From: Taxillus chinensis
Lineage: Eukaryota > Streptophyta > Magnoliopsida > Santalales > Loranthaceae
DNA: 64,000 nt
Direction of reading: 5' to 3'
Assembly: GCA_023512835.1 (NCBI GenBank)
Contig: CM042088.1
Coordinates: 7,618,078 to 7,682,077, forward strand
This document shows, one piece after another, positions 1 through 64,000 of the stretch. Positions within the stretch are counted from its first letter, which is position 1. Every line of letters begins with the position of its first letter. The notes beneath the pieces were generated by a model. The model was not told where the DNA came from. It ran no database searches and saw only the letters and a list, made by a program, of their open reading frames with translations. Made by a program: the position numbers and the translations under genes.

Positions 1-1
1 C

Positions 2-865
2 CGGGATTCGAGGTTCACTTCCCGTTTTTGGGCAGGTTTGCAGGAGGCTATGGGGACCAAGCTTCAGCTGAGTACAGCCTTTCACCCTAAGACTGACGGT
101 CAGACTGAGAGGACGAATCAGACCATGGAGGACATGTTGAGGGCTTGTGTGCTAGATTTCGGGGGATCGTGGGCAACTCACCTTCCTTTGGTGGAGTTTG
201 CCTACAATAACAGTTATCAGGCGTCCATTGGAATGGCCCCTTTTGAAGCATTGTATGGGAGGCCGTGCCGCTCACCCTTGTGTTGGACTGAGGTAGGAGA
301 GGCAGCTCTCTTGGGGCCACAGTTGGTTCAAGAGGCTACTGAGAAGGTCAAGTTGATTCGTCAGCGTTTGTTATCAGCTCAGAGTCGGTAGAAATCCTAT
401 GCGGATCAGCGGCGGCGACCTTTGGAGTTTTCTGTTGGTGATCATGTGTTCCTTCGTGTCTCTCCACATCGTGGACATCAACGGTTTGGGCGAGGTTCCA
501 AGCTATCTCCGCGGTTTATTGGTCCTTTTGAGATTCTGGATCGTGTGGGGCCTGTGGCCTACCGGTTAGCGTTACCACCGCGGCTGAGTCGAGTGCACAA
601 CGTGTTTCACGTGTCCCAGTTGTGGAAGTATCACCCTGACCCCACTCATGTGATCGATTGGGGGACATTAGACATTGAGGATGACATGTCCGTTGTTGAG
701 GCCCCTATCCGTATCCTAGATCGGCGAGAGAAGCTTTTGCGTGGTCGTGCTATTCCTTTGGTTCGCGTGTTGTGGCAGCACCGTGGCATTGAGGAGGAGA
801 CATGGGAACGTGAGTCCGTGATGCGTGAGCAGCACCCAGCATTGTTCGAGGACGAACAATCTTAA
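2..865 (+). pseudogene. pol: E1 pol 3' end: integrase core end, C-terminal domain and chromodomain (Tekay/Del-like), one in-frame TAG
   Basis: This is the 3' end of a Ty3/gypsy polyprotein that would insert element cDNA into chromatin. The window opens inside the integrase catalytic core. The block [10 protein letters not shown], with the catalytic Glu, is followed by [20 protein letters not shown] at 389-391 stops the frame, but the same frame continues without a shift. It then gives the integrase C-terminal domain (GPFEILDRVGPVAYRL), HNVFHVSQL, and a group-II-type chromodomain (PIRILDRREK then VLWQHRGIEEETWERE), with a stop at 863-865. Such chromodomains are thought to guide chromoviruses to heterochromatin. 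Apart from the TAG the frame is clean. E2 carries the same TAG at the same site. The two catalytic Asp residues lie left of the window. Confidence 0.9.
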
Positions 866-1198
866 GCGTGGGAGGTGGTCATTGGTGGTCATGGCCAAGG
901 GATAGTGAAGGGATAGTGATGTGTTTTCTTGTATTAGTTGTGAATGATTTAGTGTATTTGTTTTGTCTTTTAGACATGTGTTCATATTTGTGATGTACAT
1001 TTGTGACATGCGGATATATGTTATATGCATTATTGTGATGCATGTGTTGTTATGGATTATGGTGGTACCTTGTGATGTGCTGTTATGTGCTGTGTGCGGT
1101 GTATGACCCATTTGGGTGTTGTGGCTTGCCGGGTGGCAAATGGGTAGCTTGTGTTTGTTTTCCTCGTATGTCATTTCTTTTCGAGGACGAAAAGTCTT
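866..1198 (+). other. E1 3' untranslated segment with a duplicated pre-PPT motif
   Basis: This is a T/G-rich noncoding stretch between the pol stop and the 3' PPT. The sequence around the stop (GAGGACGAACAATCTTAAG, 848-866) recurs just before the PPT as GAGGACGAAAAGTCTTAAG (1183-1201). The whole 330-bp segment is therefore bracketed by a direct duplication. E2 shows the same arrangement at 16201 and 16499. I see no gene here. Confidence 0.7.
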
Positions 1199-1211
1199 AA
1201 GGGGGAGAGGA
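1199..1211 (+). other. E1 polypurine tract
   Basis: The purine run AAGGGGGAGAGGA lies directly upstream of the LTR start TGTAATGACC. It would prime plus-strand DNA synthesis. The same tract precedes the 3' LTR of E2 at 16515-16527. Confidence 0.85.
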
Positions 1212-2898
1212 TGTAATGACCCGTGTGTAAACTGTGTGTAAGAAGTTAACCACAAACACCTTGGAGGTTAGTGCACAAGTTTGAGGTAAGAGATGAGCCC
1301 AAGAGGGGACTTTTGGGAGGTGCATGTGACAAGTGGTAACGTACCGTTATGCCCTAGGAAGATGCTATGCATATACAGGCACTTTTAGGCTGTTTTGCCA
1401 GGTTTTGGAGAGCTATTTTGACCTAGTAGATGACCCCAAACAATTGGCGTGCAAGAACAAAAGTTTTTTAGAATGAGGTCCTCTATCTACCACAGAAATT
1501 TCAGAGCATTTGGAGCTGCACGTGAATTCACCCATTTCACGTGCAAGCATATTTTTGCTTCTTAGGCCTCTACAAGATGCAAGGAAGCTTGTGGTGAAGT
1601 TTGAGTGCATTTGGAGCTGCACGCCAATTGGGGAATTGGCGTGCAAATTGGCGTGCAGGCATGTTTTTGCATGGTTACCTTGGTTTTGTCATTCTAATCA
1701 TCTTTTCTCAAAGGACCATGTTGGAATTGTGAATATTTTGGTGTGTATGGATGTGGGAAGGTCATAGCTTGTTCCATCAAAACTACATCGTTTTGATGCT
1801 GGGATTCACTTAATCAAAACTACGTCGTTTTGATGTTGTGTTGTCTATATAAGGAGGAGAAGCCCCTCTGTTTTAGGGTTAGGGTTTGTTGCTCCACCAG
1901 CCGTCGCAGAGAGAGAGAGAGAGGGAAGGAGAGCTTCTGGTGGCTGCCGGAGCGTCTTGCGTGGGTGGTCGGAGTCTTGCGTGGAAGCGGGAGCAGGAGA
2001 ACACAAAAGGTAGGGGTTCTGTTCTTCCTAAATCCTCTTCTGTCCTAGGGTTCTAGGGCAGATTATGGAGTTAAACCTGTTTATATATATATGTAATCCA
2101 TATAGGTGTGATCTCCTATATGGATGTTGGCCTTCGATGGCGATTTTGGTGTGTTTCTGGTGTTCGTGTGATGCATGAAAAGTGTTCGATAAAATGCCTG
2201 TGTGACATGCCTGCTACATGTTTGAGAAAATGGCTGTGCGGCTAGGTTTATGAGCCTGTGAATTTATGTACACCAATTGTTTGGTTTTATACCTGTGAGG
2301 CTTTTCATGCTAAGTGTTTGATGTTATGTCTGTGTGACTAAGTGTGGCTATGTGTGCTGTGTTCTTGGAACCCGGTGGCTGTGGAAGCCCGGGAGTGTTT
2401 ATGTACCAGCTTGTGTATTATTGTATTTGCTGCTATAGCCTGTAATTATATCTGGTGGAATAATTGTATCAAGACACAACACTTGTACACAAGGCATGTA
2501 GATATTAGGTGCATGGGATGGGTTGGGGAGACATGATCCCTACTGAGCTGTGGTTGCTCACCCCTCCTACCATGTTGTTTTCTTTACAGGAACCTACAGG
2601 CGTTAGGTGGGAACACCAAGGTGGAAGTCCTGCTTGTGGCTTGCTTATTATTATTTCGAGTTATGCTGCTTTTCTTTATGTAAGCTTTGTAACCCCAGTG
2701 GGGAGATATTGTAATGTGGAGTTCAATGTAATAAAAGTATGTTTTGGACGTATTTGCTATGTTTGGACTCAATAAATATAAGATTGTTCTCTGAATATAA
2801 AGTGTGAGGTGTATGTTGTATTCTAACCCCTCTATCCAACTTGGGTAAAGGGAGGGTCACGTTCCGGTCTCCTCGGGTTGGAAATCCGGGGCGTGACA
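1212..2898 (+). repeat. E1 3' LTR (Tekay-like family, 1687 bp)
   Basis: The LTR begins TGTAATGACCCGTG right after the PPT and ends GGGGCGTGACA. U3 carries two near-palindromes, a TATA box at 1844-1854, and a GA microsatellite near 1908-1923 in the transcribed leader. It is followed by CGTCC and then coding sequence of copia-1 in frame, so E1 is inserted in that ORF. The left copy of the target duplication lies outside the window. Related LTRs: 9161-9727, 16528-20012, 20650-22426, 59811-61657, and more distantly the solo LTRs at 26102 and 36502. Confidence 0.92.
1776..1854 (+). promoter_or_regulatory. E1 LTR core promoter: two ACGT-type palindromes and TATA box
   Basis: Two 22-bp near-palindromes lie at 1776-1797 and 1813-1834. 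Each has the arm ATCAAAAC, a six-base centre (TACATC or TACGTC) and the arm GTTTTGAT. The centre of the second holds the ACGT core bound by plant bZIP factors. TCTATATAAGG at 1844-1854 is a good TATA box. The arrangement recurs in all six other LTRs of this family whose U3 is present, which argues for function. Factor binding is inference. Confidence 0.7.
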
Positions 2899-2899
2899 C

Positions 2900-5292
2900 G
2901 TCCGATCTTTCTATGAGCACTTCGAATCCAGTGACCACTCGATTGTCTCTAGTATCCGAGGTAAACCCATTAAGATCACTCCTCAAGTGATTCGTGACGC
3001 CTTCCATTTCCTAAGCAGCAGTGATTACTGGCCGAGCGCTCAAACCATGGCTACTGTCATGGGATGTCCCTCTAAAGTGAAGGAATACAAGCTGAAGACT
3101 TTTCAAGGCCTCTATCGCTGTATGGCCACCATACTTAGTCGATGCTTACTGACTTGCTCTACGGCTCTTGACTCAGTCCCGTATGATTTGCTCCTAGCGA
3201 TGTACGTGGTCTTTGAGCAATTGCCTCTAGACTGGGGCGATTTTCTTTTTCGGGTTATGCGGAATGGCAAACGGAACACGTCCTTCAGACGGATTCTCTC
3301 ACAACTTTTCAGACATCTACGCCCCGAGCACTTCCAGGACCAGTTGATGATTCCCTTCCCGCAGAATTTTTACTTTCGTCATCTCACCTCCGATGGGACG
3401 CTCACTGTCCGCCATCCTCCTGTCTCTCGTGCACGCGTTGTTATATCGGAACATCAAGATAGTTCCGTTGGTGACCGCGTCCCTAGCTTGAGTCATGAGG
3501 TAAGCTCCACCCACCGGTCTTCACGCATCTGGTCCGTTGCTGCTCTGGCACGCTCCCACAGTTCGCAGCACAGCGTTCGTGCTGCTCCTTCTGATGCTGC
3601 AGGGTCCTCTCAGCCGTTCCCCCATGACACTGTTTCTTCAACCCCTCTTGCTGATGCCCCTGCTGTTATCCCTCTTGCTGCTGCTGCCGATGCTGGTGCT
3701 GGTGCTCCCACACCCACCTCTCCGGTGACTGTTGCCGTTGCTGCTGTCATTGCTGACATACCTACCTCTCCTCCAGGTGTCTCTCCAGCACGCATTGTTG
3801 ACCCTCAAGACTAACTCGACCATCTTCCCACTGACATTCTAACTGACTGCTGGCTCCGTTTCAGTCTAGCTCACACTGCGGACATCCCTAAATCTGCTCT
3901 CCGGGTGTATTACACCAAACATACCCAAATCCCGGCAGCTATGATTCTTTGGAACTCTGACCACGGTTTTCTCATGCCGTCTCTGCTTCAGGCTGCAACT
4001 CCAACCGCCGCTGCCTCTTCCGAACCTGCTCACGATGCACGGACTCCTATCCCTGCTGAGGCTGGTCCCTCCTCTCCTGCGGACATTCCGCTCATTGACC
4101 TCTCCGGTCAGAGTGGCTCCGCTACACCTGCTGCTGCTGCTGTTCCCTCATCGTGCTCTCCACTTGCTGACTCCTCCGCCCTGCGCACTCCTGCACCTCT
4201 ACATGCGGGGGAGTCCTCAAAGGCTCCTGCCTCTGGACTTGGGCGTACCTCATTTGCCACGATCCTGTCTGAAGCCGCGGTCTCTACTCAGCTAGATCGT
4301 ATTGCGGAGGACAATCGCTCCCGGGCCCAGGTCATTGCTGATAAAGTTGATGAAATCAGGACCCAGATCCTTTCCGCTCTCTACAACTCCTCTCTCTTTG
4401 GATCGAAAGTTGGACCTTATTGCCCAATCTCTTTCGGGCCTCTCCACTTCTATCCGGGATCTGACTCAGGTTGTGGGTCGTCCCTCTCGCCCTCCTCGCC
4501 TATCTGCCAAACAGGGGGAGAATGCCCCATCTGATCCATCCCCTTCCACCACTGCTCCGGATACTACCGACGTTCCCAGTCGAAGACCTGCACTTACTCT
4601 TCCTCCAGGCCTCCCGGTTCCCAAACGCAGTCGATTCTCTGGACCGTCCAGTGCTGCTCCAGCTCTTTCTGACCGTCCCAGCTCCTCCACTGTAGCTCCC
4701 TCCTCATCTGCTCAGGCTCCGCAAGTCACGTTTCTCCCATCATACGCGGCATTGGGCCCATATGATACAGATGGGCGTGTACATGCAGCCATGTTAGCAT
4801 ATGCGAGTGCTGCTCCTTTTACCCCAAAAAGGGTTTTGTCATCTCTGTCCCCTTTCTCCCCTGAAGACATAAGCACCCTACTGTCGGAGAAAGGACAGTT
4901 CTTCACTGAGGACATTGACAACTTCACGTTGGCGGTGAAGGAAAAGATGAGGTTGTTCCCTACCTTGTATCAAGAAGAGCATCTGATCGATATCCTACCT
5001 TGTTGGCTTGATCATTACCTTCCTGAAATGGACTTCCTTCAGACCCTCATCAATGGAACAGCTGAAAACAGTAAGCCATGGAAAGATCTTACAACTGTTC
5101 TCATTCCATATAGGATCAGCACTCCTCATTACATGCTCGCAGTCTTCTCCATCAAGGACAGGAGAGTTGTTCTGCATGACTGTCATCAGGTTGTGGGACA
5201 TCAAATGAGAAGAAGCCAACCTGGACCACTGCTCCGGACTTTGTCAGATGCTGTCGACAGAGTGGACTCTTCGAATCAATTGGCCAACCTCG
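2900..5292 (+). pseudogene. Copia-1 third ORF, 5' part: plant-transposon-type domain, Pro/Ala/Ser linker and first half of Ulp1-like protease
   Basis: This is a long ORF between pol and the 3' LTR of a SIRE-like copia element; its function in the element is unknown. The N-terminal part (about 2900-3480) resembles the 'putative plant transposon protein' domain: KITPQVIRDAFHF, YRCMATILSRC, VPYDLLLAMYVVFEQLPLDWG and LFRHLRPEHF. A Pro/Ala/Ser-rich linker follows. The Ulp1-like (C48) domain starts near 4730 (FLPSYAALGPYD, PFSPEDISTLLSEKGQF) and includes LIPYRISTPHYMLAVF (candidate catalytic His) and VVLHDCHQVVG (candidate Asp, 17 residues later). Breaks are a TAA at 3812-3814, where copia-3 reads Tyr, and a one-base frameshift near 4390. 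The left end is cut by E1 and the right end by the element at 5293. Copia-3 gives the order of the intact ORF. Confidence 0.75.
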
Positions 5293-5677
5293 TGTCACGG
5301 ACCGAGGCTTATCCTAGCATACTTAGGCTATTTTGGGGTATTTTCCCTTTGTAAAGTGTTGTACTTAGCTTATAGAGTAAGTTGTAGAGATTTTAGATTT
5401 CGATCATATATGATGTCTCCTGGCGACATAGCCAAAAAAGTGTTAACATCTATATGTAGGGGAGTGATGTTGTAAAGCTTTCAAGCAATCAATACAATCG
5501 TTTGTTGCCTTCGTTTAAATCGATCTTTCGCTAAGCGCTTCCCTACACAATTGCTTTACAACGGATCGATGGGTTCCGATCCAAATGCGACGAGTTAGGC
5601 TGACCTAGCGTTCCTTCATACGGGTGGGAACTAGGTGCCGCACGGGTTAAGCTGCTATAAAGGCTGACCCCGTGACA
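5293..5677 (+). repeat. 5' LTR of mosaic element (385 bp)
   Basis: It starts TGTCACGGACCGAGG and ends ACCCCGTGACA. It is followed by two bases and the PBS TGGTATCAGAGCC (5680-5692), which matches a tRNA-iMet 3' end. Against the 3' copy I count three single-base differences (near 5303, 5526 and 5619). Confidence 0.93.
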
Positions 5678-6072
5678 AGTGGTATCAGAGCCGAACCGGC
5701 CCGTATCCTGAAGACTCGCCGAGCACTCTCGCGAGTAGCGTGATCCCAAGGTGGGAGCTCACAGAGGTGAGTCGACCGATAGTGTCTTGCACGTCTTGCG
5801 TCCATAGAGTTGGAGTATCCTAGAGTGTGATACAGAGTTGGGCAAGGGAGTACGAAGGAGCGCGTCGGAGCGATCTTGGAAGCCTCCTATCCTTTGGACA
5901 TTGGGCGAGTGGGCGAGCATCTTGGTAAAGGTGTTGCAACCTGCGGGGAAGCGATGTCCAAGCTGTTGACATTGGGCGAGTGGGAGGGCGTCGAGGTAAC
6001 GATGCCATCGCCTGCGGGGAAGCGATGTCGACAAGCGCAACGAGGACGTTGCGAGGATTGGGTGGAGGAGAA
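5678..6072 (+). other. First internal region of mosaic element: PBS, noncoding, imperfect tandem repeat, PPT
   Basis: The region begins with an iMet-type PBS and ends with a purine tract (GGGTGGAGGAGAA). It has no credible ORF. An imperfect repeat of roughly 70-75 bp occurs at about 5898-5960 and 5970-6030 (GACATTGGGCGAGTGGG ... CTGCGGGGAAGCGATGTC). The last 50 bp (GCGCAACGAGGACG... to the PPT) closely resemble the end of the coding remnant before 7180, so the 3' ends of both halves derive from related elements. Alone this half looks like a TRIM. Confidence 0.75.
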
Positions 6073-6486
6073 TGTCACAACCCGAGCAGCGTGGTGCTGG
6101 CGGGACATTTCTTAGTGGCACGATTCAGGAATGTATTCGTGCTACGTAATGGAGAGGGGTTGGTTGAAGCGTAGATGGTGCGCAGCGAGAAGGTTCCAGG
6201 CAGTTCGTGGAGGAGAACGGATGGAACCCCTTCGGAGTTCAGACGTGCCGACCCGGTTGAATGCGAGGAGCACGCCGCTAGTCGAGGACTTGACGTTGAA
6301 GAAGGGATTTGGCCATCCTTACACAAACTGGTCGGGAACTGGAGCCGTTCTCTTGATGAGCCCAGTGGCAGGGCGAAACCAGTCTACGTGTGCTTCAACC
6401 CTTAAAGGCTAAACTTAGCGGACCGTGGATAGAGAAGCTAAGTGCCGCAATGGGTTGAGAGGCGCAGGAAACCTGACCCCGTGACA
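6073..6486 (+). repeat. Third, divergent LTR-like unit inside the mosaic element (414 bp)
   Basis: It starts TGTCACAACCCGAGC after a purine tract and ends CTGACCCCGTGACA. It is followed by a PBS, TGGTATCAGAGC (6489-6500). Its end resembles the outer LTRs (AAGCTAAGTGCCGCAATGGG against AACTAGGTGCCGCACGGG), but the body is different. No target duplication flanks it (GAGAA against AGTGG), so it is not a simple solo-LTR insertion. Inter-element recombination or template switching explains it better. Confidence 0.75.
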
Positions 6487-6568
6487 AGTGGTATCAGAGC
6501 ACTGGGCAGAAATCACATTGCGTTAGCATCCGCAGGGACCATCGCAATGCTTTGTTTTAATTAAACAG

Positions 6569-7192
6569 TCGGATCTGGCCAGGGCATACTTGCACAAAGC
6601 GGCGAAGAAGATGAAGAAGTGGGCGGATCAACAAAGGAGGCCCTTGGAATTTCAGGAAGGAGACATGGTGATGCTCAAACTCCTTCCGCGCCAAACCAAA
6701 GTACTCAGACAATTGCATAAGGGTTTGGTGCGCCGATATGAGGGGCCTTTCAAAGTACTTAAGAGAGTTGGGAAGGTCTCATACAAATTGGACCTCCCAA
6801 CTAGCTTACAAAGGCATCCGGTGTTCCACGTTAGTTTGCTCAAGCCTTACCACGAAGACTTGGAAGATACAAGCGGACAACGGGCGGTACGGACACCAAC
6901 AGCATCAATGGGCAAGACCTACAATAAAGAGATAAAGAAAATCCACTCTCGTAGAGTCGTGCCAAGAAGGGGCGTAGATCCAAGCCGGGTGGAGTACTAC
7001 GTCCAATGGAAGAACAGGCCGGTTGAAGAGGCAAGCTGGGAGAAGGAAGAAGATCTGGGGCAATTCTCCAAACAGATTGAAGAGTACCGGGAAGAAACCG
7101 AACGCTACATCCAGCAGTTCGACGAGTTCGAGGATGCCGAAGACGCAACGAGGACGCTGCAAAATCGGGTGGGGGAGAATGTCACGGACTGA
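6569..7192 (+). CDS. pol: Integrase C-terminal domain plus chromodomain remnant (Galadriel-like)
   Basis: This is an open frame of about 205 codons without a recognisable ATG, the 3' tail of a pol gene. Visible blocks are RAYLHKAAKKMKKWADQQRR, the integrase C-terminal GPF motif (RRYEGPFKVLKRVGKVSYKL), HPVFHVSLLKPYHED, and a chromodomain (RRGVDPSRVEYYVQWKNRP, VEEASWEKEEDL). The HVSLLKPYHED and chromodomain wording fit the Galadriel branch of chromoviruses. Everything upstream, from gag through the integrase core, has been deleted: only about 80 bases separate the PBS at 6489 from this frame. The stop lies inside the 3' LTR, a normal overlap for this group. With no catalytic domain left it cannot act as an integrase. 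Confidence 0.85.
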   Translation, partial: SDLARAYLHKAAKKMKKWADQQRRPLEFQEGDMVMLKLLPRQTKVLRQLHKGLVRRYEGPFKVLKRVGKVSYKLDLPTSLQRHPVFHVSLLKPYHEDLEDTSGQRAVRTPTASMGKTYNKEIKKIHSRRVVPRRGVDPSRVEYYVQWKNRPVEEASWEKEEDLGQFSKQIEEYREETERYIQQFDEFEDAEDATRTLQNRVGENVTD

Positions 7193-7564
7193 GGCTTATC
7201 CTAGCATACTTAGGCTATTTTGGGGTATTTTCCCTTTGTAAAGTGTTGTACTTAGCTTATAGAGTAAGTTGTAGAGATTTTAGATTTCGATCATATATGA
7301 TGTCTCCTGGCGACATAGCCAAAAAAGTGTTAACATCTATATGTAGGGGAGTGATGTTGTAAAGCTTTCAAGCAATCAATACAATCGTTTGTTGCCTTCG
7401 TTTAAATCGATCTTCCGCTAAGCGCTTCCCTACACAATTGCTTTACAACGGATCGATGGGTTCCGATCCAAATGCGACGAGTTAGGCTGACCTAGCGTTC
7501 CTTCGTACGGGTGGGAACTAGGTGCCGCACGGGTTAAGCTGCTATAAAGGCTGACCCCGTGACA
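7180..7564 (+). repeat. 3' LTR of mosaic element (385 bp)
   Basis: It starts TGTCACGGACTGAGG right after the purine tract GGGTGGGGGAGAA (7167-7179) and ends ACCCCGTGACA. It is the same length as the 5' copy, with three differences. The copia-1 ORF resumes immediately after it. Confidence 0.93.
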
Positions 7565-7569
7565 CTCGT

Positions 7570-7797
7570 CTGCCTCCCAATGCTCTTCTCAATTCGACAA
7601 CTCTGAGCAAAGGAGAAGTTTCCCAACAACCTGACGGAGAAAGCTGTGGAGCCTATGTCTGCTACTTTATTAGGCACCTTTTGAAGTATGATCCTAACTG
7701 GAATTATTTTTTCCTGTGCACTAAAGAACACCCTAAGCGGCTAAGGGAGCAGGCAGCAACTAAAATCTTCAAGTACAGTAAGCCTTACAATTCTTAG
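7570..7797 (+). pseudogene. Copia-1 third ORF, 3' part: Ulp1-like protease C-terminus with catalytic Cys
   Basis: This continues the Ulp1-like domain beyond the inserted element. In the frame starting at 7570 the sequence reads without stops to TAG at 7795-7797. It contains SQQPDGESCGAYVCYFIRH, which matches the Q...D/N-G-x-S-C-G signature of C48 proteases. The Gln is the usual oxyanion residue and the Cys the nucleophile. The end, TKIFKYSKPY, is shared by all three copies (FKYSKPY). With the His and Asp upstream, copia-1 keeps every residue of the expected catalytic set. The gene is nonetheless broken by a stop, a frameshift and two inserted elements. Substrate and role are unknown; SUMO-type deconjugation is only a family-level analogy. 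Confidence 0.8.
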
Positions 7798-7941
7798 TAT
7801 AACTTTTGTACTAAGGCTTACTTTGTATTATGGTTGCTGACATAGTGGAAATTTCTTTTGTTTATCCTTATCTCTGTGTATATCTTGCTACCAAACTAGA
7901 TCAGATTACAAAGGGTTTGGCATATCCATATTGGGGGAGAT
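7798..7941 (+). other. Copia-1 3' UTR and polypurine tract
   Basis: This short noncoding stretch ends in ATATTGGGGGAGAT at 7928-7941, the PPT. The same CATATCCATATTGGGGGAG-type end is found before the copia-2 LTR (42887-42901) and, on the - strand, before the copia-3 LTR (48431-48455). Confidence 0.8.
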
Positions 7942-8149
7942 TATTGGATCAAACCTAGAATTTGGATGATGTGGATCAAACCCAATGTAACTTGATTTAA
8001 GATGTTTCATATTTATTCTAAGTCTGTGCAGAAGATAAAACTTTAATTCGGACCTACTTCTGTAAGAGCAAAGCAAAGGACAGGATATATAATCCTGATC
8101 CGGATTATCATGAGTGTCATCAAACACTTGGTAAATAACCAAGTCTTCA

Positions 8150-8545
8150 TCCGGAGTAAGGACTCTCCGTACGGACTAATCACTCGACAAAACGACTACG
8201 GAATCCGCGCGTTTATTGTTGATTAGACTAAGTCACTTTATGCGGAATGAGAATCCGAGTCTCCACCTCGTACGGAGTAAGAGAGATTTATTGCAGAGTA
8301 AGAAATGACTGATGCGAGTAAGAACAACTGATGTGGAATAAGGAATCCGAATCATTACTCATGCGGAGTAAGGACAACTGATGCGGAATAAGGATTCCGC
8401 ATATCTAGCTCATGCGGAGTAAGGAAGCGCTGACACAGAATAAGGATTTCAGGACTTCATATACACGGAGTAAGCAACAACTGATACGGAGTAAGGATCT
8501 GAGCCTCATTGATACGGAGTAAGGAAATCTACACCGGACTAAAAA
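8150..8545 (+). repeat. Minisatellite in copia-1 LTR U3 (GCGGAGTAAGGA-type)
   Basis: Degenerate units of 25-45 bp share a core G(C/A)GGAGTAAGGA or GCGGAATAAGGA, often preceded by ACTCAT. Adjacent ACTC and GAGT form short hairpin arms. Matching arrays sit in every LTR of this family: 43120-43710 (+), 45178-45775 (-) and 47636-48215 (-). Confidence 0.8.
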
Positions 8546-8829
8546 CACGCTACTTCAACTTATTCATACCACATTTATGATATCAGCTCGCTGTGTTCCA
8601 ATGTAAGACAAACTCATTGAAAATCTAAACTATCTTACACGTGGAACACTCAGAGTTGTGGATGCAGTCCCAAATGCAATTGGAATCAAGCGAAGTAATT
8701 CAATTCACTTATGCTTCCAATATTTCGAGCTCCATATCCGAAGCAGTTATAACATAAGCATTTTCCGAGAAGAACTTAATGTTTACATAGTGCTCGGAAA
8801 ATATAGTTCCAAGTTAGATTCCTAGGATG

Positions 8830-8841
8830 TCTATATATATC
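8830..8841 (+). promoter_or_regulatory. Copia-1 LTR TATA box
   Basis: TCTATATATATC lies downstream of the repeat array. The copia-2 LTR has the same AGGATGTCTATATATA context at 43966-43981, which supports a promoter role. Confidence 0.6.
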
Positions 8842-9160
8842 TGTAGTGTTGTACACTTAAAAGAGTGTACACATACAAAAGAGAGAACTGTTACGCGTGT
8901 GAGAAAGGTTGTTGTACAAGAGCTCATAGAGATTAAAAACGCAATGTGTGTAACTATAAAACTGAGTGCTATTGTAATCAGCTGTAATTGCTGCTTATTT
9001 TGTTGTAATTATCATCAGATAATAAAGGAAAATACTTCCATTATCTGGTTATCTTCCGCACTGATTTTATATCTTTTAGCCAGATTGTGCTATACCTGTG
9101 AGGGAAAAAGAGTTTTGATTTAAGCCTATTTCCCCCCCTCTAGGCTACTAGGGACCAACA

Positions 9161-9727
9161 ATATGTGAGCCTGTGGCTATGGTAACGGTTGTACCTATTC
9201 CGTGACTTATGGATTGATACTCAACTTTGGAATATAAACTGTTTATATCTTATTCTCACTACACGGAACCTATGCACATTCTCATGTAGATGCTAGGAAC
9301 ATGGGATGGGTTGGGGAGACATGATCCCTACTGAGCTATGGTTGCTCACCCCTCCTACTTTGATTTGTTTTTCTACAGGAACCTACAGGCATTAGGTGGG
9401 ACCCCAAGGTGGAAGATCGTATTCGTTTTATTGCTTCTTTTCAATTATGTTATTTTGTGGGAACTGATGTAGCCCCAGTGGGTAGAGGTTGTAAAAGGGT
9501 TTTGACTATAATAAAGACATGTTTCGTTGTAAACATTGTGGCTTGAATTTAAATAAAGACATTTGATTTATAACTTAGTGAGTATCTATTGTGAACTTGT
9601 ACGATGCCCTACGAGGGAAGTTGTATATCTACCCCTTGCCCACAGGGTGGGTTAAGGGAAGTTGTATATCTACCCCTTGTACGATGCCCGAACCGGCTTC
9701 CTCGGGTTGGAAATCCGGGGCGTCACA
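9161..9727 (+). repeat. E2 5' LTR, 3' fragment
   Basis: This is the last 567 bp of a Tekay-family LTR, matching the E2 3' LTR from about 19469 (TGTGAGCCTGTGGCTATGG) to its end, GGGGCGTCACA. The upstream part was separated by the copia-1 insertion and is left of the window. A segment reading GGGAAGTTGTATATCTACCCC is duplicated at about 9615-9680, a local change absent from the 3' LTR. Confidence 0.88.
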
Positions 9728-9730
9728 ATA

Positions 9731-9742
9731 TGGTATTAGAGC
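9731..9742 (+). other. E2 primer binding site
   Basis: TGGTATTAGAGC begins three bases after the LTR. It differs by one C-to-T change from the iMet-type PBS TGGTATCAGAGC found in E3 (22430) and E4 (61661). Confidence 0.85.
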
Positions 9743-10189
9743 ATGGTCTAGTTAGCTCAGGGTAGTGGGCGGATCTGGTTATCTTGAGTCCTTTGGAGGA
9801 GCCTGGAGGGACGTGCCTGATCAACATGGTCCTCTTGGAGCCTCTAAGGTATACTTGGGGTAGTCCATACCTGAGGTAGGATTTGCATTAATTGGCATTA
9901 GGGCACTAGTTGCATTTGTTGTTTATGTTTGCTACACTGAAAAAAAAAGTGAATAGCATGATAAAGTGTGAAATGTGCAACTCTGAATTTTCTTGGAATA
10001 CCTTGAGCATGAGAACTCCTTGTGTAATTGAACTGTGTGAAATGTGAATTAAGCTGTGTGCAATGTGGATTGATGCAATGTATGCGTGTAATGCCATACG
10101 ATAGTAGAATTGATAAATGGGGTAAGGGTAGTGACACGATAGATTATGAATGCATTTGACGATTGTCTTTCTTACTTCGTGTAGTAAGA
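9743..10189 (+). other. E2 leader
   Basis: This is the untranslated leader between PBS and gag. It is well conserved with E3 (22442-22881) and E4 (61673-62065), including the GTCTAGTTNGC(C/T)...TAGTGGGCGGA block and the last bases before the gag ATG. No gene is seen. Confidence 0.75.
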
Positions 10190-11283
10190 ATGCCACCGAG
10201 GAGAGTGACACGTGCGTCTGGGGTAGTGGCTGATGAGTCATCTGCCCACGAGGGTTCGGGTGCGGGGCGGTCCGCTGGAGGACATGCACTATTGTTGGCA
10301 TAGCTGCGAGAGGGCATCCGATTGGAAGTCCGAGAGCTGAGGGAGGGTATCCGGCAGGAGGTGCGCCGTGAGATGGCAGCACAACAGGTGGTGCCACCAC
10401 CACCACCACCACCACCACCACCAATGGGGGAGCTGCCACGTGAGCGTGAGAGTTCGCTGGGTGGCAACTCGATTCGTGCAGAGGATGACATGGTGACAAG
10501 GTTCCGAAAGGAACAACCTCCAAGGTTCAAGGGAGAAGGGGATCTCGTGGTAGCTGAGCATTGGTTGAGGCAGATCGAGCACGTATTCTCCTTTCTCCTA
10601 CCTCGGGAGGAGGATAAGGTGAGGCTGGCTATTCAGCAGCTGGAGGGGAATGCTTTGGAGTTGTGGTAGAGTGTTGCGGGAAGCCGTGCAGTATAGTACA
10701 TGATATAGGACGAGTTCTTGCAGCTCTTTCATGATGAATTTTTCTCCGAGTCGTTGAGGTGGCGAAAGAGGGAGGAATTCGATAGTCTGAAGCAGGGATC
10801 AAAAACGCTGCCCGAGTTTGAGTAGATTGGCTCCTGAGACAGTGGCAAGGGAGGACCTGAAGGCCCAAAAGTTCACTTTAGGCCTTAGGCTAGCCCTTAG
10901 GCAGACGATGGCGATCTTACACTTGAGGAGTTATGCTGAGGTTGTAAAGATGGCTTGTATCGCTGAGAGGGAGCTGGATGATGGGACGCAGGCCCATCAG
11001 GGTCGCCAGTTGCAGGGTGGATCTGAACGTGATTCAGGGCCCAAGAGGTCCAAGACAGAGGAGAGAGATAGCAGTTCCTTCCGTGATAGGGGACAGTTAT
11101 CGGTGAACCTAGGGAGGACTACCTTTGGCGGCAGTAGGCAGGGCAGTTCAGTAGGAGGTCTTCCCAGCGGTTGTCATTGCTGTGAGGAGCAAGGCCACTT
11201 CAAGAGGGAGTGTCCAAAGAAGAACTGCAATGCAATAGCTGTGGACGAGAGGGCCATTTGAGCCGGGTTTGCCGGAGTGGTAA
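10190..11283 (+). pseudogene. gag: E2 gag (Tekay-like), multiple stops
   Basis: Gag would form the virus-like particle and package element RNA. The ATG at 10190 (MPPRRVTRAS) is the same start as in E3 and E4. Landmarks in order are REGIRLEVRELREGIRQEV, a proline run from a CCA repeat (10395-10425), the capsid-like block VTRFRKEQPPRFKGEGD...FSFLLPREEDKVRLAI, then APETVAREDLKAQKFTLGL. The first zinc knuckle is CHCCEEQGHFKREC (CX2CX4HX4C). A one-base deletion near 11225 puts the second knuckle (NSCGREGHLSRVC) out of frame. TAG stops interrupt the frame near 10300, 10667, 10700 and 10822. Several are CAG-to-TAG, compatible with cytosine deamination. It is not translatable as one protein. Confidence 0.88.
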
Positions 11284-11461
11284 CAGGGGAGTTGGCGACA
11301 TGGCATCCAGCACGAGGAGTGATGCCAGTTTCCGTGCACCAGCAGAGAGACCTGCTCGTCAGTGGCAGGCTAGTTAGGCAGGATCGAACCAGACCCAACC
11401 TCAGGGGAGGCCGGAGCGGCAGCAGAATAAAGCCGGAGGCAGCCATGGCGGGAACCGTCCA

Positions 11462-12099
11462 GTGGGTGAGCCGACCAGTGGCACGGGCCAAGGGAGGGTG
11501 TTTGCACTGAATACCATACCCCAGGAGGAGGCTAAGCTACCACCTCCACCGGTGGAGGGTGGGTCAGGACCAGCGGTGGTTAGAGGTACCCTTTTGATTT
11601 CTCGTACGCTTGTTTCAGCTCTTTTTGATACGGGTGCATCCTATTCGCTTGTTGCTGAACTTCTGATTGAGGGTTGGGATTAGCATGTGATGAGGCAGAG
11701 AGGCCCCTATCAGTGGAGTCACTGGTAGGGGGTATGATTGAGGTACGACACTTATGTCATGACTATGTGTTAACTATAGGGGATGTGGAGCTTAGTTTCC
11801 ATTTGTACGTGATGCCCTTGCGTACATTTGACTTGATCTTGGGTATGGATTGGCTTATGGCTTTCCAGGCAAAGATCGATTGTTATCGGCGGCATGTATC
11901 CTTCGTGACATCTGCAGGGACTTTTTGCACCTTGCAGGGGGAGTGGGACTATGAGGCGAGTCGGGCTGGGCCAGTGTTGGACCAGTGGGGTGCCATTACC
12001 CACAGGTTGGCATCCCTGACCTTTGCTGAGGAAGGGAAAGTGGAAAAGGGAGTGTGGCCAGCAGTTGTTGACCAATTTCAGGATATCTTTCCTGACTAG
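11462..12099 (+). pseudogene. pol: E2 aspartic protease region
   Basis: This is the retropepsin-like protease of the polyprotein. Visible are VVRGTLLISRTLVSALFDTGASYS, with the catalytic Asp in DTGA, and further on LGMDWLMAFQAKIDCYRR, the typical Tekay end of the protease domain. A one-base frameshift near 11680 separates the DTGA part (11462-11683) from the rest (11674-12099). The stop at 12097-12099 replaces the Glu codon expected at the start of the RT linker (FPDELxxLPP in relatives). E4 carries the same region as a single open frame at 63363-64000. Confidence 0.88.
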
Positions 12100-12636
12100 T
12101 TGAGGAGTTTACCTCCTAAGAGAAGTGTGGAGTTCACCATTGAGTTGATACCGGGGATTGGCCCAATCTCCCAAGTAGCATATTGTATGGGACCAGCCAA
12201 GTTGAGGGAGCTTCAGAGGCAAATAGAGGAATTGGTGGACTAGGGGTATATCAGACCGAGTACCTCACCCTGGGGTGCTCCGGTGCTTTTGGCAAAGAAG
12301 GCAGATGGCACGCTTCGCCTCTACATTGATTATAGGAAGCTTAATTCAGTGACTGTGAAGAACAAGTATTCGTTGCCTTGGATAGATGACCTGTTCGACC
12401 AGTTCAGTGGGGCCAGTGGTTTTTCGAGATAGATTTGCGATCGGGGTATCACCAGTTAAGGGTTAAGGAGGAGGACATCCCTAAGACGGCCTTTCGGTGC
12501 AGGTATGGGCATTATGAGTGGGTCGTGATGCCTTTCGGGCTCACTAATGCACCAGCAGTGTTCATGCATTTGATGCACCAGGTCTTTGCTCCATACTTGG
12601 ACTCTGTTGTGGTAGTGTTTATAGACGATATCTTGG
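12100..12636 (+). pseudogene. pol: E2 reverse transcriptase fingers/palm
   Basis: RT blocks are readable: [34 protein letters not shown], then after a frameshift near 12412, [44 protein letters not shown] and the catalytic FIDDIL. A stop follows VD at 12241-12243. Directly after FIDDIL about 14 codons are missing relative to related elements. That deletion joint (GAGC at 12637) is also the left border of the triplicated segment. Confidence 0.9.
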
Positions 12637-14655
12637 GAGCATTTGGCAACAGTGTTGCAAACCTTGAGAGACCAGCAGTTATTTGCTAAGTTTAGCAAAT
12701 GTGAGTTTTGGATGCAGGAGGTTCGTTTCCTTGGCCGTGTAATGTCAGCTGAGGGAGTTAGAGTGGACCTAGCTAAGATTGAGGCTATGGCATCATGGGA
12801 GAGGCCAACCAATGTCTTTGAGATTCATAGTTTTCTTGGCTTGGCGGGGTATTATCGTCGTTTTGTAGAGGGATTCTCCCGTTTGGCGGCTCTTATGACG
12901 ACATTGACTAGGAAGGGATTGAAGTTTGAATGGACGGACACGTGTTGGCAAGCATTTGAGACTCTCAAAACCCGTTTGACCACTACACCTGTGTTGAGGT
13001 TACCCAGGGAGGATATCCCATATGAAGTGTATTGTGATGCGTCCAGGATTGGTTTGGGGTGTGTGCTTATGCAGGAGCACAGTGTGGTAGCTTATGGGTC
13101 GAGGCAGCTGAAACCTCATGAACAGAATTACCCTACTCATGATCTTGAGTCGGCGGTTGTCATCTTTGCCTTGAAGAGTTGGCAGCATTACCTCTTGGGG
13201 GAAAAGTTTGTGGAGTTCTCAGATCACAAGAGCCTTCAGTACATCTTTACTCAGAAGGACTTGAATTTGAGGCAGAGGAGATGGGTGGAGTATTTGCAGA
13301 CCTTTGACTTTACTCTTGCCTATACCCCGGGCAAGGGCAATGTTGTGGTTGATGCGTTGAGCATTTTGCAACAGTGTTGCAAACCTTGAGGGACCAGCAG
13401 TTGTTTGCTAAGTTTAGCAAATGTGAGTTTTGGATGCAGGAGGTTCATTTCCTTGGCCATGTAATGTCAGCTGAGGGAGTTAGAGTGGACCCAGCTAAGA
13501 TTGAGGCTATGACATCATGGGAGAGGCCAACCAATGTCTTCGAGATTCATAGTTTTCTTGGCTTGGCGGGGTATTATTGTTGTTTTGTAGAGGGATTCTC
13601 CCGTTTGGCGGCTCTTATGACGACATTGACTAGGAAGGGATTGAAGTTTGAATGGATGGACACGTGTTGGCAAGCATTTGAGACTCTCAAAACCCATTTG
13701 ACCACTACACCTGTGTTGAGGTTACCCAGAGAGGATATCCCATATGAAGTGTATTGTGATGCGTCCAGGATTGGTTTGGGGTGTGTGCTTATGCAGGAGC
13801 ATAGTGTGGTAGCTTATGGGTCGAGGCAGCTAAAACCTCATGAACAGAATTACCCTACTCATGATCTTGAGTCGGCGGTTGTCATCTTTGCCTTGAAGAG
13901 TTGGTAACATTACCTTTTGGGAGAGAAGTTTGTGGTGTTCTCAGATCACAAGAGCCTTCAATACATCTTTACTCAAAAGGACTTGAATTTGAGGCAGAGG
14001 AGATGGGTGGAGTATTTGCAGACCTTTGACTTTACTCTTGCCTATACCCTGGGCAAGGGCAATGTTGTGGTTGATGCATTGAGCATTTCGCAACAGTGTT
14101 GCAAACCTTGAGGGACCAACAGTTGTTTGCTAAGTTTAGCAAATGTGAGTTTTGGACGCAGGAGGTTCATTTCCTTGGCCATGTAATGTCAGCTGAGGGA
14201 GTTAGAGTGGACCCAGCTAAGATTGAGGCTATGGCATCATTGGAGAGGCCAACCAATGTTTTCGAGATTCATAGTTTTCTTGGCTTGGCTGCGTATTATC
14301 GTCGTTTTGTAGAGGGATTCTCCCGTTTGGCGGCTCTTATGACGACATTGACTAGGAAGGGATTGAAGTTTGAATGGACGGACACGTGTTGGCAAGCATT
14401 TGAGACTCTCAAAACCCGTTTGACCACTACTCATGATCTTGAGTCGGCGGTTGTCATCTTTGCCTTGAAGAGTTAGCAGCATTACCTTTTGGGAGAGAAG
14501 TTTGTGGTGTTCTCAGATCACAAGAGCCTTCAATACATCTTTACTCAGAAGAACTTGAATTTGAGGCAGAGGAGATGGGTGGAGTATTTGCAAACCTTTG
14601 ACTTTCTCTTGCCTATACCCCGGGCAAGGGCAATGTTGTGGTTGATGCGTTGAGC
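12637..14655 (+). repeat. pol: Tandem triplication of RT-thumb/RNase H segment (722-bp unit)
   Basis: Three head-to-tail copies begin with GAGC at 12637, 13359 and 14081, and the array ends at GAGC at 14652. Each encodes the RT connection and RNase [53 protein letters not shown] (first catalytic Asp), [14 protein letters not shown] (Glu), [11 protein letters not shown] (Asp). Copy 3 lacks 150 bp between two CTAC words, which removes the first Asp, and lacks one more base, so its period is 571. The unit is not a multiple of three, so each junction shifts the frame. Copy 2 ends in TAA and copy 3 in TAG within the KSW block. Confidence 0.93.
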
Positions 14656-16206
14656 GGGAAGGGGAAAGCTGAGGTGGCCGTGAGAGAGTGGAAGCTGCTG
14701 GAGCAGTTGGTGATGTTGTGGTTGTAGCCTATTGCTCGTGATGGTGGGAAAGTCCTGAGTCCTATTGTTGTAGTACCTGTGTTGTATCAGTGAGTCAGGG
14801 AGGGACAATTGGGTGACGTTGAGTGTGAGGTTCTCCGTACCCGTATTGAGGCTGGTGAGCTAACTACGGATTGGACAGAGGGTCCTGAGCATGAGTTGTC
14901 TTTTCAGGGGTGGCTAGTAGTGGCTTTTTCTCTCGAAGATGATGTGATGAGGGAGTTTCATTAGTCTAGAGTTGCTATGCATCCTGGGGGTACGAAGATG
15001 TACCATGCCCTTTGGGGACATTTTTGGTGGCCTGGGATGAAACGTGATGTAGCTGCTTTTGTTTTGAGGTGCCTCACCTGTTAGCAGGTGAAAGCTGAAC
15101 ATTAGCGGCCGGCGGGCATGTTATAGGCGTTGCCCGTAGCAGAGTGGAAGTGGGATCACATCGCGATGGATTTTGTGACGGGCCTCCCACCTACTACCGG
15201 GAGGAAAGACATGATATGGGTAATTGTGGATTGGCTCATGAAGTCGGCCTATTTCTTTGCTGTTCGCGAGCGGGACTCTATTGGGGCTTTGAGTCAGCTT
15301 TATGTGAACAAAGTTGTGAGACTGCGTGGGGTGCCATCGTCGATTGTGTCCGACAGAGATGCGCGGTTCACTCCCTGTCTTTGGACTGGTTTGCAGGGGG
15401 CTATGGGGACAAAGCTTGATTTGAGTACAGCCTTTCACCCTGAAACTGACGGTCAAACAGAGAGGACGAATCAGATATTGGAGGATATGTTGCGGGCCTG
15501 TGTGCTAGATTTTGAGGGTTCGTGGGCAACCCACCTTCCTTTGGTGGAGTTTGCCTACAACAACAGTTATCAGGCATCCATTGGGATGGCCCCTTTTGAG
15601 GCGTTGTATGGGAGGCCGTGCCGATCACCTTTGTGTTGGACTGAGGTAGGAGAGACAGCTCTCTTGGGACCACAGTTGGTTCAAGAGGCTACTGAGAAAG
15701 TTAAGTTGATTCGTCAGCAATTGTTATCAGCTCAGAGTCGGTAGAAATCTTATGTGGATCAATGGCGGCGACCTTTAGAGTTTCCTATGGGAGATCATGT
15801 GTTTCTCCGTGTTTCACCACATCGTGGACATCGGCGATTTAGGCGAGGTTCCAAGCTATCTCTGCGGTTTATTGGTCCTTTTGAGGTTATAGCTCGTGTG
15901 GGGCCAGTGGCCTACAGGTTAGTATTGCCACTGCAATTGAGTCGGGTGCACAATGTGTTCCATGTATCCCAGTTGCTGAAGTATCATCCTGACCCCACTC
16001 ATGTGATCGATTGGGGGACATCGGACATTGAGGATGACATGTCCGTTGTTGAGGCCCCTATCCGTATCCTAGATCGGCGGGAGAAACTTTTGCATGGTCG
16101 TGCCATTCCTTTGGTTCACGTGCTGTGGCAGCACCGTGGCATTGAGGAGGCGACATGGGAACGTGAGTCCGTGATGCGTGAGTAGTACCCAGAGTTGTTT
16201 GAGGAC
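14656..16206 (+). pseudogene. pol: E2 integrase and chromodomain
   Basis: After the RNase H array the sequence carries the integrase zinc finger (HPGGTKMYHALWGHFWWPGMKRDVA ... CLTC, with stops), then the catalytic core: DHIAMDFVTGLP (Asp), VSDRDARFT (Asp) and DGQTERTNQ (Glu). It ends with the GPFEVIARVGPVAYRL domain and the chromodomain (PIRILDRREK, VLWQHRGIEEATWERE). TAG stops occur in the zinc finger, at 15742-15744 (the position shared with E1) and at 16183-16185 (CAG in E1). From 15130 the frame is otherwise clean. All three catalytic acids remain, but the upstream stops and the RNase H triplication make the polyprotein non-functional. Confidence 0.9.
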
Positions 16207-16513
16207 GAACAATCTTAAGGGTGGGCGGCGGTTGTAGTGATGTGCTTTCTTGTAATTGGTTGTTTATTATTTTGTGTATTTGTATTGTCTTTTAGACATG
16301 TGTATTTATATTTGAGATGTGTTCTAAGTTGTGTATTTGTGACAAGCGGGATGTGTTATATGTGTTGTGATGTGTGTGATTATGGATTGTGGTGGTGTTT
16401 TGTTGAGTTTGCAGATGTATGTCCTGTTTTGTGCTGTGTGCGGTGTATGACTTATTTGGGTGTTGTAGCTTGCCGTTTTTCCTTGCATGTTTCTTTTCGG
16501 GGATGAAAAGTTT
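16207..16513 (+). other. E2 3' untranslated segment
   Basis: This is a T/G-rich noncoding stretch equivalent to 866-1198 in E1. It is again bracketed by the pre-PPT motif (GAGGACGAACAATCTTAAG and GGGATGAAAAGTTTTAAG). I see no gene. Confidence 0.7.
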
Positions 16514-16527
16514 TAAGGGGGAGAGGA
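16514..16527 (+). other. E2 polypurine tract
   Basis: TAAGGGGGAGAGGA directly precedes the LTR start, identical to E1 apart from the first base. Confidence 0.85.
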
Positions 16528-17047
16528 TGTAATGACCCGTGTTTTGAGATCTGTGGAGTTAGTCACAGTTTTGCCTTTTGAGTAGCAATTTTCTAGTTTT
16601 TGGGGAACTTCTACTCATGGACTTCAGCCAAATCATTTTATTTACCAAATAGGGAACTTTTGACGAAAGAGGGCAGCCTAGGGAGGCAGAAATAGAGTGC
16701 ACGTCATATGGGGCATTATGACGTGCAAGGATATTATTGTATGCCTGCCCTCTACATGATGCAAAGAAGCTTGGGGTAGAATTTCATAGCATTTGGAGCT
16801 GCACGTCATATGGGGATATGACGTGCATTATGGCGTGCAACCATATTTTTGCACCATCACCTTGGTTTTGTTATTCTAGTAATCTTTTTCCAAAGGGGTA
16901 TGTTGGAATTATGGATATTTTGTTGTGTGTGGATGCGGGAAGGTCGTAGCTTGTTCCATCAAAACTACGTCGTTTTGATGCTGGAGTTCACGTAATCAAA
17001 ACTACGTCATTTTGAAGAAGTGGAGGATTCTTAGGTTTAGGGTTCTT

Positions 17048-18900
17048 TGTTGGAAATATAGGATTTGATGAAGCTGCTACAAATAGTCTAAGTCCGGAGA
17101 CTCGAAGAACCGACAGCCGTAGAGTCGGAGAGTCGAAGTTCGTAGAAGTGAAACTGTCATAGGACGTATTGGCAAGAGACTCGTAGACTCGTAGAGTCTG
17201 AAGACTCAAAGCGAAATAGTGACAGAACATTGCGACTCGTAGATCCAGGGTCGAAGGTCGTAGAGTCATGGTACAGAAAAGAAAGTGTTATTTTAAGCGT
17301 CAACGAAGTTCGGAGACTTGTAGAGTCGAAGCAGTGTTAAGGATAGTAACCAACGCTAAATGACTCGTAGACTCGTAGACTCGTAGAGTCATAGGGTTGA
17401 AACCTTTGAACACTGTTAAGGAAACTGGACTCGTAGACTCGTAGGTTGAAGGTCGAAGAATCGACGCTGTAAAGACTGGCAAGCAAATGAAACTGTAACT
17501 CAAGAGTCGTAGAGTCGTAGACTCGTAGACTCAAGGGACACAGTCACTATAGAGAAATTGCCATACTTCCAGACTGGGAGATCAACGGCGGAGAGTTGGA
17601 TCTAAAGGGTCGCAGCTATAAAGGAACTCAGTTTATGCACCTCTGTGAAAGACCAAGGAAGAAAAGCGAAGTTGAAGACTCGTAAAGTCGAAGATTTTCA
17701 GACCACCCAGTCAAATATAGTAAACTGAGAGACCCGAAGGTTGTAGACTCGTAGAGCTAGAGTCATAGATTCGTAGCTCCAATAACCGGTAAATTAGCTG
17801 TACTCGAAGAAGTCACTCTAAGCGCTATTCGAAGAGTCGCAGACTCGTAGAGTCGTAGACACGCAAAGTCGTAGACTTTAGTCAACAGAGTGACACTAAA
17901 AGGCTAATCCAACTTAACCTCCAGCCTAGAAAACTCGAAGACTCGAAGATGTGAGTCGTAGACTCGTAGAAAACCCATGAAGCCTGAAGCAAGACTTCGC
18001 AACTTTTACAGGTGCTAGCTGAAATCTTCGAGTCTCCGAACCTACGAGGCATCCACCTCTGAGGCAAACTTACAACCCTAAACACAGCCTCTTAGCGATA
18101 TTGACGGCTAGGGTTTGTACAGTAAGCCTGTGCCGTCCCGAGCAGTTGAGCACATTTAATGACGCATCAATTGCTGCCAACTACTATCCACAGATGAACG
18201 GCCGAGATCGACTGCATGCCAAAAATGCAGTATGGTCATCTGATCCAGAATCGAGCAGATCAACCCATCCCCTGACATTCCGAATTTTCAGTGGCGGGAA
18301 GTCAGTCTGTCGGGATGGACATCATAGCGCACGAGCACTTTAATCTTAAAGACATATCTCTCACGCACTTAACGACAAAATTGTGAGTTTAATCTCTCTC
18401 TCAAAAGAAGGAAACACACAGTACACAAGAAAATGGTTCTGACACACTTGATATAAATAATCCTTTACAGAACCTATCAAAAGTGAGCGAGTTCCAACAA
18501 CAGAGAGTGAGTGACTCGAGAGAAAAACTGGAGAAGTGTTGTGCGCCGTGTTGAACCAAGAACGAGATTAATCTCTCTGATCATTAAGAACCTTTTGTTC
18601 ATCAAAGATCCAGTGCTTTCAAAAAGTCTAATCTCTGTGTTATCATCCATACGTCGATCTATCCTAAACCGTCACTTTCATAACTGAGATATGTTAAGAA
18701 AAGAACTTTTATCTTCATCTCAGTTTTGTCTGATAGTTCATCATTATTCATGCTATCACTCATACTCTGTTGTCATCTTCTACATAAATACTTCCATCAT
18801 AATCATCTGTAGACTAATCCAGAACCAGCTAACAGTCTAGCTTCCGCAAACGAAGAAAGTCTATTCACCCCCCCCCTCTAGACGCACTTTGGGACCTACA
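17048..18900 (+). mobile_element. Solo LTR of another SIRE-like copia family (1853 bp), TSD TTCTT
   Basis: It starts TGTTGGAAATATAGG and ends TTTGGGACCTACA, with a C/T-rich end (CCCCCCCCCTCTAGACGC) like the copia-1 LTR end. TTCTT flanks it on both sides (17043-17047 and 18901-18905). There is no PBS, PPT or coding sequence, so it is a solo LTR left by LTR-LTR recombination. The sequence shared by all Tekay LTRs resumes precisely after it. Confidence 0.9.
17090..17960 (+). repeat. Palindromic minisatellite (GACTC-GTA-GAGTC core) in the solo LTR
   Basis: Dozens of short words such as GACTCGTAGAGTCG, AGTCGTAGACTCGTAG and GACTCGAAGA are scattered through some 870 bp. The core GACTC-GTA-GAGTC is a perfect inverted repeat, and runs such as ACTCGTAGACTCGTAGACTCG occur (about 17361-17395). 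The spacing is irregular, so this is a degenerate cluster rather than a clean array. Confidence 0.8.
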
Positions 18901-20012
18901 TTCTTCTTTTGGCTAGCCACCGCAGCCATCGCAGAGAGAGAGAGAGGGAAGGAGAGCTTCTGGTTGCTGCCGGAGCGTCTTGCGTGGGTGGACGGCATCC
19001 AGCATGGGAACGAGAAGGATTTTCTTTAAGGTAGGGGTTCTGTCTTCTTGTATCCAATCCGGGGTTAGGCCCTGCGGTGGATTGACTGTTGAGTTATAGT
19101 GTTGTATATATATTAGATATATGTAAATTCTTATAGGTGTGACCTCCTATATGAATGTTGACCTTCAATGGCATATTGTTGTGTTTGATATTAAGCCTGT
19201 GTGGCTACGCATGTTAGGTGTTTGGTTTTAAGCCTGTGTGGCTGGGTTTCTGAGCCTGTGATTGTATGCGTGCTAAGTGTTTGATGTTATGCTTGTGCGG
19301 CTATGCAGATTATGTGTATGATGTTATGCCTGTCTGGCTGTGAACATGTTGGCTTGTGTGGCGCCTGAGAGGCTGTGGGAATGTTTGTAACTATGGATAT
19401 GTTAGCCTGTGTGGCTAAGCCAGAGAGCCTGTGGATATGCTGGCCTATGTGGCGCCTAAGAGGCTATGGATATGTGAGCCTGTGGCTATGGTAACGGTTG
19501 TACCTGTTCCGTGACTTGTGGACTGATACTCAACTGTGAAATATAACCTGTTTATATTTTATTCTCACTACATGGCACTTGTGCACATCCTCATGTAGAT
19601 GCTAGGAACATGGGATGGCTTGGGGAGACATGATCCCTACTGAGCTGTGGTTGGTCACCCCTCCTACTTTGATGTGTTTTCTTATAGGAACCTATAGGCG
19701 TTAGGTGGGACCCCAAGGTGGAAGACCGTATTTGTTCTATTGCTTCTTTTCAATTATGCTATTTTGTGGGAACTGATGTAGCCCCAGTGGGTAGAGGTTG
19801 TAAAAGGGTTTTGACTGTAATAAAGACATGTTTCATTGTAAACATTGTGGCTTGAATTTAAATAAAGACATTTGATTTATAACTTAGTAAGTATCTGTTC
19901 TGATCTTGTATGATGCCCTGCGAGGGAAGTTGTATATCTACCCCTTGCCCACCGGGTGGGTTAAGGGGAGTCACGAACCGGTTTCCTCGGGTTGGAAATT
20001 CGGGGCGTGACA

Positions 20013-20649
20013 TTCCAATTGCAAAAAGTCCAATTTTGAACAATGGATCAAGTCTAGCCTAGAATAGGTTTGAGCCTCTTATATCATTTCTTTGACAAAC
20101 CCAAAACCTTAAGCCTACATTACTATCCTAAAAAAGTCCTCTCAAATTAGATGACAAAGTTATTTCTCAAATGCTTAAACGAGGGTGAAAATGAAAACAA
20201 AGCGGACTTGATGTCAGCCCAAGAGTGCATCAAGCGTAAAATACAAAGCTAGCTACAAGGCAGAAAGAACACCGAAAAAGTCAAAGGCAAGCCCAACAAA
20301 ATCAAAAGGGCAAGCATGAATGAAGACCAAGGCCAAGACCTTAATGTCATCCAGGACTGATTTCAAAAATCATTAGGCCTTCTCATAGGTGCAAGATCCC
20401 TAGAGTAACCAAGGTTTCCCCAAGGAGGAAGTCAAGCAAACTAGTCGCCACTTGCAACCACAAGTCAAGTTAAGGCTATATCCCTAGAGTAAAAGAAAGC
20501 TCCTAGAAACTCTTGCCTTTGCCATGGGAGGGAAACAAGTTGTGATTATATCACAAATCTATTTTCAAAATCAAAGTTATCTTTTCTTAAAATCTTCTTC
20601 TAAAAATGTTTTTAATAAAACTTTCTGAATTATTTACCCCAATAAGATC
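20013..20649 (+). other. Unassigned 637-bp spacer between E2 and E3
   Basis: This A-rich sequence has no convincing ORF, LTR end or repeat match elsewhere in the window. It is the only stretch of this size I cannot give to an element. It may be older transposon debris or the original target DNA. Confidence 0.5.
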
Positions 20650-22426
20650 TATAATGACCCGTGTTTTGGGATGTGGAGTTAGTCACAATTTTGCCTTTTG
20701 GGGTGGCAACTGTTGGGTTTTAGGGAGTTTTATTCCCACACACATTGGCCTGAACACTTTGTATGATGATGGGCAAGCTTGAGGTAAGAGATGAGCCCAA
20801 GAGGGAACCTTTAGGGGGTGCACGTGACAATGCATGTGACAATAGCTTGTCACGGGCAGTGGTGTTTTTGAATGGGAGCCTTCTAGAAGTTATTCTAAGT
20901 CTTGTGCCAAAATCTTAGATCATTTGGAGCTTGCGGTGACAATGGCCTTTGTCACGTGCAGCTATGTTTTTGCATAATGTTCTTTGTTTTGTTATGCTGA
21001 ACATCTTTTTCTAAAGGACCGTGTTCGAATTGTGGGTATCTTGTCCTATGTGGAGGCGGGAAGGTTATGGCATGTTCCCTTTATGAAAACTACGTCATTT
21101 TGATGGTGGGATTTCATTTATCAAAACTACGTCATTTTAACATTGGGTTTCACTTATCAAAACTACATCGTTTTGATAAGTGAGGTGTCTATATAAGGAG
21201 GTGGAGGTCTCTTTGTTTTAGGTTTAGGGTTTCTTTCCGCCAGCCGCCGCAGCCGTTGTAGAGAGAGAGAGAGAGAGACTTTCGATCGTTGCTGCTGTGG
21301 TGATTCGCGTGGGTGGACAGCATCTAGCGTGGGAGCAAGAGCAAGGAGGAACCTTTTGAGGTAGGGGTTCTCTCTCTTCCGGTACCCATTCCCGTGTTAG
21401 GCCTTGTGGTGGATGATTTGTAGAGTATTATCGTTGTTGTTATAATATATATATATGTAAATCCATATAGGTGTGATCTCCTATATGGATGTTGGCCTTC
21501 AATGGCGTATTTTGTTTGGTTTTGATGTTGCGTCTGGGGTATGGGAACTCTCGGGGTTCGTTGCCTGGCAGTGGGCCCTGGAGGCGGTTGGGAATGTCAG
21601 TATTGTTTGTTAGGCTTCATTCTGTTGTGGGTTCACGTGGGGAACCTTGAGGTTTCCGGGGGAAATATACTTGATATAATGATTGTTGATCGAGATGCAT
21701 ACTATGTGTTTGATTATATGCCTGTGTGGCTGTGATGCATGCTATGTGTTTGATTATATGCCTGTGTGATTGTGATGTATGTTATGTGTTTGATTAGAGC
21801 TTGTGTGGCTGAGATTGGAGCCTGTGTGGCTGGAGCCTTCGAGGCTGGTTATGGAGCCCGGTGGCTGTGGAAGCCTGTGATTGGTTATGGATCCTGTGTG
21901 GCTGTGACAATGGTTGTACCTGTTGATGTGGCTTGTTTGTGTATAAATGTTAATTATGGCCTGTCTGTATAGTATTGTTACGACACTGCACTCGTGCACG
22001 TCAACATGTAGATGTTAGGAGCATGGGATGGGTTGGGGAGACATGATCCCTACTGAGCTGTGGTTGCTCACCCCTCCCGTTGTGTTTTGTTTACTTTTCA
22101 GGAACCTACAGGCATTAGGAGGGAACACCAAGGTGGAGGACAGTTCTGCTTTGCCTTGTTTAATATTATTTTGTGTTGTTAATTTTTGTGGGACCTTTGT
22201 AACCAAGTGGGGAGATGTTGTAAGGGGAAATTTAACTATAATAAAGGCATGTTTGGTTTGTAACATTTATTGTGGTTTGAAATTAATAATATGATTTTGT
22301 TTTTGTGAATATTTATTGTGGATGTGCGTAAAGTCCTGTGTGGAAGTAATACCAACCCCTTCCCACCGGATGGGTAAAGTGGAGTCACGAACCGGTTTCC
22401 TTGGGTTAGAAATTCGGGGCGTGACA
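20650..22426 (+). repeat. E3 5' LTR (Tekay-like, 1777 bp)
   Basis: It starts TATAATGACCCGTG (TG end mutated to TA) and ends CGGGGCGTGACA, followed by the PBS. U3 has three palindrome copies instead of two (about 21083-21104, 21120-21140 and 21156-21177), then TCTATATAAGG at 21188-21198 and a GA run at about 21260-21276. Confidence 0.9.
21083..21198 (+). promoter_or_regulatory. E3 LTR core promoter: three palindromes and TATA box
   Basis: Three copies of the ATCAAAAC...GTTTTGAT-type element precede TCTATATAAGG. The first two have mutated arms (ATGAAAAC...ATTTTGAT and ATCAAAAC...ATTTTAAC). All three keep ACGTC or ACATC at the centre. Confidence 0.65.
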
Positions 22427-22429
22427 ATA

Positions 22430-22441
22430 TGGTATCAGAGC
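22430..22441 (+). other. E3 primer binding site
   Basis: TGGTATCAGAGC lies three bases after the LTR and matches the tRNA-iMet 3' end. Confidence 0.9.
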
Positions 22442-22881
22442 ATGGTCTAGTTGGCCTAGGGTAGTGGGCGGATCTGGTTATCTTGAGTCCTTTGGAGTAG
22501 CCTGGAGGGACATGCCTGATCAACATGGTCCTCTTTCAGCCTCTAAGGTGTACTTGGGGTAGTCTAGTCCTGTGGTAGTATTTGTATGCATTGGCATTAG
22601 GGCACTAGTTGCATTTGTTGTCTATGTGTGATTGTGTGGATAACTGAGATAATGCATGTGATAGGAAAATATGAGGAATGTGATTTAATCTGTGCAACTC
22701 TGATTTTGTGATAACTTGAGCTGTGTGCTTGTGGAAATGTTGCTTGTGCAATGTGACTTAATGAGAACTGAAATGTGTGCAAAGTGTGTAGAGCTATGTG
22801 ATAAATGGGGTAGAGGTAGTGACACGCGACAGATTTTGAAACGCATTTTGACGATTGTCTTTCTTACTTCGTGTAGTAAGA

Positions 22882-23510
22882 ATGCCACCGAGGAGAGCGA
22901 CGCGTGCGTCTAGGGAAGTGGCTGATGAGTCATCTGCACATGAGGGACCAAGTGCGGGGCAGCCCGATGGAGCACATGCGCTATTGTTGGCACAGCTGTG
23001 AGAGGGCATCCGACAAGAAGTCCAAGAGCTGAGGGAGGGTATCCGGCAAGAGGTTCAGGAGGAGGTGCGCCGTGAGATGGCAGCACCGCAGGTGCCACCG
23101 CCACCACCACCACCAGTGGGAGAGTTACCCCGTGAGCGTGAGAGTTCGCTAGGTGGCGTACCGATTTGTGTAGAGGATGACGTGGTGACGAGGTTCCGAA
23201 AGGAACAACCTCCGAGGTTCAAGGGAGAAGTGGATCCCGTGGTGGCTGAGCATTTGTTGAGGCAGATCGAGCATGTGTTTTCCTTTCTCTTACCCTGGGA
23301 GGAGGATAAGGTGAGGCTAGCCATTCGGTAGTTAGAGGGGAATGCTTTAGAGTGGTGGCAGAGTGTAGCGGGAAGCCGTTCAGTGCAGTTCATGCTATGG
23401 GAGGAGTTCTTACAGGTCTTTCATGTTGAGTTCTTCCCCGAGTCGTTAAGGTGGCCAAAGAGGGAAGAATTTGGCAACCTGAAGCAGGGATTGAGGATAG
23501 TGCCCGAGTA
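22882..23510 (+). pseudogene. gag: E3 gag, truncated
   Basis: This is the N-terminal two-thirds of a Tekay-type gag. The ATG at 22882 gives MPPRRATRAS, followed by a helical REGIRQEVQELREGIRQEV stretch, a short proline run (23095-23115), VTRFRKEQPPRFKGEVD and FSFLLPWEEDKVRLAI. Then come EWWQSVAGSR and WPKREEFGNLKQGLRIVPEY. A TGA near 23000 replaces Arg (CGA) and a TAG at 23329-23331 replaces Gln (CAG); both are C-to-T changes. Homology to the other gags ends abruptly at about 23511, so the zinc knuckles and all of pol are lost. The 3' remainder was removed or displaced at the junction with the Tat-type element. Confidence 0.87.
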
Positions 23511-23570
23511 TGGTCATTTTTTACCAGGCGCTTTCATTGCATGAAGATGTTTATGGTAAAACGCATAAAC
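23511..23570. other. Junction of unknown origin between E3 and the Tat element
   Basis: These 60 bases match neither the gag of E2/E4 nor the 5' LTR of the Tat element, whose homology starts at 23571. They may be filler from an illegitimate joining event or a remnant of a third element. Confidence 0.4.
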
Positions 23571-24025
23571 ATGCTAAAACGGACGAACTTTGGGAGATTG
23601 TTTGGGAAGCTCCGTATTCGCCTGAATAGTCATTTTTGAGAATCTCGCATGGTCACATTTTCGGGCCCTTTGACCAGGGGCATTGACCGTCTTTTTGTAA
23701 GTTTGACTTTTTCTGACGAAAATTGTTTTGGCCATAACTTCTTCATTTTAAGTCCGATTTGAGCTCGGTCGAGTGCGTTGGTCTCCAATTTTCATCCTCC
23801 ATCACCTGGTGTTGGTCTTGGGGCACTTCAAGGACTTGTAGCAGAAGTTATTAATTTTGGACTCCCTCATCCGTGTCAATTGTGTCCATCTCATGCAGAT
23901 TGGGGTAGACCATTCCTTGGAAGTATGGGATCATTGTGGACCTGTTCAACAAGGTATATGGCATGGGTAGAAAGGTATATCAAACTAGGTTAGTATGTCC
24001 AACCCGGACAAAATGGGGTCCAACA
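23571..24025 (-). repeat. Tat/Ogre-like element 3' LTR, truncated (455 bp)
   Basis: It matches 40163-40617, the corresponding part of the 5' LTR, with nine differences by my count, all transitions. The LTR start on the - strand (TGTTGGACCCC) is at 24025, next to the PPT. The distal part of the LTR, present at 39366-40162 in the other copy, is missing here. Confidence 0.85.
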
Positions 24026-24038
24026 GCTGCCCCTCTTT
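24026..24038 (-). other. Tat-like element polypurine tract
   Basis: On the - strand AAAGAGGGGCAGC abuts the LTR start TGTTGG. This is the expected position and composition of the plus-strand primer. Confidence 0.8.
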
Positions 24039-24239
24039 GTGCTCTGTTTGTATACAAACAGCGTACAAAGATAAAAAGGAGTCATTTTGGACGGGTTGGA
24101 GCACTTACCTGGCTTACCTTGCACAGAGGAAGAATAAAAAGCGGTGGTTGTTCCCCAAAGTGAAAAGCAACTTCACAGGCCGATGGACTTAGATAATACT
24201 TTGATGCGGCATCTGAGGCTGCCTACGATGTAAAGATAT

Positions 24240-24710
24240 TGGAGATTGAAAGCCTACAACAATGAAAGGCTTGAACTGAAAAATGGAAAGCCCATGACAA
24301 CGATAGACTTGAGTTAAAATGAAAAGCCCACAGCAACGATAGGCTTGAACTAAAAAATGGAAAAGGCCCATAACAATGATGGGTGAGAACTAAAAATTGA
24401 AAGGCCCACAGCAACGATAGACTCGAATTGAAAAATGGAAAAGGCCCACAACAATGATGGGTGTGAACTAAAAATTGAAAGGCCCATAGCAACGATAGGC
24501 TTGAACTGAAAATGGATAGCCCACAGCAACGATAGGCTTGAATTGAAAATGGATAGCCCACAGCAACGATAGGCTTGAATTGAAAATGGATAGCCCACAA
24601 CAACGATAGGCTTAAATTGAAAATGGAAAAGTGAAAGGCCCACTGCAACGATAGGCTCGAATTGAAAATGGAAAGCCCACAGCAACGATAGGCTTAAATT
24701 GGGAAGACTT
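24240..24710 (-). repeat. 3'UTR minisatellite of the Tat-like element (about 12 units of 36-45 bp)
   Basis: Units have the form GCCCACAGCAACGATAGGCTTGA then ATTGAAAATGGAAA (+ strand sense), with variants such as GCCCATAACAATGATGGG. They lie between the pol stop and the PPT. On the - strand the array is open in more than one frame (KPIVAVGYPF-like repeats), but it lies outside gag-pol, so I do not call a protein. Tat/Ogre elements are known for hypervariable tandem repeats at this site. Confidence 0.88.
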
Positions 24711-25913
24711 GTTGGAGACATCAAATGGTATTTGGGGAAATACTTTAAGGAATTAGTGAGTTTGGGAAGTAACCCAATTTGGGGCTCCCTCTACGAGTTC
24801 ACTCAAGGAGATCGCTCTATGAGGTGACCCAAAATGGGAAAAGTTTGTCAAGTGCCAAAGGGATGCGTTTAGACTTTGGGGAAATTGCAAGGGAAGAGTT
24901 GTACAATTGAACAAATAAAGCTAGGATAGCTTGAAGAGAAGCTTGCTGAGTATAAGCTCTTAGGATCTCCAGAGGCGGCAACATTCCTGAAATTACAGAG
25001 TATGTTAAATGTATGCCAATGATGAATGGACTGCAATGTGCTGTATGCGGGGATGCATAAACCTCAACTTGTGGTGAAATATGATGCAATGTGATGCAAT
25101 GCGATGTATGCATCGAATTCCATGTGATGTATCACTGAGGGTTTGGCCGTTGTTGGAGAGGTTGGCTAACATTCAACTTGTTGGGGAACAATGTTCTCTT
25201 TAGATGGAGAGTCCGTTCTGTCTTTGCTGGGGAACGCCCTGTTGTGCATGAAGGGTCTGTTAAATTTTGCTTTGCCATATTAAGGAGCTTGACTTGACGG
25301 CTTCTCTGGGGATAGTGATACTTTGTGGAGATATGAGTACTCCGAGTTGGGGGCCTTAAGTTGTTTGGGGATTTTGAGCTTGGCCCTACTCATAAGGCAA
25401 TGCTAGAAGAGCTTACTGGGGATTTAAGATGTTCTACTTAAATGTGAAATGAAGACGATGTAACATTATTAAAAAGATAAAAAGACTTTTGCTAGTTTAA
25501 TTCCATAAGACATATTTATATCATAAAAAGTGTCCTATTGTTATAATCTGATAAACAGAATCACAAGTCTTTAAAAGCATAATGTACAAATTTGATTCGA
25601 GCATGCCGCAGGTTTGACCAAGTCTTTCACTGTTTGCAGCCGCTGTTTTTGGATGATGTTGTCTCTACTGCTTGCAACGGACCCTATTTGTTGTGGTTCT
25701 GATCCTTTCAGATTCTGACTGATTTCACCCTTCAGGATTTATTGTTGGCTTTGTATTTTACCCTTGGTGCCCTTTCAGGTTTTCACCAAGTCCACCTTTG
25801 TTTTTTTTTTTTTGTCTTTCATTGGAGCTTTGTATTTTACCCTTGGTGCCCTTTCGGGTTTTCACCAAGTCCGCTCATTACAGGAATGAGAATCTTGTGG
25901 GGAGGTATGAGAG
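24711..25913 (-). other. Tat-like element 3' untranslated region
   Basis: This is about 1.2 kb of noncoding sequence between the minisatellite and the end of pol. It has a duplicated TTTGTATTTTACCCTTGGTGCCC block (25751-25780 and 25831-25860) and a T run near 25800. No gene is seen. Long 3'UTRs are normal for this lineage. Confidence 0.7.
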
Positions 25914-26101
25914 TTAAGCATAAAACTTTTTGACGGCATCACTATTCACTGGATTAGGAAGCTCATCTCCGTCCATTTTGGCAAAGATCAATGCGCCTCC
26001 CGAGAATGCTTTTTTCACAACATATGGGCCTTCATAATTGGGAGTCCACTTGCCTCTATGGTCGTGTTGAATTGGCAAGATCTTTTTGAGGACAAGATCA
26101 C
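25914..26101 (-). pseudogene. pol: Tat-like pol: integrase C-terminus
   Basis: This is the last part of the polyprotein, read on the - strand: DLVLKKILP, RGKWTPNYEGPYVVKKAFSGGALIF and NPVNSDAVKKFYA, then a stop. The GPYVV block is the integrase C-terminal domain of the Tat lineage. The frame is separated from the rest of integrase at 26101/28054 by a solo LTR with a 5-bp target duplication (ATCAC). The coding sequence on the two sides would join directly if the insert were absent. Confidence 0.9.
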
Positions 26102-27462
26102 TGTCACACCTCAATTTCCTTTCACTTGGAAACGGGTAGTGACTGCCCATGCCCGCACCCGAAGGGTCAAAGGGTTAGTGCAAGCACCTAAAAGGACTTA
26201 TGACACGGGTGCTGTCCCAAACCTGTATGACCAGGCTAACATGCCACGGGGCATGCTCCTGCTCCCAAACCATGCACCCAAACAATAGTTAAATAACAAC
26301 CACAACCCAGTTCATTACATTTAAAAGGGCTCAAAGTTCAATACAACTCAATGGGGAAAAGTTCCCATTTAAACCAGAATATACTGTTTACAAATAATCC
26401 CAAACATAAAATAGAAATCCATAACAAAACAAAGAAAACCAACATAGTCTTCAGCCTCAGTGGCCTATCACCACAGCCCGTTCACCTACCGCCTGCTAAA
26501 CCCTACAAAAGAACAGTTTATGGGAGGGGTGAGCAAACCATAGCTCAGTAGGGATCCAGTCTCCCCAGACTCGTCCCACTCTACAGTATGCATGACAAGT
26601 GTATGCTTATGCTTGTGTCGTGCCTAAAGCTAAAGCAGCAAACATCACCCAATAACACACCTTTTACCTAAGCCCACACTGGAGGACAGAGGACACCCCG
26701 CCACCACGACGGCATGACATACCACATCCAGGCGAATGTTGCATGGACACCAATGCAACATTTTCCACTCGAGTCAGGTATGGTCAACCACCTCCTCGGG
26801 CGCCATACCTACCCTCAGGAATGGGTGTAGACTTAGCCCACCGCCATGAGTGCTACACCGAGACTCAGGACCGCAGTCCTGGCCAAATCTCAAGGGGTCC
26901 AGTTATCATGCCTGGCCCATAACTCAGCTTAATCCAATCACATTTGGGTGATCAATCTCAAACAACAATATAATCAATTACAAAAGTACGGCTTAGTAAC
27001 ACATCTCAACTTAATACAAAAAAGCAGTGCTGCTCAATAGAGTATATCACAAACAAGGTTCACACGGCCGACATAGTCAGTTACAAACAACATATACCAG
27101 CCTCACAGGCTTAAAACCAAACACGCGACATACAATAGCCACACTGGAATATTATCAAACACGTAGTGAGCATAGCCACACAAACATTTTATCAAACACC
27201 TAGTGGGCATGGACAACCCAACGATTTCCATCCCACTCCCAAACATCAAATCAACCAATATGCCATTGAAGACCAACATCCATATAGGAGATCACAACTA
27301 TATGGATTTACATATATATATAAGCATGTATAGGACAGATACCCTAGGACAGAGAAAGACTGGGAAGAACGGAGTCCCTACCTTGCAAACGTCCTCTGCT
27401 CTAGCCTCTACGATACACCAACCACCCACGCGAACCTCTATGGCCAAGATCCGAAGGTTGCC

Positions 27463-27501
<39 letters not shown>

Positions 27502-28053
27502 GGCGGCTGCAACAGCAATAGAAAACCCTAAACCCTAAACCTAAGCCTCAACACCATTATATAGACACTACACATCAAAACGACGTAGTTTTGATTTAGC
27601 GAAACCCAGGATCAAAACGACGTAGTTTTGATCACACAAGCTACCACCTTCCCGCTTCCATACAGAGCAAAATACTCATAATTTCAACATGGTCCTTTGG
27701 GGAAAAATCATTAGAATGACAAAACCAAGGAAACCATGCAAAAATATATCTGCATGCCAATTTGAACGCCAATTCCCCAATTGGCGTGCAGCTCCAAATG
27801 CACTCAAACTTTACCCCAAGCCTTCTTGCATCATGTAAAAGACATCCATGCAATAAAACCCTTGCACGCCAAATGGGTCCAATTCCCGTGCATGTCCTTT
27901 TGGCCTGAAACTTCTGTGGTAGATAGAAGACATCATTCTAAGAATCTCTTGGTTTGCACGCCAATTCATCTGAGCCCATCTACTAGGTCAAAATCTAGAA
28001 AGTTCCCATTTAGAAGGCAAGACTGCGACTAACTCAAAACACGGGTCCTTACA
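26102..28053 (-). mobile_element. Solo LTR, Tekay-like subfamily (1952 bp), TSD ATCAC
   Basis: On the - strand it starts TGTAAGGACCCGTG and ends GAGGTGTGACA. ATCAC flanks it at 26097-26101 and 28054-28058. It has the paired palindromes (27574-27595 and 27611-27632), a TATA box (- strand TATATAATGG, 27554-27563) and a long CT/GA run at about 27469-27500. It lacks PBS, PPT and coding sequence. Sister solo LTR: 36502-38477. Confidence 0.92.
27554..27632 (-). promoter_or_regulatory. Core promoter of the solo LTR at 26102
   Basis: Two ATCAAAAC...GTTTTGAT palindromes with centres containing ACGTC/GACGT lie just upstream, on the - strand, of TATATAATGG. The order and spacing match the + strand LTRs. 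As it sits in the Tat integrase it could start transcription leftward into the Tat 3' end; that is inference. Confidence 0.6.
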
Positions 28054-29094
28054 ATCACCCTCTTGAAAGCTTCTGGGCTTCACCTTTTTATTGTAATTGT
28101 TCATTATTCTCTGTTGGTATAGCTATTTTCTACAAACTGCTACCAAGCGCTTGCCTTCAATTAAATTCAACTGCTCATAACGACTTTGGACCCATTCTGC
28201 TTCTTTGAGCTGAGTATCCTTAAGTACTCGGAGGGAAGGTATCTCCACTTCGACTGGTAGAACTGCTTCCATGCCATAGACCAAAGAAAATGGAGTTGCC
28301 TCGGTCGATGTACGCATTGAGGTACGATAAGCGTGCAAAGCGTAAGGTAGCTTCTCGTGCTAATCTTTGTACGTTTCAGTCATCTTTCTGATAATGTTCT
28401 TGATGTTCTTGTTGGCTGCCTCGACTGTTCCATTCATCTTTGGGCGATAGGGGGTCGAGTTGCGGTGTTGAATTTTGTATGTTTCACACAACCTCCCTAT
28501 CATCCGGCTGTTCAAATTGGCGGCATTGTCTGTTATGATCTGCTCGGGAAGACCATATCGGCATATGATGTTGTTCCGCATAAATCGAAGTACCACAGCC
28601 TGTGTGACATTAGCGTATGATGCTGCTTCTACCCACTTGGTGAAGTAATCGATGGCTACCAAAATGAAACGATGACCATTAGAAGCTTTTGGAGATATTG
28701 GTCCGATAACGTCAATGCCCCAAAGTGAGAACGGCCACGGGGAAACCATCACGTGTAGTCTAGACGGTGGTACTTGAATCTTGTCGCCATAAATTTGACA
28801 CTTGAGGCATTTGCGCACATATTCAATGCAATCTTTTTCCATGGTGACCCAATAGTAGCCCATTCGCATGATTTGTCTTGTTAATGCATGTCCATTTGCA
28901 TGTGAACCACATTCCCCTTCGTGCACTTCTTTCATTATTTGTGTTGATTCTTCTTTTGCCACACACCGCAATAATACCATGTCATGGTTTCTCTTATACA
29001 GAATCGAGCCATCAAGATAATAGTTGGACGCTGACCTTCGGATATTTCTTTTATCAGACTCAGAGGCCTCTACTGGGTATTCTTGCTTAAGCAA
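28054..29094 (-). pseudogene. pol: Tat-like pol: integrase zinc finger and catalytic core
   Basis: On the - strand it shows the HHCC zinc finger (VHEGECGSHANGHALTRQ ... CLKC), then the core with GIDVIGPISP (Asp), IITDNAANL (Asp) and MNGTVEAANK (Glu). The downstream block is RTSMRTSTEATPFSLVYGMEAVLPVEVE. One stop falls after TETYKD near 28360, and another near 28123 after RLVAVCRK. All three catalytic acids are present. The C-terminal domain continues at 25914-26101 beyond the solo LTR. Confidence 0.9.
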
Positions 29095-29950
29095 ATACTA
29101 CTTGACGTCCTCAAACCAAGGTTTTTCTTCAGTATTTCCTTCAATGGCCATGCAATGTGCAGGAGCATCTTGTATACGGATGTCGAAAGACTGGACTTCC
29201 AACTTTGTGTCTAGTCGAAGGAGGGAGGCTAAAGTGGCCAACGCATCAGGAATCTGATTGTATTCCCTGGGCATATGCTCAAACGTGATGTCTTCGAATT
29301 GCTCGGCTAACTCCGTAACGTGCTTCCGATATGGGATTAATTTGTGGTTTCGAGTTTCCCATTCACCCCTTACTTGAAAAATGATGAGTGCCGAATCGCC
29401 AAACACTCATAATTTTTTGATTCCTTTGTTAATGGCTTCTTGAAGTCCCATCACACAAGCCTCATATTCTGCTACATTGTTTGTACAAGGGAAGGTTAGC
29501 TTTGCCGCCATGGGGAAATGTTCACCTTTTGGGGATATCAGGATGGCCCCAACACCGTGACCTAAGAGACTGGAGGCTCCATCGAACCACATTGTCCATA
29601 TGTCTGATACTTCGGCCGAAATGATGTTGATGTGCTCATCTGGGAAGCCAATAGTCATGGGCTCGTAGTCTTATAGTGCTCTGTCTGCCAAGTAATCAGC
29701 TATTGCGCTCCCTTTTATAGCTTTTTGTGGCACGTAGATGATATCATACTCCGATAGGATCAGCTGCCATTTGGCGATTCTCCCAGAAATGGATGGTTTT
29801 TCTAAGAGATATTTGAGCGGATCATGCCTTGAAATCAGCCATGTGGTATGATAAAGAGTGTACTGCCTCAATCTTCTTGTTATCCAGACAAGAGCACAGC
29901 ACGTCTTCTCCAAGGGTGTGTAGTTTTCTTCATTGACGGTGAACTTCTTG
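29095..29950 (-). pseudogene. pol: Tat-like pol: two RNase H domains (second one archaeal-type)
   Basis: Next to RT is the ordinary retroelement RNase H (29671-30030): AMGCVLGQH, TPLEKTCCALVW, LISRHDPLKYLL. Its catalytic Asp positions look degraded. Downstream (29098-29658) lies a second RNase H: WTMWFDGASSLLGHGVGAIL (Asp), NNVAEYEACVMGL (Glu), FGDSALIIFQVRGEW (Asp), then MPREYNQIPDALATLAS. A dual RNase H with a degenerate first domain is a known trait of the plant Tat lineage. Stops near 29410, 29662 and 29098 break the frame. This domain pair is my main evidence for the Tat assignment. Confidence 0.87.
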
Positions 29951-31331
29951 CTGAGGTAATAAATGGCCTGCTCCTTCTAGCCTGTAGAATCGTGTTGCCC
30001 CAAGACACAACCCATCGCTGACTCCTGAACGGTCAAGTATAAGATTAGAGGTCTATCCGGTACTGATGGGACCAAAATAGGTGGATTAGACAGGTATTGT
30101 TTGACCTTGTCAAAAGCTTCTTGACACTTGTCATTCCAAATTTTGGGGTTGTTCTTCCGTAAAGTCTTGAAAATGGGTTCGCATGTGGCTGTTAATTGGG
30201 AAATAAATCGGGCAATATAATTCAGTCGCCCTAGGAATCCTCTAACCTCCTTAATGGTCCGTGGTGGCGGCATCTCTTGGATAGCTCGAACTTTATCTGG
30301 ATCGATTTCAACTCCTTTTTGGCTCACAATGAAACCCAACAGTTTTCCCGACATGGCTCCGAAAGTGCACTTTTCGGGGTTTAATTTCAGCTGATATTTC
30401 CGTAGCCTATTGAAGAGCTTGCGGAGTACTTCGATATGATCTTCAGTGCTTCGTGATTTGGCTATCATGTCATCCACATATACTTCGATTTCCTTATGCA
30501 TCATGTCGTGGAATAGGGTCACCATGGCTCGCTGATAAGTTGCCCCTGCGTTCCTCAGACCAAAAGGCATCACATTATAGTAGAAAGTGCCCCAAAGTGT
30601 CGTGAATGTGGTCCTCTCTTTGTGTTCGGAGGCCATACGAATTTGATTATAGCCCGAGAAACCATCCATGAATGAGAATAGGGCGTGTTTTGCTATATAT
30701 TATCCACTAAGGTATCAATATGAGGAAGCGGGAAGTTGTCTTTCGGACTGGCCCAGTTCAGATCTCTATAATCGACACACATGCGTACTTTACCTCCTTT
30801 TTTCGGTACTGGTAAACATTGGCCACCCATTCTGGATAACGGGAGACACTTAGGAAACCTGCATCCCATTGCTTTTTGACTTCTTCTTTAATCTTCAGTA
30901 TCATCTCTGGTCTCATTCTTCGCAATTTCTGCTGTACTGGCTTGCACTCGGGCTTCACGGGTATGTGATGTTGCACTATATTTGTGTCTAATCCGGGCAT
31001 ATCTTGGTATGACCATGCAAAAATGTCGATGTAGCTTCTTAACAGCTCGATTAACTTCTTCCTGATGCCGGTAGCTATCAAAGACCCCACCCTCAATTCT
31101 TTTGGTTCGGCTGTTGTCCCCAAGTTCACTGTTTCTACTGGGTCCTCACTTGGAATGGATAAGCGATCATCCTTTTCCAATAGATGTATGATCTCTCCCG
31201 GTAGCTCGGGTGTCTCCTCTACCTCATTCTCGTTAGCTTCAAACACGGGCTGCTCCCAGTTTGGACTTTGGTCAAACCTTTGGCAACTCGTTTCGCCTTC
31301 GCATACTATGTTTTCATTGACATTGTGATAC
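29951..31331 (-). pseudogene. pol: Tat-like pol: linker and reverse transcriptase
   Basis: Reading on the - strand from 31331, an acidic linker (EVEETPELPGEIIHLLEKDD) is followed by IDIFAWSYQDMPGL, RRMRPEMILKIKEEVKKQWDAG and the RT fingers. A one- or two-base frameshift near 30800 separates these from MDGFSGYNQIRM, VMPFGLRNAGATYQRAM, the catalytic IEVYVDDMIAKS near 30490, and GFLGRLNYIARFI in the connection. A TAG lies near 29980. The region begins directly at a candidate splice acceptor (31332), so it would be joined to the protease by splicing. Confidence 0.88.
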
Positions 31332-31566
31332 CTGCTTATAAGAGAATGACAAGTTGGTAACCAAATATGATATGCATATGTTATGAATGGAATGCACCAT
31401 AAAAGATTTTGCAAAACACATTTTATTGGAAGGTTTAAGGAAAAACAAATGTTCACAGCTTCAAAGTACATTAAAATAGAATACATTAAATCCCAGCGAC
31501 CCGTAAGCATTACGTTATGGGGAGGTCCAGGCTGGTCCAATTGTTCAAAAGCTGGTTGGGATCCTC
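31332..31566 (-). other. Putative intron between protease and RT of the Tat-like element
   Basis: On the - strand the protease frame ends with TGA at 31567-31569. RT-linker coding starts after TCTTATAAGCAG|GTATCAC (acceptor AG at 31332-31333). The roughly 235-bp gap is AT-rich with no conserved coding. A second Tat copy has the same acceptor context (TTTTTCGAACAG|GTATGAT near 46345). Ogre elements are known to carry an intron at this site. I cannot fix the donor; GTGTGAG near 31570 is one candidate. Confidence 0.55.
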
Positions 31567-32652
31567 TCACACTAACTGAACCATCTCGCTTGGTGCATGC
31601 TCATTTGTGTCCAATACGGCTACGGTCCCCGTCTTGGGTTCAGGTTGACTCTTATGGATAAACCCTCCACTCCGGAATGTAACATTCAAAGGGGGAAAGC
31701 TTCTCCTTTCTTCTTGTACTGGCCTTTTCTGCAATCTTGCCATTCTGACGTCCCTCTTCTTGATAGCTTCCCTCTGTCTGTCAGCTTTTGTAGGGACGTA
31801 GCCTAGCCCAAATTTCTCAATATTTTCTCGGATGGTCAGGGGTTTCTGGATTCCTTGAGCTGTCAGGCCTAATCCTTGCCCTGGTTTGTACCCCTGTTTG
31901 ATCATAGTGGCTGCAACCATTTTTGATGCCTTCGAGAGACGACGGTCTGGGGCAGAAGCGACATTCACCATCTCAAAAGCCCGATAGGAGCATTCTGGCA
32001 TATCTTCGTTGTTTTCAATATAAGGTACTGATGCCGGTTTGGTGACGAGGAAACTTGTCTCTTCGGAGATGCAAATGAGATGGTTCCCCATTACAAATTT
32101 CATCTTCTGGTGAAGGCTTGATGGCACCGCTCCTGCCATGTGTATCCAAGGCCTTCCCAATAAACAACTGTAGTAAGGCATAATGTCCATCACCTGGAAT
32201 TCCACCATAAAGGTCGCTGGCCCAATCAAGAGTGGAATGTCCAGAGTTCCCACCACGTCACGCTTTCCTCCATCGAATGCCCGTACCTTCATTGTACAGG
32301 GACGCATATAGGACGCATCAATTGGAAGTTGCTGCAGTATATGCAAGGGCATAATATTCAAGGCCGAGCCATTGTCAATGAGTACACGGGCTATGGTATG
32401 CTCCTTGCATTTGACCGTGATATGCAGAGCTTTTATGTGCCCCTTTCCTTCTTGTGGCAGCTCATCATCTCCAAAGCTAATGATGTTGTTCATGATGAGG
32501 TTACTGGTGAGTCCATCCACATTCGCTACTGAGATGGTCGGAGGAACATAGGCTTGGCTCAGAACTTTCAGTAGTGCTTCCTGATGAGGTTGGGAATCCA
32601 TCATTAACGAGAGCAATGAGATACGAGCCGGTTGTCGACTTAGCTGATCCAC
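31567..32652 (-). CDS. pol: Tat-like aspartic protease with C-terminal G-patch
   Basis: This open - strand frame of 361 codons would cleave the element polyprotein. The protease motif is the Tat variant RVLIDNGSALNIMP. It is followed by FMVEFQVMDIMPYYSCLLGRPWIH, the flap and second-half signature. Near the C-terminus the block VAATMIKQGYKPGQGLGLT...KPLTIRENIEKFGLGY has the glycine pattern of a G-patch, a nucleic-acid-binding motif also found after the protease of betaretroviruses. The frame ends just before the proposed intron. The junction with gag is a TAG codon at about 32668. No internal stop is seen, so this is the best preserved domain of the element. Confidence 0.85.
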   Translation of the reverse strand: MDQLSRQPARISLLSLMMDSQPHQEALLKVLSQAYVPPTISVANVDGLTSNLIMNNIISFGDDELPQEGKGHIKALHITVKCKEHTIARVLIDNGSALNIMPLHILQQLPIDASYMRPCTMKVRAFDGGKRDVVGTLDIPLLIGPATFMVEFQVMDIMPYYSCLLGRPWIHMAGAVPSSLHQKMKFVMGNHLICISEETSFLVTKPASVPYIENNEDMPECSYRAFEMVNVASAPDRRLSKASKMVAATMIKQGYKPGQGLGLTAQGIQKPLTIRENIEKFGLGYVPTKADRQREAIKKRDVRMARLQKRPVQEERRSFPPLNVTFRSGGFIHKSQPEPKTGTVAVLDTNEHAPSEMVQLV

Positions 32653-32667
32653 AATGTTATACTCGCT

Positions 32668-35020
32668 CTACTTCATGAGTTTCAAAAATTCTGCTACCTC
32701 TCCTTCAGTGACTAGTGCTCCTTTCGTAGTTGGCTCCAGCATTGGCTCAATGTCTAATTCCACAGTTTTTTCCTTCCTTGCTTTATCCACCATATCAGGG
32801 GCATAAGCCTTACCGCTCCTAGTTCTCTTTTCTGTTGCGGTGGCTCCCTGGACTATTTCGCAACTGTAGTTCCATGGGACTGCCTTGTCTGTCTTGTAGG
32901 GGAAAGGAGCAGGAACACTTATAGTGAGAGGTGCAATGCCATGAGGCAATTGTGGGATGTCGGTTCTCTCCTCCTTGTCTGACACAGGATTGGCGACATG
33001 GATGATGAGAGGCCTAATTCCATGTGGCAGTAGTGGGACTTCTGGAGTCTTAGCAGTCAAGACAAGGGGCGTTGGTACCCATGGTGACTTGTATGAATTG
33101 TCTCCTTGGATCATGTGGCTTTGATTGTCCGTCTCTCCTCTTGAGAATTCTATTATCCTCTGGTCCATGAGCTTTTGTACCATGCTGGTGAACTCACTAC
33201 ATTGCTCAATGTCATGTCCCCGTGACATCTCGTGATAAGGGCATTGTTTCTCCCACTCTGTCCCCTTCTCTGTCTTCAATGTGTCGGGAGCAAGTATATA
33301 TCCATATTCCTGCAGCAGGTTAAACAAATAGCTTTTCTCCATTTGTATTTGTGAAACTTTCTCTAGCCGTCCTTCTGTTGTGATACTGGCCACGTCATGG
33401 GAATGTTCTGGAAGCGGATTACTGTTCACATTTGGTGTCCCAGCCAGTGCGGAAAAATCCAGCCACTTTGCATCCTTTAATGCCTGAACCTTCCTTTTGA
33501 AGGTTATACAGTTTTCGATATCATGTCCAGTTCCCCCTGCATGATATTCACATCTGGCATCTAGCTTATACCAGGCCGGGGGAGGAGTCTTTATTTCTCC
33601 CAAGGGTATAGGGGTTACCATCCTTGCCTCTAAGAGCTTGGGGTATAATTCTGCATAATTCATTGGAATTGGATCAAACTCTTGTCGTGGTCGACGAGAA
33701 GCCTGATTCGCTCCTGCTTGCTGGGTCGGGGCCCTTGGTTGCCCCTGTCCTTGGAATGAGGCTCCTGGTCCTTCCTGAGTTGCTGGCTTTGGTTGCTCTG
33801 CGTAAGGCGCTCTTAGTTGAAACGCATTTGGTGTCATTGGGTATGGAAATGGAACCCCTCCCTGTGGCAAGTATGGCATCAATTGGGGAGGTGGTGCAGG
33901 TGCAGCATAGGCGGCCCCCGGTGACCCTCTATAGTACCCTGGTGCTTGGTAGAATGTTGGTTGTATCGGCGGGTGCGATGGGTATACCAGGTTGGTTTCA
34001 TTTTCCTTCTTTTTTGTTGGTGGTTGAAACCGTTTTGATGCCTCAGCTGCATCACCCTTTAGCTTTCCTCCTTTAATTCCACTCTCTACACGTTCACCGG
34101 ATGCAACCAAGTCTGCAAAGCTGTTGGAGACGTTGCCTATCAACTTCTCGTAGTAGACGCCTTTTAGTGTGTTGATAAAAAGAGAGGTGAGTTCTCTTTC
34201 GGTAAGAGGAGGTTGAACCTCCACAGCGGCCTCTCTCCATCTTCGTGTATAATCTTTGAAATTCTCCTCCGATCCCTTTTCCATGGACTGCAGGGTTAGC
34301 CGATCCAGCGCCAGCTCGGTGACATGTTTGTACTGTGCCAAGAAGGAAGTAACTAATTCCTTCAATGTCTTAATGCGGTTTCCATTCAGTTGAAAGTACC
34401 AGCGAAGGAATGCCCCGGTTAGGCTTTCCTGGAAACAATGCATGAGGAGCTTGTCTTCAGCAGCATAAGCAGCCATCTTTTGACAATACATGGCCAGATG
34501 TGTCCTCGGACATCGGGTCCCGTTGAACTTTTCAAACCCTGGCATTTTGAATTTTGGCGGTAGCACCACTCCAGGGACTAAGCATAAGTCTTATGGGCTG
34601 GTCATGCCATAGCTGTCAATGCCTTCTACGGCTCTCAATCTTTCCTCGAGTCGGCGTAGAGTGGCAGACTCCATATTTTCCTGAGGAGCTGGGGAACCCA
34701 CCGCTTCCATTACATTTCCCGGTGCAAGCATAGTGAAATGAGTTTGATTTGGGGTTGGAGGTTGTGCCATAGCAGGATGGTATGTGGGCGCCTGGCTTGG
34801 AACCAGGTTGGTTGACTGAACGGCCTCCTGTCCCTGCTCTTGATAGTGATTGGTAGTTCCCCCTGTCGGAAGTCTTCCTCTTTCTTCAGTTAATTTTGTG
34901 AGCATTTCCATTATTGCAGACATTTGCCCCTGTAGGGTTTGTTGTGACTGTTCCAACCCCACTAGTCTGTTCTCTGTTTCTTCTGCCAGTGGCTGCGATT
35001 GAGGTATTTGATTGCGTCGG
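32668..35020 (-). pseudogene. gag: Tat-like gag, one internal stop
   Basis: Gag forms the particle and binds element RNA. The N-terminal part (34591-35020) has a coiled-coil-like stretch (GLEQSQQTLQGQMSAIMEML) and ends in a TAA near 34585. The same frame reopens as the long 32668-34569 segment. This has FEKFNGTRCPRTHLAMYCQKM, QESLTGAFLRWYFQLNG and FKDYTRRWREAAVEVQPPLTE, typical of plant gypsy gag, then a Pro/Gln-rich middle. Two unusual Cys/His motifs, CEYHAGGTGHDIENC and CPYHEMSRGHDIEQC, take the place of classic zinc knuckles, as is usual in this lineage. A TAG separates gag from the protease in the same frame. Confidence 0.87.
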
Positions 35021-35272
35021 GATCTGAGATTGTAAGAGTGCGTAATCCTGGAGGGAGGCTGCTACCCACCTGGGTACAAGGGAATTTTTATTTGATTTTT
35101 CATTTGATATGCATGTATGCATGAATGTCTATGCAGAGGGTTAAAGAAACAAACAACTTTATTGCAAACAAAACACACAATACAAACACTCAATACAAAC
35201 ATACAATGCTGAAATGCCATGTAAAATGAAAGCTATCACTACATGATCTTAAGGCATTCTTCCAGTCATCTC
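35021..35272 (-). other. Spacer between extra ORF and gag of the Tat-like element
   Basis: AT-rich, with CAAACA-rich repeats near 35148-35205, and no credible coding. On the - strand ...ACTTGTACCCAGGTGGG-like sequence near 35075 could be splice-related, but I cannot support that further. Confidence 0.5.
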
Positions 35273-36501
35273 CTAAGGAGCACGGCGCCTCTTTCTCTGG
35301 GGTGGTCGTTCACCTGCATCCTCCCTCTGCTTCATTATCGTCTCGATCTGTTTTTCCCTCAGCTGCAGCCTTTGAAGAGCTCCTTCTAGAGATGCTTCTA
35401 GCCTCTGGATCTACTACCTTAAAGTCTGATTCTCCTGGAGGATAGCCTTCATGTCTGAAGTTAGCCATGGCTTGTGTTGTGCCCTCCAAGATATGTATGC
35501 GGGGTAAACACCAGGTTTTGAGCTGTTGGGTTAGATCTTGTGTGGTGTGGACCATGCTTGATATATCTTCTTGCCTTGTTCTGTGAGCATGGTTCTGTTG
35601 TAAGTGAAGTCACACTCTTCCATGCCAAAGAGCACGGGAATAATCTGATGACGCCCCACTTGTCTTCCCACCTACAGTGGTGCATATGCAGTTCCTCCCC
35701 AAGGACCTAAAAGTGGAACCCAATTGTAGTCCCCGCAGCTATATGTCATGGAGACCACCAGCATCCAAGGAGCAGTCCAGGTAATGTCAGCTTCTGTGAG
35801 GTTCTCCAATTTCTTTTTCCAGCTTTCAAAGTCTTTTGGTAGGCTCCATTTGTTGAGCAGAATATCTAGTAGTGTTGTGGCTGGTACTTGATAGACAGTA
35901 GGAAAACGATGAACACTACAGGGGAAATAACCTTGCAACCAGGTACACAGCAGAGGTAGGCACCCCATGAACTATCCCGAGCCTTTACTCCTCAGGTAAG
36001 TAAGAGATCGGATGGTTTCAGCCAAGATAGCAGGAGTAGGGTCACATCCTTTGAGCACCTGCTGGACCAAATCAACAATTGCCCCATCGATGTGGGCCGG
36101 TATCCTCGGAAAAATGACTAGCCTATATATAGCTAGTGTAAGCAGTTTGTGTGCCTCTGCTTCTATTGCAGTCTGTATTATTTCTTTGATTGTTGCCCAT
36201 GGAAGATATTCTCGCCCACCATAGGTTGTGACCGCCGGTGAGTCCCATATTGGCTTTCCCATAATCTCAGCAAAGGCCCTTCGACATGACCTTCTGGGCT
36301 CCGATAAATAGATCTTCATTTTGTTTTCCACGGGGATATCCAATAATCTTCTGTATTCTTCTATTGTGGGAACTAGATCTATGTCATTGAAGTCAAAGCA
36401 CCGCCGTTGAGGCTCCCAAAAATATATGGCTGCCCCAAGCATATCCTTATGGGCCAGTAGCTCGGTCACATGGAGCAAATCCCCAAACTGTTGTATGTAT
36501 A
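35273..36501 (-). pseudogene. Tat-like extra ORF upstream of gag (DUF7745-like), main part
   Basis: An additional gene lies between the 5' LTR and gag, in the sense direction. Visible blocks are MLHVTELLAHKDMLGAAIYF, FDFNDIDLVPTIEEYRRLLD and LTLAIYRLVIFPRIPAHIDG. Then comes LVQQVLKGCDPTPAILAETI and, after one stop at 35970, GCLPLLCTWLQGYFPC and WSLPKDFESWKKKLENL. These resemble the DUF7745 / plant-mobile-domain-like family. The C-terminal end (to TAG at 35273) is a coiled-coil-like, basic tail: IQRLEASLEGALQRLQLREK then a run of Arg/Lys. Stops also occur near 35690 and 35400. Ogre/Tat elements are known to have an ORF1 in this place; its function is unknown. The N-terminus is cut off by the solo LTR at 36502. 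Confidence 0.75.
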
Positions 36502-37067
36502 TGTAAGGACCCGTACCTTGAGTTAGTCACAGTTTTGCCTTCTGAGTAGAGTTTTTCTAGATTTTGACCTAGTGAATGGGCTCAAATGAATTCACGTGCA
36601 AAAGGAAAGATGCTTAGAATGATGTCCTCTATCTACCACAGAAGTTTCAGGCCAAACGGACGTGTATGTAAGGTGCACGTGAAATGGGTCCAATTCACGT
36701 GCAAGTGTGGTTGTCTTCTAAATGATGCAAGGAGGCTAGGGGTGAAGTTTGAGAGCATTTGGAGTGCATATGGAGTTGCACGTGAATTGGGGAATTCACG
36801 TGCAAATTGGCGTGCAGCCATATTTTTGCATGGTTCCCTTGGTTTTGACATTCTAATGATCCTTCTCCAAAGGACCATGTTGAAATTCTGAGTATTTTGG
36901 CCTATATGGGTGCGGAAAGGTGCTAACTGGTGTGATCAAAACTACGTTGTTTTGATCCTGGGTTTACTTAATCAAAACTACGTCGTTTTGATGTGGGTAG
37001 TGTCTATATAATGAGGGCTTGAGGTTGAGTTTAGGGTTCTTGTGTTCTTCTTTGCTGCAGCTGCTGC

Positions 37068-37099
<32 letters not shown>

Positions 37100-38477
37100 C
37101 TCCGGGCAGTTGCCGTGGTGGTTCGCGTCGTTGGGAGCTATCTAGTGTGGAGGTTAGGACAAAAGCGTGAGGTAGGGATGCATGTTCTTCCTAACTCTCT
37201 TCTGTTCTAGGATATTCACCTATATATATATATGTAAATCCATATAGGTGTGATCTCCTATATGGATGTTGGCCTTCAGTGGCATATTCTGTTGATTCTG
37301 ATGTTGAATTTGGCTTGAGGATTTTCTGGGTTTGTTTATGCCCACCATGTGTTTGATGAAATGTCTGAGAGGCCTGCACATTATGTATTTGATAAAATGT
37401 CTGTGAGGCCCACATGCCATGTATTCAATATAATACCTGTGAGACCTTGTATATGGGTGTTTGATGATATACCTATGTGACTGGTGTGTACTGTGTTTGA
37501 TTTGTATTTGATTTTAAGCCTGTGAGGCTGATGTGTGTGGCTTGTATCTGACCATGTTGGTCCTTCGAGATAAAGTGTAAATGCTTGTCTTGAGTTTACA
37601 TGTTGAGATGTAATGCTATATCTTGTTCGTTGATCTGTTTGAGACTGAGCTGAGATATGGGCCAGGCACAATAGCTGGACCCCTTTGAGATTTGGCCAGG
37701 ACGTGGTCCTGAGTCTCGGTGTAGCACTCACGACGGTGGGCTAAGTCTACACCCATTCCTGAGGGTAGGTATGGCGCCCGAGGAGGTGGTTGACCATATC
37801 TGACTCGGGTGGAAAATGTTGCATTGGTGTCCATGCAACATTCGCCTGGATGTGGTATGTCATGTCGCCGTGGTGGCGGGGTGTCCTCTGCCCTCCAGTG
37901 CGGGCTCAGGTAAAGAGTGTTTACTGGGTGATGTTTGCTTGCTTTAGCCTTAGGCACGACACGAGCACAAGCATACACATATCATGCCTGTTGTAGAGCG
38001 GGACGGGTCCGGGGGAGACCGGATCCCTCTTGAGCTATGGTTTGCTCACCCCTCCTATAAACCGTTTTTTTGCAAGGGTTTAGTAGGCGGTAGGTGAAGG
38101 CTGAGGAGCTAGGCCCCTGGGGCTGGGAGTTTATGCTATTTCCTTTGTTGTACTTTGGTTTTATGTTCTGGAATTTGGTTTGGTTTTATTTGTAACAGTA
38201 CACCTGGCTTCATAGGGGTTTTTCCCCGACTGGGTTGTAATAAACATTTAGTCTTTGAAATGAAATAAAATGAGATGTTGTTATTCAATTTGTGTTTGTG
38301 TGCATGGTTTGGGGAGCAGGAGCATGCCCCTTGGCATGTTAGCCTGATTGTGCAGGTTTGGGACAGCACCCGTGCTAGAAGTCCTTTTAAGGTGCTTGCA
38401 CCAACCCCTTGTCCCTTCGGGTGCGGGCATGGGCAGTCACTACTCATTTCCAAGTGGAAGGAAATTGGGGCGTGACA
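36502..38477 (+). mobile_element. Solo LTR, Tekay-like subfamily (1976 bp), TSD GTATA
   Basis: It starts TGTAAGGACCCGTACC and ends GGGGCGTGACA, flanked by GTATA at 36497-36501 and 38478-38482. U3 palindromes are at 36935-36956 and 36971-36992, the TATA box at 37003-37011, and a long GA run at 37071-37096. It has no PBS, PPT or coding. It splits the extra ORF of the Tat-like element. The opposite-strand sister at 26102-28053 is in the same host element. Confidence 0.93.
36935..37011 (+). promoter_or_regulatory. Core promoter of the solo LTR at 36502
   Basis: Two ATCAAAAC...GTTTTGAT palindromes (centres TACGTT and TACGTC) precede TCTATATAA. It points rightward, antisense to the Tat-like element. 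Confidence 0.6.
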
Positions 38478-38693
38478 GTATATGCTTTTCCTTTCGTCAG
38501 ACCACTGTCTCCATATTGTCTGTATCTCCTTAGTGTAGTCCAGCTGATCTTCTATGATAACATGTTTTGCCGTGTGGGCTTCTCCTGGCGGAAAATCCCC
38601 AAGGCAAAGTTGAATGTCTCCAGATGCTTTGGCCACCACTGCGACAGCCTCCTTGTCTTGAGGGCCTTTTAGGAGATGACTGAAAGTTGCCAT
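38478..38693 (-). pseudogene. Tat-like extra ORF, N-terminal part
   Basis: On the - strand this begins MATFSHLLKGPQDKEAVAVV and continues with IQLCLGDFPPGEAHTAKHVI and TKEIQTIWRQWSDERKSIY. It is the N-terminal piece of the ORF at 35273-36501; the two join across the solo LTR and its target duplication. The start at 38693 is the first Met after the leader. Function is unknown. Confidence 0.7.
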
Positions 38694-39347
38694 GCCTATA
38701 TGAATGTCATGTTATGTATGATGATAGGTTAGGATGACAGGTTAATATATATCAAGGCAGTTAGACAGGATAAAGAATAAACCAATCGTAAAAAAGATAA
38801 TATATATATATGCAGGGGATGTCTTAAGGACTACCCTGCAAAACAAAGGTTAGCATGGCATGGAATGAGCAAACAAAATGTGGGTCAATGCCCCTGATGG
38901 GCTTTTATTGCTACACCTATCTTATTCGTTGGTTCCCAAACTTCCTCAATAGAGGGCTCCGTACACCATGGGATTTACCGGAGGGGGGTCTTAAAAGGAC
39001 GTGCCTTAAAAGAACCTCAAGCTTGAGTGAGGAGTCCGAGGCCCCATTGCGGATAATGATCAACGCGTTGGGGACCGTACTGAACCTCGCTAACCTAAAT
39101 TGTGCTAAACCCGGGTATAGGGTTATGCATGAATGCGACAAGTATGGAAAGTAGTAAATCACAACTATCATGGTAGTTAAAGCATATAAATAAATCATAG
39201 TTTAAAGATAAATGACAACTGTAAAAAAGAAATAGATATCTAAAAAAACAACTTAGCACAACAGTTAAATATATACAACATTATAATTAAAAATAACCTC
39301 CTAATCCTAGTTCTAGACCTAACTCTCTAAAGTGTTCCTTCAAAAAG
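38694..39347 (-). other. Tat-like element 5' leader
   Basis: Noncoding, AT-rich sequence between the PBS and the extra ORF. I see no gene. Confidence 0.7.
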
Positions 39348-39363
39348 TCCCCAGGAGTCGCCA
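39348..39363 (-). other. Tat-like element primer binding site
   Basis: On the - strand TGGCGACTCCTGGGGA follows the LTR end TGATGACA after two bases. It is unlike the iMet-type sites in the rest of the window. Ogre-type elements use a PBS starting TGGCGACTC, reported as tRNA-Arg; I recall this without being able to check it. Confidence 0.7.
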
Positions 39364-39365
39364 GC

Positions 39366-40617
39366 TGTCATCACTGGTTTTCGTCTGGGCCCGTTTGAGG
39401 TGAGCTCAAACTAAACCAATGGTGAGAAATTTAGAGTCGCCACCAACTATTTTTGGGGTACAGTTGGATACCCTCTACTTTGAGTCAGTTCAAGTGTGTG
39501 GTCTGCGTTATCAGGGAAGGGTTCGGGAGTTGGTTACGTGTAGGGAAGGATTAACACCCCTACAGCTGCCCTTTCGGTATCTAATTTAGGAGGGGGAGGT
39601 TTTTTTATTTTATTTGTACTGCCATAACTGGGTTGAATTTCCCAAAAAGTCTATGTTTTATTATTTAGCTAAGTTATTTATTAATGTCATAGTGAAAATG
39701 GATTTACCCTAAATGTCTAAAGGGAATCCTAAAAGTTTTGGGTTTTTGTTTGAAGTGGAGAATGAGATCCTACGGGTTGGTTTTTGTTTTTGTTTTTTTG
39801 TTTTTGTTTTGTTTTGTTTTTTTTTTTGTTTGGAAGAAAGGCAATTCCGGATGATTGGAGCTTACTCCGTATCAATGGAGGCATTAGTCCGGATCATTGA
39901 AGGCTCGGATCCTTATTCCGCATCAGTGGGAGCTCTTAGTCCGGATCAGTGTTGGCTCGGATCCTTATTCCGCATCAGTGTGAGCTCTTAGTCCGGATCA
40001 GTGTTGGCTCGGATCCTTATTCCGCATCAGTGGGAGCTCTTAGTCCGGATCAGTGTTGGCTCGGATTTGACCTTTGACTTTGATGTTTCGGATTAGACCA
40101 CGATGATCCGGATTTGACTTTGATGATCTCCTTTTTTTTTACCTTTTTACCCCCCACCAAAAATGCTAAAACGAACGAACTTTGGGAGATTGTTTGGGAA
40201 GCTCCGTATTCGCCTGAATAGTCATTTTTGAGAATCTCACATGGTCACATTTTCGGGCCCTTTGACCAGGGGCATTGACCGTCTTTTTGTAAGTTTGACT
40301 TTTTCTGACGAAAATTATTTTGGCCATAACTTCTTCATTTTAAGTCCGATTTGAGCTCGGTCGAGTGCGTTGGTCTCCAATTTTCATCCTCCATCACCTG
40401 GTGTTGGTCTTGGGGCGCTTCAAGGACTTGTAGCAGAAGTCATTAATTTTGGACTCCCCCATCCGTGTCAATTGTGTCCATCTCATGCAGATTGGGGTAG
40501 ACCATTTCTTGGAAGTATGGGATCATTGTGGACCTGTTCAACAAGGTATATGGCATGGGCAGAAAGGTATATCAAACTGGGTTAGTATGTCCAACCCGGA
40601 CAAAATGGGGTCCAACA
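39366..40617 (-). repeat. Tat-like element 5' LTR (1252 bp)
   Basis: On the - strand it begins TGTTGGACCCCATTTTG and ends CCAGTGATGACA. Positions 40163-40617 match the truncated 3' LTR. A diverged tandem repeat of about 62 bp (GGCTCGGATCCTTATTCCGCATCAG then GTGGGAGCTCTTAGTCCGGATCAG) lies at 39900-40070. It is followed on the right by ACGTG, the presumed target site, inside another LTR. Confidence 0.85.
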
Positions 40618-41748
40618 ACGTGTTTAAATGCTGGGAATCTTGGAAACGCATTATTTGACACCTGGGAACTTGTTTGGACTTCGTAAATGCATATGTCGGT
40701 CTTGAAACCTGTGATTGACACCTACGAACTCCAAAAATCACATCATTCTCCAGGTTCCCAAAGAGCCGTCTGTCCCCTCCAGAACCTCTATAAATAGTCA
40801 TTTGCTCCACCAAACAAAGGAGAGGGGGAAGATCTTTATTTTTTGAGACTAACGTCTAGCAACATAGAGAGTTTGAGAGAGAAGATCCAAGAATTCGGCA
40901 GATTTTGCTGGTTGGAGCTAAAGAAGACATCTTTCACCACCCTAGCTGGATTTTCGTCTCTGCGTCCCTCGAGCATTCAGAGAGGAGCAAAGCTAGCAGG
41001 AACATCAACCTTGATTTCCAGGTTTTATTCCCCTCTTCTCTTACATTCTTCATCATAAACCATACCAACATTTTGAGAGGCCCGGTGGCTGTGGGATTAA
41101 GATCTTATGCTCATATCCTCGCCACTTGGCCAACATTGAGTCTGGGAGTGAATCTGAGCTTCACAATATGCTCTTCACAATACTAGACCCTGCTTTTTCA
41201 TTTTTAAGATAAAACCCCCAAGTTCTCTTTAAAAACCAGGCCCTGGTGGCTGTGGGATTAAGCCCCATGCTTATAACCTCGCCACCTGGCCAACATTAAC
41301 TGTGGTAATGAATCCAAGCTCCGTGCAGTGCTCTTCATGCTACTGGCTTTCTTTCTGTTTTCCTAGATAAAACAAAAGAATAACATTCTATTTGTCTAAA
41401 TAAAACCACCCCCCCTTTTTTACAATGAAATAAAGAGGAAATAAAGGAAAATTAAAACAAGCAAGCACTCATAGACAAAGACTAGGTACCAATTTTGGGC
41501 GTTGTGGGGGTGCAAGAGTTTTTCTTCCTTCGCCGCACATAACTGACTCCCGAACCTATTCTCTGGAACCGTAGACCCTTCTAGCTGGCCAAACGCACCT
41601 TCATCTTTGTTTGGTGGTGACTATGTTTTTTCTATCTCTCTTTTTGGTTTCGTGCAAGCTATGGCAATGATGGCTCAATGACCAAATCTCCATCCAAAGG
41701 AGTAATCTCAAGCCAGTCATGAGCCCGGACGACACCGGGTGATGACAC
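40618..41748 (+). repeat. LTR fragment of another gypsy-like family (+ strand), U3 cut by the Tat-like insertion
   Basis: It ends CACCGGGTGATGACA, followed by CCGAT and the copia-2 ORF. It shares blocks with the opposite-strand LTR at 58673-59810: TTAGTACCTAGTC / GACTAGGTACC, GTGGGGGTGCAAGAGTTTTTC, TCCCGAACC and CTCATATCC. A TATA box (CTCTATAAATAG) is at 40787-40798. An imperfect tandem pair of about 155 bp lies at 41076-41190 and 41232-41345 (GGTGGCTGTGGGATTAAG ... CGCCACNTGGCCAACATT). No PPT or start is seen at 40618, so its 5' end is missing. Confidence 0.65.
40787..40798 (+). promoter_or_regulatory. TATA box in LTR fragment
   Basis: CTCTATAAATAG lies about 40 bp upstream of the purine-rich GGAGAGGGGGAAG leader sequence, the usual TATA-to-start layout in plant LTRs. 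Confidence 0.5.
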
Positions 41749-42750
41749 CGATCTACCAAAGAGGGGAAGAATCATCCATTTTCTCTTCCTCCATCTGATG
41801 CTGCTCCCTCTACTACTGACGAGGCTGCTAGTCCTTCTGCTCGGATCTGGATTACTGGAAAGCAGCCTACTACTACTCTCCCTCTGGGTCTCCCTATCCC
41901 CAAATGCCGCCGCTACCCACCTTCCAAGGCTAGCTCCTCCAGTGCTGCTCCATCCTCTTATGCTTTTGCTGTGGACATCACCTTCCTCCCATCATACGCG
42001 GAAATAGATCTAGCTGATGAGGATGGAAGCATGACTATGCCTGTTCCATTTCCAAGCAAAGATGTCTAACTATAATCCCTTTCTCACCTGAAGATATAAG
42101 CAATATACTTGCTGAGGAGGGACTGTACATAACTAAAGACATTAATAACTTTGCTCTAGTAGTGGAGATGGAATCCAGGTTGTTTCCCTCTCTTTACAAG
42201 GATGCAAACCTTGTTGATATCTTGCTATGTTGGTCTAAAGATTATATTCTAGCTTCTTCCCACATCCAGACCTTCATTCACGGAACTGCAGAGAACAACA
42301 AATCATGGAGCACTCTTAATTCTGTTCTCATTCCGTACTGGGTCAACTCACCGCACTTCATGCTTGTAGTCTTCATGATCAGCTCAAGGAAGGTTCTCCT
42401 CCTTCATTCTCACTAAGTCGTTGATCAACAAGTGAGAAATACTCAACTAGAACCCTTGCTCCTAAATCTATCTGCTGCAGTAAGAGAGAGCATGCTCTTT
42501 GAGTCTGTTGGACAGCCTCCCTTGGCTCCTAATGCAAAGCTGATTTCGGTGATCCGTGCCAAAGATACAGTGCCTCAACAACCCAATGAAGAGAGCTATG
42601 GTGCCTATGTCTGCTCCTTCATGCAAGGTTCTCTTCCGGTTTGATAAGTCCTGGAATAATGTGCTCAATTACACTAAGGGGCAGATGATGCAGCTACGGG
42701 AGCTAACAACATAAATGATTTTCAAGTATAGTAAGCCTTATGTTCCATAA
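41749..42750 (+). pseudogene. Copia-2 third ORF fragment: linker and decayed Ulp1-like protease
   Basis: It starts mid-linker directly after the LTR fragment and is homologous to the 3' half of the copia-1 ORF. Visible are TTLPLGLPIPKCRR, VDITFLPSYAEIDLADEDG, LSPEDISNILAEEGLYI and LIPYWVNSPHFMLVVF (candidate His kept). Next are VLLLHSH, where the Asp position reads His, and VPQQPNEESYGAYVCSF, where the nucleophile Cys reads Tyr. It ends FKYSKPYVP with TAA at 42748-42750. Stops fall near 42068, 42414 and 42642. With two catalytic positions lost, this copy cannot be an active protease. It sits directly upstream of its PPT and 3' LTR, as in copia-1. Confidence 0.82.
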
Positions 42751-42901
42751 TTGTTTATTCTATGTACTAAGGCTGAAATTATGTTCTTGCTGATGTAAAT
42801 CAATGGATGGAGCAATTATCTTTATCTCTGTATATTTATTTTCCGCTTTGCTAACCAGATCATATTACAAAGGGTTTTGGCATCTCTATATTGGGGGAGG
42901 T
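42751..42901 (+). other. Copia-2 3' UTR and polypurine tract
   Basis: Noncoding, ending TATATTGGGGGAGGT before the LTR. It is closely similar to 7798-7941. Confidence 0.8.
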
Positions 42902-44308
42902 TGTTGGATCAAACCCAGAATTTGGATGATGTTGATAAAACCCTATGTAATTTGGTATGAGATCTTTTAATATAATTTCTAATATGTTACAGAAGACAAG
43001 TGTTAATCTGGATCTTCAATCGTGAGAACAAAGTTAAGGACAAAATACATAATCCTGATCTAGACCAACGTGAGTATCATCAATCAACTTGGTAAATAAC
43101 CAAGTCATTATAAGATACGGAGTAAGGATTATTAGCGTTGACTAATCACTTAAAGATATGGACTAAGAAATCCGAGTCTATCACTTAAATGGACTTAGAA
43201 TATTAGTCTACCACTCATGCGGAGTAAGAGAGAAATTGCGGAACAAGGAGCTGTCTTTCACTCACGCGGACTAAGGACAAAAAGGCACAGAGTAAGGAAT
43301 ACGAGTTTGTCATTTGCGTAGAGTAAGGAAGGACTTGTGCAGAATAAGAATCCGAGCCTGTCATTCATGCGGAGTAAGGAACGACTTCTGCAGAATAAGG
43401 ACACGAGTCTTTCGTTCGCATGGAGTAAGGAAAAGAGAAGCGGAGTAAGGAATCCAAACCTTTACTCAAGTAGAGTAAGGAAGCACTGGCACGGAGTAAG
43501 CCATCTGAACCTTTACTCAAGCGGAGTAAGAAAACGCTGACACGGAGTAAGCCTTCCAAATCTTTCGTTCACACGGAGTAAGGAAGCACTGACACGGAAT
43601 AAGGAATCAAGTATCAAACTGACACGGAGTAAGCAACCACTGACACGAGTAAGGATCCGAGCTTCGTTAACACGGAGTAAGGAACCTTACAACGGACTAA
43701 GATAACGCTGCTCCTACTAATCAGCTACTCATTCAAAGTCATCAGCTCGCTTTGTCCTGATGTAAGTAGGATCTGTTGAACATTTATCATCTTACACGTG
43801 GAGACAAAGCCTTTAATGCAGTTGAAATCATGCGAAGCAATTCAATACGCTTATACTTCCAACATCTTGAGTTCCACATCCACATCAGTTAAAGCAGATG
43901 TATTTTCTGAGAAGTCTTCAATGCTACACACTACTCGGAAAATTCTGTTCCAAGAATATTTCCTAAGGATGTCTATATATACTGAGTCTTGTATATTTTT
44001 ATGAGGGTGCATACATGTGAAAGAGCTTAGAGGATTTCATTTTTGGCTAGTGTGTGCATTACTGTAAAATAGAGTGCTACTATAAACAGAAGAAAGATAC
44101 ACTTTCAGTAGAACCAAAAGCTTATACTTAGCTTTAATCTGCTACAATTTGTTATAAGTATCTTGTGATAATAATACAAATTACTTCCTTTATCAAGTTA
44201 TCTTCCACATTGATTTTACCTTTAATCAGATTAAGTGTTGCAACAAAAAGAGTAAGAAAAGTTTTTGAAAAGTCTATTCACCCCTTTCTAGGCTTCCTGG
44301 GACCAACA
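42902..44308 (+). repeat. Copia-2 3' LTR (1407 bp)
   Basis: It starts TGTTGGATCAAACCC and ends TCCTGGGACCAACA, perfect TGTTGG/CCAACA ends. The repeat array is at about 43120-43710 and the TATA box at 43972-43982. The right flank GTGGG belongs to a Tat-type pol on the - strand. Confidence 0.9.
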
Positions 44309-46999
44309 GTGGGGCAATCGGAAGTTGTCTTTTGGACTTGCCTTGTTGAGCTCGCGGTAGTCCACACACATATGAACTTTTCCTCCTTTCTTTGGGACCG
44401 GTACTATGTTAGCCACCCATTCTAGATAGTGGGCTACACTAAGGAAGCTAACATCCCATTGCTTCTTGACTTCCTCTTTGATTTTTAGAATCATTTCTAA
44501 TCTCATTCTCCTTAGCTTTTGTTGGATAGGCTTGCACTCGGGCTATTGGTCCCTTGGAGCCTAGAGGGAGGTGAATAGGCTCTTATCAAAACTCTTTTCT
44601 AACTCTTTGGCACAACACTTATCTGGTTAAGAGATAGAATCAATGTGGAAGATAACCAGATAGTGGAAGTATTTTGTTTTATTATCAGTATGATAAGTAC
44701 AACAAAATGGAAGTAGACTAAAGCTTGAAAGCTTTTAGACCTACTTAACAACTCTTTAACACTCGTTTACAATGTACTCACACGCTAGCCTCCATGATCT
44801 CAACAAGCTTTGGTACATACACAAAATTATTACACGCTCACAAACTATTTATAAAATGTACAAGTGTTGCTATTTATAGAGACATCCACAAGAGATAGCC
44901 TTGGAACTTGTTGTTCCAAACATTGTGCACATTTACTGTTTCTCGGAAATCTCTCTGCCTCAATTGCTGCGGATGTGGTCTTCAAGATCTTTGGTTTGCA
45001 ATGCATAAGAGTCTTTGTAAATTCCCAAGTGTAGTTAAAGTTGTGTCCACATATTCGGATGATCCACGTGTAAGATGCTTTAGGTTCTCAACAAGTTTGT
45101 CTTACATCGGGAAGCAGTGAGCTAGTGACTTTGAATACGAAGAGATAAGTTGAAGTAGCGTCTTAATGAATCCGGTGTAACGTTTCTTACTCCGTGTTAA
45201 ACTAAGCTCAGATCCTTACTCCGTAATACTGATTGCTTACTCCGTATCAATTTGGTACTGGAATCCTTATTCCGTGTAATCGCTTCCTTACTCCGTATGA
45301 AAGAGAAGGTCGGAGTGCTTACTCCGCATCAGCACTTCCTTACTCCACATCTAGTTTCCTTACTCCGCATGAGTTAAAGGAACGGATGGCTTACTCCGTA
45401 TCAGCACATCCTTACTCCGCATGAGTGAGTGGTTCAGATTCCTTACTTCGCAACTAGTTTTCTTACTCCATGCGAATAAAGACTCAAGTCCTTATTCCGT
45501 AGAAGTACTTCCTTACTCCGCATGTATGGAAGACTCAGATTCCTTACTCCGTGTCTTCTTTACTTTAGTCCGCTTGAGTGGAAGACTTAACTTTTTAACT
45601 CCGTGACAACTCTCTTACTCCGTGCGACTTTGTAGACTAAGATTCTTACTCCGCATCTATTTGACTTAGTCCATTTAAAGTATTAGGTGCAGATTCCTTA
45701 GTCTGTAGCTTTTAAGTTCTTAGTCCGCACGAATGATCCTTATTCCGTATGAAGTAAGGACTTGGTTATTTACCAAGTGTTTGACAACACTCATTCTCAC
45801 CTGGATCAAGATTATGTATCCTATCCTTAGCTTTGCTCTCACAAGTGAAGATCCGGATGAAGATCATATCTTCTATAATGACTTAAGACAAAACAACAAA
45901 GGTCTCAAATCAAATTACTTAAGGCTTTATCAGCATTATCCAAATTCTGGGCTTAATCCAACACGGGCTTCGAAGGCAATTGATGTTGCACTATACTTGT
46001 ATCCAGTCCAGGCATATCTTTATAGGACCAAGCGAATACATCAATTTAAGTCTTCAGAAGTTCCTGAAGTCGGTTTCTAGTATCATTAGGGATCAAGGAC
46101 CCTAAGCTTAGTTCTTTAGGTTCAGCAGGTGTCTCAAAGTTTATAACTATGATCGGGTCTTTGCTAGGGATGGTGGGCCGATCTTCCCTTTCTAACATAC
46201 ATTTAATGTCTTCAGGCAGCTTAGGGTCTTCCACCGTACCAGCTCCTTTACCTCAAACACTGGTTGCTCCCAATTTGGATCTAGGTCCAGTCTTAAGCAA
46301 CTCGATTCTTCTTTACTTTCCCAATCTTTAATTTTATCATACCTGTTCGAAAAAGTTTGACTTGTTCAACCATTTATGATAATGTAGGTGGTATGAGATG
46401 TAAAAGGATGCCTAACCCATATCTTCCAATGGCGCTTTGGATGATGGTAGGTTCTTTGATTCCTTGTTCTTGTAAGCCAAGGCCTTGTCCTACTTTGTGA
46501 CCCAGCTTTAGCGTGACTGACGCAACCATCTTTGCTGCTTTAGGTAGTTATGCCCTAATATCCTAATCAGTTGTAGGATTTGGGAAGTAGGTTGCATTGA
46601 CAACTTCAAAAGAACGGAAGCAGCATTCAAGAATGTCTTCGCTGCCTTCAATGCATTCAGAAAGGATTTCTGCTTCCCTATACACACAGATAAGCTGCCC
46701 ATTTATGATGAACTTGACCTTCTGATGGAGGGTTGAAGGAATTGCTCCTGCCACGTGGATCCATGGTCTCCCTAACAGGCGACTGCAATAAGGAGCGATA
46801 TCCATCACTTGAAACTCAACAGAGAACACACTTAGGTCAATTTGTAGTGGTACATCTAGGGTTCCCACCACTTCTCGTCTTTCTCCGTCGAAGGCCCTTA
46901 CTAACATATTGGTTAGTCGAATGCAAGTCGAATCCACCGGTAGTTGCTTCAGGATGGGTGCTGGCATAATATTCAATGAAGATCCATTGTCAATCAGCA
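44309..46999 (-). pseudogene. pol: Second Tat-like element fragment: RT start, linker, protease and G-patch (solo LTR inside)
   Basis: This is a 2.7-kb - strand piece closely related to the element at 23571-40617. From the right, the protease region reads DNGSSLNIMP, RAFDGERREVVGTLDVP, FSVEFQVMDIAPYCSRLLGRPWIH. A shortened G-patch block and the candidate splice acceptor follow near 46345, then the linker (EDPKLPEDIKCMLEREDRPT, EPKELSLGSLIPND). At 44309-44506 the RT fingers read LEMILKIKEEVKKQWDVSFL, VPVPKKGGKVHMCVDYRELN, SPKDNFRLPH. A solo LTR occupies 44544-45963. Copia-2 cuts it on the left and copia-3 on the right. About 60 residues after the G-patch are missing compared with the first element. 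Confidence 0.85.
44544..45963 (-). mobile_element. Solo LTR of the copia-1/2/3 family (1420 bp), TSD CGGGC
   Basis: On the - strand it starts TGTTGGATTAAGCCC and ends TCCAAGGGACCAATA (CCAACA mutated). CGGGC flanks it at 44539-44543 and 45964-45968. The repeat array is at about 45178-45775. The Tat pol frame resumes after it. Confidence 0.92.
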
Positions 47000-48430
47000 T
47001 GTTGGTCCCTGGGAGCCTAGAAGGGAGTGAATAGGCTCTAATCGAAAACTCTTCTTTTGTCTCTGGCACAACACTTATCTGCTTAAGAGATATAATCAAT
47101 GTGGAAGATAACCAGATAATAGAAGTATTTTGTTTTATTATCAAGAGATAATTACAACAAAATAGAAACAGATTAAAGCTTGTAAAGTTTTTTCGATCTA
47201 TTGAACAATTCTCTTAACACTGTTTACAATTACTCACACACTAGCCAGTATAATCTCTATTAGCTCTTGTACATACATGCACGTATATATTTCTCTATAA
47301 CACATTGTACGCATTTTAATAAAATATATATAACCATCCGTGAAAAACATCTCTCGAACTTGTTCTTCCGAGCAATGTGCAGCATTGAATGTTCCTCGAA
47401 AATCTCTCTGCCTTGATTGCTGCGGATGTGGAGTTCAAGATCTTGGGTTTATAAAGCATAAGTGTCTTTGCAAGTTCCCAAGTGCAGTTAAAGTTATGTC
47501 CACATATCTGTGTGATCCACGTGTAAGATGCTTTAGGTTTTGAATGAGTTTATCTTACATCGGTACACAGCGAACTGACGACTTTCAATGCGAAGATGAT
47601 AAGTTGAAATAGCATCTTCTTAATCCATCGTAAAGTTCTTTATTCCGTGTTAATGAAGCTCGGATCCTTACTCTGTGTCAGTGGTTGCTTACTTCGTGTC
47701 AGTTTGATACTGGAATCCTTATTCTGTGTCAGTGCTTCCTTACTTCGTATGAATGAGAAGTCCAGAGAGCTTACTCTGTATCAACGCTTCCTTACTCCGC
47801 ACGAGTTCCTTATTCCGCATGAGTTCCTTACTCTGCATGAGTTCCAAGGCAGATGGCTTACTCCGTATTAGTGCATCCTTACTCTTCATGAGTAAATAGG
47901 TTTGGATTCCTTATTCCGCATTTCTTTTTCTTACTCCGTGTGAATAAAGGACTTGGGTCCTTATTCCGCACAAGTCGTTCCTTACTCCGCATGTATGAAA
48001 TACTCGGATTCCTTACTCCGTGTCTTCTTGTCCTTAGCCCGCTTGGGTGGAAGACTTAGCTTTTTATTCCGCGATAACTGTCCGTTACTCCATGCTAGAT
48101 GTAGACTAGGATTCTTATTTTGCATTTATTTGACTTAATCCATTAAGGTGTTAAATGTAGATTCCTTAGTCTGTAGCTTTAAGTGTTTGGTCTGCACGAA
48201 TGATCCTTATTCCGTATGAAATGTAGACTTGGTTATTTACCAAGCGTTTGACGACACTCACGTTTGTCCGGATCAGGATTATGTATCCTTTCCTCATCTT
48301 TGCTCTCTCAAGTGAACGTCCGGATTAAGATCATATCTTCTACAACAGCTTATGAATAAACATGCAATGTCTCAAATCAAATTACATAGGGTTTTATCCA
48401 CATCATCCAAATTCTGGGCTTAATCCAACA
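47000..48430 (-). repeat. Copia-3 3' LTR (1431 bp)
   Basis: On the - strand it begins TGTTGGATTAAGCCC at 48430 and ends CCCAGGGACCAACA at 47000. The PPT (TTGGGGGAGAT, 48431-48441) is on its right. The left flank CAGCA is Tat protease sequence. The repeat array is at about 47636-48215. Confidence 0.9.
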
Positions 48431-48576
48431 ATCTCCCCCAATTATGGATATGCCGAAACCCTTTGTGATTTGATCTGATAAGTGAAGCAAAAAGATAACA
48501 TACAGAATAAAGATAACTTCTATTTTCATTAGGTCAGCGACAAAGTACAATTCAGCCTTGATACATGAATTTTACA
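48431..48576 (-). other. Copia-3 polypurine tract and 3' UTR
   Basis: Noncoding, with CATAATTGGGGGAGAT on the - strand next to the LTR. It matches the copia-1 and copia-2 ends. Confidence 0.8.
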
Positions 48577-50208
48577 TTAAGGTACATAAGGCTTACTATA
48601 CTTGAAGATCATTGTTGTTGCCTTCTCTCGAAGCTCTATTGTTTGCTCCAAAGTGTAGTCTTGGATGTTCTTCCAGTCTTCATCCACCCTTATGAAAGAT
48701 TTGATGAAGAAATAGACAAAGGCTATGCAGCTATCTCCATCGGGTTGTTGAGGCACTTGCTTTTTGCTCCGGATCGCCGCCTTCAACTTTTCAGTAGGAG
48801 CCAAAGGAGTTTAGCCCATTTCTTGATAAAGCCCGGATTACTTTACTGCCTTTGTCAGTTGAAGACGCAATGGCTCCAGTTGATCTTTTCTAACTCTTTT
48901 ATCCATAACTTGATGAGAATCAATCAGAAGCATCTGCTTTGATGGAATCAAAAAGACAATCAGCATGAAGTGCGGCGTCTTGACCCGGTACGGAATGAGG
49001 ATGGAGGAAAGATTTTTCCATGGCTTGTTGTCCTCAACAGTTTCCTCGATGAAGGTCCGGATGTGGGCTACGTCTAGAAGATAGCCCTCAGACCAACATG
49101 GCAAGACATCAAACAAGTGTCCGTCCTTGTACAGAGACAGAAATAGCCTCATCTCCATCTTTACTGCCCGAGAGAAGTTGCCTATGTCATCTGTAATAAA
49201 TAGGCCCTTCTCAGAACGTAGAGTTTGAATATCTTCAGGGGAGAAAGGATACATATCGGATAGACATCTTCGCTCGGCAATAGACGCGACATACTTAGCC
49301 ATTTCATTGCAAACACTTCCATTCGCATCATATGGATCACGATCCGCATATGATGGGAGGAAGGTGACAGCCACGGATGGAGAGGTCGAAGGAGGAGTTG
49401 CACTGGAGGAGATTGGCTGAGAGAAGCGGCTATGTTTGGGGATAGAAACTCCTGGAAGCAGTGTAGATGCAGGCCTCTTACCAACACGAGCTGAGGAAGA
49501 TGCAGGAGGATCAGATGATACTCTCTCCCCCGTTTTGTCAGATCGCCGAGGAGCGGTAAGAGGACGAGCCATTGTATGTGCCAAATCCACGAAAGAGGCA
49601 GACAATGAGTGCACGAAAGAGGCGACGAGATCCATCTTCTACTCGTTGGAAGTAGAAGAGTCAGATAGGGCAGAGAGGAGTTGAGCACCAAGAGCATCAA
49701 CCTTGATGGCAATTTGGGCGCTCTAGGCTTGGGTGTGTCGGTCTAGCTCTGCAGAGATCACAGCATCAGAGTGAACTGTTCCAAACGAGGCACATCCAAG
49801 CACAAGCACTGGGGCCTTGGAGGACTCCCCCGCATGAAGTGGTGCAGGAGTGCGTTGGGCATAGGAGTCAGCAGCTGGAGAGAGGAGTTGGTTAGCAGCA
49901 GTAGTAGAGGGGCCACCCATCGAAGGCATCCGGGGCATCAGAACTGCTTTGACCAGAGAGGTCAACAACGGGGATTGCTGCAGCAGGAGAGGAGGGCCCG
50001 GCCTCAGCAAGGGAAGGCACCCATGCGTCATGGGCTGGTCCGGAGGTAACAACAAAAGGAACGTCAAGAATGTTAGCTGGCGTAAGGAAGCCGTTGTCCA
50101 GGTTCTAGACGATCATTTCCTCCAGGGTTTTGGTATGGCGAGTGTAATACACTCAGAGGTCATTATCGGGGATGGTGGCTATGCAGGCGAGGCTGAAACG
50201 GAACCATA

Positions 50209-50652
50209 GGTCTGTTCTCCCCCTTTGTCAGACATCGAATCACATCATAGCACACACCTATGGATCTGAGCTGCCACCATGTGAGACCGTCATGGAATTT
50301 TCCTTGTAGCTCCCCCTCAATCCACATCCTGATTGAGATCATACTGATTCGATCACCTGGTGACAGGGGTTTGTATTCCAATCCAATACTACCGCACACC
50401 ACAGGACACGCTACTCGATCACACTATACTGAGAAAACTTTCGATATCATAGAACACCTTTCCGAGAGACAACCAGGCTTAGATACCAATTGTTAGGATC
50501 AGGCCAAGGTGCATGCCTGCCCACATGTCACAATATTGTCCACTTTGGGCTCGCCACATTGGCCCGCATGGCTTTAAAACGCATTGTAACAATTTAGGCC
50601 TACTCCACTATATTAACCTCCTTAGTTTCCCCAAATTCTTCCATGTGGGACA
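50209..50652 (-). mobile_element. TRIM-like insert with one LTR (LTR 50491-50652, PBS, internal, PPT)
   Basis: On the - strand an LTR-like unit starts TGTCCCACATGGAAG at 50652 and ends GATCCTAACA at 50491. It is followed by AT and TGGTATCTAAGCC (PBS-like) and about 280 bp of noncoding sequence ending in ACAAAGGGGGAGAACAGA. The copia-3 ORF is recognisable on both sides. Its LTR shares CACAATATTGTCC(A/G)CTTTGG with the TRIM at 50997. A second LTR is not seen and the flanks (TCCGT on the right) do not match, so the left boundary is approximate. Confidence 0.55.
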
Positions 50653-50996
50653 TCCGTTAAGGTGTTGGTGGGGAGATGGTCTAGGTAGTCTCGAGGTTGA
50701 GGAAGCAGGGGCAAAGGAGCTTCCGGAGGAGAGGTAGGGACATCAGCCACTGCCATAGCAACAGAAGCATCAACGGCGGCAGCAACAGCGGGAATTGGGT
50801 GCAGGGACATCAGCACCAAAAGGCGCTGGAGAATCAGCTAGAAGTAAACTTGGCTGAGACGGCCCTGCAACCTCGGATGGGTCAGCACGAATGCTGTGCT
50901 AGGAGCCTCGGGAGATGGAGGGTGCAGCTATGGACCGAATCCGTGAGGACCGGTGGGCAGAGCTGACTTTGGTGGTAGAGCTATCGGCAGGGTCAC

Positions 50997-51484
50997 TGTT
51001 GGACCTCGGCTAGGGCACTCACTATCACAATATTGTCCGCTTTGGCACTTGCGCGCCCACCCATGGGTCGCAGCCCACACGGATTTGTTTCTAACGGGCC
51101 GTGACCCGTTAAAACATGCTGTGACAAGGTACATATGAGCCTCCTCATTAAGACGACCTCAATGTTCGCCTTAACCAATGAGGGATTCATCTATGGGACG
51201 TTAGAGACTCAATAGTCTCGCCCCCAATCCCACCACCGGTCTAGAGGACCCAGCTCTGATACCACTTGTTGGACCTTGGCTAGGGCACTCACTATCACAA
51301 TATTGTCCTCTTTGGCACTCACGCACCCACCCATGGGCCGCAACCCGCACGGATTTGTTTCTAACGAGCCGCGACCCGTTAAAATGCGTTGTGACAAGGT
51401 ATATATGAGCCTCCTCATTAGGACGACCTCAATGTTCACCCTAACCGATGTGGGATTGATCTATGGGACGTTAGAGACCCAACA
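50997..51484 (-). mobile_element. 488-bp TRIM: two 218-bp LTRs and a 52-bp internal region
   Basis: LTRs lie at 50997-51214 and 51267-51484, both 218 bp, with TGTTGG...CCAACA-type ends (one end mutated to AATA in plus sense). The 52-bp interior (51215-51266) holds only the PBS (- strand AGTGGTATCAGAGC, 51253-51266) and a PPT (GGGGGCGAGAC, 51215-51225). The flanks GTCAC (50992-50996) and ATCAC (51485-51489) look like a 5-bp target duplication with one change. It codes for nothing and sits in the copia-3 third ORF. Confidence 0.9.
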
Positions 51485-52214
51485 ATCACCAACCGAGCTA
51501 CCCTATTGTTCCGGAGCAGGGAGGAGATGGACAACAACAAAGGGCTAGTGGGCAGTCAGATTCCCATCAGGTGTAACATGGCAGAGGTAGAAAGCCTAGG
51601 GAAAGGAGATGACGCTATGTCCATTGAAGTGGGACGGACGCAGGTGCCGGAAAATGATGCTGAGTATCCGCCCAAAGGATTGATTCTTCGGGTTGTTCCC
51701 TAGCAGCCGGAACAAGAAAGTACCCCAGTCCATCAGAAAACCTTCAAAGACTCCGTACATGGCAAGAAGCAGGTCATACGGGACGGGGTCTAGGGCTGTT
51801 GTGCAAGCCTGAAGATAACGGCTCAGTATGGTCGTCATACAACTATAGCGACCCTAGGAGGACTTCACCTTATATTCCTTCCCTTTGTAAGTGCAACCCA
51901 GGGAAGCTGATGAGGACTGAAAGGAAGAGATGGAGAGCGGTGTGAAAGACGCTTGGGGTGATAACGATGGATTCACCCCTAACGGTGGATCGGATGGAGT
52001 CGGTGGTGCATCGCATTGTCCGGTAGAACTTAGCTATATCGTCGATGAGGAGATCGACGGGATCAAAGACCAGGTTCAGGATGTGGCTTGCTTCCAGTAT
52101 GGGGCGAAGCTCCAGAAACCATGCCGAAGGATTGGAAACAGCATTCCAATCGACCAGATGGTCGGGATTAACGCCAGAAAGAGAGGTCTTAGGTGCCATT
52201 GAAGATGAATGCAA

Positions 52215-53904
52215 AGAAGGGAAAGGAAATTTAGGGTTTGAGAAAAGGAAGAGCGACTATGAAATTTGAGAGTGATAAGTCGCTCTTTGCGTGAAGGCTT
52301 ATGATATATATGGCGGGTCAATGGATGCTAGCGGGTCTAGGGTTTAAGTAAAATGAACAGTGAACCGCCTGGCAATCTGATGTCATTAGCCTTGATAGGT
52401 GCGCATCTCCGAATAAAGAGATGATGTGGAGACAGCAGAACCAAGCATTTATGACGGTTGTATGCTTTCTTCTGGAAATGAAATGACTAATTGCCCATCT
52501 CGAGACGTGCATTTAATGGACCATCATTATCCATCCTCAAAAATACGCGATGTAAGATAATACTTTGTTTATCGCAAGTTGAGAGTTCCAAGAGTCAGGA
52601 GGAATTGAACCGACTTTCATCCAGGGTAAAGATAATCCGTAGAAGAATATTCGGATGAAAAACAGACCATGTTCGTAAAAACAGGTGCTATAAGAGAAAA
52701 ATAGATTCCTTTGCTGTCTTGAAGTCAAAGAGAAAAGAAGTACCATGACACTTCAAATCCGAGACATCAGACAAGATATATATCAGTGAAAATGTAAAGA
52801 GAATCTGAACCTGTAGCTTCACAAAAATAAACTAAAAAGAATAGAAAGCTTTACAAGTTGAGATTAGTACGGATATGAAACAAATATTCTAAATGAGAAT
52901 AGCATAATCCGAACTAATGAAAAACAAACAGAACTTATGCATTTAAACATGAAGCGAGACATATACATACGTTAAGGATCATTCTTACCAAAATCAAAGT
53001 ATAGGTCAGATAAAAAATACACAAGTTCATATTGGTAAACATAGCAAAACCTTCATGCTGAACGCCGTAGCTAAGATGAATTAACTCTATATGAGTTGCC
53101 CAAATTAAGATTCATGAGTGAGAATGGATTAAAGAACACATGCCAAAAATAATCAATTAATTATCATATTAAAATGCACAGTTGAAGAAACCAAAATATT
53201 CAATCATGCCACAATTCCGATTCAACAATGCATGCCCAGTTAGATCCAAAAGTGAGAGTTTAGAGGGAAGAGCATCCAAGACAAATCAGGGGGTTATTAC
53301 GGAAGTAATAGATGAAGCTTTTGCTCCCCCTTAGATCGCGGGATCCTCTCGAGAAAGACTCCCCCTCGGATAGACAGCCAGGAAAGAGGTCACGAGACAT
53401 ATAAGGGGGGTATTGCTTGAGTAATTGATAAAGCATTTTCCCCCCCTTAGACCATCCGATCCTCTCGATGGACGTTTCCTGCTTGATATTTAGATCTTGA
53501 GAAATTGCTGTCTATCCTTGAGGAAACTCCACTTGAGAAGCTGATCAGACTGCAAATGTGATTTTATCCACCAGGCATTCCGAGCTAACCCATTTCATTT
53601 CTTTAACCAAGCATGTTAATATTGCAATCAATATGAAAAAGCATTTGACATGTGTTGAGAGATTAAAATTTGAATCATGAAATCCTAAGGAGGTTTTATT
53701 CATATATTTTTAATTATGTTAGCTTAAGCAACTTCAGTCGGGAAACGCAAGCATCCTCCCATATGAAAATATGAGAAAATTATCAGAACACAATGCATGA
53801 CACAAGTAAACATGATCAATAGTAAGAACAGTAAGTGTCTAATGCTCATCATGAAACACAATGCATGTTCTGAAAGAAATACTATTAGAATGATAAATTA
53901 GAAA
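52215..53904 (-). other. Copia-3 spacer between pol and third ORF
   Basis: 1.7 kb, AT-rich and without a credible gene. It contains a diverged direct duplication of about 85 bp at 53288-53365 and 53404-53475 (GGGGGTTATTACGGAAGTAATAGATGAAGC-like, each followed by CCCCCTTAGA and GATCCTCTCGA). A promoter or splice acceptor for the third ORF may be here, but I see no firm signal. Confidence 0.6.
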
Positions 53905-56321
53905 CTATGTAGATATGTCAAGCATACCTAATTTGAGGAGTAGTTCGGAAAATCTTGCATCAAGTAGGGGCTTGGTGAGTATGTCTACAAGTTGATCATC
54001 TGTAGCAACATGTTCGAAAGATATGTGCTTCTTAAGAACATGATCTCGGATGAAGTGATACCTGACTTCAATGTGCTTTGTCTTTGGGTGCATGACAGGA
54101 TTGTTGCTGATAACAATTGCACTGGTGTTGTTGTAGTATAGTGGAACAAATGTCATATTGAACTCGTAGTCAGTAAGTTGACTTTGCATCCAGAGAAGCT
54201 GTGTGCAGCAACTCCCAGTAGCTATATATTCGCCTCAGCAGTAGAAGTTGATACGGAATTCTGCTTCTTACTGAACCATGAAATCAATTTGTTTCCAAGG
54301 AACTGACAAGTACCACTAGTGCTCTTCCTGTCGATGTGACACCCGGCAAAATCAGCATCAGAATATCCGGATAATGTGAAGTTGGACTCCTTTGGATACC
54401 AAAGTCCCAAATTCACTATCCCTTTGAGATACGGCAATATCCATTTTACATGAAGCATGTGTGACTCTTTGGGATTCGCCTGATATCTTGCACAAATGCA
54501 AGTTACAAACATAATATCCAAGCAACTTACTGTAAGGTACAACAATGATCCTATCATCCCTCTGTATTCAGTCACATTTACTAATTCTTTGTTAAGATCA
54601 GGATCTAACTTGGCACTGACTGGCATGGGAGTCTTCACGGGAGTTGAGTTTTGCATTCCGAACTTCTTGATTAAGTCTCATGTGTACTTAGATTGGTTGA
54701 TGAAGATTCCATCCTTTATTTGTTTAACTTCTATTCCAAGGAAGTACGATAATTCTCCCATCATGCTCATTTCAAACTTGCCAGTCATAAACTTCGCAAA
54801 CTCTTCACAAAGCTTTGGATTAGATGATCCAAAGATGATGTCATCCACATAAATTTGTACGATCAGTGAATGACCTTTCTCTTTCCATACAAATAATGTG
54901 GTGTCAATCTTCCCTTTTCTAAAGTTGTGTTCGAGCAAGAATTCCGATAGTGTGTCGTACCAGGCTCTTCGAGCTTGCTTCAATCCGTACAAGAGTTTCC
55001 GTAGTTTATATACCATATGTTCAGCCTTGTGTTCAATGAAGCCCGGAGGTTGTTTAACATAAACCTCCTCTTGAAGATCTCCATTAAGAAAAGCGCTCTT
55101 GACTTCCATTTGATAAACTGTGAAGTTTTCATATGATGCATATGCCAGGAACATTCGGATTGCTTCAAGTCTAGCTATTAGAGCAAAGGTTTGGTCATAA
55201 TCAATGCCTTCTTCTTGACGATATCCTTTGGCTACCAGTCGAGTTTTGTTCTGGATTACTATTCTATCAGTATCAAGTTTGTTCCAGAATACCAATTTAA
55301 CTCTAATGACTTGTTGTGACCATGGCCTTGGTACTAACATCCATACTTCGTTCTTCTTGAACTGATTAAGCTCTTCTTGCATAGCGTCTATCTAGTTTGA
55401 ATCTTGAAGGGCTTAATCCACCACCTTTGGCTCTATCTGTGATAGAAAACAGGAGTAGAGACACAAGTTGGAGGTGGCTGCTCTCGCTCTTACGCCAGCA
55501 GTAAGATCACCAATCACTTGATCTGATGGGTGGTTTCGAGTCCACCTATAGTTCTGCGCAAGTGGTGGTGAGTAATCAACGATTTGAAGCTCTGCCAGAT
55601 CAGGTGGATCTTGTACATCGGCTAGTTGAGCTTCTTCTGGGCCAGCTATATCCGTATGATGAACAGTTCCGGAAGTAGTTTGAGGTTCTTCGGCACTGTG
55701 ACTTTCAGTATTAACTGGTTTAGATGGACTAGAAGGTTCTCTGATGTCATGGCTGTCCGTATCAATTTGTCCGGAGTTGAGTGGAAGTCCTAAGTCCGAA
55801 TCTTTGGAAGCATCATTAGTGACATTTCTTCTTGCATCTCTGGTGCTCGGTGATTCATCAGGAGTTGTGGCAGGAACATGTTTAAACTGAGAATAGTCAA
55901 TCGTGTCTGTATGATCCTGCACGATTGAATTTGAAGTTCCTACACTTGACCAATCAAGGTTAAACTCATCAAAATCAACATGGATAGAGTCTTCAACTGT
56001 TAAATGTTTTCTATCGAAGATGCGATAAGCCTTGCTGTGTAACGAGTATCCGACAAAGATCCCATCATCGGATTTTGGCTCAAATTTACTCCGAGCCTCT
56101 TTGTCATTGTTTAACACGTAGCAAGCACACCCAAAAGCTTTGAAATGAGAGATTGACGGCTTCCTGCCTCTCCATATCTCATAGGGTGTTTTCATGGTAA
56201 CCTTATTGATAAGAGTTATGTTCTGAACATAACATGCAGTGGATATAGCTTCAGCCCATAGACTGAGAGTTCTATTCTCGACAGAGAGAGTCTCAGGAGT
56301 ATTTATGTTTGGGCAGACCAT
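53905..56321 (-). pseudogene. pol: Copia-3 pol: integrase C-terminal part, reverse transcriptase and RNase H
   Basis: On the - strand, order is integrase then RT then RNase H, diagnostic of Ty1/copia. The integrase tail starts near 56321 (LSLWAEAISTACYVQNITLI, PYEIWRGRKPSISHFKAFGC, FVGYSLHSKAYRIFD). RT has [70 protein letters not shown] and the catalytic [14 protein letters not shown]. RNase H shows SGYSDADFAGCHIDRKSTSG, SWFSKKQNSVSTSTAEANI and, after a stop, LYYNNTSAIVISNNP and HIEVRYHFIRDHV. The wording fits the SIRE/Maximus branch. Stops fall near 55385, 54660 and 54200. The integrase catalytic core is missing. Confidence 0.9.
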
Positions 56322-56390
56322 TTACCAAGTCAAGTGACGTTATTTTAGAAAAGTTTTAAAATTTAAATGAGTGCAATGCTTGTGTCATAG
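56322..56390 (-). other. Deletion scar in copia-3 integrase
   Basis: Only about 70 AT-rich bases separate the protease/pre-integrase part (ending LTKASDEES at 56391) from the integrase tail (starting at 56321). The zinc finger and DDE core, normally some 200 residues, are absent. Confidence 0.75.
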
Positions 56391-57060
56391 CTAACTTTCT
56401 TCATCTGATGCTTTAGTGAGGAAGCATACAGGGTCAGAAGAATTATTTCTTAAGACCACTGAATATATGTCCCCATCTCTTAATCCGGATAATTTAATAT
56501 CTCCGGATAAGTTTTCCCTAACTGTGTAGGTGTTAGACATAAAGGAAACAGTAAATCCTTTATCACATAAATTATTGACACTCAGCAGATTATGCTTCAA
56601 ACCTTCGACTAGTGCAACCTTAGTAATTGATACATAGCCATTGGTTAAAGTGCCATACCCCATAGTCTTACCTTTACTATTGTCACCATATGATACGGAT
56701 GGGCCTCGTTTGTCAGCAACTACAACAAGCAAAGACTGGTCACCCGTCATATGTCCAGAGCATCCACTATCGAGTATCCACTTGCTTTTATTAATCTTTA
56801 ACTTCAAGTGGTCCGACAATGCATTCCAGAGATGCTCCTGCAAGACAACAGTTTACACTTTTGGTGCCCAAACTTGTTTCGGGCGGTTAGGAGAAACAAC
56901 CACAATGTCAACAGTTCCCAATTTTGCTTTGCTAGGAACTTTAGCTTTCCAAGTTGACTTTACTTTGTTAGTGTCAGTTGCTTCTTTTATTCGGGTTTTC
57001 TTGGGAGAGTTACTCCTTTGAGATTTAGATTTAGATTTGCTAGAAAAACCCTTTTTGATG
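56391..57060 (-). pseudogene. pol: Copia-3 protease and gag-pol linker
   Basis: On the - strand a basic linker (SKSKSKSQRSNSPKKTRIKE) leads into KINKSKWILDSGCSGHMTGD, the copia aspartic-protease motif with DSG. It is followed by VSYGDNSKGKTMGYGTLTNG and VALVEGLKHNLLSVNNLCDK, the usual sequence toward the pre-integrase domain. A stop lies near 56845. The protease motif itself is intact. The frame ends at the deletion scar at 56390. Confidence 0.88.
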
Positions 57061-58672
57061 AACTGATCTTTATTAATATAAACTTGATTACAAAGCCAGT
57101 CATCAGATAGACTCCAACACTTATAATGATAATGGCCTATTTCTTTACAGATAGAATAGACACTATGATACGAACCACAAACAAGGGATACAGGTTTCTT
57201 AGGTTTTACAGGTTTTCTACTTTGTTCCCTTTGGCTAGTCCTTTGCGATTGGGTGACGCACTCTTGGCCCTAGATGCGTCATCCTTAGCTTTTCCGTTCT
57301 TTCTGGGTGCTGCATTTTCGACTTTAACTATAGCAGCCTTCCCTTTATGTTTAGGTCGGGTGCTACTACTTCGGGATTAGCAGTAACAACCTCTCTTCCA
57401 TAGTCATACACTATGGTGCCACCTGAAATGAAACCATCCAACGATTTAGATGTACTAACAGGATAAAGGTTGGTTAGTTTTGGAATGAAATCTGAGGGAC
57501 ACTCAGTAGCTTGAGTGGAGGTAGATGGTTCGGAGCCAAGGCCATATTTAACTTGGATATCGTCCGTATTAGTCCTAAATGTAGAAGCTATTTCCCCCAA
57601 TTTTAGCCACTTATGATTTATTTCCTTTTCCTTTTCAAGTTCGTTCTTAAGTCTTTTAAGATTAATAGTTAGGCTATTTAAGTTGGTATTTAGCAAATGA
57701 TTTTCTGCTCTTAGGTCGTGATACCAAGCCTCTTTACTCCTGAAGTCAACTATATCTTTTTCAAGTCTTGCAACAGTAAATTCAAGACGTTTAGCTTTAC
57801 CTTCTATCTTTGTACATTTGAGTAATTATTAGTCTCTCATTCTTTTCATGATCACGTTCAGCAGTAAGAGATTCTAATTTACTCATGAGCTCAGAGATAG
57901 AAGTTACCTCAGTGTTTTCCATGAGGTAGACGTTCGGTTTTGCGGTTAGCTCATCATCAGAGGATTCCTCCTCTTCTTCCAAGCCACTAACATACTTTGT
58001 GACGAATGCCTTCCTCTTATCCTTGCTACTTTCTGATGTGGAGCGTTGGGGTTTAACCTTATCACTTTTATCGACCGTCTTTGATTTGGATTTACAATCC
58101 TTGGCCCAGTGATCGGGTTTCCCACAGTTGTAGCATTCTTGGGAACTTGACTCTGATCGCTCCTTCCTTCTCGATGATGATGAGGAGCCTCTTCTGAATC
58201 CTTTTCTGCTTTTCCGCAGGAATCGCTCGAAGGATTTGACAAAAAGAGCTATTTCTTCTTCAGCGTCCGAGTCAAAGTTCTCTGACTCTTTTGTATCATC
58301 ATCCTGCTGTATACTGAGACATTTGGTAGCTTTAAAAGCTACCCCTTTTCTTTTCGAGCTACTTTCTCATCTCGGTCAGTATATTTGAATCTAACCTCAT
58401 GAGTCCGTAGCTCTCCATATAGTTCTTCAAGGGGAGCATTCTGCCAATTTTTGTCTGCTTGCATCTGGACCTGCTTGGAGTAGTAGCGATCCGACAAGGA
58501 GCGAAAAAACTTGTCATTGATTTGAAATTGAGTGTAGTGCTCATTGACAGTTTTTCACTCAAGAATGAGCTTGTCGAATCTCCGATAGATGCTTTTGAGG
58601 GATTCGACAGGTTTACGATTAAGTCTCTCAAAGTTCTGTCTGAGAGCACAGATGACATTCTGCATTTGGGAC
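57061..58672 (-). pseudogene. gag: Copia-3 gag, N-terminus missing
   Basis: From the right on the - strand the capsid-like part shows VESLKSIYRRFDKLILEWKT, the Gln/Lys-rich QVQMQADKNWQNAPLEELYG and a basic stretch. The zinc knuckle is CYNCGKPDHWAKDC (CX2CX4HX4C, near 58090-58135). Downstream are KRKAFVTKYVSGLEEEEESS and a coiled-coil-like region (ISELMSKLESLTAERDHEKN, then LNSLTINLKRLKNELEKEKE). This long coiled-coil tail after the knuckle is typical of SIRE-type gag. Frameshifts occur near 58360 and 57800. The first part of gag and the 5' LTR are cut off by the LTR starting at 58673. Confidence 0.85.
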
Positions 58673-59810
58673 TGTCATCACCCGTTTTTGACTGGGCTCA
58701 TACTAGCTTTTGTGAAAGGACTCCATGCTAGTTCATTCCGTTGATCCTAGAGTCATCCCTGCACAAGGCTCACATAAACCATTAAAGAAAACAAAAACAG
58801 AGTCGCCACCAAACAAATTTAAGGTGTGATTGGGCACCTAGAAAAAGAAAGGTCTACAGTTCCAGAGAATTAGGTTCGGGAGTCGGTTACATGTGGGGAA
58901 GGAAGAAAAACTCTTGCACCCCCCAACGCCCACAATTAGTACCTAGTCTTGATCTATGGGTGTTTGCTTGCATTATTCAAAAAGAAGTTATTTTTATATA
59001 TTTTTAATTTTTGGGAAAAGGAAGTTTTTACGATCTAAATCTTAAAACAACAAAAAAAGGAAAAGATTTTAAAACAAATAAAAGGGTACATTCTAATTTT
59101 AGAAAAAGAATGTGGGATCTAGGCTCGTGTGACGGTATTGCATTTTTATAAGAAAACAAAAGTAATTTTTCTTTTTTAGAAAAGAAAACAAAAACAATTT
59201 GAATTCAAATAAGAAAATACTTCCACAATTGCTATTGGCCCAAGCAGACTAGGATATGAGCATCTAGGGCTCAACCCTCATGACCGCCCAGGCCTTATTT
59301 TATTTTTTTTAGAAAATATACACTTTGCTTGTCCTTTTTAATTTTTGAAGAAAAAAAGAATGTGAATTAAAAAAAACTGTTTCACTTCAAAACATTTGAG
59401 CAAAGAAGCCTTAACAGTTTAAATATGAAGAAGTTAAAGAAAGGAACCTGGGTGGATTTTATGAAGAAGTTCAAAAAGTTTCCCTAAAAGCACAAAGGTT
59501 AGAAAGAAAAATGTAGCTTCCCTTTCCCGCCTTGAGTCTTCATTGTCCACACTTCTAGACTGTGTACTCCTTGCTTTGGAAGTGCCTCCTTTGATAATTG
59601 ATATTTGATGTCCCCATTGAATGGCCTCCCCGTTGATGCCTTCTACCGCTGGAAGAGGATGATCAATTTTGTGTCTTTCCTCTTGAGGATCCCTAGATAT
59701 TCTCTCTCTCTGATTTTTCCGCTCAAAAACCCACTTGGTAATTGATAATTGATCCCCCTTGATCGGATACTTCCTCCTCCCTAGTCTGCCTCCTGGGACA
59801 ATATATTTAT
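58673..59810 (-). repeat. LTR of the 40618-41748 family (- strand), split by E4
   Basis: Its end on the - strand (CGGGTGATGACA, 58673) abuts copia-3 gag, so it inserted there. The blocks GGTTCGGGAGTCGGTTAC, GAAAAACTCTTGCACCCCC and TTAGTACCTAGTC match the reverse complement of 41490-41600. On the - strand ATAAATATA near 59802-59810 looks like the TATA box. E4 starts at 59811, so the U3 part should resume beyond E4, outside the window. Confidence 0.65.
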
Positions 59811-60374
59811 TGTAATGACCCGTGTGTAACCCATGTGTATGAAGTTAACCACAAACACCTTGGATGTTGATACACAAGTTTGAGATAAGAGATGAGCCCA
59901 AGAGGGGACTTTTGGGAGGTGCATGTGACAAGTGATAACGTACCTTTATGCCCTAGGAAGATGTTATGCGTATACAGGCGGTTTTAAGCTGTTTTGGCTG
60001 ATCTTGGAGCTCACTTTTGACCTAGTAGATGGCCTCAAACAATTGGCATGCAAGAACAAAAGTTTCTTAGAATGAGGTCCTCTATCTACCACATACATTT
60101 CAGAGCATTTGGAGCTGCACGTGAATTCACCCATTTCACGTGCAAGCATATTTTTGCTTCCTAGACCTCTACAAGATGCAAGGAGGCTTGGGGTGAAGTT
60201 TGAGTGCATTTGGAGCTGCACGTCAATTGGGGAATTGGCGTTCAAATTGGCGTGCAAGCATGTTTTTGCATGGTTATCTTGGTTTTGTCATTCTAATCAT
60301 CTTTTTCCAAAGGACCATGTTGGAATTGTGAATATTTTGGTGTGTATGGATGTGGGAAGGTCATAGCTTGTTCC

Positions 60375-60453
60375 ATCAAAACTACGTCGTTTTGATGCTG
60401 GGATTCACTTAATCAAAACTACGCCGTTTTGATGTTGTGTTGTCTATATAAGG
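60375..60453 (+). promoter_or_regulatory. E4 LTR core promoter: two palindromes and TATA box
   Basis: ATCAAAAC-TACGTC-GTTTTGAT at 60375-60396 is perfect. The second copy at 60412-60433 has centre TACGCC. TCTATATAAGG is at 60443-60453. Confidence 0.7.
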
Positions 60454-60504
60454 AGGAGAAGCCCCTCTGTTCTAGGTTTATGGTTTGTTGCTCCACTAGC
60501 CGTC

Positions 60505-60506
<2 letters not shown>

Positions 60507-60546
<40 letters not shown>
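60507..60546 (+). repeat. GA microsatellite in E4 LTR leader
   Basis: An uninterrupted AG run of about 40 bases. The same site holds 14-16 bases in E1 and E2 and about 26-32 in the solo LTRs. Confidence 0.95.
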
Positions 60547-60549
<3 letters not shown>

Positions 60550-61026
60550 AGGAGAGCTTCTGGTGGCTGCCGGAGCGTCTTGCGTGGGTGGTCGGAGCCT
60601 TGCGTGGAAGCGGGAGCAGGAGAACATACAAGGTAGGGGTTCTGTTCTTCCTAAATCCTCCTCTGTCCTAGGGTTCTAGGGCAGATTGTAGAGTTATATC
60701 TATTTATATATATATATATGTAATCCATATAGGTGTGATCTCCTATATGGATGTTGGCTTTCAGTGGCATTTTGGTGTGATTCTGCTGTTACATGTTATA
60801 TGTTCGATGAAATGCCTGTGTGAATATAGCTGTGTGTATATGCCCATTACGTGTTTGGTAATATGTCTGTGTGGCTGGACTTGTGATTTAGTGTATGTAT
60901 GTATGCTGGGTGTTTGTTCTATGACCTAAATGGCTGGGTTTGTGCACTTGTGAACGGGTGCACACCAAGTGTTTGGTTTTATGCTTGAGTGACCGTGGTG
61001 TGTGTTATGTGCATGACTGTGCTATC

Positions 61027-61150
61027 TGGCCTGAAGAGGCGGTTAAACTACTTTGCCTGAGAGGCGGTTAAACCAGTGGCCTGAAGAGGCGGTTAAACTA
61101 CTTTGCCTGAGAGGCGGTTAAATCAGTGGCCTGAAAAGGCGGTTAAACTA
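61027..61150 (+). repeat. Tandem repeat in E4 LTR (about five units)
   Basis: GGCCTGAAGAGGCGGTTAAAC alternates with TGCCTGAGAGGCGGTTAAA, joined by TACTT or CAGT, with a unit near 26-29 bp. It is absent from the other LTRs of the family at this position, so it is a recent expansion of the GCCTG-GAGGC word. Confidence 0.85.
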
Positions 61151-61660
61151 CTTGCTTGAGATGTGTTTTGTTAGCCAGTGTGGCTGGGGCTGGGGTTACG
61201 CCCACTTGTGTGATGTTTTATTTTCTTTTTCTTAATACTGTCACGTCACTACACCTGTGCACATGCATGTAGCCGCTAGGAGCATGGGAAGGGTTGGGGA
61301 GACTTGATCCCTGCGAGCCGTGGTTGCTCACCCCTCCTACTGTGTTTGCTTGTTTTCTAGGGACTTACAGGCGTTAGGTGGATACACCAAGGTGGAAGAC
61401 CATAATTATTTTACTCTCTTCCATTTATGTTTTGTTTTTTTATGGGAATTGATGTAACCCTAGTGGAGATGGGATTGGAAAGGATTTTGCTGTAATAAAC
61501 TAGTTTGGATTGCTTTTATGAACATTACTTTCTTGAATGTGTTGTGGATGTTTAAAATGTTAAATTCTTGATTTGTATCCTAACCCCTTTGCCCTCCGTG
61601 TGGGTAAAAGGGGAGTCACGTACCGGTTTCCTCGGGTTGGAAATCCGGGGCGTGACAATA

Positions 61661-61672
61661 TGGTATCAGAGC
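61661..61672 (+). other. E4 primer binding site
   Basis: TGGTATCAGAGC follows the LTR after three bases (iMet type). Confidence 0.9.
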
Positions 61673-62065
61673 ATGGTCTAGTTGGCCTAGGGTAGTGGGC
61701 GGACCTGGTTATCCTAAGTCCTTTGGAGGAGCCTGGAGGGACATGCCTGATCAACATGGTCCTCTTTGAGCCTCCAAGGTGTACTTAGGGTAGTCCAATC
61801 TTGTGGTAGGATTTGCATGCATTGGCATTAGGGCACTAGTTGCATTTGCTGTGAATGTATGCTAAACTGTGGATAAGATCATATGATTAAGTGAAATGTG
61901 CAACTCGATTTGTTTGGCAATGTGTACTGAACTGTGCAATGTGATTGATGCAATGTATGTGTGTAATGTCATGTGATAGTGGAATTGATCAGTGGGGTAG
62001 AGGTAGTGACGCGATAGATTATAAAAATTGTTTTGACGTTGTGCTTCTTACTTCGTGTAGTAAGA
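61673..62065 (+). other. E4 leader
   Basis: Noncoding, homologous to the leaders of E2 and E3. No gene is seen. Confidence 0.75.
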
Positions 62066-63216
62066 ATGCCGCCGAGGAGAGTGACACGTGCGTCCGGGGC
62101 AGTGGCTGATGAGTCATTTGCCCATGAGGGTCCGGGTGAGGGACCGTCCGTTGGAGGGCATGCGTTGTTGCTGGCACAGCTACGAGAAGGCATCTGGCTG
62201 GAGGTACGAGAACTACGGGAGGGACTCCGGCAGGACGTTCGGGAGGAGGTGCGCCATGAGATGGCGGCACGACAGGTGGTGCCACCACCACCACCACCAC
62301 CACCGGAGGAGAGCTGCCTCGTGAGCGTGAGAGTTCGCCGGGTGGTGTACCAACTCGTGCGAGAGGATGACGTGGTGACACGGTTCCGAAAGGAACAACC
62401 TCCGCGATTTAAGGGGGGAAGGAGATCCCGTGGTAGGCGAGCGGTGGTTGAGGCGGATCGAGCATGTGTTCTCCTTTCTCCTGCCCCGGGAAGAGGATAA
62501 GGTGCGGCCGGCAATTCGGCGGCTGGAGGGGGGATGCTTTGGAGTGGTGGACGAGTGTCGCGGGGAGCCATGTGGTGCAACTCATGCTTTGGGAGGAGTT
62601 CTTGCAACTCTTCCATGATGAGTTCTTCCCGGAATCAGTGAGATGGCAGAAGAGGGAAGAATTCGGCAGCTTGAAGCAGGGATCCAGGACGGTACCTGAG
62701 TATGAGCGGGAGTTCCGGAGCTTGAGTAGGTTTGCTCCTGAGACTGTGGCAAGGGAGGACCTGAAGGCCCACAAGTTCACTTTGGGCCTTAGGCCAGCCC
62801 TTAGGCAGAGGGTGGCAATTCTACGCTTGAGGACCTATCGTGAGGCGTGGAGACGGCCCGTATAGCCGAGAGAGAGCCGGATGATGGGAGGTAGGTCCAT
62901 CAGGGTCGCCGGTTGCGAGTGGGCCTGATCGAGATGCAGGGTCCAAGAGGCTCAAGACGGAGGAGAGGGATAGCAGTTCTTTTCGTAGTCGGGGTCAGAC
63001 ATCTGTGAACCCCGGGAGGTTCACCTTTGGCGGCGGAAGACAGGGTGGTCCATCTGGGAGTCTACCTAGCAGCTGTCACTGCTGTGGAGAGCAGGGTCAC
63101 TTCAAAGGGGAGTGCCCCAAGAAGGATTGGCGATGCAACAACTGTGGACGAGAGGGCCATTTGCGCCGGGTTTGCAGGAGTGGCAACGGGGAGCGGGGGG
63201 CATGGCATCCGGCGTG
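62066..63216 (+). pseudogene. gag: E4 gag (Tekay-like) with frameshifts
   Basis: The ATG at 62066 gives MPPRRVTRASGAVADESFAH. A helical LREGIWLEVRELREGLRQDV stretch and a proline run (62282-62306) follow. A frameshift after the proline run is offset near 62363, so the capsid-like part returns as EDDVVTRFRKEQPPRFKG. Another shift near 62413 moves it to GERWLRRIEHVFSFLLPREE, and one more near 62530 to LEWWTSVAGSHVVQLMLWEE and SLSRFAPETVAREDLKAHKF. Both zinc knuckles are intact in one frame: CHCCGEQGHFKGEC and CNNCGREGHLRRVC. There are no C-to-T stops in this copy. Its damage is small indels, unlike E2 and E3. Confidence 0.87.
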
Positions 63217-63362
63217 AGGAGTGATGCTAGCTTCCGTGCACCAGCCGAGAGACCGGCTCGTCGGTGGCGAGGCCAGCCGGCCAGGATCCGGTCGGACCCG
63301 ACCCCGGGGGAGGCCGGAGTGGCACGGGACCGAGGCTGGAGGAGGTAACCTTAGCGGGAAGC

Positions 63363-64000
63363 GTCCAGGTGAGTGAGCCGACCAGTGGCACGGGCCAAGG
63401 AAGGGTGTTTGCGCTGGAGGCGACATACCAGGAGGAGGCTGAGCTACCACCCCCACCAGCTGAGGGTGGAGCAGGACCATCGGTGGTTAGAGGTACCCTC
63501 TTGATTTCCTGCACGTTAGCTTCTGTTCTTTTTGATACGGGTGCATCGTGTTCCTTCGCTGCCGAGCTTCTTATTGATGGCTTGGGGTTAGCTTGTGTGG
63601 AGGCCGCGAGGCCCCTAGTTGTGGAGTCTCCGGTGGGAGACATGATTAAGGTACGGCGTGTGTGTCGTGACTGTGTGTTAACCCTAGGAGAGGTGGAGCT
63701 GAGTTTTGACTTGCATGTAATGCCTTTGAGGATGTTTGACCTAATCTTGGGTATGGATTGGCTTATGGCTTTCCAAGCCAAGATAGACTGTTACCGGCGG
63801 CGTGTATCCTTCGTGACACCTACAGGGACCTCTTGCACCCTGCAGGGGGAGTGGGACTGTGAGGCGAGTCGGGCCGGGCCGGTGTTGGACCAGTGGGGTG
63901 CCATTACCCACAGGTTGGCAGCCCTGACCTTTGCTGAGGGGGGTAAGGTGGAAAGGAGGGTGTGGCCCACTGTTGTAGATCAATTTCAGGATGTTTTTCC
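63363..64000 (+). CDS. pol: E4 aspartic protease and start of RT linker (runs off window)
   Basis: A single open frame runs from about 63363 to the window end. A Pro-rich linker (EEAELPPPPAEGGAGPSVVR) precedes the retropepsin motif SVLFDTGASCSFAAELLIDG. This is followed by LTLGEVELSFDLHVMPLRMF and DLILGMDWLMAFQAKIDCYR, and it ends toward VDQFQDVFP, just before the RT. No ATG is expected because it is made as part of gag-pol. Compared with E2, the frameshift near 11680 is absent here, so this is the better-preserved protease of the family. RT, RNase H and integrase lie beyond the window. Confidence 0.88.

What the first reader, a model, noticed from the sequence alone, without database searches (positions are those of the whole stretch)
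48431..58672. SIRE-like copia family with a transposon-domain + Ulp1-like protease gene in the env position
Copia-3 has gag, pol and then, on the same strand before the 3' LTR, a long ORF that looks like a plant-transposon-type domain, a Pro/Ala/Ser linker and a C48 (Ulp1/SENP-like) protease. The same ORF sits next to the same PPT and LTR in copia-1 and copia-2, so it belongs to the family and is not a chance neighbour. SIRE elements are known for an env-like ORF at this place. Ulp1-like capture is known for DNA transposons (Mutator-like, CACTA). I do not know of it as a fixed gene of a copia family. A deSUMOylase-like function acting on host silencing or on gag is speculation.
Basis: partly seen in the sequence, partly recalled or inferred. 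Interest (0 to 1): 0.88.

Follow-up and report, generated by a model that had tools for sequence, protein, structure and literature searches.

The report
Ulp1-like protease gene in copia retrotransposons
Three old, broken copies of one plant retrotransposon family carry, where retroviruses keep their envelope gene, the remains of a gene that ends in a ubiquitin/SUMO-type protease, so this puzzling "envelope-like" gene looks more like an enzyme than an envelope.

Summary
Three diverged copies of one Sirevirus-like copia family carry, in sense just before the PPT and 3' LTR, pieces of one gene. Its C-terminal end matches Pfam Peptidase_C48: copy 1 at 36.4 bits (E 6.5e-9), above the cut-off; copies 3 and 2 at 18.9 and 14.8 bits, below it. 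Profile comparison with Ulp1 relatives is strong for the Gln-Cys half and weak for the His-Asp half (hhalign probability 92.8% and 14.9%; 0 of 500 shuffles reach either score). Catalytic residues, with Ulp1 spacing, survive in copies 1 and 3. The N-terminal part resembles Transposase_32 (32 bits, cut-off 45). Substitutions are codon-periodic in the N-terminal and His-Asp parts, not in the LTRs. The copies are separate insertions, and none has an intact ORF. Genome-wide fixation, phylogeny and function could not be tested; the genome search did not complete. Ten searches of open papers showed no copia element with this domain; Ulp1 capture is known in MULE, CACTA, Ginger and NeSL/Utopia elements. 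Best reading: a deconjugating protease, more likely acting on silencing or Gag than an envelope.

The parts
2897..3811 (+). copy 1: N-terminal Transposase_32-like domain and start of the Pro/Ala/Ser linker
   Evidence: PF20167 32.1 bits, E 1.3e-7, cut-off 45
3815..4531 (+). copy 1: linker piece, next in the same frame after a TAA; the gene leaves this frame before 4531
   Evidence: 54-56% identical to the copy-3 linker pieces; no Pfam family
4296..5292 (+). copy 1: end of linker and His-Asp half of the C48-like domain
   Evidence: 47-50% identical to copies 2 and 3; hhalign to the Ulp1 set
5293..7564 (+). young gypsy-type insertion splitting the copy-1 protease domain (not part of the gene)
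   Evidence: 385-nt LTRs 99.2% identical; CTCG on both sides
7565..7797 (+). copy 1: Gln-Cys half of the C48 domain, C-terminus and stop (open piece 7555-7794 was searched)
   Evidence: PF02902 36.4 bits, E 6.5e-9, cut-off 20.7
7932..7939 (+). copy 1: terminal polypurine tract TGGGGGAG
7942..9160 (+). copy 1: 3' LTR
   Evidence: LTR alignments
42021..42413 (+). copy 2: His-Asp half of the C48-like domain (Asp changed to His)
42417..42641 (+). copy 2: Gln-Cys half (Cys changed to Tyr)
   Evidence: PF02902 14.8 bits, E 0.026
42625..42750 (+). copy 2: C-terminal tail in another frame, with stop
42892..42899 (+). copy 2: terminal polypurine tract TGGGGGAG
42902..44309 (+). copy 2: 3' LTR
57328..58366 (-). 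copy 3: gag remains with CCHC zinc knuckle
   Evidence: PF00098 32.3 bits
53905..56852 (-). copy 3: pol remains (Pol_BBD, SH3_retrovirus, RVT_2; RNase H-like stretch by eye)
52200..53904 (-). copy 3: linker with AGGGGGAG tracts at 53366 and 53331
51599..52199 (-). copy 3: N-terminal part of the extra gene from its ATG, with a frameshift (pieces 52199-51873 and 51853-51599)
   Evidence: 38% and 64% identical to copy 1
50995..51488 (-). TRIM-like insertion in the copy-3 gene (not part of the gene)
   Evidence: two 221-nt repeats 89% alike; flanks GTGAT/GTGAC
49654..50215 (-). copy 3: linker pieces
   Evidence: 54-56% identical to copy 1
48841..49638 (-). copy 3: end of linker and His-Asp half of the C48-like domain
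48580..48810 (-). copy 3: Gln-Cys half of the C48 domain and C-terminus (stop 48579-48577)
   Evidence: PF02902 18.9 bits, E 0.0015
48433..48440 (-). copy 3: terminal polypurine tract TGGGGGAG, followed by AT/TG
47000..48430 (-). copy 3: 3' LTR
44544..45963 (-). solo LTR of the same family with target-site duplication GCCCG

Best explanation
The family is a Sirevirus-like copia retrotransposon whose third gene, in the env position, encodes a protein with an N-terminal Transposase_32-like domain, a long Pro/Ala/Ser-rich linker and a C-terminal C48 (Ulp1/SENP-like) cysteine protease with a His-Asp-Gln-Cys active site. Shown here: domain identity by sequence and profile (firm for the Gln-Cys half, weaker for the His-Asp half), location, sharing by three separate insertions, and codon-periodic divergence in two of its three tested parts. 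Inferred: in a working element the protein is a nuclear or cytosolic deconjugating protease that removes a ubiquitin-like modifier from a protein that limits the element (a silencing factor, or the element's own Gag), and the N-terminal domain is a targeting or assembly module. I put about 0.75 on 'active deconjugating or processing protease in working elements', about 0.35 on 'acts against host silencing' and about 0.2 on 'acts on Gag or particles'. A retroviral-type envelope is unlikely but not excluded.
For: PF02902 is the only Pfam family in 3 of 3 Gln-Cys pieces (36.4, 18.9, 14.8 bits) and is listed in none of the other 21 of 24 scanned pieces (limits E 1, 10 and 0.01). hhalign of the three-copy profile to an Ulp1 set: Gln-Cys half E 3.9e-7, probability 92.8%; His-Asp half E 0.0018 with His and Asp in register; 0 of 500 column shuffles reach either score. 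Spacing His-Asp 17 and Gln-Cys 6 residues in copies 1 and 3, as in yeast Ulp1 (sequence confirmed). Weak PDB matches (best E 0.033 and 0.07) are in good part of this protease type: 8 of 11 by label (ChlaDub2, Dub1, membrane thiol protease) and 7 of 15 (adding Ulp2 and Ulp1). Codon-position bias: N-terminal part 28/16/52 (p 2.8e-5); His-Asp part p 0.007-0.058 (three pairs, both directions), against a lowest p of 0.205 in 81 LTR windows. NG86 dN/dS 0.16 and 0.38 in the His-Asp half, third pair saturated. Precedents, from passages: Ulp1 domains in KIU/VANC MULEs (PMC13317346), and env-position ORFs of rotifer LTR elements that are enzymes (PMC5408684).
Against: No intact copy in the window; copy 2 has lost the catalytic Cys and Asp. 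Only 1 of 3 copies passes the C48 cut-off. Pfam lists no C48 in the His-Asp halves (0 of 3); a PDB profile search with them finds nothing; their hhalign probability is only 14.9%, and in a global-mode control they did not beat shuffles. The Gln-Cys half shows no significant codon bias (p 0.1, 0.71, 0.81), and one pair there has dN/dS 0.88. The AlphaFold model of the His-Asp piece is poor (pLDDT 45) and its fold search gives no significant match. One N-terminal piece of copy 3 has a hydrophobic 19-mer of 1.75, above the customary 1.6 for a membrane segment (threshold recalled), though the matching copy-1 piece reaches only 1.38. No homologue of the gene was found in the collections searched. 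Activity, substrate and localisation are untested.
Confidence: 0.65

Rival explanations
1. A captured passenger: a copia ancestor picked up a Transposase_32-C48 gene from another transposon or host gene, and it was copied along without a role in the life cycle.
For: Ulp1 domains are often captured by plant transposons. All copies here are broken. The Gln-Cys half shows no significant codon bias.
Against: The N-terminal and His-Asp parts diverged with third-position excess, as a constrained protein does. The catalytic residues survive in 2 of 3 copies at about 45-56% protein identity. Distance to the PPT is nearly constant, 134-141 nt.
Confidence: 0.2
2. An envelope or movement protein, as proposed for Sirevirus and Athila env-like genes, acting in cell-to-cell transfer.
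For: Position and orientation; Sirevirus env-like genes are described as sharing transmembrane and coiled-coil domains (PMC3414828, passage). One copy-3 piece has a hydrophobic 19-mer of 1.75.
Against: The C-terminus matches a protease. Nine of 10 pieces stay at or below 1.57 on the Kyte-Doolittle scale, the matching copy-1 piece at 1.38, so no membrane segment is shared by the copies.
Confidence: 0.08
3. A separate DNA transposon (MULE or CACTA with Ulp1) nested in a copia element, mistaken for a copia gene.
For: Such elements with Ulp1 are known in plants, and the window is full of nested insertions.
Against: The same gene lies 134-141 nt before the same PPT in three separate insertions. Transposase_32 has been reported in a sunflower Athila 3' aORF (PMC11728184, passage). 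No MULE or CACTA transposase family, and no DUF1985, was listed in the 24 pieces scanned. Terminal inverted repeats around the gene were not searched for.
Confidence: 0.07

Closest known systems
Sirevirus copia elements with an env-like gene (SIRE1, ToRTL1, Endovir and others; PMC2829016, PMC3414828)
   Same: Third gene in sense between pol and 3' LTR, long linker, several AGGGGGAG tracts, PPT 10 bp before the LTR, LTRs of about 1.2-1.4 kb, CCHC gag.
   Different: Terminal PPT is TGGGGGAG; CGG-CCG palindromic repeats not seen; the extra gene encodes a C48 protease, which the passages I read on Sirevirus env-like genes do not mention.
KIU/VANC genes of Vandal/KI-MULE transposons (PMC13317346)
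   Same: A transposon accessory protein with an Ulp1-type domain joined to another domain.
   Different: DNA transposons; the partner there is VANC, not Transposase_32; here an LTR retrotransposon with the gene in the env position.
Transposase_32-bearing 3' aORF of sunflower Athila (PMC11728184)
   Same: Partial similarity to the same Pfam family, sense, env position of a plant LTR retrotransposon.
   Different: Gypsy, 487 aa; no protease domain is reported for it in the passages read.
NeSL/Utopia non-LTR elements and Ginger1 DNA transposons with Ulp1 domains (PMC4640811, PMC2836005)
   Same: Ulp1-type protease carried by a mobile element.
   Different: Fused to the RT protein or to a transposase; not a separate gene of an LTR element.
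Bdelloid rotifer LTR retrotransposons with enzyme ORF3 (PMC5408684)
   Same: Env-position genes that proved to be enzymes.
   Different: GDSL esterase or DEDDy exonuclease, in animals.

Membership tests
Peptidase_C48 (Ulp1/SENP) | Pfam PF02902 at or above the curated cut-off | tested here: met
   Copy 1, 36.4 against 20.7 bits; copies 3 and 2 at 18.9 and 14.8, below it
Peptidase_C48 (Ulp1/SENP) | His-Asp-Gln-Cys active site with Ulp1 spacing | tested here: met
   All four in copies 1 and 3; copy 2 has lost Asp and Cys
Peptidase_C48 (Ulp1/SENP) | whole catalytic domain alike, not only the Cys motif | tested here: inconclusive
   His-Asp half: hhalign E 0.0018, probability 14.9%, 0 of 500 shuffles; but not above shuffles in global mode and no Pfam or PDB match
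Peptidase_C48 (Ulp1/SENP) | cleaves a ubiquitin-like modifier | not testable with these tools
   needs an assay
Transposase_32 (PF20167) | score at or above the curated cut-off | tested here: not met
   32.1 bits against 45, E 1.3e-7: resembles it, not filed as a member
Sirevirus | terminal PPT AGGGGGAG placed 10 bp before the 3' LTR | tested here: inconclusive
   Position met in 3 of 3; sequence TGGGGGAG in 3 of 3. Two accepted members also deviate in one base
Sirevirus | AT/TG attachment site after the PPT | tested here: inconclusive
   AT/TG in copy 3, AT/TA in copy 1, GT/TG in copy 2
Sirevirus | several PPT copies in the linker | tested here: met
   AGGGGGAG at 53366 and 53331 in copy 3; both lie before the extra gene, unlike most members
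Sirevirus | LTR repeats with palindromic CGG-CCG core | tested here: not met
   CGGA(G/A)TAAG occurs 8, 11, 9 and 15 times per LTR but is not a palindrome; one accepted member, Tnd-1, also lacks the core
Sirevirus | inverted repeat around the PPT/LTR junction | tested here: inconclusive
   Imperfect arms read by eye in the output
Sirevirus | 5' LTR/PBS junction | not testable with these tools
   No 5' LTR of this family lies upstream of the copy-3 gag; copies 1 and 2 lack their 5' parts
Sirevirus | RT places it in the SIRE lineage | not tested
   No reference copia RT set was available
Retroviral-type envelope | transmembrane segment | tested here: inconclusive
   1 of 10 pieces has a 19-mer above 1.6 (copy 3, 1.75); the matching copy-1 piece has 1.38
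KIU/VANC of Vandal MULEs | located in a MULE with VANC | tested here: not met
   Lies between copia pol and 3' LTR in copy 3 and beside the copia LTR in copies 1 and 2

The most novel reading that the evidence does not exclude
The long-puzzling 'envelope-like' gene of Sirevirus-type retrotransposons is, at least in some lineages, not an envelope but a two-domain deconjugating protease (Transposase_32-like plus C48): an LTR retrotransposon's own counter-defence enzyme against SUMO- or ubiquitin-dependent silencing, convergent with KIU in MULEs.
Probability: 0.3. Interest if true: 0.85.

Novelty: new variant of a known kind. Interest (0 to 1): 0.62.

Why it matters
The env-like gene of Sireviruses has no proven function, and the authors of the Sirevirus database wrote that it may not be a true envelope gene (PMC3414828, passage). 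An identifiable catalytic domain turns that question into an enzyme assay and a genome count. It would also add an LTR-retrotransposon case to the repeated capture of Ulp1 domains by mobile elements, and so hint that cutting ubiquitin-like modifiers helps selfish DNA in plants.

Tried and rejected
Protein collection: the copy-1 piece 4296-5351 (its last ~19 residues belong to the nested gypsy) gave 5985 candidates and none at E 0.001; the copy-1 N-terminal 200 residues gave 667 candidates and none at E 0.01. Viral and prokaryote DNA scans with the gene: no relative; with the RT piece: none. These negatives say little, because the collections seem to hold few plant sequences; I ran no control for that in the protein collection.

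Structure: AlphaFold on the His-Asp piece with three rows was poor (pLDDT 45). Its Foldseek list has no match at E 0.001 or below, Ulp1 at rank 20 with E 0.23. Not used as evidence.

My first shuffle control used a global setting. There the Gln-Cys half scored 40.5 against at most 18.1 in 300 shuffles, while the His-Asp half scored 6.3, below the best shuffles (13.8). I repeated it in the local mode that reproduces the compare tool's scores. The global result counts against the His-Asp half.

The three-row alignment of N-terminal pieces aligned non-matching pieces and was dropped. The A1 row of copy 1 includes about four codons of the nested gypsy.

Rejected: one local duplication; disfavoured: envelope protein, nested DNA transposon (see rivals).

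Literature: ten searches in open PMC papers; one search listed 20 of 84 and one search listed 20 of 21. No paper on a copia element with Ulp1/C48 was found among those listed. The only Sirevirus plus Ulp1 paper mentions the two separately, and the C48 plus SIRE paper uses C48 as a sample label. Of the 8 papers with 'Ulp1 protease' and 'Copia', I read passages of 3 (PMC2836005, PMC2528002, PMC5821449); the rest were judged by title. Subscription papers and Repbase reports are not covered. I saw passages only of PMC2829016, PMC3414828, PMC11963269, PMC11728184, PMC13317346, PMC5418596, PMC4640811, PMC2836005, PMC5408684, PMC2528002, PMC8127270, PMC5240378, PMC5821449 and PMC10438386, and two of three parts of PMC7264820; other titles only in search listings.

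Full report
What is there. The finding covers a copia element on the minus strand (copy 3). Pfam finds a CCHC knuckle, Pol_BBD, the integrase SH3-like domain and a strong RVT_2 (227 bits) in order. After pol comes a linker, then an ATG at 52199 that starts a gene in pieces down to 48580, a TGGGGGAG tract at 48440, and a 3' LTR that begins exactly 10 bp after the start of that tract. C-terminal pieces of the same gene, the tract and the LTR occur in sense in copy 1 (2897-9160) and copy 2 (42021-44309). tblastn of 11 pieces (10 of the gene, one RT control) at E 0.01 or below hits only the three copies.

Not a duplication. Alignments of the three 3' LTRs with a fourth, solo LTR (45963-44544) begin at the LTR start or within 2 bp of it, and all pairs run to the same LTR end. 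Aligned identities are 69-80% over six pairs, 70-76% among the three gene-bearing copies. The solo LTR sits inside gypsy pol-like sequence with GCCCG on both sides.

The protease. Piece 7555-7794 of copy 1 matches Peptidase_C48 at 36.4 bits (E 6.5e-9, cut-off 20.7). The corresponding pieces of copies 3 and 2 match the same family at 18.9 and 14.8 bits; none of the three lists another family. In all, 24 pieces were scanned, three of them repeating or lying largely inside others, and only these three list C48. For the His-Asp halves Pfam lists no C48 (0 of 3). The three-row profile A1, compared by hhalign with yeast Ulp1 and nine relatives (A4), gives E 0.0018 but a probability of only 14.9%, with the catalytic His and Asp in register. 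The Gln-Cys half gives E 3.9e-7 and 92.8%. No column shuffle of 500 reaches either score in local mode. In the global mode the Gln-Cys half again stood out and the His-Asp half did not, so the His-Asp half is the weaker evidence. By direct reading, His to Asp is 17 residues and Gln to Cys is 6 in copies 1 and 3, as in the Ulp1 sequence. Copy 2 has His for Asp and Tyr for Cys. The residue before that position is Ser in all copies, as in the membrane thiol protease 5b5q, and Asp in yeast Ulp1. The substrate therefore cannot be called SUMO from sequence. PDB sequence matches are weak (best E 0.033, 0.07) but in good part of this protease type (8 of 11 and 7 of 15 by label).

The N-terminal part. 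Copy 1 matches Transposase_32 at 32.1 bits, below the cut-off of 45. It is like that family and not filed in it. DUF1985, named beside Ulp1 in an Arabidopsis gene name (table of PMC5821449), was not listed. A sunflower Athila env-position ORF has partial similarity to Transposase_32 (PMC11728184, passage), so this kind of domain is already tied to env-position genes of LTR elements.

Selection. With DNA-based alignments, substitutions by codon position between copies 1 and 3 are 28/16/52 in an 85-codon N-terminal piece (p 2.8e-5) and 64/54/83 in the His-Asp piece (p 0.039). All three pairs of His-Asp pieces, in both directions, rank position 2 lowest and position 3 highest (p 0.007-0.058). The Gln-Cys piece is short and not significant (p 0.1, 0.71, 0.81). 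In 81 overlapping LTR windows the lowest p is 0.205. The p values treat sites as independent, so they are indicative. Protein-guided NG86 gives dN/dS 0.16 and 0.38 in the His-Asp half (third pair saturated) and 0.26, 0.25 and 0.88 in the Gln-Cys half.

Decay. Every copy is broken. Copy 3 has frameshifts, stops, a TRIM-like insertion and another insertion. Copy 1 has a frame change and a gypsy with nearly identical LTRs inside the protease domain. Copy 2 is truncated. These copies make no such protein; the argument concerns the family, not these loci.

Which family. The features fit Sireviruses as described in PMC2829016 (passages): long linker, extra AGGGGGAG tracts, PPT position, LTR length, CCHC gag. 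They do not fit fully: the terminal tract differs in one base in 3 of 3 copies, the AT/TG site is exact only in copy 3, the LTR repeat CGGA(G/A)TAAG is abundant but not a CGG-CCG palindrome, and the extra tracts lie before the gene. I call it Sirevirus-like. No RT tree was made.

How it may work. An envelope is disfavoured but not excluded: the C-terminus is protease-like, and no strong hydrophobic stretch is shared by the copies, though one copy-3 piece reaches 1.75. An enzyme in the env position has precedent in rotifers (PMC5408684). Ulp1 domains recur in MULE and CACTA (PMC2528002), Ginger1 (PMC2836005) and NeSL/Utopia (PMC4640811), and in KIU proteins of Vandal MULEs, which induce hypomethylation of related elements while the Ulp1 role is unknown (PMC13317346). 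I therefore favour a deconjugating protease that helps the element escape silencing, and next one acting on Gag. These steps are inference.

Limits. The source genome could not be searched (genome search, eight unanswered calls) and no homologue came from the collections tried. The test 'copies that lack the gene' is thus open, beyond 3 of 3 here plus one solo LTR that carries no internal region.

Noticed in passing
window 51488-50995 (-): TRIM-like miniature LTR element: two 221-nt repeats 89% alike, a TGGTATCAGAGC primer-binding-like site between them, GTGAT/GTGAC at the flanks.
   Followed up: partly
window 5293-7564 (+): Young gypsy-type element with 385-nt LTRs 99.2% identical, nested in the copy-1 protease domain; only 4 bp (CTCG) shared at the flanks.
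   Followed up: partly
window 45963-44544 (-): Solo LTR of the same copia family inside gypsy pol-like sequence, with duplication GCCCG.
   Followed up: yes
window 36526-35975 (-): DUF7745 (PF24924) ORF, 76.9 bits, upstream of a gypsy gag (34590-32671): possibly a 5' extra ORF of that gypsy.
   Followed up: no
window 39884-40066: 52-nt tandem array, 3.5 copies, 96% matches, carrying the LTR-type motif CGGAATAAG on the minus strand and weakly matching the family LTR (E 3.5e-6), about 2 kb upstream of the copy-2 remnant; origin unexplained.
   Followed up: partly
window 52400-52150 (-): TATATATC stretch and CT-rich leader with AAACCCTA before the ATG of the copy-3 extra gene: possible internal promoter.
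   Followed up: no
window 50640-50220 (-): Second insertion in the copy-3 gene with an ATTGGTATC primer-site-like stretch (50490) and two AGGGGGAG tracts (50317, 50224); possibly a fragment of another copia element.
   Followed up: no
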